Positions 1 to 64,000 of a stretch of 64,000 nucleotides of DNA are shown here, piece after piece. Source of the stretch: Melampsora larici-populina 98AG31 (Eukaryota > Basidiomycota > Pucciniomycetes > Pucciniales > Melampsoraceae). Position numbers and translations under genes: made by a program. Each line of letters starts with the position of its first letter. The stretch's first letter is position 1. A model generated the notes under the pieces. The model made no database searches. It was not told the DNA's origin and was given only the letters and a program-made list of their open reading frames with translations. Location: assembly GCF_000204055.1 (NCBI RefSeq), contig NW_006768798.1:62001-126000 (forward strand). The letters are read 5' to 3'.

Positions 1-490
1 GTCAATTTATGTCACAAAGGTTAATAAACTATATATTCTTGGTGGGGAAATACAGGAGCAGGTTTGTACAGGTTTATGATGCTGTATGACATCATCTCAA
101 TTTTGGTGGTCTCCCAACCACTTCTCAACAAATTCTCAATTGATGGATGTTATCCATTTGATGTCCATTTCATAACTTTCTCATAACTTTCTAATAACTT
201 TCTCATAACTTGCTAGGGTCGGTGGGAGGCACTGGCCTGCCCGTGACTTGTGATTGGGGGCTGTGATAGTGGCTGTGTGGGCTTACTCAGCGGTGCGTGG
301 GCCCTGGTACGGTGTACTGGGTGCGTGGGGTGTCCCAGGACCGTCTGGCGGTACCGGTTGTTAGGTTAGATGGTGTGATATCCACCGGGGGTTAGGTTTG
401 AAGACCTATTAGGTTTTGAGCTTACCGGTCCCAGACCCGTGTGTATTCTGTCACGTGTCTGTGACATGGATGTGTAGGTTTTCAACATGT
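1..490. other. Unannotated AT-rich sequence
   Basis: I see no gene here. There is a short direct repeat of TCATAACTTTC around 170-212 and a GC-richer stretch near 220-480. No open frame looks coding on either strand. Confidence 0.5.
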
Positions 491-499
491 TATATGTAA

Positions 500-780
500 C
501 TTTCCCGGGTCAGTGAGCGGGGCCAGGTGTTCCTGGGTTCAATTCCACCTGGGTGAGGTGTATTTTTTTTAAGGACTCGGGGTTGTAGGCGGGTCAGGGG
601 AGTCCTGGGTTCAAGTCCACCATTGAAGGGTGTATTTTGGTCAAGCTCTGGGGCTGTGTGCAGGGCAGGGTGGTTTTGGGTTCAAATCCTCAAGGTAAGG
701 TGTACTTTTGGTGAATTCATGGGGTTGTAAACTGGGCAAGACAAGCCTGGTCATCATCTCACCGTGGAAAAGGTGTATTA
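500..780. repeat. Degenerate ~72-bp tandem repeat with tRNA B-box-like motifs
   Basis: Three clear units and a weaker fourth. The anchor GGGTTCAA followed by a pyrimidine-rich CC recurs at about 535, 607 and 678, that is every 71-72 bp, each followed by an AGGTGTA- or GGGTGTA-like string. The anchor resembles the RNA polymerase III B box (GGTTCGANNCC) and the period matches a tRNA length. No cloverleaf could be drawn convincingly, so I call it a repeat of possibly tRNA/SINE origin rather than tRNA genes. Confidence 0.5.
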
Positions 781-1559
781 TTGTAAGAGTTCAGGTTATT
801 GAAGGTAGCAGGGTATGTAATATGTTGTGGGGTCATATTTATGTTTGGTAGTGTGGGTTCGTAGTCATATGGGTTTTTTCTGTGTGTCAACTTATGTATA
901 CTTATGATACTGATTGTATTACTGGTGTTTTCATAGGTGTGTGGAAAGGGGAGTGCAGGGTTCATGTTAGGTAAGGATTTTGTTCAGGTTTGTGGGAATT
1001 TAGGCATGTGGACAAGGTAAGTGTTGTTTCTGATTTACATATTGAGTGGGGATGTATGGGTCTTCAGATTTTTCTTTTCATTTCTTGTTTAACTATTTTT
1101 GAGTATTTTTGTTTGTGAGGACCGTTGTGGATTGTGGAAGCAGTTTGTGAGGCAAGCATGGTTCATTTTTAAAGAGGAAGTTTATGTATAGACGTGTTCA
1201 TTTCTGTGTTCATTTTGGGTTGTAAGATATACAAGTCATTGTCTCATATGGTTCAGAGTACATGTATGGTGGTTTTTAAAGACATTGATAACACTATACA
1301 CCTATAATTGTTCAGTGGTTAGTATATACAGTGTAGGGAGTGCATCAATGGAAGAGGAGGGGGCATAGGGCATAGGCATAAGGAAGAGAATATGGGCATA
1401 GGTGGGAATATCAGGACTGGTGGCGCCCATCCCATACTTTTTTTGTTTTGGTGTTATTTTGTTGTGGTGGAATATTTGATGAGTTTTTTAGATTTTCACG
1501 GCATGTTTCTTTGTTTGCCTAGATATCAATTTGATAACCTGTATCTCAATGTATTCTTT
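781..1559. other. Non-coding AT/GT-rich stretch
   Basis: No coding region recognised. The sequence is GT-rich and low in complexity. A small ORF on the minus strand near 759-965 has repeat-like composition and I do not support it as a gene. Confidence 0.5.
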
Positions 1560-3488
1560 GAGGTATGAGTTGTTGTAGATCTTCAGAGCATATCTTTTTC
1601 CAGTAGGAAAATGGACTTTAATTGTCTGTGTGCACAAACAATTTTGAACTGCTTAGACAGAATACAAGCTGTGGATAACTTCAGATAATTTTTTACTCTG
1701 ATATGAAAATAAATTTGATTGTTTTGCGTGAACAAACAATCTTGACATACCTTTCAAAATATGAGTTGGTGTATATCTTCAGAGAATTTTTACCCTATCA
1801 TGGAGATAAATTTGATTGTTTGTGTGTGCCAACAACCATGAGATATTTTTTCAGAGTGCAATCTGAGAATGATTTTAGTGAGTCTATCTCTTTGTCATGA
1901 AAATAAATTTGATTGTCTTTACGCACTAGCAATTTTTGACCTCCTTTCACAGAGTACATGCTGTAGGTACTTTGAGAGAATTTCTTCCTCTGACATGCAA
2001 AGAAATTTGATTGTTTGTGTGAACAAACAATTTTGATACACTCTTCAAAGTATGAGTTGTTGTAAATCTTCAGAGAGACCTTTCTCTGACATGCAAATAT
2101 ACTTGAAATTTCTTTCTCTGATATGAAAATAATCTTTATTGTTTGCGTGTACACACAATCTTCGACATATTTTGAAAGAGTGCAAGCAGTAAATAATTTC
2201 ATTAAATTAATTATTCTGACATGAAAATAATTTTTGGCTGTTTGCGTACACAAGCAGCCTTTTATTTTGGCAGAGTATGGTCTGTGGGTGACCTCAGAGG
2301 ATTTTTTCCCTGTTATGAAGAACAAATTTGATTGTTTGTGTGAGCACGCAAACTTGACATATATCTCAATATGTGAGTTGTTATAGACCTTCAGAGAGTT
2401 TTTACTTCTGAGCTGAAAATAAAGTTTGTTGTTTCCGTAAGCAAACACACTTGGACCAATTGACAGAGTGCAAGCTGTGACAAACTACAGAGCAATTTCT
2501 CTTTTATATGAAGTTAATTTGCATATGTTGTTTTTGTGGGCAAACAATTTTGGCATATTTTTCAAAGTACGAGTTGTTTGTAGATCTTCAGAGAATTTTC
2601 TCTCTGACATGAAAATAAATTTGATTGTTTGCGCGCGCAAACAATCAAGAACTGCTTTGACAGAATGCAAGCTGTGGATAACTTCAGATAATTTTTTCCT
2701 CTGACCTGAAAATAACTTGGATTGTTTGCGTGCACAAACAATCAAGAACTGTGTTGACAGGATACAAGCTGTGGATAACTTCAGATAATAATAATTTTTT
2801 TCCCTAACATGAAAATAAATTTGATTATTTGCGTGCACAAACAATCAAGAACTGCTTTGACAGAATACAAGCTGTGGATAACATCAGATAGTTTTTTCTT
2901 CCGACATGAAAATAAATTTGATTGTTTGCGTGCACAAACAATCAAGAACTGCTTTGACAGAATACAATCTATGGATAACTTCAGATAATTTTTTCTTCTG
3001 ACATGAAGATAAATTTGATTGTTTTGCGTGGGCAAACAATCTTGACATAATCTTCAAAGTAAGAGTCCACGCTGTGGAAATTTTGAGAGAATCTTTTCCT
3101 CTGATGTGGAAATAAATTTGTTTGTTTGTGTGAACAAACAATCTTGAGACACTCGTCAAAGTATGAGTTGTTGTAAATCTTCAGAGAAACATTTCTCTGA
3201 TATGATAATAAATTTGATTTTTGTAACTTTTCAGAGAGATCTTTCTCTGACGAAAATAAATTTGTTTCTCTCTGACATGAAAATAAATTTGATTGTTTGC
3301 GCGCAACTGCTTTGACAGGGTACAAGCTGTGGATAACTTCAGACAATCTTTTTCTCTGACATGAAAATAAATTTGATTGTTTTGCGTGGGCAAACAATCT
3401 TGACATAATCTTCAAAGTAAGAGTCCACGCTGTGGAAATTTTGAGAGAATCTTTTCCTCTGATGTGGAAATAAATTTGTTTGTTTGTG
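1560..3488. repeat. Palindrome-centred satellite, left block
   Basis: Degenerate tandem array of roughly 95-105-bp units. Each unit carries a block like GAAAATAAATTTGATTG, then a near-palindrome such as ATTGTTTGCGTGCACAAACA (complementary arms around GCGTGC or GCGCGC), then one of two alternating spacers: one ending CAAGCTGTGGATAACTTCAG, the other with AAAGTATGAGTTGTTGTA followed by a TCTTCAGAGA block. Stop-free stretches on both strands produce fake ORFs (for example 1798-2448 and 2981-3523 on the minus strand), which are translations of the repeat. The array is interrupted by element A at 3489 and resumes at 8137 within the same unit. Confidence 0.85.
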
Positions 3489-3800
3489 TACGGAATGCAA
3501 GGTGTGTCAAAGTGACAAATCAAATTTCAAAAAGTGAAATTTCAGAATCCCCGGGTCAGAAATTGACAAAACTGGATTAAACATCAGATTCAACCCAAAT
3601 ACTGGTCTGAAACCGCCTGTATTTGGGATGAAACCATACTTTCTGCCAGTTCTTACCGGTTTCCAAACCACAACCCTGAATTTGACCGCTGAGTTGGCAC
3701 TTTGGCACAAATGATAAACAAAAATTTCAAAAATCAAATTTCAACACTACAAAATTCACACACACGCAAAACAACTAAACACAAAAGTGATTCTGTACCA
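3489..3800. repeat. Left TIR of element A
   Basis: Complementary to 7823-8136 with scattered mismatches. It contains the family's conserved tract CAGAATCCCCGGGTCAGAAA. It also yields a spurious minus-strand ORF (3507-3737). Confidence 0.85.
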
Positions 3801-3879
3801 TAACTCCTTTGCACATCCACACAAGACAAGTTTACTGATAGCATATTATCATGGAATGGACCCACTAGCCTGCTGGGTG

Positions 3880-4960
3880 ATGTATTACGTCAGTTGATTG
3901 ACTGCAGCTACAGACTGGCGGAGTGGGTGGTCACAGGCCCTGGCCACCGCACGCTTATGGTCAAACTTTAAAAGGTAGACTACCTAGCCTTAGGTGGTCC
4001 ATCTCTCCAGTCGATCAACTGAAAAAATCTGTAGCTCCCGCCCTGGCCACTGCCTGCTTATGGTCAAACTTTAATAGAGAGACCACCTAGCCTTAGGTGG
4101 TCTATCTTTCCAGTCGACCAACTGAAGAAATCTTCAGCTTTGGATCTGGCCACCGCCAGCTTATGGTCAAACTTTAATAGACAGACCACCTAGCCTTAGG
4201 TGGTCCATCTCTCCAGTCAATCGACTGGAGCCACAGATTGCCCCAGCCAATCAAATGGCCTCACCTGGAGCTCCAGTCGATTGACTGGAGCAGTTTGTGG
4301 CTCCAGCCAATCAACTGGGGCCCATCAGGAGCTCCCGTCGATCGACTGGAGCAGTCTGTGGCTCCCGCCATTCTATTGGTGCCCTCAGGAGCTCCAATCG
4401 ATCGACTGGAGCAGTCTGTGGCTCCAGCCAACTGACTGGGGCCATCAGGAGCTCCAGTCGATCGACTGGAGCAGTCCGTGGCTCCAGCCAATCAACTGGG
4501 GACATTGGGAGCTCCAGTCAATTGGCTGAAGCAGTTTGTGGCCCCAGCCAATCAACTAGGGCCGTCGGGAGCTCCAGTCGATCGACTGGAGCAGTCTGTG
4601 GCTCCAGCCAATTGACTGGGGCCATCAGGAGCTCCAGTCGATTGACTGGAGCAGTCCGTGGCTCCAGCCAATCAAATGGGGACATTGAGAGCTCCAGCCA
4701 ATCTGCTGAAGCAGTCTGTGGGTCCAGAAAATTGACTGGAGAGATGGACCACCTAAGGCTAGGTGGTCTCCCTATCAAAGTTTGACCATAAGCTTGCAGT
4801 GGCCAGGGTAGGAGCTATAGATTTCTCCAGTCAGTTGACTGGAGAGATGTACCACCTGAGGCTAGGTGGTCTCTCTATTAAAGTTTGACCATAATCTGGG
4901 AGTGGTCAGGGCAGGAGCTTAAGATTTCTCCAGTCAATCGACTGCAGATTTGAATTCAGG
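3880..4960. repeat. Palindrome-rich inverted array around a 60-bp minisatellite
   Basis: The core (about 4205-4740) is eight units of exactly 60 bp, each with GAGCTCCAGTCGATCGACTG or a variant. Within it a 180-bp higher-order period is visible: units at 4441 and 4621 match, and those at 4501 and 4681 match. On both sides are ~130-bp blocks with the palindromes ACCACCTAGCCTTAGGTGGT and CCAGTCGATCGACTGG. The left blocks (3880-4200) and right blocks (4740-4960) are in opposite orientation, making a large foldback. The same two palindromes recur in element B at 21380-22120. Any ORFs here are artefacts of the 60-bp (multiple of 3) period. Confidence 0.85.
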
Positions 4961-5450
4961 ACCGTTTTTTTAATTTCTCCATTAGACAATTTGAAAGCGG
5001 GTAAATCTGTTTAATTTTCTTCTTTGCAAAGGTCCCCTTGACATTTACCATTCATATTCTTCAAACACATTATGATATTGGACTCATAATGTTTTTTGCC
5101 CTTTGTATGTATTTGTGTAATTAAATTTGGTTATCCTTTATGGGTGATTGATACACTGTTGGCCTACCAACACAACTATTGGCTACTGCTTGGCTTCATA
5201 CCCACCAGGAGCAAGTGCGCAATGCTGTGTCCACAACATGTCACATGACTTACTCAACACCATCTGGCCATCCTTGCTTGTAGTCAAATACATGTTATAC
5301 AATCTGCAAACCACAAGCTGGCCCTGGATTAGTTTCCTATAATTTCAGAGTCAAAAGTGGAGGAGACTCATTGAAGCAACAAGTTTCAAACATCCCGTCT
5401 GTCAAGTGCATCCATCAAGGTATGCTTTCATTAATCTTTCCCAACCTTCA
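4961..5450 (+). promoter_or_regulatory. Copy of the Tet-like gene's upstream region (element A)
   Basis: From about 5241 to 5440 the sequence matches the reverse complement of 17690-17890 in element B, the region upstream of the intact oxygenase ORF. A shared tract is GCAAACCACAAGCTGGCCCT. Retention in a short derivative suggests either recent deletion or a promoter/cis function. 4961-5140 holds nothing I recognise. Confidence 0.55.
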
Positions 5451-6536
5451 CAGGGGCAAAAATTGATGCTCACAACTATGTGAGTGTTGAAATGTTCCTG
5501 TTTTGTTCCCATTTGTTTCCCATTTGTTTCCCTTTTCTTTCTGCTTGTCAGCTGATTACGTGATCATCAGGAACTGAGCAGACAAACTAAGCCTTCCTCA
5601 GCCTTTATTCCTGAGCAAAGAAGTCTGAGGAAGGGCTGATCCTGAGCGGCATTCCCTGGTTCACTAAGTTCCAAGGAATGCCACTAATGTATAGCTTAGG
5701 GGCTGAGCTGAACTGAGTATTCCCTTAGCTAAGTCTCTGAAGCATCTCCCAGACGGATCACAGAGCGTCAAGCTTGCCTCAAGCTTCATGGCTCCGGAAT
5801 GAAGCCTGAGGCCCGTCTGCTTGTTCAACTGAGATGCTCAGCTATTCCTCAGGGGCATTCCTGAGATCAGAATGCCCCGGAGGAACTCACTGCTCATTGG
5901 CTGAGGGGCTGCTCAGTTCTGCTCAGCTGCTCAGCTACTCCTCAGGGGCATTCCTAGCCGGATCAGAAGGATCCAAAGGATGTCACTGAGTATTGACTGA
6001 GGGGCTGCTCAGTTGATCTCAGCCCCTCAGTGTGAAAAACTTTATCCGGGGATATCACTGAGGATTAGCTGAGCAACTGAGATAAACTGAGCAGATGGGA
6101 TGGCACTTTTATCAGGCTTCATTCCTTAGCAAGGAAGTCTGAGGGAAGTCTGGCCCATCAGTGATCCAGTCAGGGGATGCTACTGAGTATTTGCTGAGCA
6201 GCTCAAATGGGACACCCCTGTACAGGCTTCTTCACTGAAAAATGAAGCCTCAGGAAGTTATAGTTCATGTGCTCATCTTCATTTTGAACAAATTGCTGAG
6301 TATTCAGTGACCCATGAGCTGATCCTGAGTACTCATCGGAAATCAGTTATTGCTCATCCAAGATGGAAATGAGCCTTCTCAACAAATGTCAAGTAAAATA
6401 TGAGCACCACAGGCTGATCACCGGAACACAACCAAGATTTTGAATTGAATCAATCTGAAAGAAAACAAATCTTTTTTGGAGAATTCCAAAAAGTCTACAA
6501 CACTCACATGTATGTGAGTATCTATTTTGGCCCCTG
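5451..6536. mobile_element. Nested 1.09-kb TIR element rich in CTCAG/CTGAG
   Basis: Starts CAGGGGCAAAAATTGATGCT and ends with the near-complement of that, ending CCCCTG; the TIRs run about 39 bp and themselves include a small hairpin (CTCACA..TGTGAG). It interrupts the upstream region of the decayed oxygenase gene, since element B is continuous at the matching place. No ORF. The interior is packed with GCTCAG, CTGAGC and CCTCAGG strings, giving many potential small hairpins. I could not see a clean target duplication, so the superfamily is unassigned. Confidence 0.65.
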
Positions 6537-6544
6537 TGCTTACT

Positions 6545-7640
6545 AGCTTCAGATTTGCACTTCATGTTGTGGGGGTGGAGTGGTAGCAGCCAGTGACTTG
6601 AGGATATGTGAACTCTTTAGGGGTAAGAATAGGTGACAGGGGAACCCCGACAACTGGTCTAGCCTCTTGATTCACATATCACCAAGTCGTGGGTGTTCCA
6701 CTCCATCCTCATTCTATGTGGGTGATAATTCTGAAGCATTCCACGTGAGCTGACCTTTGTTTTATGCTTCCTGCAGCCAGGTTTCTCGGGTGAGATGTTA
6801 TATCTCTCCGAGCAAGGTAACCCTGATCAATACTAACTTTTTACTTCTATTGAACCAATGGCTAGGCAGCAATCTGATGTCAAGGAGAAAAAGGAAGCTG
6901 TAAAGTGGGCTGCACATAAGGCAGCTCGAGATGCTAAGTATAAACAGGAGAAGAAAAAGAAGTTACATGACACAAATTGTGAAGCTGTGAGAATTCACAC
7001 AAGAGAAACTGTCAGCTCTAGACTAAACATTAGAGGTGAACTATGCGTACAAGATGTATTTCTTAAAGTTTGAAAGGTGATTTCTAGACTAGTGAGGAAT
7101 TAGTTTTCAATTCTTTGTAAGGTAAACTGTTTGAACCTACAATCGTTACTTGTAGTTGTCTACAGTGCGGGGGAAGAAACTCTGTCAGTGTATCAGTAAG
7201 TGCAGTCACTTATCAATCTGGCTAGGTAAACATGTACTAACATCTAAAATCTTTGAGTGACACTTTAGTGTTGGTTTGATAAGATAGAACCTTATCAAAA
7301 GAATATAAGGAACTTAAGGAGCTTCATTTGAATAACTTATGGTTAAACAATCTGTGGTATCCCAAGGGTAAAGAGCAAGATAACAAATGGAAGGAAAAGT
7401 GACTGTTTGATGACTGTGGTAAAGCTAAAGGAAATGACTACAAGTAGAGTTTTTTAAAGTATAACCAACAAGTTTTTGAGCTGGGTAGATTTGTTCGGTT
7501 GATTCCATTTTTAACGTAAAAAGTAAAATGAAAATGGGTTATAAGGTGATAAGTTATTCCGGTCAACCAGGCAAGCTGGCAAACACAAGTACAGAAGGAA
7601 AGTCAGTAGGCAGAAATTTTTGTTTTTGCAATTAAACCTC
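6545..7640 (+). pseudogene. Decayed 5' part of Tet-like 2OG-Fe(II) oxygenase gene (element A copy)
   Basis: 6545-6857 matches the upstream/5'UTR of the element B gene (reverse complement of about 17360-17665). An ATG at 6858 opens 71 codons beginning MARQQSDVKEKKEAVK, clearly homologous to the start of the element B protein (MAKHPSDAKKKKQAVK), with the same Lys/Arg-rich helix. The frame then breaks. A later fragment at about 7560-7640 matches the segment around AGKHKY of the B gene, now with stops. The part encoding the metal-binding residues is absent. This is a relic with no expected enzymatic activity. Confidence 0.75.
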
Positions 7641-7822
7641 AAGGTGAATGCTTGTCCTTGTCTGCTTCACAGGTACTTGTGAAGAGAATGAGGTGACAGA
7701 TGATAGTGATGACAGCTGTAGCTTTTGATTTTTGCAGATTTTGTATGGTTGGCTTGGAAGTGATGGAAGCGATGATAGCAGTAGATTTAAATTGATGTGA
7801 ATTTACAGTTACAGTTGACTTG

Positions 7823-8136
7823 TGGTAAAGAATCACTTTGGTGTTTGGTCGTTTTGCAAGTATGTGAATTTTTTTAATGTTGAAACTTGATATTTGAAAT
7901 TTTTGTGTATTTTTTGTGCCAAAGTGCCAACTCAGCGGTCAAATTTGGGGTTGTGGTTTGGAAACCGCTAAAAATTGGCAGAAAGTATGGTTTCATCCCA
8001 AATACGGGGGGTTTCAGACCAGTATTTGAGTTGAATATGGTGTTTAATCCAGTTTTGTCAGTTTCTGACCCGGGGATTCCGAAATTTTGATTTTTGAAAT
8101 TTCAAGTTGTCACTTTGACACATGTCGCATTCCGTA
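7823..8136. repeat. Right TIR of element A
   Basis: Inverted copy of 3489-3800, ending GCATTCCGTA. The plus-strand ORF at 7887-8090 lies entirely within it and is a translation artefact. The preceding 180 bp (7641-7822) have no recognisable feature. Confidence 0.85.
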
Positions 8137-9090
8137 TTTTTGTGAACAAACAATCTTGAGACACTCGTCAAAGTATGAGTTGTTGTAAATCTTTAGAGAA
8201 ACATTTCTCTGATATGATAGTAAATTTGATTTTTGTAACTTTTCAGAGAGATCTTTCTCTGACAAAAATAAATTTGATTGTTCGAGTGTGCAGTCAATCA
8301 AGAACTGCCTTGACAGAGTAGAAAAAACTGAGGATGACTTTAGAGAGTTTTTCCTCTCTGACATGTAAACATGTTCAGTTGTTTGCGTGACCAAACAGGC
8401 TTGACATACATTTCAAAGTATGGTTTTTTCCGTAAATCTTCAGAGAATCTCTTCCCTGTTATGAAAATAAATTTGATGGTTTGTGTGCTCTATTAACTTT
8501 GAGCCATGTTGGCAGTATTTTTTGGACAGAGTGCAAACTGTGAACATTTTCAGTGAGTTTATCTCTCTGGTGTGCAAAGAAATTTGATTGCTTGCGCGTG
8601 CAGGCAGCTCTGAGCTGCCATTACAGAGTATAGGCTGTGGGTAATTTCAGAGAAATTTTTCCTCTGATATGGAAATAAATTTGATTGTTTGTGAGATCAA
8701 ACAATTCTGGCATATTTTTCAAAGTATGAGTTGTTGTGGATTGTCAGAGAATTTTTTTCTTTGACATGAAAATAAATTTGACTGTTTACGTACGTAAACA
8801 GTCTTTGAACCATTTTGACAATATTTTGAGATTGTGCAAACTGTGAATAATTTTAGTGAGTTTATCTCCCTAACATGAAGATAATTTTGTTTGTTTGCGT
8901 GTGCTAACAACCTTGAACTGCTTTGACATGTTACAAGCTGTGGATAACTTCAGAGAATTTTTCTCTGACATGGAGATAATTTCGATTGTCTTCAGAGAAT
9001 TTATCTCTCTGAAATGAAAATAATTCTTCCTCATGAAGTATGATGTGTTCAAGTTTTTTGAGAGAATATTTTTTCTCTGACATGAGTGTA
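8137..9090. repeat. Palindrome-centred satellite, right block
   Basis: Continuation of the array at 1560-3488. It resumes in the middle of the unit that element A interrupted (GTGAACAAACAATCTTGAG) and carries about nine more degenerate units with the same palindromic core, for example TGACTGTTTACGTACGTAAA near 8778. Units become more diverged toward 9090. Confidence 0.8.
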
Positions 9091-9841
9091 AGTTCAGGTT
9101 TCTCACTTTTGCAGGAGATCTTTGAGTTTCATTTTGGTATCTTACTGATTAGGTGCCATCTAAGCCAACTCTTTGGTCAGCTATCCTTGACAGACTTTTA
9201 CCCAACTTTCAGATACCTGAGCTACAAGGTACCTTGAGCGCATAAGTTAAGTTCAACAATTAATGTTGATGTGTTACGATTTTGGTTTTATCATGAAGTA
9301 ACATGACAGAAGATAAAAAAATAAAATCCCTATATTGTAGTCAGCAGATGTTATCTAAGTCACAACCCTAGAGTTGGCCATCATTGATAAGCTTTTACCT
9401 GCTTTTCCAATACCGGGATTTTGGGGTCTCGACTTTTAATTGGATATCCTACTTTTTCAGGAGCAATTTACCTTACTTGTTTGGATATATGTGGTATCTT
9501 TTTTTTTTTCGGAGACGCGCCTCAAAATGACTCTTTCAAATCTTTTTGAATTTTCCTTGTGGGTAGAATATGCTTGAACAAGTGATCTCATCTTAGAACC
9601 CTGGGGCATTCTAATATCACAGTGTTACTTCATACGTCCAAGGATGAGCTTTTAATTACGGAAACACTCATCCCACGGCTCTAAAGGGGAATTAACCCTT
9701 AGAGCTGCCCTTTTTCAAAGGCTGACGACTCCAGACTTTTACTGGGTAAACTCCTTTTCCACAGCGCGTGATGTTGCCATAGACTTTACAGTCCCTCGGC
9801 CAGTTGTAATAATCACAAAGGATGTGACATGAGAGGATTTA
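9091..9841. other. Gene-free stretch, probably LINE 3' flank
   Basis: No ORF of interest. Because the LINE at 9842-12668 is on the minus strand, this stretch lies downstream of its coding region and may hold its 3' UTR. I see no clear poly(A) tail or target-site duplication. A run of nine T at about 9501-9510 is the only homopolymer. Confidence 0.4.
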
Positions 9842-12668
9842 TCACATCATGCCTACCAAAGTGTTTGCAATTGGTGTAGACTTATGAATATCCTTAATTG
9901 ATTTATGGTATCCACCAAAAACCGTTTTCAGGTATCTTGCTACGGGGACAAATCCATACAACGCCATATTTTCCGGCTGAATACCGGTTATGTGACCATA
10001 CCCGTGCCGCCACAGATACAAGAATCTTTCACTAGAATTCAAGTTCCGCAGCTCTCTCTCCAGACTTCCCACGATAGGCCCTGAGGCGACACACATGCCT
10101 CCCAACAGATACGTGGTTACTTTCAAATCTTCCTGATTGAGTTCACCCGCATCTCAAACTTCCCTCGTCCCACGGAGTTGTTTGATAATAACTCCAAGAT
10201 GTTCCTCTCTTTGTTGCTTGAGAGAAACACAATTGAGAAGTATGTGTGATACTTCATCTTCTTCCAACATTGTTGTACCCGACCTTCTTTGCTGTTTGCA
10301 AAGCAGGCATGCTGATCTTCCCAATGTCTGGGCGGCCGTACTTCGGGTGTTTGCCTTATTATGACTGTTATATTCTGTAGTTGCTAGTGGTAAAATTCCT
10401 AGTCTAGCTTTGAGTAGTGTCAGAACCCCATCACGTAACACTACACGAAAGATAATATTTTCTGGGCAGAAAATTAAATTATTGATACACAAAAATATTG
10501 AGAGGCCAGGAGAAGGGCAAAAAATAAACAAAAATATGCATCTTGTTCCCTGCGGTGAGAGCTTCACTCTCCATATTTTTCCATATTTTTACAGTCTGTA
10601 TTGATAAGTGTACTAACAATAAACCTTCATAATCATCCAATTACAACCTGTAACAAGCACTGAAATTTGGCTCATTAGTGTTTAGAGAAACTTTTGATTT
10701 CTGAAAACACCTATAACTTTGTCAAATCTGCCTCAAAACACTCGATTTTAAGTGCATTAGAAAGCTTAACTCTTCCTCTCGAACTTTCATAAGATCAAAA
10801 TCTATGTAGCTAGTATGACAATCATTCTATGGATCTGTATGTACAAATGTATAAAAAAGATGATATCTTTTTTAGAAGACCAGCATGCTGTGTGGTCCTA
10901 TTATGAAATATTTGGAGGACAATTCCAGCTTATCAATGCACCCAAAATCGAGCGTTTTGGACCGGAATTGAAAAAGTTATGAGTATTTTCAGAAATCAAA
11001 AGTTTCTCTAAACACTAATGAGCCAAATTTCAGTGCTTGTTACAGGTTGTAATTGGATGATTGTGAAGGTTGATTGTTAGTACACTTATCAATATGGATT
11101 GTAAAAATACGGAAAAACATGCGGAGTGAAGTTCTCAACGCAGGGAACAAGATGCATATTTTTATTCATTTTTTGCTCTCCTCCTGGCCTCTCAATATTT
11201 TTGTGTATCAATAATTTAATTTTCTGCCCAGAAAATATTATCTTTCTTGTAGTGTAAGTAAGGGTATCTGAGTGCGGCTTTGTGAAAATTTCTGGTTAAC
11301 CCATATTCACATGTTTCATAGTTCATTTGTGTTAATGGGCCTTGTAACTTATTTTGGGTCATTTCTTTTGCCCACTGGTATGCCTTGACAGCAATCACAG
11401 CAATCATTTCCTCCTGTATTTCATATATGGAATCATGTTCACCATGTATGTTTATCCATGTCTCTGGTATTTTCTTTGGGTATGCTAGGGCCTGGGCTTT
11501 CAGACCTTTGAGGATCATAGGTGGAATGATTAATTCCTTTGATTCTTCTTCAGTAGGGTTTTGTGGCTTCTCCTTTGACATTGCATTGATTGCAGCTATT
11601 GCTCTGCCTGTCTCTGCTCTGGTTATTGATGCCCAGGTTTTCTTTTTACTACCTTGACCTTGATTGCACAGGATGTCAGATGCATCGGTGCTCATGGATG
11701 CCGATTTTGCGTGTATACGGTATCTAGCTGCTGCACATGCAGCAGCAACTGAAGGAACTCCTAGTTCCCACAAAAGTCTTACCAGGAATATTGTCTTGCA
11801 GCCCCATTTTTCACCAATGGCAAGAAAGAGTGATTTGTCAACCTCCTTTTGAATAGTGGATGTTCTTGTTTGGTTCATCCCAATCCATTCCCCTCCATAC
11901 AAACCTGTAGATAAGATATAGGTTTTGATGAGGAATGATTTTTCCGCCAAAGTGCGCTTAGTGTCTCTTAGTAAGCATGATTGTTGTCCAACCTTTTGGT
12001 AGACCTTCTTAGCCAGGGTTTTGGAATACTCTAATTCATTGTCATAGCTGATCCCAAGATTGTCACCTATGTCTATACCTAGGTATTTGTAGGAGGACTG
12101 TGCATATACTTTACCGTCTGTGAGATTGAAGTGGTTTTTGTTTTCACTGGGAAAATTTATGGGGTCACCATATTTGGCTAGGAAGGCTTGCCTAAGCTCA
12201 GGATCCTTCTCTCCGTGCATGACTACCGCACATTTGGCGTGACCAATTTTGAGGGTCTGCCATTTGGTGACCCATTCTGTTCTAAGTTGACACCCTTTTT
12301 CTAGGTCTTCAAGGTTGTCAAAGAATGCTGCAGCATCATCCGCATATAGTTTGCCTTTGTCATTGTAGCGGCCTTCCTCAATTCCCGGCACTAGTACACC
12401 AGGTAATTTGTGAAACAAATCATTTACAAAGATGATAAAGAGTAGGGGGGATAAAGGGCAACCCTCTTGGGTGCCAATGTCCATGTTGTATGAATTGGAA
12501 TGTTCATCTCCAACTCTCATGCTAAAGGTACTATTTTGATATGTAGTATCCAAGAATTTGATGATATCGTTAGGTATACCAATATGATGCAGTTTTTTCC
12601 AAAGAACCTCATGTGGGACACTGGGAAAGGCTTTCTTGACGTCTATGTATAAGACATAGGTTGGTTTG
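9842..12668 (-). pseudogene. LINE (non-LTR retrotransposon) reverse-transcriptase ORF, 5'-truncated and interrupted
   Basis: The upstream piece (11255-12668) encodes a reverse transcriptase: DVKKAFPSVPHEVLW is the first catalytic block, GTQEGCPLSPLLF the next, then the YADD catalytic box. After the CACTA insertion (10439-11254) the same frame continues (816 bp plus a 3-bp duplication keeps phase) with RDGVLTLLKARLG and a C-terminal Cys-x2-Cys...His-x4-Cys knuckle (CLLCK...HILLNC), typical of LINE ORF2 C-termini. An in-frame stop at 10154-10156 separates the last ~95 codons (10126-9842). The N-terminal endonuclease and early RT are missing where the ORF meets the end of element B and the N gap. 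It is non-functional: truncated, with an insertion and a nonsense codon. Confidence 0.88.
10439..11254. mobile_element. CACTA-type foldback element nested in the LINE
   Basis: The ends begin CACTACA(C/A)GAAAGATAAT, the classical CACTA/EnSpm terminus, with a 3-bp duplication TAA at 10436-10438 and 11255-11257. The TIRs are very long (about 300 bp each: 10439-10740 and 10960-11254), leaving a ~220-bp loop, so the whole element can fold into a hairpin. It has no transposase. Removing it and one TAA restores the LINE frame across the junction, which dates it after LINE insertion. Confidence 0.9.
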
Positions 12669-12677
12669 TACGGAATG

Positions 12678-12777
12678 NNNNNNNNNNNNNNNNNNNNNNN
12701 NNNNNNNNNNNNNNNNNNNNNNNNNNNNNNNNNNNNNNNNNNNNNNNNNNNNNNNNNNNNNNNNNNNNNNNNNNNNN
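12678..12777. other. Assembly gap (100 N)
   Basis: Exactly 100 N, the usual placeholder for a gap of unknown size. It falls inside the left TIR of element B: TACGGAATG precedes it and GAGGTGTGTCAAA follows, which corresponds almost directly to the uninterrupted TIR start of element A. Real missing sequence could be a base or two, or many kilobases if two element copies were joined. Confidence 0.98.
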
Positions 12778-12981
12778 GAGGTGTGTCAAAAGGACAATGC
12801 AAGTTTCAGAAAGTGAGATTTCAGAATCCCCGGGTCAGAAATTGATAAAACTGGAATAAACATCAGAGTTAACCCCAATACTGGTCTGAAACTGCCTGTA
12901 TTGGGGATAAAACCTATCTTTCTGCCAGTTTTCACAATTTCCAGACCACAACTCAAATATCAACCACTGACTTGGCACTTT

Positions 12982-13174
12982 CACTCCCAGCAAAAGGTAA
13001 TTTTCCCAAGGAAAAAATGATTACATTTAATGCATCTTTAATTAAAAATGCTGGTTTAATGCTGAATAATGCTGATTTAATGCTGATTTAATGCTGATCA
13101 AATGCATTTTCAATCATTTTTTGCTCTAAATGTATTCATTTTTTACTTGGGAAAATTACTTTATGCTGGTAGTG
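12982..13174. mobile_element. 193-bp CACTA-type MITE inside the TIR
   Basis: Starts CACTCCCAGCAAAAGGTAAT and ends with the near complement (reverse complement starts CACTACCAGCATAAAGTAAT). It is flanked by TTT on both sides (12979-12981 and 13175-13177). The other TIR reads straight through CACTTTGGCAC, so the empty site is known. The interior has a short repeat of AATGCTGATTT (about 13060-13100). The 3-bp duplication and CACT ends place it in the CACTA superfamily. Confidence 0.9.
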
Positions 13175-13466
13175 TTTGGCACAAATATTACATGAAAATT
13201 TCAAGAAATCGATTTTCATCATGTCAAACTTCACATATGTATAAAACAACAAAACCCAATACCTAACCGTACCACAAGTTCACCTTTTGGGTAAATGCAC
13301 ACCCATCAAAACCTAATGTGATCATTACTACGATCCCTACCAAGTCAACCATAGAGAAAATTTACAACCGATCACTATCAGCTTTCACCTATTCCACAAA
13401 GTCTAACTTGTCAAACCAACTCAACACCATCCGACTCACATACAACCCTTCTTTTCACACCACATC

Positions 13467-15668
13467 ATGAACAACACACAGCATTCTCAATGTGCCCTAT
13501 GTCCCTCAACTCTACGCTCTGGAGAACTCAGGATCTGTAGACCTTGCCTAGAGTCAAACTTAGAGCATTCCAATGCTCAAAAACCACCAGGCTTGCAATC
13601 TCAGTCTTCAACTCGTCCTCCTGCTCCTAAGATCGCCGCTGCGAGAGCTGCAGCCCAATCGATTGTTGCAAAATCAGTCTCTACTGGCTCTCATGTCAAT
13701 TCACTGCATCAAAAGAAGGCCGACCGGGACGCTTTCCGAGCTCAAGCTAGTAGCAAGCAAATGTATGGTCACCCAGCAGCTCCGAAACCAGCACCGTTCT
13801 CTACACCAGCTGGGCGTGCATGCTCTGTTGGATGGATGGTTCAGTATAACAACAAGCATCACACCCACAGTTTGGTCCGTGGAATTGTTAACGTCAATAG
13901 GAATCTTAGATCTATCTTAGCCCCAACAAAGAAAGCGATTTTTGACCTTTGGGACCACACACCGGTATCTGACAACAAATATCCTCAACCACCTCTTGAA
14001 TACGATCCTCAATGGTTTTCTCTGGCCAAGCCTGGCAAAGGTAAAATGCCACCCTGTATTTTGCACGATGATGAAGTCCTTGGTAATCACCTAGACACCA
14101 CCAAAGGCGAACCAGCTCTTGAACTTATCTTCCTTGCTGAAAAGTATTATTCCGCCCATCCCAATATCGCTAGACCTCTCACCTCAGCGACTACGGCTAA
14201 GACTAAAAGAGGCAAAAGAAAAGCTTCGGAAGAACTGACTATTTCAGATCAGGAGCTTGACGATTACTTCAGTAGTGACAATTCTCTCGGTACTGCTAGA
14301 TATTCATTGAGCAAAACCACTAGAAAGAAATCCAAATCTACCCCTTCAACTTCTACTCGAATCACCTCACCACCCCTAACCCGCACCAAAAGGGCTACAA
14401 CCTCAAAGTTGAACCGACCTGTCAGGCCTTTTAAAAGTCAGACCAATAATAATAGCTTAAGCTCTCTACCACCCCTTTTCACTCCTCCGCCCAACATGAG
14501 GCACTTAAATGCAATTGATGAAAGAGCACAAATCACCAAGGTAGTACCACCAAATCACACACGTAAGTGAAAGTTCACTGCACTGAATTCACAACAACAA
14601 TCTGACATTCCATTTTTGTTTGTAGTTGTAGCCTTTGATTTCCGTGCACCCATGGACATTTCTGCCTTTGGGCAAAACTTTCCAATGGCTGCACCACTTC
14701 CATCTAATCCTACATCAGATGGTTTTATTGACGGAAAGAGATTACACATGCAATCCAATTCCAAAGGAAAGCCCGAATGGAAGGCAGTTCAGTATTATTT
14801 CAAGGTTGATGAGAGTATCAAAATTAGTGAAGGCGGTTTCAGGATATGCTACAAAGCCTTTCGAAAGGATGCAACAGGTGATGTGATACCTATGGTGGCT
14901 AAAAAGCGGATGGTTTTGCCGTACCGTAAATCTGTGCTGGATGTTCACAGAGAATCCGGTGGAACTTATGCGGCGGTCGCAAGTGTTATTGAGCAATTCA
15001 AGCAAAAGGCATTGGAAGTTGATAGGATCAAGCTCTCCCCTCATCTAGCAAGAATAATTGGCGACATACGTGTAAGTCTAGGAACTAGCTTGATGTCTAG
15101 TATGATACTAACCATATTGAATATCGCAGATTGTAAATAACTTTCCAGTCTACTCCGGGAGAAGTATGAGTCCAGATTCAGCATATTTCTTTGAAGAACT
15201 GCTTGACGTCAAGAATTATTGCAAGTATACTAGCAATGTCAACTTTGAGTGTCGTGGGCCAGAAGGTGACATGACTCATGATGTGATGCATGCACTGACT
15301 CATTGGTCATACCAATACTATAGTGGCAAGCGGATAGTTGCTGACCTGCAAGGCGTAGGAAGTGTCCTTACTGACCCATTGATTGTGGATGATAGTTTGT
15401 AAGTCCCACTCCGTATTACTAATCCCTCTGATTGTAAGTAGCTGAGTATTTGAGTATTGCATTGCACAGGTTAACTTGGAGTGAAGGAAATACAGGAAAG
15501 AAGGGTTTGAGAAACTTTAAGGACCAACATAAGTGTGGTAAAGTATGTGATTTAATGGGTTTAGTGCGTCTTCCTGACTCAAAGGACTCTGATAATGAAG
15601 TTGAGATACTATATGGTAAATCTGCCTATCAATCTCACGTTCCACAAGGGACTCAAAAGTATCAGTAG
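13467..15668 (+). CDS. Alpha-kinase-like protein, cargo of element B
   Basis: Four exons fit: 13467-14562, 14626-15071, 15130-15398 and 15470-15668 (669 codons, all introns GT-AG, 58-71 bp). The C-terminal half matches the alpha-type (MHCK/eEF2-kinase) family: FFEELLDVKNYCKYTSN, then THWSYQYYSGKRIVADLQGV followed by LTDPLIVD, and the C-terminal GKKGLRNFKDQHKCGKVCDL, where His/Cys residues bind the structural zinc in this family. The N-terminus has Cys9-x2-Cys12-x11-Cys24-x2-Cys27, probably a small zinc finger. The middle (about 230-350) is basic, Ser/Thr-rich and probably disordered with nuclear-localisation-like KTKRGKRK. Expected to be a Ser/Thr kinase; substrate unknown. I did not check every catalytic residue. 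Its place just inside the TIR marks it as transposon cargo. Confidence 0.75.
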
Positions 15669-15725
15669 GGTCACATACTCTTTCCAATTCATTTTTAAAC
15701 ATACTATTGAGATAAAGAAAAGAAA

Positions 15726-17359
15726 TCATTGTAAATATTTTAGAACAGAACCGTGTGATTGGTGATATGAGTCAATCTTCCTTTCAAGCTGCTCATCATA
15801 TGTTCCAGCAATTGTAGGATGGTATCTTTCCCAAGCGTCATCTTCCATATCCCCCCTCATATCCATGATATTATTCATTGCTTGTACAACTGCTGATGTG
15901 ATTTGAGAGCACAAAGCATAGGCCACCACATGCTGACCATCAAGACTCATGGTCCCACCGGATTGACCAACAGTCCTAGCTTTATTTTTCTGCCTTGTAA
16001 TTGCTGCTTTTAAACTTGTCAACTTTTTTTGCTCTTCTAGTGAAAAAAGTGCATGACTAGTGTAATGATTAATGTCAGTCGCCCAAATCAACTCTACCAA
16101 ATCTGCTGCATTGATATCTATCTTAAACTCAAAATGCCCAACCACCATGATAAACTGAGCACCGACTTCAGGATGTTCCTTCTGGACATACTTCCCAGTC
16201 TTCTTTTCTTCCAACAATTCTTCTGCCCTTTGGGCCCGCAGTGCCAATCGTCTCTCTGGTGAAATGATATTGGCTATAGACATGTTGATCAGTTAATTAA
16301 ACACATGGTGACAAGTATAATACAAAGAAAACTCAACATGTGTAAGCATCCATCAAACAAAAGAACCCGGATGCAAACCCAGTGGCATCAAAGTCACAAT
16401 GTGGGGCATTGCGGAAGCCTCCTGAGGTCACAATGGTACTGGACCCTACAAACACCTGCCCATTGGGCGACTTTGTCCATTCCTTAGTCCCTGGAACTGG
16501 TTCTATGGAAGCCCAAGAAGGAGCACAAGTTTTGATTGCAACTTCCCTATTACTTTCATATGCATGTAAGCAGAGAGAGGAAGTCCTTTCAGCCTGGAAG
16601 TTATGAACCCATGGTAAATCATCTTGCCGCATTTCATCTTCCTTAAGTTTACCAAAGTCACCGCTAGTGCTAGAATTCTGTGCAAAAGGACCTGTAAAGC
16701 AGTCACGGTAGAGTGAACCTTGAGGTTCAATTGCAATAAGAAACATCCCTACTTACTAATTTTCTTTCCGTACTTGTGTTTGCCAGCTTGTCTGGTAGAC
16801 CGGAAACCAAATCCCCTCATTTTACCTTGCCTTTCTTCCTCAGGCAGAGCCATAACCGCATGATTGTCCGGAAGGTTTCCTCTACTCTCCGCATGTAAAT
16901 GCATGGTTCTAATAGCTCGACGGAAATCCTCCCAGAGCTGGATTGATGATGGATCAGTGCTAGAAGGATCCTACACAGTCCATCTTATTGTCAGCATATG
17001 TTACTTTTATGAGGAAGAGTCCAATGTACCTCATGATTGAATCTGACTACACAAATCAACTTGTTTGCCGCCAGATTCACCAACACCACTGTACCTCTGG
17101 TAACTTCCCTGATTTTAGGCTGTCCAAATGCAGGAACCCGGAAAACCTGACAATCTTTGGGAAGTCCAAACCTTACTCTAATACCACCGTCAATTTTCTT
17201 ACTTACAACTTCTCTAGTTTGACTTCTTTCAGCTTCACGATTTGTCTGACGTAAATTTTTATTCTTCACCTGTTTATAAAGAACTTTCCTAGCTGCCTTA
17301 TACTCAGCCCGCTTAACAGCTTGCTTTTTCTTCTTGGCATCAGATGGGTGCTTAGCCAT
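15726..17359 (-). CDS. Tet-like (TET/JBP-type) 2OG-Fe(II) oxygenase, possibly frameshifted
   Basis: Exons can be traced from ATG at 17359. The first ends near 17035 after VVRFNHE; a second covers about 16976-16750, ending AGKHKYGKK. A third (about 16746-16350) contains GGFRNAPHCDFDATGFASG, whose His-x-Asp is the expected Fe(II) pair. The last (about 16263-15726) has a double-psi beta-helix strand pattern, ADLVELIWATDINHYT. The basic N-terminus and the segment GLPKDCQVFRVPAFGQPKIR resemble rust Tet-like oxygenase proteins. Family members oxidise 5-methylcytosine or related bases in DNA; substrate here is not shown. Between exons two and three the frame shifts by one, so either an ~85-bp intron removes the AGKHKY segment or the gene is broken. 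A 5' intron appears to end exactly at the ATG (17360). Confidence 0.65.
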
Positions 17360-17919
17360 CTGTTTAAGATAAGTAAGTTAGTCATGATTAGGGTTACCTT
17401 GCTCAGAGAGATATAACATCTCACCCCAATGACCTGGCTCCAGAAAGAGGAAAACAAAGGTCAGTTCATGTGGAATGCTTCAGAATGATCACCCACATAT
17501 AATGAGAATGGAGTGGAACACACAGGACTTGGTGATATGTGAATCAAGAGGCTAGACCAGTTATCGGGGTTCCCCTCTGTCACCTATTCTTACCCCTAAA
17601 GAGTTCACATATCCTCAAGTCACTGTCTGCTACCACTCCACCCTCACAACATGAGATGAAAATCTGAAGCTATGAAAGTGACGGAAGATTGATGGAATAA
17701 TACCTGGATGGAAGCACTTGATTGATGTGATGATGGAAGTGACGGCAAAAATACTTATAGCTTTGATGTTTCTGCTACAAGTTTGACTCCAAACTTATAG
17801 AAAACCAACCCAGGGCCAGCTTGTGGTTTGCTGATCATTATACATGTGGTTGTATACTGTCAGCATGGCCAGAATGTGGGTTGAAGTCATGTGATCAGTC
17901 GTGGGCAAAGAATTGTCTT
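17360..17919 (-). promoter_or_regulatory. Upstream region of the Tet-like gene, conserved in element A
   Basis: 17360-17665 and about 17690-17890 are the parts retained in element A (6545-6857 and 5241-5440). Immediately before the ATG is an apparent 5'UTR intron: donor GTAACCCTAATC near 17400 and acceptor TTAAACAG abutting the start codon. No TATA element was assigned. Confidence 0.5.
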
Positions 17920-18189
17920 AATTCTGTACTTGCAAACTTGGTTCCATGACATGTATTGCCATTACAAAATCGTTTAAAATAAAAATAAAAGTACAAGACC
18001 ACATTTTTTAATTCTGTACTTGCAAACTTGGCTCCATGACATGTATTGCCATTACAAAATTGTTTGAAATAAAAAAAAAAGTACAAGACAACATTTTTTA
18101 ATTCTGTACTTGCAAACTTGGCTCCATGACATGTATTGCCATTACAAAATTGTTTGAAATAAAAAAAAAGTACATGACAGCATTTTTTT
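17920..18189. repeat. Three tandem copies of a 90-bp repeat
   Basis: AATTCTGTACTTGCAAACTT begins at 17920, 18010 and 18100, exactly 90 bp apart, with a few substitutions and an A-run of varying length in each copy. It lies between the Tet-like gene and the downstream end of the next minus-strand gene and gives a spurious minus-strand ORF (17895-18086). Confidence 0.92.
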
Positions 18190-18219
18190 CATTCAAGATA
18201 AGCATATTTTATTTCATGA

Positions 18220-19480
18220 TCAACAATTATGATTGTACCAATCATCTTCTTCACCCAATAACTGAAGACTGGCCCCTTGTACACCCACTTCGGTACAATA
18301 GGGTACAGGAAGTAGCAAACGGTTACTTGATATCCTGGTACTCCAGTAATAACCAATGTCATAAGCCAAACATACTGCCAAGGGTACCTTTTGCACATGC
18401 ACACCATCAAACTTGGCATTAGAAACTGAAGTATCACCTTTGAAAGAGTTGTAATTCCTAGACAAAAGCCTCATGATGTAGTCGTGAGTCCTAATCCATA
18501 TGGTTTCTTTGATTAATACGTTTCTGGCCTTCTGTATGTCAGCTGCAGCCTTCACAACAGCTAAAACAGTTGGAGCCGGAGTATTCTTGCAGTCCCTTGA
18601 AGTGAGCATTAAACCTCTGACACCACTGATTAAAAATGATCCTAAACAACCCCAGGTAAATCTAGATTTCTTAACAAGTTTGATTTGACTATCAAGACGA
18701 TTATAAAGTTCCTTATCTTCATTTGAGCTTTTTCCTTTAGGCATTTTCGCATATAAATCAAGTATCGCCACACCAAGGATCACATTATGAACATTTGTAG
18801 CAAAGTAGTTAAGATTGATTAGACTTGCAGCCTTCTTCATGGCATTTGAATCTTCAATTAAGTGTACTCCGGCTGATCCAAGCTTTGGGCTGGTTTTGAG
18901 AAGATATGTAACAAATCGAAAGCTGTTCTTGTAATCCGTCAAGTCGGGTTTGGCCAAAAAATCTTCATGACGTATGACTTCGTCTGCTGCTACTGCAATT
19001 GCATCCTGAAATAAACGAGACGCCTCGCGCTGATGGTATTCAGAAGGATATGCAAGTGGTCTCATTAGTCAATAGATTTGGAAAGCTATTGAAGTCTTGT
19101 CTTTTGGAGGATCATCTTCCGGTCGGAATAAGATAGGGGTCCAAATTTCGGAACTGAACAGCAGCTCTCCTTGCTGAGGTGAGAAGAAATCAACACCTTT
19201 GAAAATACTGAATCAGTTTCTCAGTCAAATGTACCATATACCATTCCAAGTACTCACCTTGTTGTGTCAGGTTTTGAATCCATTCCCCCGGAGACATCAT
19301 CTCAGAGTCTGAAAAGGTAACACCCTTTGGAAGTCCATATCTTGGGTTGACAAGGAGTGGAATATGTTTGGATCTCAACATTAACAAATTTAAAACAAGG
19401 TCGCGTCCCTCTGCATATTTTGCACGTGAGATTCGGATGGGAAACATCTTGAAAGCTTCCATAAAGACCTCTTCGTCGAT
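18220..19480 (-). pseudogene. Unknown element-B ORF, likely C-terminal part of a split gene
   Basis: I do not recognise this protein. On the minus strand an open frame starts at the MITE border (about 19480; IDEEVFMEAFKMFP) and runs to about 19258. A 55-bp intron (GTGAGT...AAAG, about 19257-19203) then gives GVDFFSPQQGELLFSSEIW, after which a TGA at about 19066-19068 interrupts the frame. Beyond it 281 codons are open (19065-18220), starting MRPLAYPSEYHQREASRL and predicted mostly helical. No transmembrane segment, no known motif. The preceding gene ends exactly at the other border of the MITE, so both probably formed one gene. With a nonsense codon and an insertion it is unlikely to be intact, though translation from the internal ATG at 19065 is possible. 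Confidence 0.5.
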
Positions 19481-19482
19481 TA

Positions 19483-19679
19483 GGGTATACAAAGTTTGTT
19501 CTGGAAATTTCCAGACATCTTTTTCCAGAACACCAGAAGTCTCCTGCTCTTCTGGAAAACATGCAGTGTTGGTTATTCTAAGGTTCAGAATACCATAAGT
19601 TCAGAACACACCCCAAAAAAAAACTTCTGGTGTTCTGGGGAAACACTTCTGGAAATTTCCAGAACCATATTTGTATACC
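19483..19679. mobile_element. ~197-bp MITE with TA target duplication (Tc1/mariner-like)
   Basis: The ends are GGGTATACAAA and its complement TTTGTATACCC, each flanked by TA (about 19481-19482 and 19680-19681). Subterminal TTCTGGAAATTTCCAGA is itself palindromic and occurs in both arms, and the interior repeats TTCTGG/CCAGAA several times. It sits exactly between two minus-strand ORFs of element B, creating the TAG that ends the upstream one. Confidence 0.8.
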
Positions 19680-21194
19680 CTAGATGTTGAAGAGGGAGCA
19701 AGGCATGACTCTAGGAGTGTCTTCCGGATCGGTGGTCATGTGTGTATCAGGCTCAATCATTGGTTTGTCAGTGGGCAGATCAATGTCCATAGCATTTAAG
19801 TCCAATTGGTTCAGGTCGTCCTCAGGCAATTGGATGTCATTGCTTGAAGATGCAAGACATTTGTCCACCGGGTTCGTAATCTGTCCTGTTGAAGGTAATT
19901 CGGCAGATTCTTTGGGTGGTGCAGAGTTCTCAAGTGCTGCATTGGGATTGGTAGAGGCCGGTCCCAAGCTACTTGCTGCCTGGGTGGAAGAGCTAGCTCC
20001 AGTTGAAACCGTTTGGACAGTGATGTTTGGATCAATTCTCGGATCAATGGTTGAGTTGGAGGTGGGATTCGTGATAGGATCAATCTGATGTGTGACTGGT
20101 TCAATAGTTTTGGGCGAACAAGAGTTGGAATGAGTTGGACCTGAAGAAGTTCCAACTTGAGTACGTGAAGGAGATTCCGTTGAAGTTGATTTTTCAGTCT
20201 CAGTTTGAACCGAATTTTTCTCAGGAGCTGGCTGACTTGATTGTTCATTCGAAGAAGGTCCAAGTTCATTCCGTGGAGGAGATTCCGGTGGAGATTCTTG
20301 ATTCTGAGTTTGAAACGGATTTTTCTCAGGAACTGGCTGACTTGGTTGTTCATTAGAAGAACTTCCAGCTTCATTACGTAGAGGAGTTTTTTGAGTCTGA
20401 GTTTGTACGGGATGTTCATCAGGGACTGGCTTGTTTTGTTGTTCATTCGGAAGAATCGTAGAGTCCAAGTTGTCTCTATCATTTGGTTGGTCCAAGTCAT
20501 CTTCTTCCTCCTCAGGGTTTTCTTCTTCACCATCATCTCGGACCGGATCAAGTGCAAGACGTGGTCTTTTTTTGGTGGGGACTTGGGAGCCGGCATAGTT
20601 CTTGACACCACTAGTCTGACGGTCCGATCGTCGAATGACAGTAGGATCAGGCGTATCATCTCGTGTTAAGTCAATGACAATCACCTTGTCGCTTGGTGGT
20701 GGATGAATGCCTTTACGCAGATCTAAGAATGATGTATAAATGTTAGCTAAGGAAATTAGAGTTGATAAATTGTGATCTTCAAAAGACATACTGATAACTC
20801 TGGCCTCACATATCGCAGCAGCAGCCTCAATGTGTTCGATGGCATCATCCGGGATGTCAGGACCAGTCTGCAGCTGACGGAGCACAGGAACCGGATGGGA
20901 GCAATTCCGCTCGAACTCAGCCTTGGTCACACGCCGCAATTCCGCTTTGGACAATCCAGATGATTGTAACTGAGAGAGAGGTCCAGGAACCGTAGGAGCT
21001 TGTGGAAAGGCCTGATGTGAGGGTACGGACAATACTTTGGCTGCATCTGGTTTGATTTGGGTATTGGAGTCATCCAAATCTTGGTCTTCGGAGTCGGTGT
21101 CCATATCCATTGTGGATGGAGTAGGTGGACGGTCACCAGGAATAATATCCTCACCAATTTGGGTTAAAACATTGGTATGGGTAAGATCCTCCAT
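19680..21194 (-). CDS. Disordered protein with SUMO-interacting motif (element B cargo; probably truncated)
   Basis: 504 codons are open from ATG 21194. The start fits: acidic N-terminus MEDLTHTNVLTQIGEDIIPG. An apparent intron (GTATGT...TTCTTAG, about 20790-20723) lies inside the open frame; splicing joins ...ARVI to LRKGIHPPPSDK. Just after is KVIVIDLTRDDTPDP, a textbook SUMO-interacting motif (hydrophobic core followed by acidic residues). Then come a basic KKRPRL (possible nuclear localisation signal), an acidic run and three ~33-residue repeats (units beginning EQQNKPVPDEHP, EQPSQPVPEKNP, EQSSQPAPEKNS). The rest is Pro/Ser/Thr-rich. The stop arises at the border of the MITE, so the natural C-terminus probably continued into 19480-18220. 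Function unknown; nuclear, SUMO-linked role is inferred only. Confidence 0.6.
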   Translation of the reverse strand: MEDLTHTNVLTQIGEDIIPGDRPPTPSTMDMDTDSEDQDLDDSNTQIKPDAAKVLSVPSHQAFPQAPTVPGPLSQLQSSGLSKAELRRVTKAEFERNCSHPVPVLRQLQTGPDIPDDAIEHIEAAAAICEARVISMSFEDHNLSTLISLANIYTSFLDLRKGIHPPPSDKVIVIDLTRDDTPDPTVIRRSDRQTSGVKNYAGSQVPTKKRPRLALDPVRDDGEEENPEEEEDDLDQPNDRDNLDSTILPNEQQNKPVPDEHPVQTQTQKTPLRNEAGSSSNEQPSQPVPEKNPFQTQNQESPPESPPRNELGPSSNEQSSQPAPEKNSVQTETEKSTSTESPSRTQVGTSSGPTHSNSCSPKTIEPVTHQIDPITNPTSNSTIDPRIDPNITVQTVSTGASSSTQAASSLGPASTNPNAALENSAPPKESAELPSTGQITNPVDKCLASSSNDIQLPEDDLNQLDLNAMDIDLPTDKPMIEPDTHMTTDPEDTPRVMPCSLFNI

Positions 21195-21379
21195 TTGATG
21201 ATGGTTGAATTATTAAGTTGGTTGGTGTTCAACAAAAAAAGTTGATGATGCGAGTGGATGAGTTGAATTTGAAATGAAAAATTGATTGAATGAGAGGGAG
21301 GGAGTGATCAAAAAAATCAATTGATATCTTTTTCAATCTCAATTGCATACAGGTTGTGTATACTTTGAGTGGGAGAAGG

Positions 21380-22122
21380 GCCTTTCTCACTTACAGGCCA
21401 CCTAAGCCTAGGTGGTCTTCCTATTAAAGTTTGTCCACCTAGGCTTAGGTGGCCTATTCCTCCAGTCGATCGACTGGAGAAGCGGCCCCGGGACCGGTAT
21501 GTACACTTGACCGGGCCCAGGGCCTCTCTCTCCAGTCGATCGACTGGAGCCTAGGTGGCCCTAGGGTCTGTTCTCCAGTCGATCGACTGGAGAACGAGCC
21601 CTGGGACCGGGATAGAATAAAGCCCCGGTCCCAGGGCCATTCCTCCAGTCAATCGACTGGAGAAGCAGTCCACCTAAGCCTAGGTGGCCTGCATAGCCTC
21701 AGGATAATTGACCACCTAGCAGGTCAATTATCCTTCAGCTAGGTGGTCAAACCTTGAGAGGTAGACCACCTAGGCTTAGGTTCCCTCCTCCAGTCAATCG
21801 ACTGGAGGAGAAGTCCTGGGACCGGGGTAGATGAAAGCACCGGTCCCAGGGCTTGTGTTTCTCTACAGTCGATTGACTGGAGCAATTCTCCTAACGCTAG
21901 GTGGTCTGCCTATCAAGGTTTGACCACCTAGCATTCAAAATATACTTAACCTAGGTGGTCAAACCTTGATAGGCAGACCACCTAGCGTTAGGAGAATTGG
22001 CCCTGGAACCGGGGCTTCCGAGTCTGCCGCTCCAAGGTTGTTTTTCCCAGTCGATCGACTGGAGAAAAGACCACCTGGGCCTACATAGGTGGTCTCTCCA
22101 TCAGAGATTGACCACCTAGGCA
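21380..22122. repeat. Palindrome array of element B
   Basis: Contains several copies of CCAGTCGATCGACTGG or one-base variants (near 21463, 21533, 21572, 21643, 21788, 22047), interleaved with CCACCTAGGCTTAGGTGG-type near-palindromes, and the tract TAGGTGGTCAAACCTTGATA in both orientations around 21900-21980. Spacers carry GGTCCCAGGGC strings. These are the same two palindromes that build the array in element A, so they are a conserved non-coding component of this transposon family. No genes here. Confidence 0.85.
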
Positions 22123-22386
22123 TAAGTTTTTTTCTATTTACTCTTCTATGCTTTCCTTTGTTATTTGTCAAGAGATCTCTTTCAGATAAACCCCACTGGG
22201 ACCGGTGGACTATACAGACCAAGGAACAGCAGTAGTTAGGATTCCCATAAAGGGTTTGATAAGATGATAACCATGGTTGTGGTGATCAATGCAAATCTTG
22301 GTGAGTTTTGTCCCCACAAGCGCCCCACATTGGAAAATCCATTTGTATTTCCCCACACGGATTTTCCACGCATGTCATAGCCTGGT
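22123..22386 (+). promoter_or_regulatory. Upstream region of the SNF2 gene
   Basis: 264 bp between the palindrome array and the chosen ATG at 22387. No specific element recognised. The true start could also be the internal Met at about 22531 (MTPQVVCAG), nearer the first recognisable domain. Confidence 0.3.
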
Positions 22387-25107
22387 ATGACTTGCATTGA
22401 GTTCGGTGATCAGATTCTCATATATCAACATGTGTGTCAACCAGTAAAGATGTTCAAGTTTCCACTTTTTGCATCCATTAAACCGTATTGCTCATCACCC
22501 AATTATCATTCACATCATCATATATATCACAGTATGACTCCCCAAGTTGTGTGCGCTGGTTGTGTTACCTTCAAAATTGTCACCTTGACGTCATCGGCTA
22601 CGGAAGTACAGCTCCCTCTCAATTCCCCAATACACATATTCATTACTGATCAACAACAGGAGTACCCACAGATCAGACTGGTAATTCCGAATGGGAAAAC
22701 TATTGGTTACTTACCACCACATCTTCAATCATTTCTACTAGAAATACTAGGAAATCAACAGGGCAAACATAAATCAAAGCCAGCTGGCGGTTGGAATCCA
22801 ACTGCCAACCAATTAGCATTCATCAGCAGCTCTGTCCAATCACTTGAAGTCTCAGGAATGATTCAATTTGAAGTTACTACCTTGATATTTATCAAATTCT
22901 GGAAAATGCCAGACTTCAAGGATATTTTAGTGAAATATGGCATCAGACTCGAGACTCCTCAGTCCTACAATCCTCACAATCATAATAACATCAGCCTGTT
23001 TCCTCCACCCACCTCTATGTCACCCAAGTGGAAGGCAGCCTACCCAGACTTGATCAATCTTCCAACTGATGCTATTTCCATGCTTAGAGCCATTCCCAGC
23101 GGATCAGATGTGCAACCAGTCAACCAATCTCTTCTATTATCCTCCCAGCTCAGACCTCATCAACAACAGGGCCTGGGATTTTTACTTGATCGAGAGGATC
23201 CGCACAATGCAGCATTCAACTCCTTTTGGCACTCCAAAAAGAGCGCAGAATTCACTATCTGGACAAACCTTCTCTGCGGCGAGTCATTCATTGCCACTGA
23301 TCAACAACCAGTTCCAACCAGTCCTCGAGCTTCAATTCTGGCTGATGACATGGGGCTTGGAAAATCAATTCAGACTATAGCACTGATTGCACATACTCTC
23401 CAAGCAGCATTCAGTTACGAGACGAATTATCAAAGAGAAAGCCCCAAAAGTCAACTTAGAGGTTCACATACCACTTTACTCATCTGTCTCAAGGGGCTTA
23501 TGGACAATTGGGAACGTGAAATCAAGCTTCATACAAGACAACCGGGACTCAAGGTTATGCGCTGGCATGATACAAATAGAACCAGCCGTGCACCAGAAGA
23601 ATGGTATTCAGCAGACATCATCTTGACAACATTAGGTACTCTTCAAAATGACCAACTTGATAGTCTTACATATGCAACCAAGTGGTACCGTGTGGTAATT
23701 GACGAAGCACAGTCAGTGTATCTATTGGCTTGTAAAATTTCAGTTCAATTACTGATATTCCACTTTGTTTAGTATTATCTGAAATGACAATTTTTCCAGC
23801 AGATGTGTCACTGCATTGAAAGCTGTCAATAGATTGTGTCTGACAGGAACACCACTGCACAACAAACTAGGCGACCTTCAGATGATGCTGAGGTTTTTAC
23901 ACGTGACCCCTTTCTACAAGGATTCGGTTTGGGATACACACATTGCTCAACCGGTTCAGCGTGGAAATTTGGCCCCAGTTTCTAGACTTTTGCGATACAT
24001 TATGCTTAGGAGGACCAAGGACAGTCACATATTTGATTTACCACCCATTAATCACACCACTATTATTTTAGATATGCATAAAGAGGTTAAGGATGTTTAT
24101 CAAACTCTATATCAGAATTTCTTACGGCAGTTTGGAGTTGAAAGGAAGCAGAAATTTCAAGGTGGTGAATTTTTCAAACAACTCACCAATCTCAGGATGA
24201 CTTGCAACCACCCTCTTTTATTCAGGCAAATTGAACAGGGTGTTGATGCAGAAAATCAACCCATTAATCTCATTGAGCAAAAACTGGGTATAAAATTACC
24301 GGATGAAAGAATTCATAACAGCAAGGTAAGAGATGCTATTCCAACGGACTGGAAGCTTAGCCCAAAGATTGCATACTTGGTTCACATGCTTCAGAAGAAA
24401 AAATCACATGGTGGTGGGAAGAGTGTTATATACACTCAGTGGAAGAGCTTTATTGATTGGTGAGCTCCTTCAAAACCTAGCCCCATTATATCATCAAATA
24501 GCTGACTTCATTCCCAGGATCATCATGGCTTTTGACAACTCTGGCATCACGTACCGTCAGCTGCATGGGGACCAGTCCACCTTTGAGCGTACTTCTCAAC
24601 TCAATTCTTTCACCAAGGACCCAAATGTTGAAGCATTTGTCGTATCAATAGAGGCTGGTGGGGTAGGTTTGAACATGACATGTGCGGACGAGGTCTATTT
24701 GATGGTAAGTCAGGCTTTTACATTGGATCTGGGAACACTGATGGAGCAGTGGTGTATCTTCAGGATGCACATTGGAACCCTCAGGTAGTGCAACAAGCTG
24801 TGGACCGCCTTCACCGAATTGGTCAGGCCAAGCCTGTCAGAGTATTTCATGTAGTTACTGGACAGTCAATTGAGCAGCATCTTTACAATGTGAGTGTAAC
24901 AACAAATTCCTGTGAGTGAATGTAGCCCTAACACCTAGCTCTCACTTGTTCCAGGTTCAGAAGAGAAAAGCTGCCCTGGCAAAGAGAGTGATTACATTAA
25001 CTGTCCCTACAGAGGAATTGGAGAAGGCTGAAGCACTGCGTGTGGAGGAGTTTCCAACAGGGGATGTATCAGATTTGGGAGATCCCAATCAATGCTACCG
25101 CAATTAA
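22387..25107 (+). CDS. HIRAN-SNF2 helicase-like ATPase (Rad5/HLTF-like), cargo of element B
   Basis: Five exons fit: 22387-23711, 23800-24459, 24518-24704, 24764-24889 and 24955-25107 (816 codons). Residues ~90-120 (IRLVIPNGKTIGYLPPH) look like a HIRAN domain, which binds DNA ends in HLTF/Rad5. SNF2 motifs: Q-like LRPHQQQGLGFLLDRE; Walker A ILADDMGLGKSIQT; Walker B VVIDEA, with the intron in this motif giving DEAH or DEAQ; motif III LCLTGTPLHNKLGDL; then GGVGLNM and QAVDRLHRIGQAKPVRV. The RING finger found between the lobes in Rad5/HLTF is not seen, so no ubiquitin-ligase role is expected. All catalytic motifs are intact. It would act as a DNA translocase on chromatin or fork DNA, perhaps in transposition; that link is inference from its position. 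Confidence 0.85.
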
Positions 25108-25388
25108 GATCTAACATATGGGATGCTGGTTTCTGCTACCTTTTTGTAACTGTCTCTATCAAGTCTCTTGTTTCTCAAAAGATAAACCAATACACAAGCG
25201 GTTTTCCTGATAAAGGTTGCTTACCATAATAGCATAAATGAATTTTGGTTTGTAAGGTTTCAATTTGTGCATTTCAATTCAAAGAGCTCAATTTAAGAGA
25301 AATTCATTAAAGCATGTTTCAAAGTCTAGTATGTTGAGCTAGTGACAAATAAAGCGCCTACAAGAACAAATCAATTTGATTTTAATCA
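25108..25388. other. Convergent 3' spacer between SNF2 and transposase genes
   Basis: AT-rich 281 bp with no ORF; presumably holds both genes' 3' UTRs. No clear polyadenylation signal was assigned. Confidence 0.4.
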
Positions 25389-26968
25389 CTAATTAAATAC
25401 CACATCGGATTCACCTGGCTGTGGTGCAAAGGGAGTACCAGTCCAGTCATACTGTCTCAACCTTTCTAATACAAAATTGAAAATCTCCCAAACATTCGTA
25501 GTTCTCAAATCATCATAATCAAACTCCATGTCAGACATGACTTTGTCAACTACATCCGCAAACCACTCAGGTGTCTTAGTCCATAATCTTTCTTGATCTG
25601 GATAATCCTCCTCAATGATCTGATCAACTTTATAACTGGGAACTCCTATCAAGTAATCTGTGCCAGCAAACTCGTCACCTGGGTTGTAATAGCAATAGTT
25701 AGCACTACATCCGGTTGGTAACCTAGAGCGGTTGTCTCTACGCCTTTGAAAATTGTTGGCATGGTCTTTGTAGGTATCTAAAGCTTCTTGTATGGCGGGT
25801 ACGTAGAGCTGGAGGAACAAGAGTCTAAAAGAAAGATGAGTTAGTACAAGAGCTACTCAAAGAAACACAAATCACCAACTCACCTTTGCATTGGATCATC
25901 AGGATCATAATCACCATCCGCAATCCTTTGAGCAATCTCGTCTTTCAAGTGACCAGTCACTGCATTTTGCATCTTCTCCCAAGCAGATTCAATCTTAGTA
26001 TTACTAGTAGAGGGAACATATCTATGGTACTGGAAACCGGGGGTTTCAGTGCCGTATTGCTGTCCAAAGTACATTTGATGGCCAGCAAGGTCGATGGTCT
26101 CAGTACCTTGGTCAGTGGTGAGTTTTTGAGGGATGCCTCTGTGTTTCTTGACAAGTTCAAGATACCATAAATCAACATGTCGTGGGTCACTGTTGGTGAC
26201 ATGAGCATGGAGACCCAAGAGCTTCCAAGACCAGCAGTCGATGAAACCGTAGATTCCAATTCCGTAAGGCATCAATTTGTTGTGTCCGTCATAAGCCCAA
26301 ACCTGGTTAGGACCACCCGCATAATACTGCCGCCTTTTCAGTTTGTGGGCCGCTCGGACTTTGACCATGTCAGGATTGATCACTTTCAGAATGGCCGATA
26401 TAACATCACTAGCAGAAAAGAGAAAAATGAAGAGAGAGGAAAAGTCAGCATAGGTTATCAGGGATGTGATGAAGTAGTATATTAATCACCAATGAATATG
26501 CAAGTTATGATCAGCCATGAGCTTTCGCTTGATACTCTTGATACCCAGCACATGACCAAAATCTTCTTCCATTTGGTTAATCAATTGCACAAGCTCTTCG
26601 TAAGTAATTTTGTTGAGATCAAGATCATCTCGTTTGCGATTAAGCTGAAGTCTCTTCTCATGACGAGCCAAGGTGGAACGGCTGATGACAATTTTGTTTT
26701 CATTCTTCATTGAGATGAGGGTTCTTTTTTGATTGTAACTTTTACCGTGCTTGTCTAACACAGCCTTCGTGACAGTCTCTTCATCATACTCCACTCGGTG
26801 TTTCAAACCCCATGCCTCAATACGTCGACGGATGGTACGAACACTGATCTTGATTTGATGACTTCTCCAGATGTTGTTGGATACCGATTGTGCTGTCCAC
26901 TTGTTGTTATGAGCTTGTTCTAGGATAGGGTGTAAGATATCATCTGAGATTTCAATTCGTCCAGGCAT
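25389..26968 (-). CDS. Integrase-type DDE transposase of element B
   Basis: Three exons fit: 26968-26490, 26408-25884 and 25824-25389 (479 codons). The N-terminal half holds helix-turn-helix-like DNA-binding segments (WTAQSVSNNIWRSHQIKISV, then RTIRRRIEAWGL). The catalytic core has the first Asp in NQVWAYDGHNKL, the second in KLTTDQGTET and the Glu in STSNTKIESAWEKM, with 40 residues between the second Asp and Glu, as in retroviral/IS3-like integrase cores. All three acidic residues are present and the frame is open, so it may be active. The family resembles the fungal integrase-core proteins, perhaps the IS3EU-like group; I cannot assign it firmly. It lies next to the right TIR and is the best candidate for moving both A and B. 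Confidence 0.85.
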
Positions 26969-27209
26969 GATAACAGTAGTTATATGATGAAATGGAGAGA
27001 TTGATGATTGATAGAATGGATTGGATAATATGTGTCAAAGTGACAAGTGAATGTGGTTTTTGGATGGTATGAGGACGTTGCTGGGTGAGGATCGAATTGG
27101 GGAGGGAGAGGTAGGTTAAGAGTGATTATTTCTGCAAATTGTGATTAGGTTTTGTGTCTTCCCGAGTAATGATTGTGCGATCTGTAGGTTTTGGCTGCTG
27201 AGGTTGTCC
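26969..27209 (-). promoter_or_regulatory. Upstream region of the transposase gene
   Basis: Sequence between the transposase ATG and the inner edge of the right TIR. No element recognised; any promoter probably lies here or in the TIR itself. Confidence 0.3.
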
Positions 27210-27522
27210 TGTGGTACGGTTAGGTATTGGGTTTTGTTGTTTTATACATATGTGAAGTTTGACATGATGAAAATTGATTTCTTGAAATTTTCATGTAATA
27301 TTTGTGCCAAAGTGCCAAGTCAGTGGTCGATATTTGAGTTGTGGTCTGGAAATTGTGAAAACTGGCAGAAAGATAGGTTTTATCCCCAATACAGGCGGTT
27401 TCAGACCAGTATTGGGGTTAAATCTGATGTTTATTCCAGTTTTGTCAATTTCTGACCCGGGGATTCTGAAATTTCGATTTTGAAATTTCAAGTTGTCACT
27501 TTGGCACATGTCGCATTCCGTA
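27210..27522. repeat. Right TIR of element B
   Basis: 313 bp, inverted copy of the left TIR, ending GCATTCCGTA. It is intact, unlike the left one. Flanking sequence GCTGACAG does not match the left flank. Confidence 0.88.
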
Positions 27523-27540
27523 GCTGACAGTAGGCATAGG

Positions 27541-28656
27541 GCATGTGAAGGTAAAGAAGTAAGTTTAGCCTGTGTCAGGGTAAAAAGCATCGAGGTATAC
27601 TGATTGGACATGTTTTCATCAGATCCTCAACGCGATGACTTCGCAGGACCGAAAGACAAACAAGTATTATTGGGGTCTCTCTCTATGCGACGAGGAGTGG
27701 GAAGCAGTCGAGGCATTGAATCCTATTTTGGAGGTAAGTCATTCATCAACTATTGTATATCTTTTTGTGATCCATTCTCATTGATTTGATTCAATCAACT
27801 CCAGGTTTTTGAAGATGCCACTTTTCTAATGCAGGGCGACTTCTCCTCGGGTTGTGAGGTCCTTGCTGAGTACCTCCGCATCGGGAAGAAACTTGAAATG
27901 TTCAAGGAGGCCTCCATGTTCCCTAGTATCAACCGAGCACTTGAAGAGATGCTCTCCTGGCTCAAGAAATACCAGGACGAGGCTTTAGACACCAAAATTA
28001 TCCTCATTGCCATGATTCTTAACCCTCACAGACGATTGAAGTTCATCCAGGATTTTTATCCAACCGCGGTCGATTCAGCAAAGGACGCTGTTCATGAGGT
28101 TTTTGGAGATTGGGTGTGTGACTGGAAAGCCAAAGTGGCCAAAGATACAATAATTATCAAAACAACAGTCCCTACTGCGATTGATGAATTTGACATGTTT
28201 GCCGCTGGGTCTGATCATATTGCACCAACATCTCAATATGAACATGAGCTGGTGGATTATTTGTCAGGGAAGTTTGGCATTTTGCCTGATGAAAAACCTT
28301 TGGACTGGTGGAGAGTAAGTCACTTTCTTTGATTGGACACTTGAGTCTGAGAGTGATAAGCTAAACTTACTATGTGACTGCGTCAGAAACATGAGAAGTC
28401 ATTTCCTGTGCTGGCTTCGATGGCACGGGACTACCTGTCCATTTCGGCAACTACTTGTTGCGTTGAGCGCTCCTTCTCCTCGGCCGCAGATGTTGCTGCG
28501 CCAGGTCAAGGTTCCATCCTTCCGAACACTATCACTCGGAAGGTGGGATGTAGAGAGTGGATTAAGTCCGGTGTCGTACCCACGGATAAGTTTCAAGATG
28601 CGGTCAAGTACCTTAAAGAACACGAGGCACAGCTGAAGAAGAAGGTCAAGAAGTAA
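27541..28656 (+). pseudogene. hAT-family transposase, 5'-truncated
   Basis: A frame open from about 27541 reads TDWTCFHQILNAM then KYYWGLSLCDEEWEAVEALN up to a GT-AG intron (27734-27804). It continues VFEDATFLMQ and runs to 28314; a second intron (28315-28386) leads to the last exon (28387-28656). The C-terminus DEKPLDWWRKHEK...FPVLASMARDYLSI...CCVERSFSSAADV is the hAT dimerisation domain. The N-terminal zinc finger and first catalytic Asp region are missing because element B or the misjoined contig begins directly upstream. No stop codons interrupt what remains. Non-functional through truncation. Confidence 0.88.
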
Positions 28657-29499
28657 TTGATTGTTTCATATTTTTGTTTGTCATTTTCTGTTTACAATTG
28701 TTAAGAACAACTTTAACAATTTATATTTTTGCTTGTCTCTCTATCGTGTCTTTTTCACTCTACTCTTGTTCATCTACTTCTTGTCTCTCGTTTATCTATT
28801 TCTTGTCTCTCGTTGAAATTCCATTATGACTATATGTGAAATTTTAACTTCTTGTACATTTTTTTAAAAAAATCCACCGTTATGACCGTTATTTGAGCCA
28901 AAAATCGCAGTTGCGGTACGGCGCGTTACGATGAGACCGTACCAAAGTGGACTTCTGAATACGGTGGTCTGCACTTAACGGTACGGCGCGGTAGGCACTT
29001 ACAGCGGTCTACCGTAGTGTTATGGAACTTCCACCACACTACGGTAGATTACGTTGAGGTCCGAGCGTTGCATGAAGGTCATCACAGACTTTACCTTATA
29101 TGGTCATTAACTTGTGACATCTTACAGTGACAAGTGATTCAAATAAGGGAGCCCTGTCTACTCTAGACTCATCTTTTGGCCGTCTGTTTGACCGTCTCAA
29201 GGCCAGCTTTTTGAATGTTTGAAAAGCTGGCCGGATGCTTGGTTTTTGGCCATCTTTTGACAGCCATAAGGCTGATTGATTTACGGTCAGATCAACCAGC
29301 CAACCGACCGGCTTTTTTCAAGCCGAAAGCTCAGTTTTTGGCCAGAAAACAGCCGGTCTCACCCGACCGTCAAGATCTGACTAAAACTTCAGCTTTTGGC
29401 CAGTGTTTGACCAAATTTCAGACACGACCACTTTTGAGCTCAGCTTTTGGCTCAACGATTGCCCCGTGGTGTATATATGTATTGATGTGTTACAACTCT
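28657..29499. other. hAT 3' flank with CGGTA-motif cluster, then repeat-like spacer
   Basis: 28870-29060 contains many copies of CGGTA/TACCG, including GTACGGCGCG twice, a plausible set of subterminal transposase-binding sites for the adjacent hAT element. I could not define its terminus. 29160-29460 repeats CTTTTGGCC/GGCCAG-like strings and looks like another unclassified repeat. No genes. Confidence 0.5.
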
Positions 29500-30106
29500 C
29501 TAACTTAACTAAGTCCCTCTGTGGCCCAGACACTTTTTCCTCGCGAGCTTGGGTGTCTGGAGAGGGACTTATGACTTATTGGGCTTCCCTGGTGAGCCAG
29601 CAGGGGGTTCAAAATTCAACTTTGGCTTGGAGGTTTTTTCAAACCGCAAAAGCTCCCACTTCCTCTCAATCAACCCCCTTGCCCATTTGAACTGGAGCTA
29701 CCTGTGCCCATTCTCATCAGATCTGTCTATTCAGATTTGACATATCTCGCTCTGAGTTTTCTCAAGAAGGAGAGAAAGATTTTGAGATTTGTGGTTTGGT
29801 GACTGTATTTTGGAAACAAAATTTAAAAAGGACCTAAATTCTTTCACTTGCAATAGGATTAATGATTGATCAGTGAACTTTGTTCAAAAACCAAAGTTGT
29901 TTGTCTAAATGTTCTGAAGATTTTGCTCTCCTCAGAAAATCTATATTGTACCAACTACAGAAGATGCCAGGCTGTAGAAGAGCAGGGCCTTTTCCGGTCC
30001 CTGCTGGTACACCAAAAGTAGCTAATAAGTCCCAAGTCCCTCTCCAGGGCACCGAGATTGCAAAGGTAAGAAAACCCCTGCGAGTTTGGGACTTGTGTTA
30101 AGTTAG
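29500..30106. mobile_element. Mutator-like non-autonomous element (607 bp)
   Basis: Left end CTAACTTAACTAAGTCCCTC; right end reads, as complement, CTAACTTAACACAAGTCCCA. Flanked by the perfect 9-bp duplication TACAACTCT (29491-29499 and 30107-30115). A 9-bp duplication fits the Mutator/MULE superfamily. No transposase. Shares its terminal sequence with the elements at 36372-37448 and 61421-61480. Confidence 0.9.
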
Positions 30107-30115
30107 TACAACTCT

Positions 30116-30590
30116 TATGATGGTCAACAACCTCAAAAACCCAATTAATTTTGACCAAAAATTCCTAAAAACTCTCTGATGATGTTTTGTTATGAGTTTG
30201 TTACTAATATATGATATGATTTACACATCCAAAAGTGATCAATGACGTTACATGGTGCTTCTTATGATGACTAAAGGTGATTTTTGTGCCTTACAATCTG
30301 GCTGAAAACTTATTTTTGAAGTTACAGGTTTTTTCAAATGACATTCAATTTTTGATTACTAGAGTGAATCTTATAGAGATCATGATGATGATTAATAATT
30401 TGGTCCCATGTAATTTACTTTTGATGAGTGATGAATGAGTGAATGAGTTGTGGAGTTAGGGTTTTTGTATGTAAGTGTTGTTACATGTATGCACATGTAA
30501 GCGTAAAATCCAAAGTTTGCTCCAATTCCTTATAACCTTCTTCACACACCTCTGTTACTAGTGGTTGAAAGTTTCTAACTTATGTAATGG
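30116..30590. other. AT-rich spacer
   Basis: No gene or repeat recognised. Confidence 0.5.
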
Positions 30591-30598
30591 GTGATGCT

Positions 30599-30864
30599 AG
30601 GACCCCGGTATGCTCCTATGAAGGGTACAGATCTAGAATTGTGACTTTTGAGCTCGCGCGGAGATACAACATATGGGATTAAACAGTGCTCTCTTGGATT
30701 TTACCAGTTTCTGCCTGAATTTCAGAGTCGCTAAGTCCAATACAGCTGATTAAAAAGACTAAACCTGTCTTAAAGCTATGGGTAAAGCCAGGGACAAGTT
30801 TCCGAGCAAGCTCAAAAGTCACATTTTTGGATCTGTACCCCTTATAAGAGCATACCGGGGTCCT
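30599..30864. mobile_element. 266-bp hAT-type MITE
   Basis: The ends are AGGACCCCGGTATGCTC and its complement; the TIRs continue about 57 bp to near GACTTTTGAGCT/AGCTCAAAAGTC. Perfect 8-bp duplication GTGATGCT at 30591-30598 and 30865-30872. Eight-base duplications fit hAT (or the A/B family), but the termini are unlike element A/B. No ORF. Confidence 0.9.
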
Positions 30865-30872
30865 GTGATGCT

Positions 30873-33069
30873 GCGTTGAATGAACTGTCTAGCAAGCTAA
30901 TCTGACGTCATTTGACATATGTAATTGTCTAAAAACCACTATTTTTGACAGGTTTTACCCATTTTCCTCACTTTTTACACCTATGATGATCATCATTTTT
31001 CCTCCACTACACTATGACATAATCATTCCTGTATAATTCTAACCCTGAAAATCCTCTTGGCGACCTTAATTATGACTAATACTATTACTACACATGTAAT
31101 CTACCTGTATACGCTTGTTGACCAACTTTGAAACTGTATTGTTTTCTTAATCACTTCTATTCTTCCTCATCAATCATCAAGATTAAGATTTTTATGCATT
31201 ATTTAACTGTTGTTTCTTCATATTACCATTTTACAGAACCATAAACCAAAAAATATGACCCTCAAAACCATTTCCTAGCCTATATATAACCTATATCTTT
31301 GAACTTTTATAATATTTTTCTTTGTTTTCTTTTTACAATCCTTTTACTGATAGTTCATGTTGATCTTAATAAGTTGTTTGAAATAAAATGACCTCATCAT
31401 CATTCAATGTGCAATATATAAGCCTTAAAAAGCTTCTATTGATCAGATTCCACCTACTCAAGTTTTTCTTTGGGCTAAAACCTTTCTGATAACTTTGGTA
31501 AACTACTATGATTTATTTTTCTGAGTGATCCCATAAATATATCACCACAGTGTCCAAAGCCTTTGAGGGTTTAATAGTATTGTCATACATATCTCTCTGA
31601 CTAGCATTGCTGGGCTGTTACCTGGTACATTTTTGGAGTCAGTCAATGACTATGAAGTGTGTATTTTCTTAGGCCTTTGTTTTGTTGCGGAAGTGTCATA
31701 AGTTTAAATGAGACTGCTACCCAATTGATGCAAGGTGTGAATCTGACTTATTGTTGATTTCTTTTTGCTTGAAATATGATGCTACATGTAACTCTTTTTT
31801 GGAATTTTCTTGCCAATGCAAGTGAATTGAGTGTTGTGAGATTGTATAGGAGATCTTTGTATTGTACATACATAAACTGGTCATGTATGGCACCTGTTAA
31901 GACTAAGACATCTGCCCCGGTCTCCACATACATCAATGGAGATGCTCTTTATGGTGGGTTTCTTCCATGATAGCGGTGGAACACTAGTCTTCACTACATC
32001 TAGAAGCTTGCTGATCAGTTCCTTGAGAGATTTTTGAAATGGCTTCTCCTGGTAAACAATTTGTCATTTGTTTAGTTTTTGGGGTGTGTGTCACTCACTT
32101 TGGTTGAACTTAGAAGGATATCATCACTTTTACCTGGATTGATTACCATCCTGACTTTCTTCTTGGTGTAGTGGAGTATGTGTTTAGCTTGCATAGAGGG
32201 GGCATTGGAAGAGGCATTCACTGAGGCTGGATTTGTTAAAGGTCAGAGGGGTTGGGGGGAGGATGCTTGGGCATATTTCTTGGGGTCCTACTAGTACTGG
32301 GTTGTTAGAAGTGTTACACAGGTTGAAAGTTGGGAAATGGATCCCTCAAAATCCTTCTTCCTTATGCCCAGTGTCCAACACATCCTTGACATCTATGTTG
32401 TTCTGAAGTTGTAACAAAAAAAATTAGGATTGGAATTTGAACAACTACTTGTGTGCATTCACGGACCAGGTCAGGTGACCAGTTAGAATAGTAATTAGCA
32501 TTCATCAAGCTTGAGTTCCTAGATATTAGACATAAGATTCTGGAATTGTTCTTGGATGCTCCAGAGGTAAATTTTCCACTAAGAACATTAAATTTGATGC
32601 AACAAAAAAACCTTGAGATTAAATTTTTAGAGAAAGCAATTGTATGGAAAGTGTTGGAATTTGTACAAGAAAATTGAATTTGAGCAAGAAAGAAACTTGT
32701 GATTAAATCTTTACAAAAAGAAACACATGCAAGGCATTGAATTGTGAGCAAGAAGAGCTGATTTTAACTTTTTCTCTGAAACTTGTAAGACTTTGCTGCT
32801 AGCCACTAAGCACCTCATGAGCAGTCAATTTTCAATTACTGTGTCTATTATACATACCATATTTATGATGTGCATTGGTTTAGAACTGAAACAGCAGATC
32901 ATAGGGCAGGGGCATTATACAGAAGATGAGTTCTTGCTGTGAGAGGTGTCCAATCAATTCGTCAGGTTCAGAGAAGGCCTGTGTATAGAACTTGAAGCTT
33001 CAAAACATCTAGCCATATCAGATCCTGTCAACAATCCAACTGCAAGAAAAGATTGACTAGCTACTGATA
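30873..33069. other. Intergenic region upstream of the first 880-residue paralogue
   Basis: About 2.2 kb, AT-rich. No gene supported. From roughly 32580 onward it shows patchy similarity to about 38930-39250 upstream of the second paralogue (shared runs such as AGAAACACATG and TGAAACTTGTA), so the duplication included at least several hundred bases of 5' flank. Overlapping ORFs on opposite strands at 31748-31970 are unconvincing. Confidence 0.5.
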
Positions 33070-35718
33070 ATGATGTGTTGGAATGATATTATTCAGATCA
33101 TCATCCTGATAAGATTTTTACCATCATCCTACTCAGCATTTCAACATCAGCCCACTCCATCAAGTATTATACAGAACTTTGCAGAAGGAAATTTATGGCT
33201 TGATAATAACATTCCTGAAGCAGAAAAACCAAGTCATTTTATTGCACCAGAGAGTCAAGACATATTTGAATTGCATGATACCAGAAAGTATGATGGATCA
33301 AAGCATTTCTCTCAAGATTCTATAGCCCATTGGGATTCACAATCATATTGGAGAGAAGAACCTTACTTTTCATTGTCAGAATTGGGGACAGGGAGCCTAT
33401 CAAGCAAGCATCATAGTGTCCCCTTAACATTGGAGCATGTGAGTTATGTACCCACTGAAGTACCAATTGCAAGACCTCAGAACTTGGGATTAGAGTTCAG
33501 CACTGCAACAAGTCCACAGGCTATAATCAGTAGTTCTTCTCAATCCAAAGATCATCACACATTATACCAAAATCTTGATGAATGGTGTGATATTCCTGGG
33601 CCTGTTGGAGAACCCTTAAGACCTCATTTGATAGCACCTGGGATAACCAGACCACTGACAGACATGGAACATACCTTTCAGGGAAACCATGATGTACAAT
33701 ATAAATTTCCATTTTTGAACAGGGACCCATATGTCATGATGTTGAAAGAAACCACACAGGATCATGGCATCACATGCAATAACATTCACAACAGACAGAG
33801 GAGTCAAGTATCAGGAAGTGAAGGTTTTAACCAATTTGATATTGATCAGAGTATTCCTTACCTCTCTCCAAGAAACTTTCAAGCTTCTTCATATACAGTG
33901 GGTAATCCAAATGAAGGCCCTTCAGATACAGTGAATAGTTTTCACTTCCCAGATTATTGGATAAAGGATAACCAGAAGGGCATGGATAATTTTGGGATGA
34001 TACCATCCACAGTGGGTCAGGGCCTGATGAATTCAGAATCAAGAAGAGAAAAAAGGAAGGCATCTGAAGGACCAGGGGATTCATGTTTTCTGGACACAAA
34101 ATGGCCATGGGATTCACCACACATGGCTTACAGCAATGTTCCAAGTTCTTCAGGAGCAACTGTTTTGTCACGGGGTATGGAGGATTCAGGAGTCAACAGA
34201 AGTGATGAAATTGCTACTCCCACACAACACACAAGTCATATGGCTCAAAGCTTCCCAACCATTGAGAAGTACAAGGACATAGCTATCAAAGATCACCCAT
34301 TTCAGAGTCCTTTGAATGGTCTGATTAGCTCCCCTGTGATACAACGTCAGTCAAATAGAAAAGGGCCTTCAGAGTTTTCCACAAGAGAAGCAGTTCCATT
34401 GCTACTTGACATAGGTGTATTTTTTGTGAACAATTCTCCAAGTTTGTGTTATGAAACAACTCTATGGTTTGAAGAGCTCAAACATGACATGATTGCCAAA
34501 GCCAATGGGAATGCCTCTATTAGAAAGCATGTTGAACAAGCAACAGGAATTGCTCACTCAAAGATAACAACATGTTTTCTGGGCCTTATTTTGATTTTTG
34601 CCACTGAGGGAGGTGATCCAGTATCTTGGTTAAATCTTCTTCAGGAGGGATGGAATTTCATCAAATTACAGTTTGGGAGTTGGATAGATGCAGATCTAAA
34701 GATTGAGAGTAATCATCCTGGAGTGAAGAGGAATTACTATTTCAAAACAAAATGGAATGAACCTGCATCATGGTATAAGTCATTGAGCAGCTTTAGCAAT
34801 AAAAACAATATACCAGCTGATATCATCAACTCCCTTGTAGTCAAATGGGATCAAAACAGAACTTTTTCAAGAATTGGAATAAACCATTTAGGGGGATCTT
34901 ATTCAGTGATACAGAAATTCCATGAATCACATGTAAAGTATAGCTATGGTGGGCTTTACTCAAGATCAGGGATAACAAACCTTGCATTTATAGGTTTAAG
35001 ATACTGTGGAGACTATCAAGTCCATCATGAACGCACAGTAGCATCAAGATGGCATGAAATATGTTTGTCATTATCTCACTCTGCACAATTCCACTCACCT
35101 AAGGGAATTGAAATGTGCCAAGAGGTCCATGCTTTCTTTGGTTCATTAGTTGAAGATCTATTGAGCTCCTACAAGCAAGTATACAATCTTGATATCTCTT
35201 TAGCTGGGAAAAGACCCAAGAAAAGATCAGAAGACTTATTGAATCATGATCCTCATAAGATAAATATTGAAACAATTATCAGGGTTAACAGTATGGGAGA
35301 GTACAGACTAACTGTAATCTTCATAGGCCTGGTCAAAGTTCTCTACCAAAAGGAAACTCAAGATAATACACTCAGAATCCTTCTCAAAAGTGCATGGGAT
35401 TTTTTGAAAGGAATGTTTTCCAAGTGGAAAGACTTTAATTTTCAAACTGATTTACCAAAGATCTTTGATATGGAAGTTGAAAAATCATCAAGGGTTACTA
35501 TAGATTGGTCAGATCCTTATAAACTATTCAATTCACTCTCACAAAACCAAGTTATCAGAAGATATCCTATCCCAATCCATGGTCTTAAAAGTCTGTATGA
35601 AGCTTGGAGTGATACCTTATCTACCTCTAAATTCACTCAGATGAATGATGTGGACTTCAAAGTCAAGCTCCCATCACCTGAAATGTCATCATTGCAATGG
35701 GGGAAAACATTGATCTAA
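33070..35718 (+). CDS. Large protein of unknown function, paralogue 1
   Basis: A single open frame of 882 codons. I do not recognise the family. The N-terminal half (to about 440) is polar, Ser/Pro/His-rich, low in predicted structure and diverged from its neighbour paralogue. The C-terminal half (about 450-882) is conserved and appears to hold an internal duplication: residues ~495-575 (ITTCFLGLILIF...LLQEGWNFIKLQFGSW...WNEPASWYKSLS) and ~742-825 (LTVIFIGLVKVLY...LLKSAWDFLKGMFSKW...WSDPYKLFNSLS). No transmembrane helix apart from a hydrophobic start (IIQIIILIRFL), which could be a signal peptide or an intron mistaken for coding: the string ACTCAGCATTTCAA after it, shared by both copies, would be a good acceptor. 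The start is therefore uncertain. Confidence 0.7.
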   Translation: MMCWNDIIQIIILIRFLPSSYSAFQHQPTPSSIIQNFAEGNLWLDNNIPEAEKPSHFIAPESQDIFELHDTRKYDGSKHFSQDSIAHWDSQSYWREEPYFSLSELGTGSLSSKHHSVPLTLEHVSYVPTEVPIARPQNLGLEFSTATSPQAIISSSSQSKDHHTLYQNLDEWCDIPGPVGEPLRPHLIAPGITRPLTDMEHTFQGNHDVQYKFPFLNRDPYVMMLKETTQDHGITCNNIHNRQRSQVSGSEGFNQFDIDQSIPYLSPRNFQASSYTVGNPNEGPSDTVNSFHFPDYWIKDNQKGMDNFGMIPSTVGQGLMNSESRREKRKASEGPGDSCFLDTKWPWDSPHMAYSNVPSSSGATVLSRGMEDSGVNRSDEIATPTQHTSHMAQSFPTIEKYKDIAIKDHPFQSPLNGLISSPVIQRQSNRKGPSEFSTREAVPLLLDIGVFFVNNSPSLCYETTLWFEELKHDMIAKANGNASIRKHVEQATGIAHSKITTCFLGLILIFATEGGDPVSWLNLLQEGWNFIKLQFGSWIDADLKIESNHPGVKRNYYFKTKWNEPASWYKSLSSFSNKNNIPADIINSLVVKWDQNRTFSRIGINHLGGSYSVIQKFHESHVKYSYGGLYSRSGITNLAFIGLRYCGDYQVHHERTVASRWHEICLSLSHSAQFHSPKGIEMCQEVHAFFGSLVEDLLSSYKQVYNLDISLAGKRPKKRSEDLLNHDPHKINIETIIRVNSMGEYRLTVIFIGLVKVLYQKETQDNTLRILLKSAWDFLKGMFSKWKDFNFQTDLPKIFDMEVEKSSRVTIDWSDPYKLFNSLSQNQVIRRYPIPIHGLKSLYEAWSDTLSTSKFTQMNDVDFKVKLPSPEMSSLQWGKTLI

Positions 35719-36274
35719 ATCCTGGTTTTAAATTTTAGGTGATTTGATGTCACTGAAATCCTCTTTCAGTTTTGAATGTTTCAGTACACTCCAATGATCT
35801 CATCAAAGAAAATTAGTGAAAAGAACTTTTTCCTGCCTGCTTCTCTATGTAATATAGAGTGAAATCTACAAAATTCAGTCCTTCACAATCTGTTATCTGG
35901 AAAGATACATTTGAGCTTATGTACACCAATTTGGTTGCCCAGCAGGAATATTGACTATGGAATCCAGTAAGCTCTGCTATCTGGCACAAAAATTGTCCAC
36001 CAAGTGCACTGGATTTCAGAGATTTGACTGTGTAAGTATACAGAACATCTACCAGAAAAGCTTTCATTGATTGTTTTTAAGCATTACCACTCTTTTCTTT
36101 CACCTCAATAAAAGTTAGAATTATTACCCATTCAAGATGATTTTGGTTCAGTAAAAATTTCAGATACATATCTGTGACCTGTGTTAGATCATCATGAGTT
36201 GTTTTGAACTGAATTTGATGATAAGGGTGATAGGTACAAATTGCTGTCATGTTTTTATTACATGTGGTTTTTAC
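35719..36274. other. 3' flank of paralogue 1
   Basis: The first ~100 bp matches the 3' flank of paralogue 2 (shared CTCCTTTCAGTTTTGAA-like tract). Otherwise no feature recognised; the minus-strand ORF at 35813-36067 looks like chance. Confidence 0.45.
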
Positions 36275-36371
36275 TACACTCAACTCTCGATGTAAGCAAG
36301 CTCGACATAGGCATATCTTGCTATATGCATAGGTTTTTGCGGGATTTTTTTTGGTATACATGGCCCCGAAA

Positions 36372-37448
36372 CAAACTTAACTAAGTCCCTCTTGAGCTGT
36401 ATTTTCGCCCACTTCCCACCCGGCCTCATGTCTCACTCTCTACCCAGCGAAATGGGTGAAGCGAGCCCAAAGTTAACTCGTACCACTAGAGCTTCACTAT
36501 TAAGAATCAAGCACGTAATAGAGGCCGAAGGCCTCACTATACCCTCGTTGGTCCATCTATCGAACCAAGCTTCCAACTGGGACTTTTTCCCGACCTACAA
36601 GGACTCATCACTTGTCGATAAAACGGTTGACATTTGTAAATTCATCAAACACAAGAACATGACGGTCTTCCAGTTCCTACTCACCCTCATGGATCCTACC
36701 AATGTTTCGCTGGGTCCGTATCAGGAGGAATGGAGAGGGGATGACACCGAGAACCGCGGATGGGTTCTACAGCTCCTCTACAAGGTGAAGGCTATGCTGT
36801 ACGGTGCTGGAAACGCGGAAAAGGTGTGGAAATGCTTGATATTAAGCGAGGTACGTTGTCCCTGAACGTCTTATTGTGTCTTCTGGACTATTAACTTTCT
36901 CTCCTGGGATGACACAGATGGAGGTCCTCGAAATCTACGTTGCGCCTCCCAGTCCTCAGTTGCCCCATTAAGATGACATCAGGTATGTATGCTTAACTTC
37001 TTCATTCACGTATTTCATCGCGGCTGACTCTTGCGCGCTGGGTGATCAGGCCACGGTGTGGATGGGACCAGAAAATGCATTATTCTTAAGGCCCTGGCTA
37101 AGCCAATCTCCTTTGTGATCTTAACGTGCTTTTACTTGATCAAAAGCGCAGCATTTAAATTTCATTTGCCTCTTGGTGGCCCCGATTTGACCCCATCTCT
37201 ACATTTTGAGTTTTCTTTTTGGCCGTTTGAGATTTTCCCAAACGGAAAACGGAGAAAGATGTGCAGGATGACTGCACATCTTTTTCATTATGAGCACTGC
37301 CTGAGTCCATTGGTGAGATTGGGCGTGAGTGCGGATTGTAGGATTTTGGTCAAAGGACCGTCCGATCTCACGCCAGAAATTTCACTTTACTCGTAAGTCC
37401 CTCTTTTGAGCGGGCTGGTACAGCTCAAGAGGGACTTAGTTAAGTTTG
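36372..37448. mobile_element. Mutator-like element carrying an ORF (1077 bp)
   Basis: 28-bp TIRs that are perfect complements (36372-36399 and 37421-37448; first 20 bases CAAACTTAACTAAGTCCCTC). Perfect 9-bp duplication GCCCCGAAA at 36363-36371 and 37449-37457. A second, internal copy of the TIR (TAAGTCCCTCTTTTGAG at about 37394) sits near the right end and could form a small hairpin with it. The element is GC-richer than its surroundings and carries a non-transposase ORF. It is nested in a pogo-type MITE. Perfect TIRs and duplication imply a recent insertion. Confidence 0.95.
36392..36971 (+). CDS. ORF of unknown function captured in the Mutator-like element
   Basis: The ORF starts inside the left TIR (ATG 36392) or, more likely, at an internal Met (MSHSLPSEMGEASPK, about 36428). 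Exon 1 to 36850, a GT-AG intron of 67 bp, exon 2 36918-36971 ending LEIYVAPPSPQLPH. About 170 codons, mostly helical: LLRIKHVIEAEGLTIPSLVH...FIKHKNMTVFQFLLTLMDP...WVLQLLYKVKAMLYGAG. No catalytic motif; I do not recognise it. Codon use is more GC-rich than in the flanking genes, which fits acquisition from elsewhere in the genome. It could be a captured fragment of a host or transposon gene. Confidence 0.5.
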
Positions 37449-37547
37449 GCCCCGAAAGGCATATTATGCTTTTGCAATATGCATTGTGCAATATAAGCAA
37501 GGAGAATCTGTCGACCATAGATATGCTAATATTGAGAGCCGACTGTA

Positions 37548-39356
37548 TCAATACCTAAATGGTTTCTTCATTTTTATTGTGGGTAGGGCTCAAAAAGGGA
37601 ATTGGTCAAGTAAGCCATATCTCATTCAGTTTCAATCTTCTAGGCTTTTGATAAGGAAAATCCAATCAGATGTATGAAAAATTCATACCAATGCTCCTTG
37701 AAAGGAGCCACCATACCTCATCAGGTGGGTTTTCTGTCTTTAAGAATTTTGTTGTTTTTTAACAGCCAGGCTGTGAGATCCAACTGAAGAGAACTTCACA
37801 AACCTTACCACATTCCCACATCTCTTGCATCTTCACATTTGGCCACACCTCTCTCTCTCACCAAAGCAGATAGTATCCATGTTGTCACATTAATTGATGG
37901 GAATTCTTTTGGCACTTCACACACCCGCCATACAAAGCACAATAGAGACAGAGCATTTCAACTAATAAACCTAACCACTGATCACAGCACAGAGAAGCAT
38001 ACTTTGTGCCAAACAAAGGAAGAGGAACAGCACATAAAATTGAAAACTGAAAATGTCAAGCACATGAAATAGAGAAAAAAGATACAAAAACTAAAGACAT
38101 TGTACATTTGTCTTCTTCTTGCTAAAAGTCCAACAAGATTTTTCACAGATTCTACCACCTTTTTACTCTGAATCTGGGAAAACTAGTGCAGCCTTGAAGT
38201 CATCTTAAACTGGCACTGCCAACATAGATGCTTCAGGTTGCGGAATCCAAGGCATCATCAGAGGTGAATCCTCAGACAGCCCTTGTCTAAGGTTTTTGTC
38301 TGAGGTAATCTTCTATGCTGAGAATTGCCTTGGATCAAAACCTCAGACAGATTCTGTCCAAGGTTTGGAATCCAATAATCCTCGCATTGGAAAATACAAG
38401 GTAAATATGTTGGTGGTGTGGGGTGGTCTGTGTTTCAAGATGGAACAGGGGTCAACCCCCTCCCCAAGCCCCTGTGGTGTGAAGTGGCGTGGCTGTGTTT
38501 TAGATTCACCAGAACAGCCACTAATTGTGTGTATTGAACTGAATTGTGGGTGGAAGCTTCACTTCTGGGATCCTGTCAGTGTCAGGGGCAGATAAAATAT
38601 TCTCTCTTTACTCCCATGTGAGGGTAAATACAGTTGGTTTGGTCCAAACCAATAGTCTCACCCAAAGTCTGGCCAAGGCTGACAAACATAAACAGACCTA
38701 TCCATCCTGAAACTCACATAGCAGGAACAGAACAGACAACATGTGTGGGAAAATTAGCCAAGCTTTCCTGAATTGAATGTAAATTTACTTGGGATCTGAC
38801 ACTCTTAAGATCTGTCTCTTTTTCAAGGCAAGAGGATATTATGTGGAATAGCACCTGTGTTTATATGTAACAGAAGATAGTTCAGGATTTTGATAGTTCA
38901 CAAGCATGCATAAATTATACTCCAAATTTTGATTTTCAAGCAAGAAAAATGGATCTGAACAAAAAAGGAGAAAAAGGATGTAATCAGATTGGGAAAAGAA
39001 ACACATGGAAAAAAGCTGGTCTGGGGGTTTTCAATGTGGTATTTGAAGCTTAAAAGGTTGAGTTCCAACCAAGAATACTGACATGAATGTGTGCACTGAA
39101 ACTTGTAGGGTATCTCCCCTAGCCGCCAACTGAATGTAACAAGCAATTAGGTTCTTGAGTCACTTCAAGTGTAGACTGTTTCTATGCAAACATTAAGGTG
39201 CATCATTTCCCTGAAACAGTAGATCCATTAACTATCTCTTGAGACAGGTTTCAAACCAAATCATTGGCTCCAAAGAATTTTCTAAGAACTTCAAGCCTCA
39301 AGAATTTAGTGTCATAAATACTACTGAAGAAAACAATATACCAACTACCTATAATC
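37548..39356. other. Intergenic region between the two 880-residue paralogues
   Basis: About 1.8 kb with no supported gene. 38215-38365 contains an inverted arrangement of TTGGATC/GGAATCCAA and CCTCAGACAG...CTGTCTGAGG-like strings, possibly a small palindromic repeat. From about 38930 it resembles the upstream flank of paralogue 1. The ORF at 39239-39484 overlaps the next gene's start in another frame and could represent an upstream exon. Confidence 0.45.
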
Positions 39357-42020
39357 ATGTGTTGGAAATATCTTTTTCAAGTGATCATCCTGACAAGAGA
39401 TTTACCATCATACTCAGCATTTCAACCCAAGCCCAGCCCATCAAGTATAATACAAAACTTTGCAGAAGGAAATCTATGGCTTGACAATAGCATTCCTGAA
39501 GAAGAAAATTTACAACATCTTGTTTTACCAGAAATTCAAGACTTATCTGGATTTCATGATGGCAGTCAGAATGAGTGCACCCATCAATTGTCTCAGGGTG
39601 CTATAGGCCATTGGGATTCACAATTTAGTTCAAAAGAAAGCCCTTGCTTTGCAATATCAAGGATGGAAACAGCAAGCCCATCAACCAAGTATCAATGTGT
39701 GCCCTTACCATTGGAACATGGGAGTTATTTACACACAGAAGTACCAATTTCAAGTCCCCAAAACTTGGGATTGGGTTTTAGAAATGAAATCAATCCACAA
39801 GATCCAACTTATAGTTCCTCTCCTTTCAATTATGGAACTGAAGCCTATCTGGCACCCAAAGAACAAAAATTATATCATGAACTTGATAAATGGAGTGATA
39901 CTCCTGATTCTCTTGGAACATCATCACAATCTCATTCATCAACACCTGGGGGACCCAGCCTGCTCAAAGCCATGAAACATACCTTTCATGAAAGCCATGA
40001 TGTGGTACATAACGTCCCATCCTCAAACATGAATCACTATGGCAATATAGTGCAAGAAATCTCACAGTCTCATGGAAGGTGCAAGGAGACATGTCATACT
40101 ACACATGACAAAAAGAGAAAGAAAGTTTTGGGAGATCAGGAGTTTTTTGACTTGAAGAATGATGAGAATGTTCCTTATACTCATTCAAATGGTGTTCCAT
40201 TTGCATCATGCACAGTCAGTAATTCAAATGACCACCCTTCAAAAATGGTGAACACTTTCCATCTCTCAGAGGAATGGAAAGCAGGAAACCACAAGCCAAT
40301 TGAAAACTTTGGGATGATATCATCTAGATTGGCTGAAGGACCTATGCAGAATTTGAAAGAATCAAGCAAGGAAGATTATGGACTAGCAGATGATAGGTTC
40401 CTGAATGAAGGATTGCCATTGTATTCCCCCCATGTGGCTGACAGTAATTTCCCAAGTTCTTCAACGGAAAGAGTATTGGCCTCAGTTATGGACAATTCAG
40501 GAGACACTATGTTTCTTGGAATGGGCACTCCCACAACATTCAATGACTATGTGATGCAGGGTTTCCCAGCACTTGAGGAAGAGGATATAGGAATCAAGGA
40601 TCATCCTTCTAAAAGTCCTTCAAGTGATCTGATTAGCCCCCCTGTCATAAAGAAGCCAAGAATAAATGCACCTTCAAAGCTCTCATCAAGAGAAGCACTC
40701 CCATTGCTACGCAACATAGGTGTATTTTATATGAACAATTCTCCAAGTTTGTGTTATGAAACAACTTCATGGTTCAATGGACTACAGCAAGATATGATTT
40801 CAAGATGTGGCCAGGAGACCTCTATAATCAAGCCGGTTGAACAAGCAATACAGATTGCCCACTCAAAGATCACAGCATGCTTTTTAGCCTTGATTGTGAT
40901 ATTCTCTAAGAAAGGAGGTGATCAATTGTATTTGAATAATCTTCTACAGGAGGCATGGAGTTTCATCAAATTACAATTTGGGAGTTGGAGGGATGCAAAT
41001 CTGAAAACCCAGAGTTGCCATCTCAAAGTGAAGAAGCATTCATACACCAAAACAGGACGCTATGACCCTGTATCATGGTATAGGTCATTAAGCAATTATA
41101 ACAATCGGAGCAATATCCCAGCTGACATCATTAACTCTCTTGTGATTAAATGGGATCAAAACAGAAGCATCACAAGAATTGGGGTATCCAATATAATCAA
41201 GTACTATCCAATCATTCAAGAATTCCATGATTCACATGTAAATTATAGCCATGGTGGGTTTTACTCAAGATCACAAATCAAAAACATTGCATTTTCAGGA
41301 TTGATATACTCTAGAGGCTCTCCAGTCCATAAATACATAGTATTTTCAAAATGGCATGAAATATGTTTGTCATTATCTCAATCTGCACAATTTCACTCAC
41401 CTATGGGAATTGAAATATGTCAAGAGGTCCATGCTTTCTTTGGTTCATTAGTTAAAGATATGTTGAGCTCCTACAAGCAAGTATACAATCTTGATATCTC
41501 TTTAGCCAGACCAAGACCCAAGGAAAAATCAGTTGACTTGTTATATTATGATCCTCATAAGAAAAATATTGAAACAATTATCAGGGTAATCAGTATGGGA
41601 GAGTACAGACTAACTGTGATCTTCATAGGCCTGGTCAAAGCTATGTACCAAAGAGAGGTCCAGGAGAATACACTCAGAATACTTGTCAAGAGTGCATGGA
41701 GTTTTTTAAAAGTGATATTTTCCAAGTGGAAACAATTTGACTTTGAAAAAGACTTGCCAAAGATTTTCAACCTGGAAGTGAAAACCCCACTTGAAGTCAC
41801 TATGGATTGGTCAAACTCCATCAAGCTATTTAAATCACTTTCATATGACCAAGACACCTGCAAGTACCCCATCCCAATTCATGGTCTCAAGAGGATTTTT
41901 GAAGCTTGGAGTTATACCTTAAATTACTCTCAGATAACTCATATGAATGGTTTGGACTTGAAAGTCAAGCTCCCACCACCTGAGGTTTCATCATTTCAAT
42001 GGGCAAAAACATTGATCTGA
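39357..42020 (+). CDS. Large protein of unknown function, paralogue 2
   Basis: 887 codons, single open frame, same direction as paralogue 1 and clearly its duplicate: the C-terminal halves share long runs such as CQEVHAFFGSLV, SSYKQVYNLDISLA and MGEYRLTVIFIGLVK, while the N-terminal halves align only in blocks (PSSIIQNFAEGNLWLDN, IGHWDSQ). The same internal repeat is present in the C-terminal half. Both copies lack stops, so both are probably under coding constraint. Start uncertain for the reason given under paralogue 1; an upstream exon in the frame of 39239-39420 is possible. Function unknown. Confidence 0.7.
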   Translation: MCWKYLFQVIILTRDLPSYSAFQPKPSPSSIIQNFAEGNLWLDNSIPEEENLQHLVLPEIQDLSGFHDGSQNECTHQLSQGAIGHWDSQFSSKESPCFAISRMETASPSTKYQCVPLPLEHGSYLHTEVPISSPQNLGLGFRNEINPQDPTYSSSPFNYGTEAYLAPKEQKLYHELDKWSDTPDSLGTSSQSHSSTPGGPSLLKAMKHTFHESHDVVHNVPSSNMNHYGNIVQEISQSHGRCKETCHTTHDKKRKKVLGDQEFFDLKNDENVPYTHSNGVPFASCTVSNSNDHPSKMVNTFHLSEEWKAGNHKPIENFGMISSRLAEGPMQNLKESSKEDYGLADDRFLNEGLPLYSPHVADSNFPSSSTERVLASVMDNSGDTMFLGMGTPTTFNDYVMQGFPALEEEDIGIKDHPSKSPSSDLISPPVIKKPRINAPSKLSSREALPLLRNIGVFYMNNSPSLCYETTSWFNGLQQDMISRCGQETSIIKPVEQAIQIAHSKITACFLALIVIFSKKGGDQLYLNNLLQEAWSFIKLQFGSWRDANLKTQSCHLKVKKHSYTKTGRYDPVSWYRSLSNYNNRSNIPADIINSLVIKWDQNRSITRIGVSNIIKYYPIIQEFHDSHVNYSHGGFYSRSQIKNIAFSGLIYSRGSPVHKYIVFSKWHEICLSLSQSAQFHSPMGIEICQEVHAFFGSLVKDMLSSYKQVYNLDISLARPRPKEKSVDLLYYDPHKKNIETIIRVISMGEYRLTVIFIGLVKAMYQREVQENTLRILVKSAWSFLKVIFSKWKQFDFEKDLPKIFNLEVKTPLEVTMDWSNSIKLFKSLSYDQDTCKYPIPIHGLKRIFEAWSYTLNYSQITHMNGLDLKVKLPPPEVSSFQWAKTLI

Positions 42021-43313
42021 ATCTTTGTTTTGAATTTGAGGTGTTTTGATGTGACTTCCAATCTCCTTTCAGTTTTGAAAATTCCAGTACAAATCGGGAT
42101 TTCATGAATAGAACAGCTCTATGCCAAAAACATACTGGAAGAGTCTGGAAGATATCTATATCCATCAACACATTTATTCTGCATGTTTGAAATTGAAACT
42201 GATGGGGTGAAAGATAAAAAACTTCAAGGCTAATCTACAAATTTTATGTTGATTATGATGGGGTTGTATAGCTTTTTTGTTCTTGGGTTGGAATGCTTGG
42301 TATATGATTCTCTGAGGAATAATAGGTAGTGTTAGCAAGGAATGAGATTGAGGAATTAAAGTGAATTCAAATATTTTATATCAGAAAAATACCTGACTCT
42401 TGTTATTTTCCTTTTGATTTATTTTTCTGGTATTCATGTTGGGTCTGCTCCCTCCCCTTGAGGATGTATTTCTACTCACTGTTCAGAGACAGGCTTTTTC
42501 AAGGGATAGGTTATACACTTATCTTGCTGATGTGTTCAAATTGCTGTATAGGATGTTTTAATGTATTCTCCATCATTTATTGATTTGGTAAGCTAAAACA
42601 GGGCTTTATCAATGTTGAGAGCCTCGTTTTCAAGGTCCTACATATGGTACATAAGTGACTTTGAAGCATTGGTCACAGTGGTCTACCTTTCTTCAAGTGG
42701 TTACATTAGATTTTCAGATAAGGTTCCCATGGGCAACTCTCCACCACATATCTTCACCTCATATGTCTCCTTGAGATGAAAAACATTTCTAGGAAATCTC
42801 AAGTTTTACCAAGGACTTCATAGCTCAAGGAATAAAATTGGGGTATAGGCCTGTGATCACAATCTGTGGCAGAGAGATCTTCAGTTGGAGGTTTAAGCCT
42901 CTATACCACTATGATCTTAGAAGGAGCCAACTGTATGTGGGGATGTGCACTTGATCTATCATGAAAATTGGAGACAGGTCAGGTCAGGTCACCATAGCAA
43001 GAGAAGTGACTACAGTCAATTGATCATGAGATTATAACCAGCCATATGATATATCACAACTTACAACCAGGGAACAGGAACATTTGTGACTCTGGATAGC
43101 TTCGGGGCTCGGCGGGGCTCATGCTGTGTTTTCCCTGAATTTGAACCTGTATTGGATGATGAGGTCATTTTCGTCCGATTAGGAGAGGCGTGGCTTATCG
43201 TTCTTTACCTTCACTTTGTTCTGTTTACCAGTTCAGTCAATTAACTCTCTTGCCTGGTTGACCATCCATCCATCTCTATCCTTGCTTTATTCTCACTGGA
43301 TCGTACTTTAAGA
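42021..43313. other. Intergenic region upstream of NBR1
   Basis: The first ~100 bp is duplicated from the 3' flank of paralogue 1. The rest is AT-rich with no repeat or gene recognised. A GC-richer stretch at 43090-43200 probably belongs to the NBR1 promoter/5' UTR. Confidence 0.5.
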
Positions 43314-48082
<4,769 letters not shown>

Positions 48083-48962
48083 AAGAAGAAACAAGAACTT
48101 ATTATTTTTTCATCAAACCGTTGATTCTCAAAGATTTTTTGTATTGTCATCATCATTTCTTAAACACACGTTCCTTGTTTTGATCTTTGTTGTTTCATTT
48201 AAAACTTATTCTCTCTTTTACCAGTATTTTTTTAGCCTATCTTTTCTCATTTGAAGTTATCATGCGTTATTTTTGTATCATTAGTACCTTACATTGAGAA
48301 ATGCAAACACCATTTTTTTAGTAAAAACATGCCTGTATCGACTTTGTTCAATTGTCGGTGTTGACAATAGTGTAAGGTTATTTCTAGAAGTCTGTACCAT
48401 TACATAGTCAAATTGAGCAATGTTGAAACTTGATAACTTGATCATAAAGAGGGTTCTTAGGAAGACCATAGCCATGGTTTGGTTACTCAACGGCCCCCAA
48501 CCAAGTCTCGTGCCCAGACCAGTAGAAGTGGATTGGGACAAGCCTTATGATACATGCTTGGTGGTAGGAGTTCTGGAGCTCTTCTCTCAACTTAAGGCTC
48601 TCTATCAGCATGTTGTACACAGTTTTCTCATATGAACAACAACAAATGGATTGTGGGAAACATTACTAAAATCAATCAAAAATCAATCTTGGTTGAGCTC
48701 AAGAGCACTTGAAGCTGACATGTAACAATAAGTTCAAATTAGATGAAGTCTTACATGTGATTATTTTAAGTTCTTTATGACTTTTTTGATCATCTCATCT
48801 CTATTTGATCAAAATCAATATATCTCTTTACCACTTTTTGAATTTCTTCAGTCCCTCTCATGCTTTATTTTTTTGTGACAAGATAATTTTCAGAAACCGA
48901 TTTTCCAATAATTTTCAATTTCAATTCCTTTACAATCTCTAATTTTTTCTAATTAAATTGAT
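48083..48962. other. Convergent spacer between NBR1 and HTS1
   Basis: 880 bp, AT-rich, holding both 3' UTRs. Opposite-strand ORFs overlap at 48281-48635 without recognisable homology. 48380-48600 is GC-richer and could be a repeat remnant, but I cannot define its ends. Confidence 0.45.
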
Positions 48963-51475
48963 TTATTTTTTTAATCTTTCTAATAACCAATTAATCATTT
49001 CATTTCGATTGATCAAAATTCCATCTTTATCTTTAGATTCGATATTTTGATCTTTACCTAATTGTTCTTTAATCCTTAATTGATTTAATTTAATTTCGTC
49101 AGGTCCTAAGATGATGGCAAACCTTATGAAATCTTTTTCTACCGTTTCAAATTGTTTAGATGGTTTTGGTTTAACTTTATACATAAATTCAGCCTTTTTT
49201 TTTCAAAACAAAAAAATCTCATCAGTTTTTTCAAACAAAAAAAAAACACACTTTAATTTAATTGATGTGAAACTTACACTAATTCCAACATCCCATAATT
49301 CTTTACAAACCTTCATTCTTTCTAATAACAATCCATCACCAACACTCATAACAAAAACATCTACTTCTTTACTCTTTAATTCGTTTTCTTGTTTTGATTT
49401 TAAAATCGTAAAGATCCTTTCTACTCCAAATGAGATTCCAACACACGGAATTTGATCTTTACCCGATGAAAACATTCCAACTAAATTATCATATCTACCT
49501 CCTGCTGCAATCGATCCTACTCCAATAGTGGTTTCATCAATTTCTTCTTCTTCTGATGGTTTTTTGGAAATCGATTTGGAGTTGGATTGATTCGATGGAT
49601 CTGATTGAACTTGAGCAGGTAATGGTACAGGTGGAGCTGATCCTTCTACTACTGCTTCGTAAATCACTCCTGTATAATAATCAAGTCCTCTAGCTAAACT
49701 TAAATCAAAAGAAATCTTGAAATCCAGAAAGAAACAAAAAGATTTGATCATATAAGTTTTTCGCCTTGTGTGATATTTTTCAGCATAAATCTTTTTTCGA
49801 AAAAAAAATTGAACAAACCTTGGGTGTGATACCGAATACATTAATGTACTTGAATAAAAGAATCATTTCATTTAATCCTTCTTTTGCTGATTTATTATTC
49901 ATAAATTTCGAATCTTCTGATAACTTTTGTAATAATTCCTCAGATCCTAATTTAAATAATACGAAATTTTCGTTCAGTTTCTGAATGATCAAACTGATTT
50001 TGGAAGGAAAAAGAGAGAGAGATGTACCTTTGAGTTTGACGTATTCTCCTATCTGATCGGCAATTACTGGGTCTAAACCTTTTTCTTCTGTCATTTCTTT
50101 TTTGACATCTAACCATGACATCTACCTCAAAAATAAAGATGTAGAAACACCAAACGACACTTGAGTTAATTCGGATTATATGTCTTATGATTATCTTGGT
50201 CTGTTCAGTTCGACGTACCTTGTCAAGTTTATCAACTGCAGATGAAATCGAACGAAATTTATCATCAGGAACACCACAAAGTGAAAAGATTCCATCTAAG
50301 ATTTTCCTATGATTAACCTAAAATCTCAGAAAAGAAAAGAAAAAGCTGGATCAGAGGATGAGATGAAGGCCAGAGTTTAATCTAGTTAAGAAGGAAATAT
50401 ACCTTGATTGTAAACTCTCCTACTTCTAATTCTTGTAAAACTTCACAAGCAATCGTTAAAACTTCTGCATCTGCTACCATTGGATCTGTTGTACCAGCAA
50501 AATCGAAATCCTAAAATTTACATCAAAATCATATTAGTTGATTATAAACACTTACAATCCAATAAGAGATTGATTTGAAAATCCTTACACATTGATAAAA
50601 TTCTCTCATTCTTCCTTTGGTCATTGCAGGTTGATCTCTTCTGTAAACTTTTGCAATATGATACCGTTTGATCGTATTGAATTCTTTAGCATTCATAGCC
50701 AAAAATCTAGCAAATGGAACCTATTTTAACCCAAAAAGAAATCAAAAATCAATCGAGATTTCGTAAGAAAAGGATTATGGATTATTTTTTTGGTTAAAGA
50801 AAAACTTACAGTAAGATCATATCTTAATGAACATAATTCACCACCTTGATCTTGTAAATCATAAATCAATTTAGAATCTTCACCATATTTACCAGATAAG
50901 ATTTCTTTTAATTCAAAAACAGGTGTATCAATTGTGATTGCACCGTGTAATTTGAATACTTTGGTAATTGTTTGAAAAATCTTTTCTCGTAAGATCATGT
51001 CTTTTGGATGATGATCTTTGGTTCCTTTTGGTACTTTTAATTGAAATTTTGGTTCAGCAGTTTTTGACTTTGATTTCGATTTGGTGGTTGGTTTTGATGG
51101 GTTTTGGTTTGTTGTTGTTGTGAGGTCTAATCCATTTGATTTTTTAAAGTCTTCTAAGGTTGTTTTGTATTGTTTTAAAATCTCGACTTGTTCTGATATC
51201 TCTGTTGGGTTTTTTTCGGTGGTTGGTTTCGATTTTAGTGTTCTGATCAGTTCTCCTTGAGATTTAACTTTTAATGATAATTCTTCTAGTTGTGTGTTGA
51301 TTTGATTTGATGGATCGGACATGATGGATTTAAATTTGTTTTTGTTTTTGTCGGGTTGAGTTGTGATGTTTCTTGAGATGATGAAGTTTGGTGTTAGTTT
51401 GTATGGTTTGATTTGATTTGATTTGAATGAGTTTGTTAGGCTTCTTAGTGGTATTCTTTGGTTTGGTATCGTCAT
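48963..51475 (-). CDS. HTS1: Histidyl-tRNA synthetase (probably cytosolic and mitochondrial)
   Basis: Eight exons: 51475-50810, 50720-50589, 50510-50403, 50317-50219, 50121-50028, 49946-49819, 49715-49278, 49193-48963 (631 codons). The class II core is clear: [17 protein letters not shown] (motif 1 region), [20 protein letters not shown] (motif 2), [10 protein letters not shown] and [11 protein letters not shown] (histidine motifs), FGVERIF (motif 3), followed by the anticodon-binding domain. Residues ~1-50 are basic and lack acidic residues until about 41 ([19 protein letters not shown]), like a mitochondrial presequence. A second Met at SIMSDPSNQ (51321) would make a cytosolic form, as in yeast HTS1. 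After it, [16 protein letters not shown] resembles a WHEP domain. Divergent from the Pol I gene. Confidence 0.95.
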
Positions 51476-51877
51476 TCAACTAATCTTCAACTTTCAATCA
51501 AACATCAACTCAACAAAAACTTGAATGTTCTCCAGCATATCAATTTCACAGATCTATCACTTCTCATGACATGGCTCCCCGCAGTCGACTGTGCAATACA
51601 GCTTTGTTACAGGTCGATCGAAAGTCACGAGTTAAATTTTTTTTGAAGTGGGATCTCAAAAATTGGGTGTGACGACCAAAAATATCAGCAGCTTCACTCC
51701 AGCTTCTTTCTCAAGAAAAACTCATTCAACTCTCAAGAACAGCATCAATCTTTAGGTTTATATCACTCTTACTTGAATGAAGAACAGCTCAAAGGATACC
51801 CAACAAATCTGAAACTAATCCATCAAGATAATATCTCTAGCATATTGTGAAGCAGATCTATTGTTTCAATCAAAACC
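51476..51877. promoter_or_regulatory. Divergent promoter region of HTS1 and the Pol I subunit gene
   Basis: 402 bp between the two start codons, AT-rich with pyrimidine-rich tracts. Both genes serve protein-synthesis capacity (tRNA charging and rRNA synthesis), so co-regulation is plausible. No specific factor site identified. Confidence 0.5.
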
Positions 51878-54800
51878 ATGGATATAGCTCAACCATACCT
51901 CAGTAAAATCACTTCAGCTTCATTTGCTCCACTCTTAAGTTCAGACATCCGATCCATCTCAGTACTTCAAATCACAAATCCATCTTTACTAGACAACACT
52001 GGAGCTCCAACTCAATCAGGACTTTATGATCCTAGATTAGGTCCATTTCAAACTCGAGACATTTGTCGTACTTGTAGATTATCTAATACTCAATGTCCTG
52101 GTCATTTTGGTCATATCGAACTTAATGTGCCCGTCTTTCATCCATTGTTTATGACTCATGCTTTTCATCTTTTACGTGGTACTTGTTTTCATTGTCATCA
52201 TTTCTTGGCTTCTGAAATCATCGTAAGTGAAAATTGATTTAAGTGTGTTTGATGGAAACCGAGAAGTTGATTTTAAAGACTGACTTGATGTTTGTTTTTG
52301 TTTTTTTGTTAAATTATTCAATTCAGATTGTTCGTTATGCTGCAAAACTTAAACTTTTGAATCATGGACTTCTTTTAGAATCAGATGCAGTAGATGATTT
52401 TCCAACTATTAAACTTTCAAATGTTAAAGCAGGTAAAAGAGGAATAGATGAAACAGAAGAAGGATTATCACAAGAAGAAGAAGAAGAAGATAAAGAATTC
52501 GATTTACCATATTATAAAGCTACCTTGAAAAAGTTTGTAGAAGAATGTATTGAAAAACAAATTAGAAAAGAATCAAAAACATCAAAAGATAATTATAAGA
52601 TTGGAATGTGTTTTGATAAAAGAAAGAAAATCATATCTGAATTAATTAAACTTTTACCCAAGAAAAGGTGTGAAAGATGTCGAGCTTATGCTTGTAGAAT
52701 GCGGAAAGATGGTCATACTAAAATCATGGAATTCTCATTGGCTTCTAAACAAGCTGATATTCATAGAGCTATGGAATTACATCGTCCTGACGTCTTAGCT
52801 TTAGCTAGAAGAAACTCAAATCAGGTTCAAGATCCTAAGGAATCTCATTCCAATCCTCATAAACGACCTCGAATCTCTTCAAATAATTCATCTGATGATA
52901 ATAGTGATGATGATGAAGATAGTGATGCTAGTAGTGGTGGTTCAGCATGGGCCAATGCTAGTAATCTTAGATCTCTTAGATCTGTTCGAACAGAGCGAAG
53001 TAGACCAGCTATCGATGATTCAGATGAAGGTGAAGACGAAGGAGCTATGGATCTCGATACCCCCAACGATACGGCGTCAGGTACGAAGAAAAAACAAGTC
53101 GAACGAATGATCTTGGCAGAAGAAGCCAGAGCTCATCTAAGGTTATTGTTTCAAAACGAATCTGAAATCTGTGATCTTCTTTACGATACACATGGACCAG
53201 CTATGCAAAAGGAAAATCAATCCAATAGTTCAGCAACTGCAGATATGTTCTTTCTTGATGTGATCGCTGTGCCTCCTACCAAGTTTCGTCCTGCTGCTGT
53301 GATGGGAGGTCAAACTTTAGAAGCACCTCAAAATTTACTTTTAGGAGCGATTTTAATGCAAACAGTCAAGATACGAGATTTGAATGAAAAATTAGCAGCT
53401 GTAAGTGAAAAACCACCCAACGGTGCACTTGCACAAGCTTTATTGATCGTTCAAAAAGAACAACAAAAAAAACTTTATAGTCAAATCTTAGAAGGTTGTA
53501 TCGGAATGCAAATCGCTGTTAATAGTTTACTGGATAGTAATCGAAATCCAACGGTGATGGCTAAAGGAAAATTACCTCCTCAAGGTGTTAAACAAATCTT
53601 GGAGAAGAAAGAAGGATTGTTTAGGATGAATATGATGGTTAGTCATGTATCTTTTTTGATTTCTTTAATCTTATCATCTTATATCTCGTAATCTTACGAA
53701 TCCGATTTGAATGACCATAGGGAAAACGAGTTAACTATGCCGCACGATCTGTTATTTCACCTGATATTAACATTGAGACCAATGAGATTGGTGTTCCACC
53801 TGTGTTTGCTAAGAAACTAACGTTTCCTGAATTCGTAACAGCCCATAACTTTGACAAGATGCATAAGTTGGTTTGTAATGGGCCACATGTTCATCCAGGG
53901 GCGGTATTTGTTGAAGATGATGATGGTACGATGGTGGCATTAGATCGAATGGATGGAGAAAGTCGAAAAGCATTAGCCAATACTTTATTACAAACCTCAA
54001 GTAATGCAGATCGATCAAATAAGAATCCAAGACCTGATATTGGATTACCTCCGACTCGAACTCCTATGATTGGTAAAAGAGTTCATCGGCATTTAGATGA
54101 TGGGGATATTTTGATTTTGAATCGTCAACCTACTTTACATAAACCTAGTATGATGTGTCATCGTGCAAGAATCTTAAAAGGTGAAAAAACTATTCGAATG
54201 CATTATGCAAATTGTAATTCTTATAATGCAGATTTTGATGGTGATGGTACGTACTGTTTGTTTGTTTTTTCTTCTTGTTTTGATTCAAACCTTTATTTAT
54301 TGACGATTTTATGTAATTGATCCTTTTTTTTCTAGAAATGAATATGCATTTTCCACAAAATCTAATTGCTCAAAGTGAAGCTCGAACGATTGCAAATAAC
54401 GATAATCAATATCTTGTACCGACTTCTGGAAATCCACTTCGTGGATTGATTCAAGATCACGTAGTTTCGGGTGTTTGGATGACCAACAAAGATACGTTCT
54501 TTAGTCGAGAAGATTATTATCAAATTATTTATGGAGCTTTACGACCTGAGAATGAGTATACTGGAGGTGGTCAAGTCTTAACAGTATCACCTGCTATATG
54601 GAAACCACGTCCACTTTGGACAGGTAAACAAATCATTTCAACAATCTTAAAGAATATCACACCTACCAATGCTGCTGGTCTTTATTTAACGTCTAGTGCC
54701 AAGGTTTCAGGTAAAAATTGGGGAATTCATAGTTCTGAAGATACAGTACAGTTTGATGCAGGTTATATGATCTCAGGTGTGATTGATAAATCACAAATCG

Positions 54801-57721
54801 GTGCATCTCCTTATGGATTAGTTCATTCTGTTCATGATTTATATGGTGCTGAAGTGGCTGGTAGACTTTTAAGTATCTTTAGTAGATTGTTTACTAAATA
54901 TTTACAACATCGAGCTTTTACTTGTCGGATGGATGATCTTTTCTTAACGGGTCATGGTAATGCTATCCGATCGAGATTACTTAATGAAACGTCTGTAAGA
55001 GGTAGACGAGCTACTCTTTCAATGGTAGGTCTTTCAGAAGAAGAAGTCAGTACACCTCAAGGCAAGAAAGATCTTCAAGCTAGATTAGAAGAAGTGCTTC
55101 GGGATGATATGAAGATGGCAGCTTTAGATAACTCTTATAATGTTGAAACTTCAGAATTGAAAACTAAGATCGATAATCAATGTTTACCTGCTGGACTTTA
55201 TAAACCGTTTCCATGGAATAACATGCAGATGATGACAGGTTCAGGAGCGAAAGGAACGACAGTGAATGCATCTCAAATCTCATGCTTGCTCGGTCAACAA
55301 GCTTTAGAAGGTCGTCGAGTACCTGTGATGGTTAGTGGGAAAACGTTACCTTCGTTCAAAGCATTCGAAACGGCACCACGTGCTGGTGGATTTGTCGCTC
55401 AACGCTTTCTCACTGGAATCCGACCACAAGAATATTATTTCCATTGTATGGCTGGACGTGAAGGTTTGATTGATACAGCTGTGAAGACTAGTCGATCTGG
55501 TTATCTTCAAAGATGTTTGATTAAACATTTAGAAGGCATCCGAGTTCATTATGATCATACGGTTCGGAATAGTGATTCTTCGGTGATTCAATTCCATTAT
55601 GGTGATGATTCACTTGATGTGACTAAACAAAAACATCTTTATCAATTCGAATTTTCACTTTTGAATCGAGCTTCACTTATTGAAAGATATCAACCAACTG
55701 AAATCTTGGGTAGATTAGATGGAGAAACAGCAACCAATCATGCAGATAGTATTATAAAAGCTAAGAAATCAGGAACAAATCAATCATTACCATTACCTAC
55801 GATGTCGATTTATAGTCCAACACTTTATTTCGGTAGTACATCTGAAAAATTCACTGAAGCTGTTAACAAATATAAAGTAGAAAACCCTAAGAGATTATTA
55901 AGAGTGAAGAAGAAGTATCGAGCAGATTGGCCAGCATATGTGAATTCGAATGAATTGATTCCAACTGATTTCTTTAGATCTTTAATGCAAATCAGATTTA
56001 TGAAAGGGATTGTAGATCCAGGTGAAGCCGTTGGTTTATTAGCTTCACAAGGTGTTGGTGAACCATCGACTCAAATGACATTAAATACATTTCATTTTGC
56101 TGGACATGGTGCTGCGAATGTGACACTTGGGATTCCTAGACTTCGAGAGATTGTGATGACAGCTTCGACTAAGATTAAAACACCCACGATGAAGTTTCCG
56201 ATTAAAGCTGAAGTGACGGCAGAAGAATTTGCAAAGTTTTTGAAAAGGACTACTAGAGTGACTTTATCACAAGTCGTTGATGAAGTGATCGTAAAGGAAA
56301 CTTTAACTAGTAAAACTCAAAATGGAGAACGATTTAAATCTTATACTGTCAAATTACAATTTTATCCATCTGATGAATATTGTGCTGAATATAGTATTAC
56401 AGTAGAGGCTGTCTTCAAGTCTGTTGTAAGGGCTTTTATTCCTTTGTTAGAACGTCGAATCAAGGCTGAATTCAAGACACGAGCTTTGGATATCAAGAAT
56501 CAATTTGCAACGATTGGAAAAGGAAAGAGTATTGCTGCTCGAACTGGTACGACGGGTGAAGATGGAGATGGAGAAGATGTGAATGAAGATGTTCCGGTTA
56601 GAAGAGTAGATGAAGCAGATATCGAAGATGGAGATGCAGATGATCAAAGACGAGCTAGACAAAAACATGAAGTAGATTATGATCAAGATTCATCAGATGG
56701 TAGTGAGAATGGAGTAGGAGGATTGAATGATAAAAGATTAAGAGAGATTACAGATTTAGAAGATGGAGAAAGTGATGATGAAACTGATAGTATGGCAGAT
56801 TCAGATGAAGAAAAAGAACAAGAAATCAAAGAGAGAAGAGCTAATGTGTTTTTGAAATTAAAAGAAGAAGTTGAAAGTGATTCGTCTTATGTTACTACGA
56901 TTGAATTTGATGAAGAGAAGGGTAATAGTTGTGAATTTACTATGAATGTAAGTCATAATGATATTTACACATGTATATTTAAAGAAGTGAAGAAAACTAA
57001 CGATTTGTATATCTGATTTTTTTTTTTTCGTAGTTTTCATCAACTTCACATAAATTACTTTTAATAGGTATCATAGAGAAATGTTGTCAATCAGCAGTAA
57101 TTCAAGAAATACCCGGAATCGGTAGAGCGTTATCGGCTCAATCAGATAAACCACATCAAGATAAAAGTCAATATTGTGTCACCGAAGGAGCCAATCTAAA
57201 AGCAGCTTGGAGTTTTGGTTATGAAATCATTGAGATGAATCAACTATATTCTAATGATATTTCAGCGATCTTGAGGACTTATGGGGTTGAAGCTGCTAGA
57301 GCTGCTATTATTAGAGAAATGAGTGGTGTTTTTGGAGTTTATGGAATCGGGGTTGATTATAGACATTTAACTGTGATTGCAGATTATATGGTAAGCTTTT
57401 TGTTACCACCCACAAGAAAGCAGAATCAGTTTTTTGGACTTCTTGATTGGATTAACTGATGAAATGAACTTTTTTTTCTCTTTTTTTTTGAATTGTTAGA
57501 CATCAGAAGGAGGTTATAAAGCATTTAATCGACCAGGTTTAGCAAATCATGTGTCACCTTTCCTTAAAGCTTCATATGAAACCACTACTACTTTCTTAAC
57601 AGATGCTACAATCTTTGGTGATTTTGATGATTTAATGTCACCTTCTGCTAGTATTGTCATGGGTCAGGCTCCTCGTTGTGGTACTAATAGTTTTGATCTT
57701 TTAGTGGAAACTAAAACTTAG
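51878..57721 (+). CDS. RPA190: RNA polymerase I largest subunit
   Basis: Six exons: 51878-52222, 52327-53637, 53721-54246, 54336-56947, 57034-57390 and 57500-57721 (1790 codons), near the family's usual size. N-terminal zinc-binding [39 protein letters not shown]; the absolutely conserved Mg-binding [16 protein letters not shown], formed only after splicing the 54247-54335 intron; the bridge/trigger region [20 protein letters not shown]-terminal [14 protein letters not shown] and [14 protein letters not shown], the Pol I-type ending. A long acidic insertion (about 56560-56870: [16 protein letters not shown]..., [13 protein letters not shown]) precedes the last conserved block, as is usual in Pol I. 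It transcribes the 35S rRNA precursor in the nucleolus. Another acidic Ser-rich insertion lies at 52860-53060. Confidence 0.97.
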
Positions 57722-58535
57722 GGGTTTGAATTGATTGATTTAATTGATTATTTTTTCATTTTGACGATTTTTTTTTTGGAAATGTTTTCTTCTCTTTTGT
57801 TTTTGTTTTGTTTTGTTGGTTTAAGGGATTGAAAAGGGTGAAAAGTAATTGAAGTTGGTAAATTGTTTTTGGTGTTTTAATTTTGTCTCTTTTTTGCAAT
57901 TTGGTTAATACAAAGAAAAAAATTGAACAGTTTTGAATTTTATAATCGATATTTCATTTTTAGCTCACTTGATCTGGCTTAAAGGAACTGTTTGCTTTAT
58001 GTATCCTCATCAAGGTGTCAGTGTGTATTGAGTTATGTGGTTTTTTGAGTTTGTTTTTCTATAAAACTCAAAGTCGTGAGGGGCGTAGTTGAGCTTAAGC
58101 AATTTGGCAGTGAATTTGTGATAAGCTTTTTGAAAACGAGTGTACGATCATTTCTTTTTAGATATTCCAAGGCCATAAATCGAAAGGTGACTGCTACATG
58201 GATTTTGACATCGTGTCTTAACTTAACAAAGTGCTTGCAGTTGAGAACTTGACTATAGTCCCTGCCACCTGGATGTCTTCCAGTTTCTCTGGCGATCCTA
58301 TTGTTGAGCCCGAGCGGAGAGAGATGCTGAGGCATTGGCCTAAGCTCAACAAATTAGTTATCATCGTATGGAGACTCAACGCGTCTACCAGCCCGACATG
58401 GATTTTGAGTGGATCAACATTTTCAGCTTAGGACTTGTGCTGAGGAAATATGACTCCACTCAGCCATTTCGACCTCTATATAGTCTCATTTTCCAACTCA
58501 GATCCTAGTAATTCTTCCATTCGATTATCATCACC
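57722..58535. other. Intergenic spacer Pol I gene / F-box gene
   Basis: The first ~240 bp is T-rich 3' UTR. 58170-58430 contains ORFs on both strands (minus 58033-58335) without homology I recognise, possibly a relic of a neighbouring F-box-type copy. No repeat found. Confidence 0.4.
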
Positions 58536-60033
58536 ATGAACGAGAAGATAACACAAGGTACCACCAATCAATCAGACATCCCACTTGAAAACGGTTCAAA
58601 GCTGCCGGTCGAGATTCTTAATCGCATCCTGAACTACGTTCTCCGCCTCCCCACCGATAAGCCGCGGTGCACCATTTACAATGGCGGTCCGTCAGAACTT
58701 GCGACCGCATTCCTTCCCGACACGTCTGAGTTATGCATTCGGCTCCTTAGTTTAAGATTAGTTTGCAGAACATGGGCTCAGGTGATCACCGCAATGTATT
58801 TCTATACTATCGAGTTGTGGCATTCGATTCGCGTAAAAACTCTTATGGACAACTGGAGCAATTCTATTTTTGGCTTAAACCTCACAAGTCCCGTGAGGCG
58901 CCTTTACATCAGATTTTTGTGGAATAAAGAATTAGATGACTCCGATGATGAAGATAACTGGTTTGATGAAGATAACTGGTTTGATGAGGGTAACTTTCTC
59001 AAAACTCTCAACAGATCTGACCATAGTATATGTTGACTGTCTTGTTGATGCAGGTCGCAAAGAATACCCTCCAGTGACGATGAGTCAGGCGGTACGGCTC
59101 ATAGAAATGCTCGGCCTTAACTTGAACAAGGTGTTCTTTCACTTTAATTTGTCAATGGGTGTTTCACCAGCTATGGTCGAAGCTTTTAAGGCCCTCAAAG
59201 AGCTAAAAGAATTGGGCATTTCACATCTTTCTGAGCCCATCTCATCACGGGGAATATACGATCCACAGTCTTTAGCGGATCTGATTACTGCTGTTCCTCA
59301 AGTTGAATCCTTGAAACTTAACTATTGGAATCTCAAAGGTTTCGAACTAGGACCTAATGCTCTATCCAAGTTGAAGAAGTTTTCTTTTGCACCTTCTAGC
59401 TCCAACATCGAAGCTCTCACTCACATTTGCAAGACCGCAAAAGATAGTCTAAAAGTTATCGGGCTTTCTTATTCAAACGAATCAGAAGACAGTGATAGCG
59501 GTACAGAGAGTTCCTTTTCAGAAGATCAACTTAACATCAGTACCATCTTTGAACCAATCAAAGATAATCTCGAGGGTTGCTTTACTAAAGCCTTCAACGA
59601 TCAGATCTCCCCTTCTGTTCTCAAGATGGAATTTTCAAAACTTCGAGTATTCTGTACTTGGTATCTCTCATGTCAAGACTTGACACTGGATTGGCTAGAC
59701 TGGCGAATGTTTCAAAATGTTCGAACATTTGTGATGCTCCTCAAACCTTGGGAGAGGTATTGGAAGGAAACTTTAGAATCAGCCAGTGTCAACGCTTTTC
59801 AAAAAGTACCCAATTTTAAACACATAGTCTTCGTGGACCACGTTGTGCAACGAAGTCCTCAGCTGGTCGAGGCCTTTAAATTGCGAGGGATTCAGTGTCA
59901 CTATACAAGAACATCAACACCTGAGGAATTGATGGTCAGTATGAATTCCGTTTTTGAACAAAATATAATTCAACAGTACAAAACTCAGCAACTCATGCTC
60001 AATTTGCAAATTGTTGTAGGAACTGGACTCTAA
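58536..60033 (+). CDS. F-box-like protein with leucine-rich C-terminal region
   Basis: Two exons: 58536-58989 and 59054-60033 (477 codons). Splicing at GATGAGG/GTAACT...GATGCAG/GTCGC joins the acidic stretch to GRKEYPPVTMSQAVRL. The N-terminus GSKLPVEILNRILNYVLRLP...LRLVCRTWAQVITAMYFYTIEL follows the F-box pattern (LP-E-I--I---L, L--VCR-W). After that come irregular leucine-rich repeats (LKELKELGISHLSE, VESLKLNYWNLKGF, LSKLKKFSF). Such proteins usually recruit substrates to SCF ubiquitin ligases; target unknown. An 18-bp tandem duplication (GATGAAGATAACTGGTTT) gives a repeated DEDNWF. Family expansions of F-box/LRR proteins are common in rusts. Confidence 0.7.
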
Positions 60034-61420
60034 GCTCAATGACCCACTTTTTGAATCAACAAAGTGGTTGCATCCATCTGATTCCGATATAAGGCCCTTG
60101 TGTTCCTGGTGGTCAATGTTGGAGTAGTGAGTAGCTCAAGTAGCTGAAATCAATGCATGCTTCTAGTGCGAGCAATCCCAAGATTTGTTGGACAAATCCT
60201 CAATATTTATTGGAAATGTGAATAAAGCTGAATAGAAAAATAGCCTTGCATATGATCAGTATAAAGATACTAGAAATACAAAGACAAAAATGTAGGTGAA
60301 ACTCTTAGGGGTAAATGTCAATGCCCAGGGGTGATAATAATTGCGTGTGATAATTAACAATAACCTATGGGGTGGCCAGCGAACCTAAGAGATACCTATG
60401 AAGCAGACAAACAAGGATAAATATGGACATAGCCTTCCTGAATAAAAACGGTAAACATGCCACGATAATCTGGAGAGGCCACCAGCAGATACCACGACTG
60501 CATAACAGGCCATTTTCACAGTGAAAAAGAACCTTAAAACAAGTTCCAATGAGCTTTCAAGGGATGCTACACATCTCAAAGATGACATGGAGTGCAACCT
60601 TGCCATAACCAAAAAAATATCACAGTTCCTTCAAACATATCTGGTAACATAAAAATACATGATTTGTGTTTCTTTCTCAATTCGTGAACCCAATCCCAGG
60701 GGAGCACGATCTTGAAGTTAAAAATTGGTACTTTCATTAGGCTTAAGTTTTCAGGATATGTCTTGAATGATAAATTATTCCAATAAAGATACCTAATCTT
60801 GCGTAGTAAATGTTGTCATCTCAATTCCCACAAACATTTTATCAGTTGAAGATTCAGAGGTTTTGCATTTTATCTTCCCTGAGAGTAGTTTTATTGCAGT
60901 GAAATGAGGACTAGGCATTTGGGGACATGCTCAATCCTGTAAAGGTTGTCTGGACATCTACACATCCATGTTACAAGCTTTGCTTCTGGCTGGGAGAAAA
61001 ACCCAAAACCGTATCATAGATTCAAGATGCCTAGTGGATAATATTACAGTGAATCAGGTTGAGGAATACAGGCAAGATTTCCAAGACAATTGAGCAAACT
61101 TTGTGAGTATGCTTGATGCTGAAAAGTTTTGCTTGAAGTCCTGAAAACATGCTTGTATATAAATCTGTGAAGTCTCCCAAGAGGAACAAAGCTTTGGGAC
61201 AGCTTTGAAACAAGGTACACACAAAAAATCAAAAGCAATACCAAAGATTTTTTGAGCAGTCTCCCAGAAACAGCTCGACCGAGTACTTGCTAGTGACCTA
61301 TTGCAGTGAAATGGGAGCTGACATCATGATTGATGGTACCCAGAGTTATAGCTCAAAAAATTGAATATTCATTTCAAGTGTTATGTTGGCTGGTGGAAAA
61401 AGGAAGATTGCATTAAAAGC
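60034..61420. other. Intergenic region without supported genes
   Basis: About 1.4 kb, AT-rich. Small ORFs at 60385-60612 and 61031-61244 (minus) overlap in several frames and lack recognisable features. Confidence 0.5.
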
Positions 61421-61480
61421 CAAACGTAACTAAGTCCCTTTTTCCTCGCGACCCCTTCTCTCATAAGGGACTTAAGTTTG
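61421..61480. mobile_element. 60-bp minimal Mutator-like remnant
   Basis: Starts CAAACGTAACTAAGTCCCTT and ends AAGGGACTTAAGTTTG, matching the TIRs of the elements at 29500 and 36372. Its interior TTTCCTCGCGA is also shared with the 29500 element. It is essentially two termini joined. Flanks are not a clean duplication (ATTAAAAGC vs TATAAGCTA), so it may be an old copy or deletion product. Confidence 0.8.
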
Positions 61481-61693
61481 TATAAGCTAATTCATAAAAA
61501 CTAGCCCACTCAAGATCCAAGTCTCAGCCTCCTGATATTCACAACTTCTCTTGGCCAGAGAATTTCATAACCAGGTTATTGATATTAAGATCTCAGTCAA
61601 GAAAAACACAGCACCTGCTAACATAATACAATTTACAAAAAAGAAGCAAAACTCTTAAATCTTTCAACATCATTCCACACTGGAAAAACATCC

Positions 61694-62317
61694 TCATTTC
61701 TTTGGAGAGCGCTGCTGCGATGATGATAGAAGAGAACAACGCTCTGAAAGGTGAGTTCTGATAGCTCGAGCAGCATGATTGGCTAAACTCTCAACATCAA
61801 ATCTCTGTAATTCATGTGCCGGAAGTAATGATAATTCACCAGCGATTTGGTTTAGAGCATTAGAGATATGAGATGTGCATCTTTCCATTGCTGCAGTCCG
61901 GCGAGAGTTTGATGATATCTGTTGTTGAGATGACGAGAGTTCACTCTTTTGAGAAGGTAATTCCCATGATAGTTCTTGATTTTGGGAAGGCGATTCCCTT
62001 ATTGTTTGGCTAGCTTCTTCATCAACTGACATCTGTGTCGATACATTCCACTCATCATCTTCTTTGGCATTGTGGATAGATCCTGCTGGGGTCGGGTCGG
62101 GTGAGATTAGATCAATGAATTCTGATTCTTGATGTTGGTGACTCCATGCTCCGTCAGTGCTGCCCCAAGTTTTGATGATGGGAGGTAGATGTTTGGGTAG
62201 TTTGACAAATGTTAATGGAGAAGGGTTCAGCGCGTCACTGGAGCCAGGAAAGAAATCTTCCAATTGACGAGAAGGGACACTCAGATTGGTACTAGATAGT
62301 AAGAGTGTTTTCCACAT
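61694..62317 (-). CDS. Disordered 207-residue ORF, possible PIF1 tail or separate gene
   Basis: ATG 62317 to the stop at 61694. Acidic, Ser/Gln-rich (SPSQNQELSWELPSQ, SEFIDLISPDPTPAG, resembling a SUMO-interacting core EFIDLI), then a helical C-terminus (RCTSHISNALNQIAGEL, ESLANHAARAIRTHLSERC). It lies 47 bp downstream of the apparent PIF1 stop on the same strand. No splice pair I tried keeps the frame open between them, but such spacing would be very tight for separate genes, so it may be PIF1's final exon. Not recognised otherwise. Confidence 0.4.
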   Translation of the reverse strand: MWKTLLLSSTNLSVPSRQLEDFFPGSSDALNPSPLTFVKLPKHLPPIIKTWGSTDGAWSHQHQESEFIDLISPDPTPAGSIHNAKEDDEWNVSTQMSVDEEASQTIRESPSQNQELSWELPSQKSELSSSQQQISSNSRRTAAMERCTSHISNALNQIAGELSLLPAHELQRFDVESLANHAARAIRTHLSERCSLLSSSQQRSPKK

Positions 62318-62363
62318 TAGCTATTCATTTTGAGAGTTGCTAGTAGAAGATGGAAATAACTTA

Positions 62364-64000
62364 CTATGACTTGCCAGTGGAGACGCAGGTGTAGAAATTT
62401 TGCACTAATGGGTTGGCTCGTACGCATGCAACCTTTCAGAGATAAATTATGAAACATCAGAATCTGCCCATGTAGCGTGGCTTTCTAACATATATACTCA
62501 CATTCCAACCATTGATTTCCAAGCCTTCGAGAGATCGAGCTCGGGACAAAGCCACATAGGCTTGTCCGCATTCAAAGACTCCACGAAGTTCAACGCAAAG
62601 TCGATCAAGCGACTGACCTTGGGACTGTGATGGATGTAAAGATGTGGATTCGGTTATGCGAGGAATGAGACGCCAACAACATATTAGGAGGGACGTGCCT
62701 TGTGTATCGTCAGTGCCCACGCTAGACCAAGCGGAAGCTGAGTACGTGTAAGAAGCGTTTTTGAATCGATTTCAACTTTCCAAATGTAGGGTTCAATCAC
62801 AGCCGCTCGACCATCTGAAAATAAAACCTCGGGGAGGTAGCTATGATCTTGTTGTTCGGCCCAGGCTATCCGACCAGCATCACGCAAGCGATCGGCACGA
62901 TGTTTTGAGGAATCAAACCCTTCACTATCACTTGTAGTGTAATCCGGACGTTCTCTCCAATCTATGACAACTCCGCGAGATCCGTTAACAAGTTTTCCTC
63001 CCACATCAAGATTGGCTAACAATATTACTTGAGTGCCAACCTAAAAGCAAGAGTCAATATGTCTGTTGCTAAAAAGTCAAGAATATGTCGCCATACCTTG
63101 AGCTGCAGATTTTTACGAGCTTGAAGGTCGTTCAATCGAGATAGACTGAAACAAGCATCAGATTAATAAATAAGTAGACGAAAAAAAACAAAGAGTGCAG
63201 ATAAAATAGGTCTCACAATGATTGTGCATATTTACTTTCGCTCACCGTATCAAAGGATGCAAATGAGTGTGCAGTTTCTTTGAGTAAATTGAATTTCTTG
63301 GAGTTTTCAACGTCAACATCTTGATTCTTGGGATATAGCCGAGTTGGCTATACGATGATAGAAAAGTGTAAGATTCATCAGAATGGGACGGTGATTAGTT
63401 ATCGCAAAGCTTTTTACCTTGATTTGATGTTCCTGTAGAGGCTTGCTACGTGACAACATCAATTTGTCGACATTCTCATCTACTTGGCCCCACCTGATCT
63501 TCAATGAATTCATGCAAGTTACATTTTGGATCAGCTGATGGTGTATTCTATGAGTCCAGAATTCTTGGGTCTCACCTTGTTAAGGATGTCAATGAAATCT
63601 TTATCTTCTTGACGAAATACCTAACGTGTAAAAACCCATGAATTTCCAAACCCTATTATCGTAATACCAATGTTCGAAATGGACTAAACCTTTTGTAGTT
63701 GAATGACACAGAGGTTTAGCTCTCTCCAAGTAGGTGTTTCAAAACAGAATGTATACTCAGGTCTTTCCCTTCCGCAAGGTGTACCGTCCCAAGCCTTATT
63801 GAATGGGCGAACACATTGTATATTACCAGTCATTTTATCACGTTTGAAACCAGTGCAGCCGCAGAACATACAAGAAAATCCTTCATCCTTAGACACAGGT
63901 GGTAATTGAAAGAAATCGCCCGATAGGATTATTTGAATCCCACCAAAAGGAGACCTGACACGTCTAGCTGCTTGACAAAGCAGAGATATTTTCTCGAATA
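62364..64000 (-). CDS. PIF1: PIF1-family DNA helicase, 5' end outside the window
   Basis: C-terminal part, read from the window edge: exons >64000-63690, 63620-63576, 63498-63418, 63347-63217, 63145-63097, 63040-62699, 62624-62502 and 62432-62364. Recognisable parts: [18 protein letters not shown] (helicase motif III area), [75 protein letters not shown] (motif V) and [19 protein letters not shown] (motif VI). This is the cellular PIF1 pattern rather than the Helitron helicase. Between FFQLPPV and FCFETPTW is an insertion with Cys-x2-Cys...Cys...Cys ([22 protein letters not shown]), a possible zinc ribbon. The intron 62698-62625 needs a GC-AG donor (AAG/GCACGT). PIF1 unwinds G-quadruplex and telomeric DNA in nucleus and mitochondria. 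Confidence 0.88.

Follow-up and report, generated by a model that had tools for sequence, protein, structure and literature searches.

A giant IS3EU-type transposon of the poplar rust Melampsora larici-populina with four linked cargo genes, most likely for anti-silencing

Positions 12669-27522 of the window (the whole 64,000-nucleotide stretch of DNA analysed here) contain five genes, an alpha-kinase, a TET/JBP-like dioxygenase, a protein that we call X, a Rad5-type SNF2 ATPase and a D,D40E transposase, enclosed by terminal inverted repeats (TIRs) of about 320 bp. This arrangement raises the question of whether they travel as one unit, to which group of transposons that unit belongs, and what the additional genes do for it. 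The interval is one mobile element, of a size class of 15-18 kb in Melampsora larici-populina 98AG31. Taken as a whole, we consider it very probable that this is a giant IS3EU transposon with four linked cargo genes, and that the cargo most likely serves anti-silencing. The element has the following features.

12669..12981, + strand: left TIR, outer part; begins TACGG and holds a 100-N assembly gap (12678-12777)
12982..13174, no strand: MITE-like insert, CACT..AGTG, 193 bp, with 53-bp TIRs and TTT on either side
13175..13285, + strand: left TIR, inner part; 95% identity to 27201-27311
13467..15668, + strand: alpha-kinase gene; model of 610 aa, 6 exons; PF02816, E=1.3e-33
15726..17359, - strand: TET/JBP-like 2OG-Fe(II) dioxygenase gene; model of 481 aa, 4 exons; PF20515, E=8.4e-15
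17918..18187, no strand: 90-bp unit repeated three times in tandem, between the genes for TET and X
18220..21194, - strand: gene X; model of about 846 aa, exon borders uncertain in the N-terminal half
21394..22137, no strand: palindrome/hairpin array separating gene X from the divergently oriented SNF2 gene
22534..25107, + strand: SNF2 ATPase gene, Rad5-type; model of 769 aa, 5 exons; PF00176, E=1.8e-49, and Helicase_C, PF00271
25389..26968, - strand: IS3EU-type transposase gene; model of 479 aa, 3 exons; PF24764, E=4.7e-16
27201..27522, - strand: right TIR; ends CCGTA

The left TIR arm is interrupted by the 193-bp insert and the 100-N gap; its outer part (12782-12981) pairs with 27309-27508 at 91%, and its inner part with the right arm at the 95% listed. 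The insert is absent from the element copies aligned to the window element. The left border is further defined by the flanking reverse-transcriptase sequence, whose homology elsewhere in the genome stops at window positions 12667-12669 in all eight other matches. No target duplication was found at the window copy, the left end of which touches the assembly gap. The reverse-transcriptase sequence of the left flank does not continue beyond the right end of the element. A separate gene for the ORF at 15729-16292 was considered and rejected, as in a second gene model this ORF forms the final exon of the TET gene; once it is joined to that gene, the Pfam match reaches the end of PF20515.

The evidence for a single unit comes from other copies in the genome. 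All five genes occur in identical order and orientation at ten loci, including that of the window (kinase +, TET -, X -, SNF2 +, transposase -, or the reverse), which rules out their chance co-location; another ten clusters hold three or four of the genes, including X or SNF2. In a diverged sister family, all seven copies fetched, picked for having all five genes, carry them between TIRs flanked by a perfect 6-bp target duplication, and the three of its copies that are free of N measure 17,099, 18,189 and 34,875 bp. Across both families the 6-bp duplication is perfect in 14 of 16 assessed copies and matches at five of six bases in one; the window copy has none. The termini are TACGG..CCGTA in the window element and in the copies with located ends, with the exception of the right end of copy C7 (TACGC). 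At locus C86, a sibling of the window element, 96-99% identical to it in its long blocks, has its gene X interrupted by a 16.7-kb five-gene element of the sister family, with CTATTG on both flanks of the insertion. A 13-bp alignment overlap at the nested insertion proved to be the 6-bp duplication plus chance bases. The single giant transposon proposed in the first-pass annotation is thus borne out, as are its alpha-kinase (by the PF02816 match) and its linked chromatin-related cargo, with the TET-like and SNF2 genes in the same order at all ten loci. Both refutations that it had named fail: other copies do enclose the genes, as the seven sister-family copies fetched show, and the constant order and orientation speak against a mosaic of insertions. 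Its expected 8-bp duplications have to be corrected to 6 bp for the family.

The termini, the 6-bp duplications and the integrase core of the transposase, which matches rva_4 (PF24764), together indicate that this DNA transposon belongs to the IS3EU group. IS3EU elements of rusts have been described with TAYGG..CCRTA ends, 6-bp duplications and TIRs longer than 30 bp (PMC12730594), and the TA..TA termini of IS3EU are present in the window element. The predicted catalytic residues are D200 and D259-x40-E300, in agreement with the integrase-like D, D-x40-E pattern noted at first pass, and the classification that had been suggested there now points to IS3EU, not KDZ (Kyakuja-Dileera-Zisupton) or Maverick. 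The transposase has a weak match to IS3 (E=0.13); no integrase zinc domain (HHCC) was found at E<=0.1, the N-terminal matches being to helix-turn-helix motifs only.

X and SNF2 are probably later additions to an older transposase-TET-kinase element, since in this genome they are confined to the neighbourhood of a single group of IS3EU transposases that resemble each other. With groups defined by identity, not by tree, X or SNF2 lies within 26 kb of 19 of the 22 transposase matches at 63% identity or more, against 1 of 40 at 48% or less, and that one adjoins a giant copy. Relatives without X and SNF2 are present in the genome: a compact 5,124-bp element with transposase and kinase, flanked by the duplication CGCGAG, and copy C9, with transposase, TET and kinase.

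The TET-like protein carries the predicted iron ligands H279-x-D281 ... H369, identical in the window copy and in copies C28 and C13; sequence and profile searches gave no match to a solved structure. Protein X consists of an N-terminal half with a hydrophobic-acidic stretch and a basic patch, and a conserved C-terminal half. The stretch, which we take to be a putative SUMO-interaction motif (SIM), occurs in seven of eight sequences including the window, and is weak in C13; the SIM noted at first pass is therefore retained as putative. X matched no Pfam family at E<=0.1, and nothing credible was found for it in Pfam, NCBIfam or the PDB by sequence or profile. Single-sequence AlphaFold models of an X exon (mean pLDDT 36) and the SNF2 N-terminal exon (32) were unusable. 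Searches over 5.8 billion proteins, by a method that misses distant relatives and proteins of differing length, returned four matches for the X exon (two from Melampsora americana), seven for the transposase exon and 63 for the SNF2 N-terminal exon, the four close ones being three M. larici-populina proteins and one metagenome protein.

We propose the following mechanism. The D,D40E transposase would act on the ~320-bp TIRs and insert the element with a 6-bp duplication. Insertion with a duplication of this length is visible in the anatomy of the copies, as is the fact that kinase, TET, X and SNF2 stay together between the TIRs; the transposition reaction itself, including a cut-and-paste mode, is inferred by analogy with the IS3EU group. 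The SNF2 motor could then open silenced or nucleosome-bound copies of the element, and the TET enzyme, from its predicted activity, could oxidise the methylcytosine of these copies. Transposase and cargo would thereby be expressed despite cytosine methylation. X may be a tether to chromatin through its SUMO-interaction-like stretch, and the alpha-kinase may be a regulator.

Anti-silencing is the leading candidate mechanism because C-to-T changes are concentrated at TCG, a pattern that methylation of the copies would produce. In counts covering two TET-bearing families only, the changes affect 42 of 389 TCG against 89 of 15,732 non-CpG C/G in the sister family, and 9 of 118 against 18 of 5,669 in the window's family. 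The CpG observed/expected ratio, 0.42-0.62 in the element copies, does not clearly exceed that of the rest of the window (0.36, 0.56) and thus gives no sign that the copies are protected from methylation. A more ambitious version, which we offer tentatively and regard as somewhat doubtful, is a self-contained anti-silencing machine in which SNF2 and a SUMO-tethered X would escort TET to methylated copies, with the TET-X-SNF2 cassette exchanged between families by recombination. The exchange is suggested by the comparison of C13 with C28, where TET (dS ~1.1) and SNF2 (~1.6) are far more diverged than kinase (~0.05) and transposase (~0.10).

The cargo could instead serve transposition and repair, the Rad5-like SNF2 aiding donor-site repair or replication, the kinase regulating it and TET being secondary. 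The best PDB match of the SNF2 protein is indeed Rad5 (E=3.9e-39), and the first named fungal relative outside Melampsora is an HLTF/RAD5 protein. However, Pfam matched no RING finger in the predicted 769-aa protein, and the HIRAN domain assigned at first pass is reduced to a sub-threshold match (E=0.14) in one of four members, which leaves the ubiquitin-ligase role of Rad5 unsupported; the N-terminal profile found no match in the PDB. The compact 5,124-bp IS3EU relative also does without SNF2. Overall, we regard a repair role as unlikely.

Still less probable, in our view, is that this is an ordinary rust-type IS3EU element, with SNF2 and X as passive hitch-hikers that do nothing for it. That IS3EU elements with transposase, TET and kinase are already published (PMC12730594) and that the compact relatives lack X and SNF2 would fit such a view, but passive cargo would decay, whereas SNF2 and X are kept in both families although synonymous sites between the families are saturated or nearly so. 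In most informative comparisons dN/dS is well under 1: against C28, for example, TET 0.15 (C13), kinase 0.21 (C13), transposase 0.27 (C13), SNF2 0.29 (C19) and X 0.32 (C71). SNF2 gives 0.13-0.37 in all pairs with dS > 0.3, and X 0.25-0.49 in the nine measurable pairs with dS > 0.46. Many pairs lie at 0.46-0.93, including every kinase pair that involves C12 or C75 and every TET pair formed by C71 with a close copy; frameshifts or misaligned exons may be the cause. Since X gives 0.46-0.91 in each of its seven pairs with dS < 0.35, a point in favor of passive cargo, we are less sure of constraint for X than for TET, SNF2 and transposase.

A Maverick/Polinton-like element agrees in size, TIR length and 6-bp duplications but is hardly credible, as Pfam searches of ten ORFs and the five gene products found no polymerase B, capsid, protease or packaging ATPase, and the ends are those of rust IS3EU (PMC12730594). 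That the region is a patchwork of separate insertions, or was misassembled, is equally hard to credit despite the gap in the left TIR, the missing duplication and the left flank that does not resume on the right; for the family, this is already refuted by the ten uniform loci and seven perfectly duplicated copies.

A published comparison (PMC5295586) places SNF2 (PF00176) and alpha-kinase (PF02816) among the families enriched in wheat rusts relative to eight other basidiomycetes, M. larici-populina included. In poplar rust, part at least of the SNF2 and alpha-kinase genes is transposon cargo; it is therefore advisable to look for transposon ends around such genes in other rusts before taking them as signs of host adaptation.

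Compared with the Rad5/HLTF branch, the SNF2 protein shares the ATPase core but has no RING found and an N-terminal region of its own of about 200 aa. Polintons are 15-20 kb in size, with long TIRs and an integrase. The present element has this size class, long TIRs, an integrase-type recombinase and a 6-bp duplication in common with Mavericks/Polintons, and differs in its IS3EU ends and in that no polymerase B, capsid or packaging ATPase gene was found in it. TET+ KDZ transposons are likewise fungal DNA transposons with a TET/JBP gene, yet the Dileera example from rusts is described with 8-bp duplications (PMC12730594); the 6-bp duplications and the PF24764 transposase reject this assignment. 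The closest relatives are the TET+ IS3EU transposons of Pucciniales, already published from seven rust species including M. larici-populina, in which TET/JBP lies between an oppositely oriented transposase and alpha-kinase (Kojima 2025, Biology 14:1741, PMC12730594). Transposase type, ends, 6-bp duplication, TIRs longer than 30 bp and this gene layout are shared, so that the novelty claimed for the cargo at first pass falls for transposase, TET and alpha-kinase. The main text of that paper contains no occurrence of SNF2 and uses "helicase" once, for Helitrons, although its Table S1 or Repbase may list the family; the SNF2 ATPase and X, lying between TET and transposase, and the size of 15-18 kb look new. 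The rust IS3EU group with TET and alpha-kinase is thereby widened to elements that also carry an SNF2 ATPase and a conserved protein X, which makes the idea of an anti-methylation kit in fungal transposons testable beyond the proximity of one gene to another.

The element at window positions 12669-27522 belongs to a real, mobile family of transposons with five genes, encoding an alpha-kinase, a TET/JBP-like dioxygenase (TET), a protein X, a Rad5-type SNF2 ATPase and an IS3EU-type D,D40E transposase. Exon searches of the genome (98.3 Mb, 243 contigs) gave 97 matches for the transposase, at least 150 for TET (150 of 202 candidates scored), 34 for X, at least 107 for the kinase (150 of 152 candidates scored) and 36 for SNF2. 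These were clustered at a linking distance of 26 kb, using all 34 X and all 36 SNF2 matches and the best 62 of 97 transposase, 90 of 150 TET and 86 of 107 kinase matches, the weakest of these three genes being left out. Among these best matches, all five genes were found together in 10 clusters, on contigs C34 (whose positions 62001-126000 are the window), C105, C86, C32, C19, C75, C12, C13, C28 and C71. All run kinase (+), TET (-), X (-), SNF2 (+), transposase (-) or the reverse of this; some of these clusters include an adjacent element too. Three or four genes, including X or SNF2, were found in 10 more clusters of the best matches (C100, C1, C43, C14, a second on C28, C2, C27, C62, C22 and C18).

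Eight clusters contained only X, namely two weak matches and six short fragments with stops (70-72 aa, 50-51% identity; C9:74k, C46:54k, C6:1832k, C13:817k, C17:987k and C30:468k). No other cargo hits surrounded these six fragments among the clustered best matches of each gene, and they are perhaps a separate repeat that captured a piece of X. Close pairs of partial TET (47%) and kinase (60-62%) also recur (C46:329k, C28:615k, C68:288k, C11:703k and C34:813k), and none of the best 62 of 97 transposase matches fell into a cluster with such a pair; these may represent another transposon lineage with TET and kinase.

Splice-aware gene models, guided by diverged copies, gave the following predicted proteins for the window element.

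Kinase: 610 aa; PF02816, E=1.3e-33
TET: 481 aa; PF20515, E=8.4e-15
X: about 846 aa; no Pfam family matched
SNF2: 769 aa; PF00176, E=1.8e-49, and PF00271, E=1.3e-18
Transposase: 479 aa; PF24764, E=4.7e-16

Residues and motifs that we take to be active-site-like are present in the transposase (D200, D259, 40 residues, E300), TET (H279, D281, H369), kinase (ADLQG, GNTGKKG) and SNF2 protein (DDMGLGKS, DEAH, QAVDRLHRIGQ). The integrase-like D, D-x40-E transposase proposed in the first-pass annotation is confirmed by this spacing and the PF24764 match. Its Tet-like, SNF2 and alpha-kinase cargo is likewise supported by Pfam, whereas the HIRAN domain it assigned to SNF2 gave only a weak match in one of four members (E=0.14). 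The window X carries VIVIDLTRDD, a putative SUMO-interaction motif; six of the seven other copies have VKVIWI and then DD, C13 has a weaker form, and a KR(P/T)RL patch lies downstream of this stretch in all X copies compared. Between the divergent X and SNF2 genes, window 21394-22137 is a dense palindrome/hairpin array with repeated CCAGTCGATCGACTGG and CTAGGTGGTC, which may serve both genes as a promoter or binding array. Both motifs are found in four of five short non-autonomous derivatives (C67, C24, C53 and C105, not C44), and the second, CTAGGTGGTC, occurs many times in C28, C75, C19 and C12 as well.

The ends and borders of the window element involve the following features.

11219-12670: reverse-transcriptase ORF (PF00078), interrupted by the element's left end; eight more related genome places
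12782-12981 and 27309-27508: TIR arms, 91% complementary
13175-13285 and 27201-27311: TIR arms, 95% complementary
12982-13174: MITE of 193 bp (CACT..AGTG ends, 53-bp TIRs, TTT either side), inserted into the giant element's left TIR
27790-28329: hAT-like transposase fragment (E=2.4e-4, below the Pfam cut-off), adjoining the right end

The left arm has a 100-N gap after its first nine bases, and the MITE is missing from the other copies aligned with the window element. A 200-base query from the reverse-transcriptase flank matched nine genome places including itself. All eight others (74-79% identical) stop at query base 190-192, equivalent to window 12667-12669 (two were read directly), and therefore TACGG at 12669 is the true insertion border. 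The right flank is different, the hAT-like stretch having 31 genome matches, itself included. No target duplication was seen when the flanks of the window copy, GGTTTG and GCTGAC, were compared; this is either a rearranged copy or a scaffold wrongly joined at the gap. A second IS3EU-related TIR in the window (84% match at 3500-3703, followed at 3.9-4.9 kb by the palindrome array also seen at 21394-22137) lies within 3500-4950, probably a short non-autonomous relative.

The left TIR matched at least 40 genome places (best 40 of 80 candidates scored). A perfect 6-bp duplication flanks 14 of 16 assessed copies of the window's family and of a sister family of diverged relatives, the window copy counted.

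Target duplications and sizes of element copies
Other copies: C27 ATGATT; C7 AATAAC; C86 outer GCTGAG
Short derivatives: C67 CAGAAC; C24 GACTTG; C44 GTATTC; small C105 CATACT; C53, 5/6 matching
Sister family: C86 nested CTATTG; C19 CCGGTC; C28 TGTGAC; C12 GTAACT; C75 GGTCCA; C71 GTTATA; C13 AATAAC
Sister copies without N: C28 17,099 bp; C75 18,189 bp; C13 34,875 bp
Sister copies with N: C19, C12 and C86 nested 16.7-17.0 kb; C71 29.4 kb

Only one end of C32 was found, and the copy assessed on C105 is the small one, not the five-gene copy. The seven sister copies were chosen for having all five genes; with both ends and perfect duplications, and with one gene order in 10 clusters, they bear out the first-pass proposal of a gene set enclosed by TIRs. 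The 8-bp duplications it expected are instead 6 bp in the five-gene copies and missing from the window copy. C67, C24, C53, C44 and small C105 are derivatives of 1.0-2.6 kb that kept both ends; C7 is mostly N. C27 retains the kinase, TET and part of X, with a long ORF, retrotransposon-like by eye, in place of SNF2 and the transposase. In C86, a complete sister-family element interrupts the X gene of an element that is a sibling of the window one; in the window's own X gene this site is uninterrupted. Several blocks of C28 are 97-99.8% identical to C12 and C86 nested, others 80-97%; on the scale of the family's history, the former indicate recent movement.

Transposases were compared with 22 X and 27 SNF2 places, counted after removing fragments and repeats of one locus. 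Among the best 62 of 97 transposase matches, X or SNF2 lies within 26 kb of 19 of 22 at 63% identity or more (18 of 22 within 12 kb) versus one of 40 at 48% or less, and that one adjoins the giant copy in C75. The 35 matches left out were weaker or short, two being fragments at 65-67%. Compact relatives without X and SNF2 exist: C120 (5,124 bp, TACGG..CCGTA ends, duplication CGCGAG) has the transposase and kinase, and C9, whose ends were looked for and not found, has the transposase, TET and kinase. X and SNF2 thus mark one group of transposases. In protein homologue searches, X had four relatives outside this genome, two of them from Melampsora americana and the other two unnamed. SNF2 homologues include MELLADRAFT_84184 of M. 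larici-populina 98AG31; past four close ones, identity falls to about 30% over part of the query, the first named fungal relative being an HLTF/RAD5 protein.

Selection was assessed by Nei-Gojobori dN/dS, with codons aligned via the window proteins. Synonymous sites are at or near saturation when the window element is compared with the sister family (dN 0.34-0.73). For SNF2, the ratio is 0.15-0.37 in all sister-family pairs with dS above 0.3 and 0.13 for window-C86 nested; values of 0.41-0.86 occur only in near-identical pairs, one of which gives 0.14. The transposase ranges from 0.23 to 0.43 in all sister-family pairs with dS above 0.03; two near-identical pairs, each having a single synonymous change, exceed 1. 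Within this family, TET gives 0.14-0.21 in the six C13 pairs and 0.26-0.33 in six others, but reaches 0.51-0.71 in four pairs of close copies and 0.74-0.93 when C71 is paired with its close copies (five pairs). The kinase gives 0.21-0.39 in eight pairs; pairs that include C12 or C75 give 0.53-0.71, and C86 nested gives 0.56-0.63 against C28 and C19. For X, the ratio is 0.27-0.40 where dS is 0.47-0.62 (six pairs), 0.25-0.49 in three pairs of greater divergence and 0.46-0.91 in all seven with dS below 0.35; pairs involving C13 are saturated, except C13-C86 nested. Several copies have in-frame stops. Most of the high ratios may reflect frameshifts, misalignment of exons and young copies in decay. 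The copies are mosaics. C13 and C28 have dS of 0.05 in the kinase and 0.10 in the transposase, but 1.07 in TET and 1.63 in SNF2; C19 and C71 are nearly alike in SNF2 (0.013), yet each is 0.39 from C28.

C-to-T changes on either strand were scored relative to the base found in most copies. In the sister family (three blocks, C13 left out of two), they affect 42/389 TCG, 21/636 CCG, 9/323 ACG and 5/274 GCG sites, and 89/15,732 non-CpG C/G sites. Singletons alone give 20/277 TCG versus 97/16,072, although one of the three blocks has only 1/17 versus 43/3,192; the window's family gives 9/118 TCG versus 18/5,669. This TCG bias in both families marks the elements as subject to a process that TET activity would counteract. 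The CpG content of the copies showed no sign of protection by TET. SNF2 and TET may act jointly against silencing of the element. TCG hypermutation of repeats is described in Puccinia and Microbotryum, with TET proposed as a counter, in section 4.2 of PMC12730594, and low repeat-induced mutation is cited for M. larici-populina in a passage of PMC5295586.

Titles and abstract openings of the open-licence papers listed yielded no description of SNF2 in such elements, and the term 'SNF2' is absent from the main text of PMC12730594. For IS3EU with alpha-kinase, only this paper, by Kojima, came up among open-licence papers. IS3EU elements are described as having TA..TA ends and duplications of usually 6 bp (PMC10045372). 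PMC12730594 reports TET+ IS3EU in seven Pucciniales, including M. larici-populina; those of rusts have 6-bp duplications, TAYGG..CCRTA ends, and TET between the transposase and alpha-kinase. The five-gene family is a giant variant of this recently described group.
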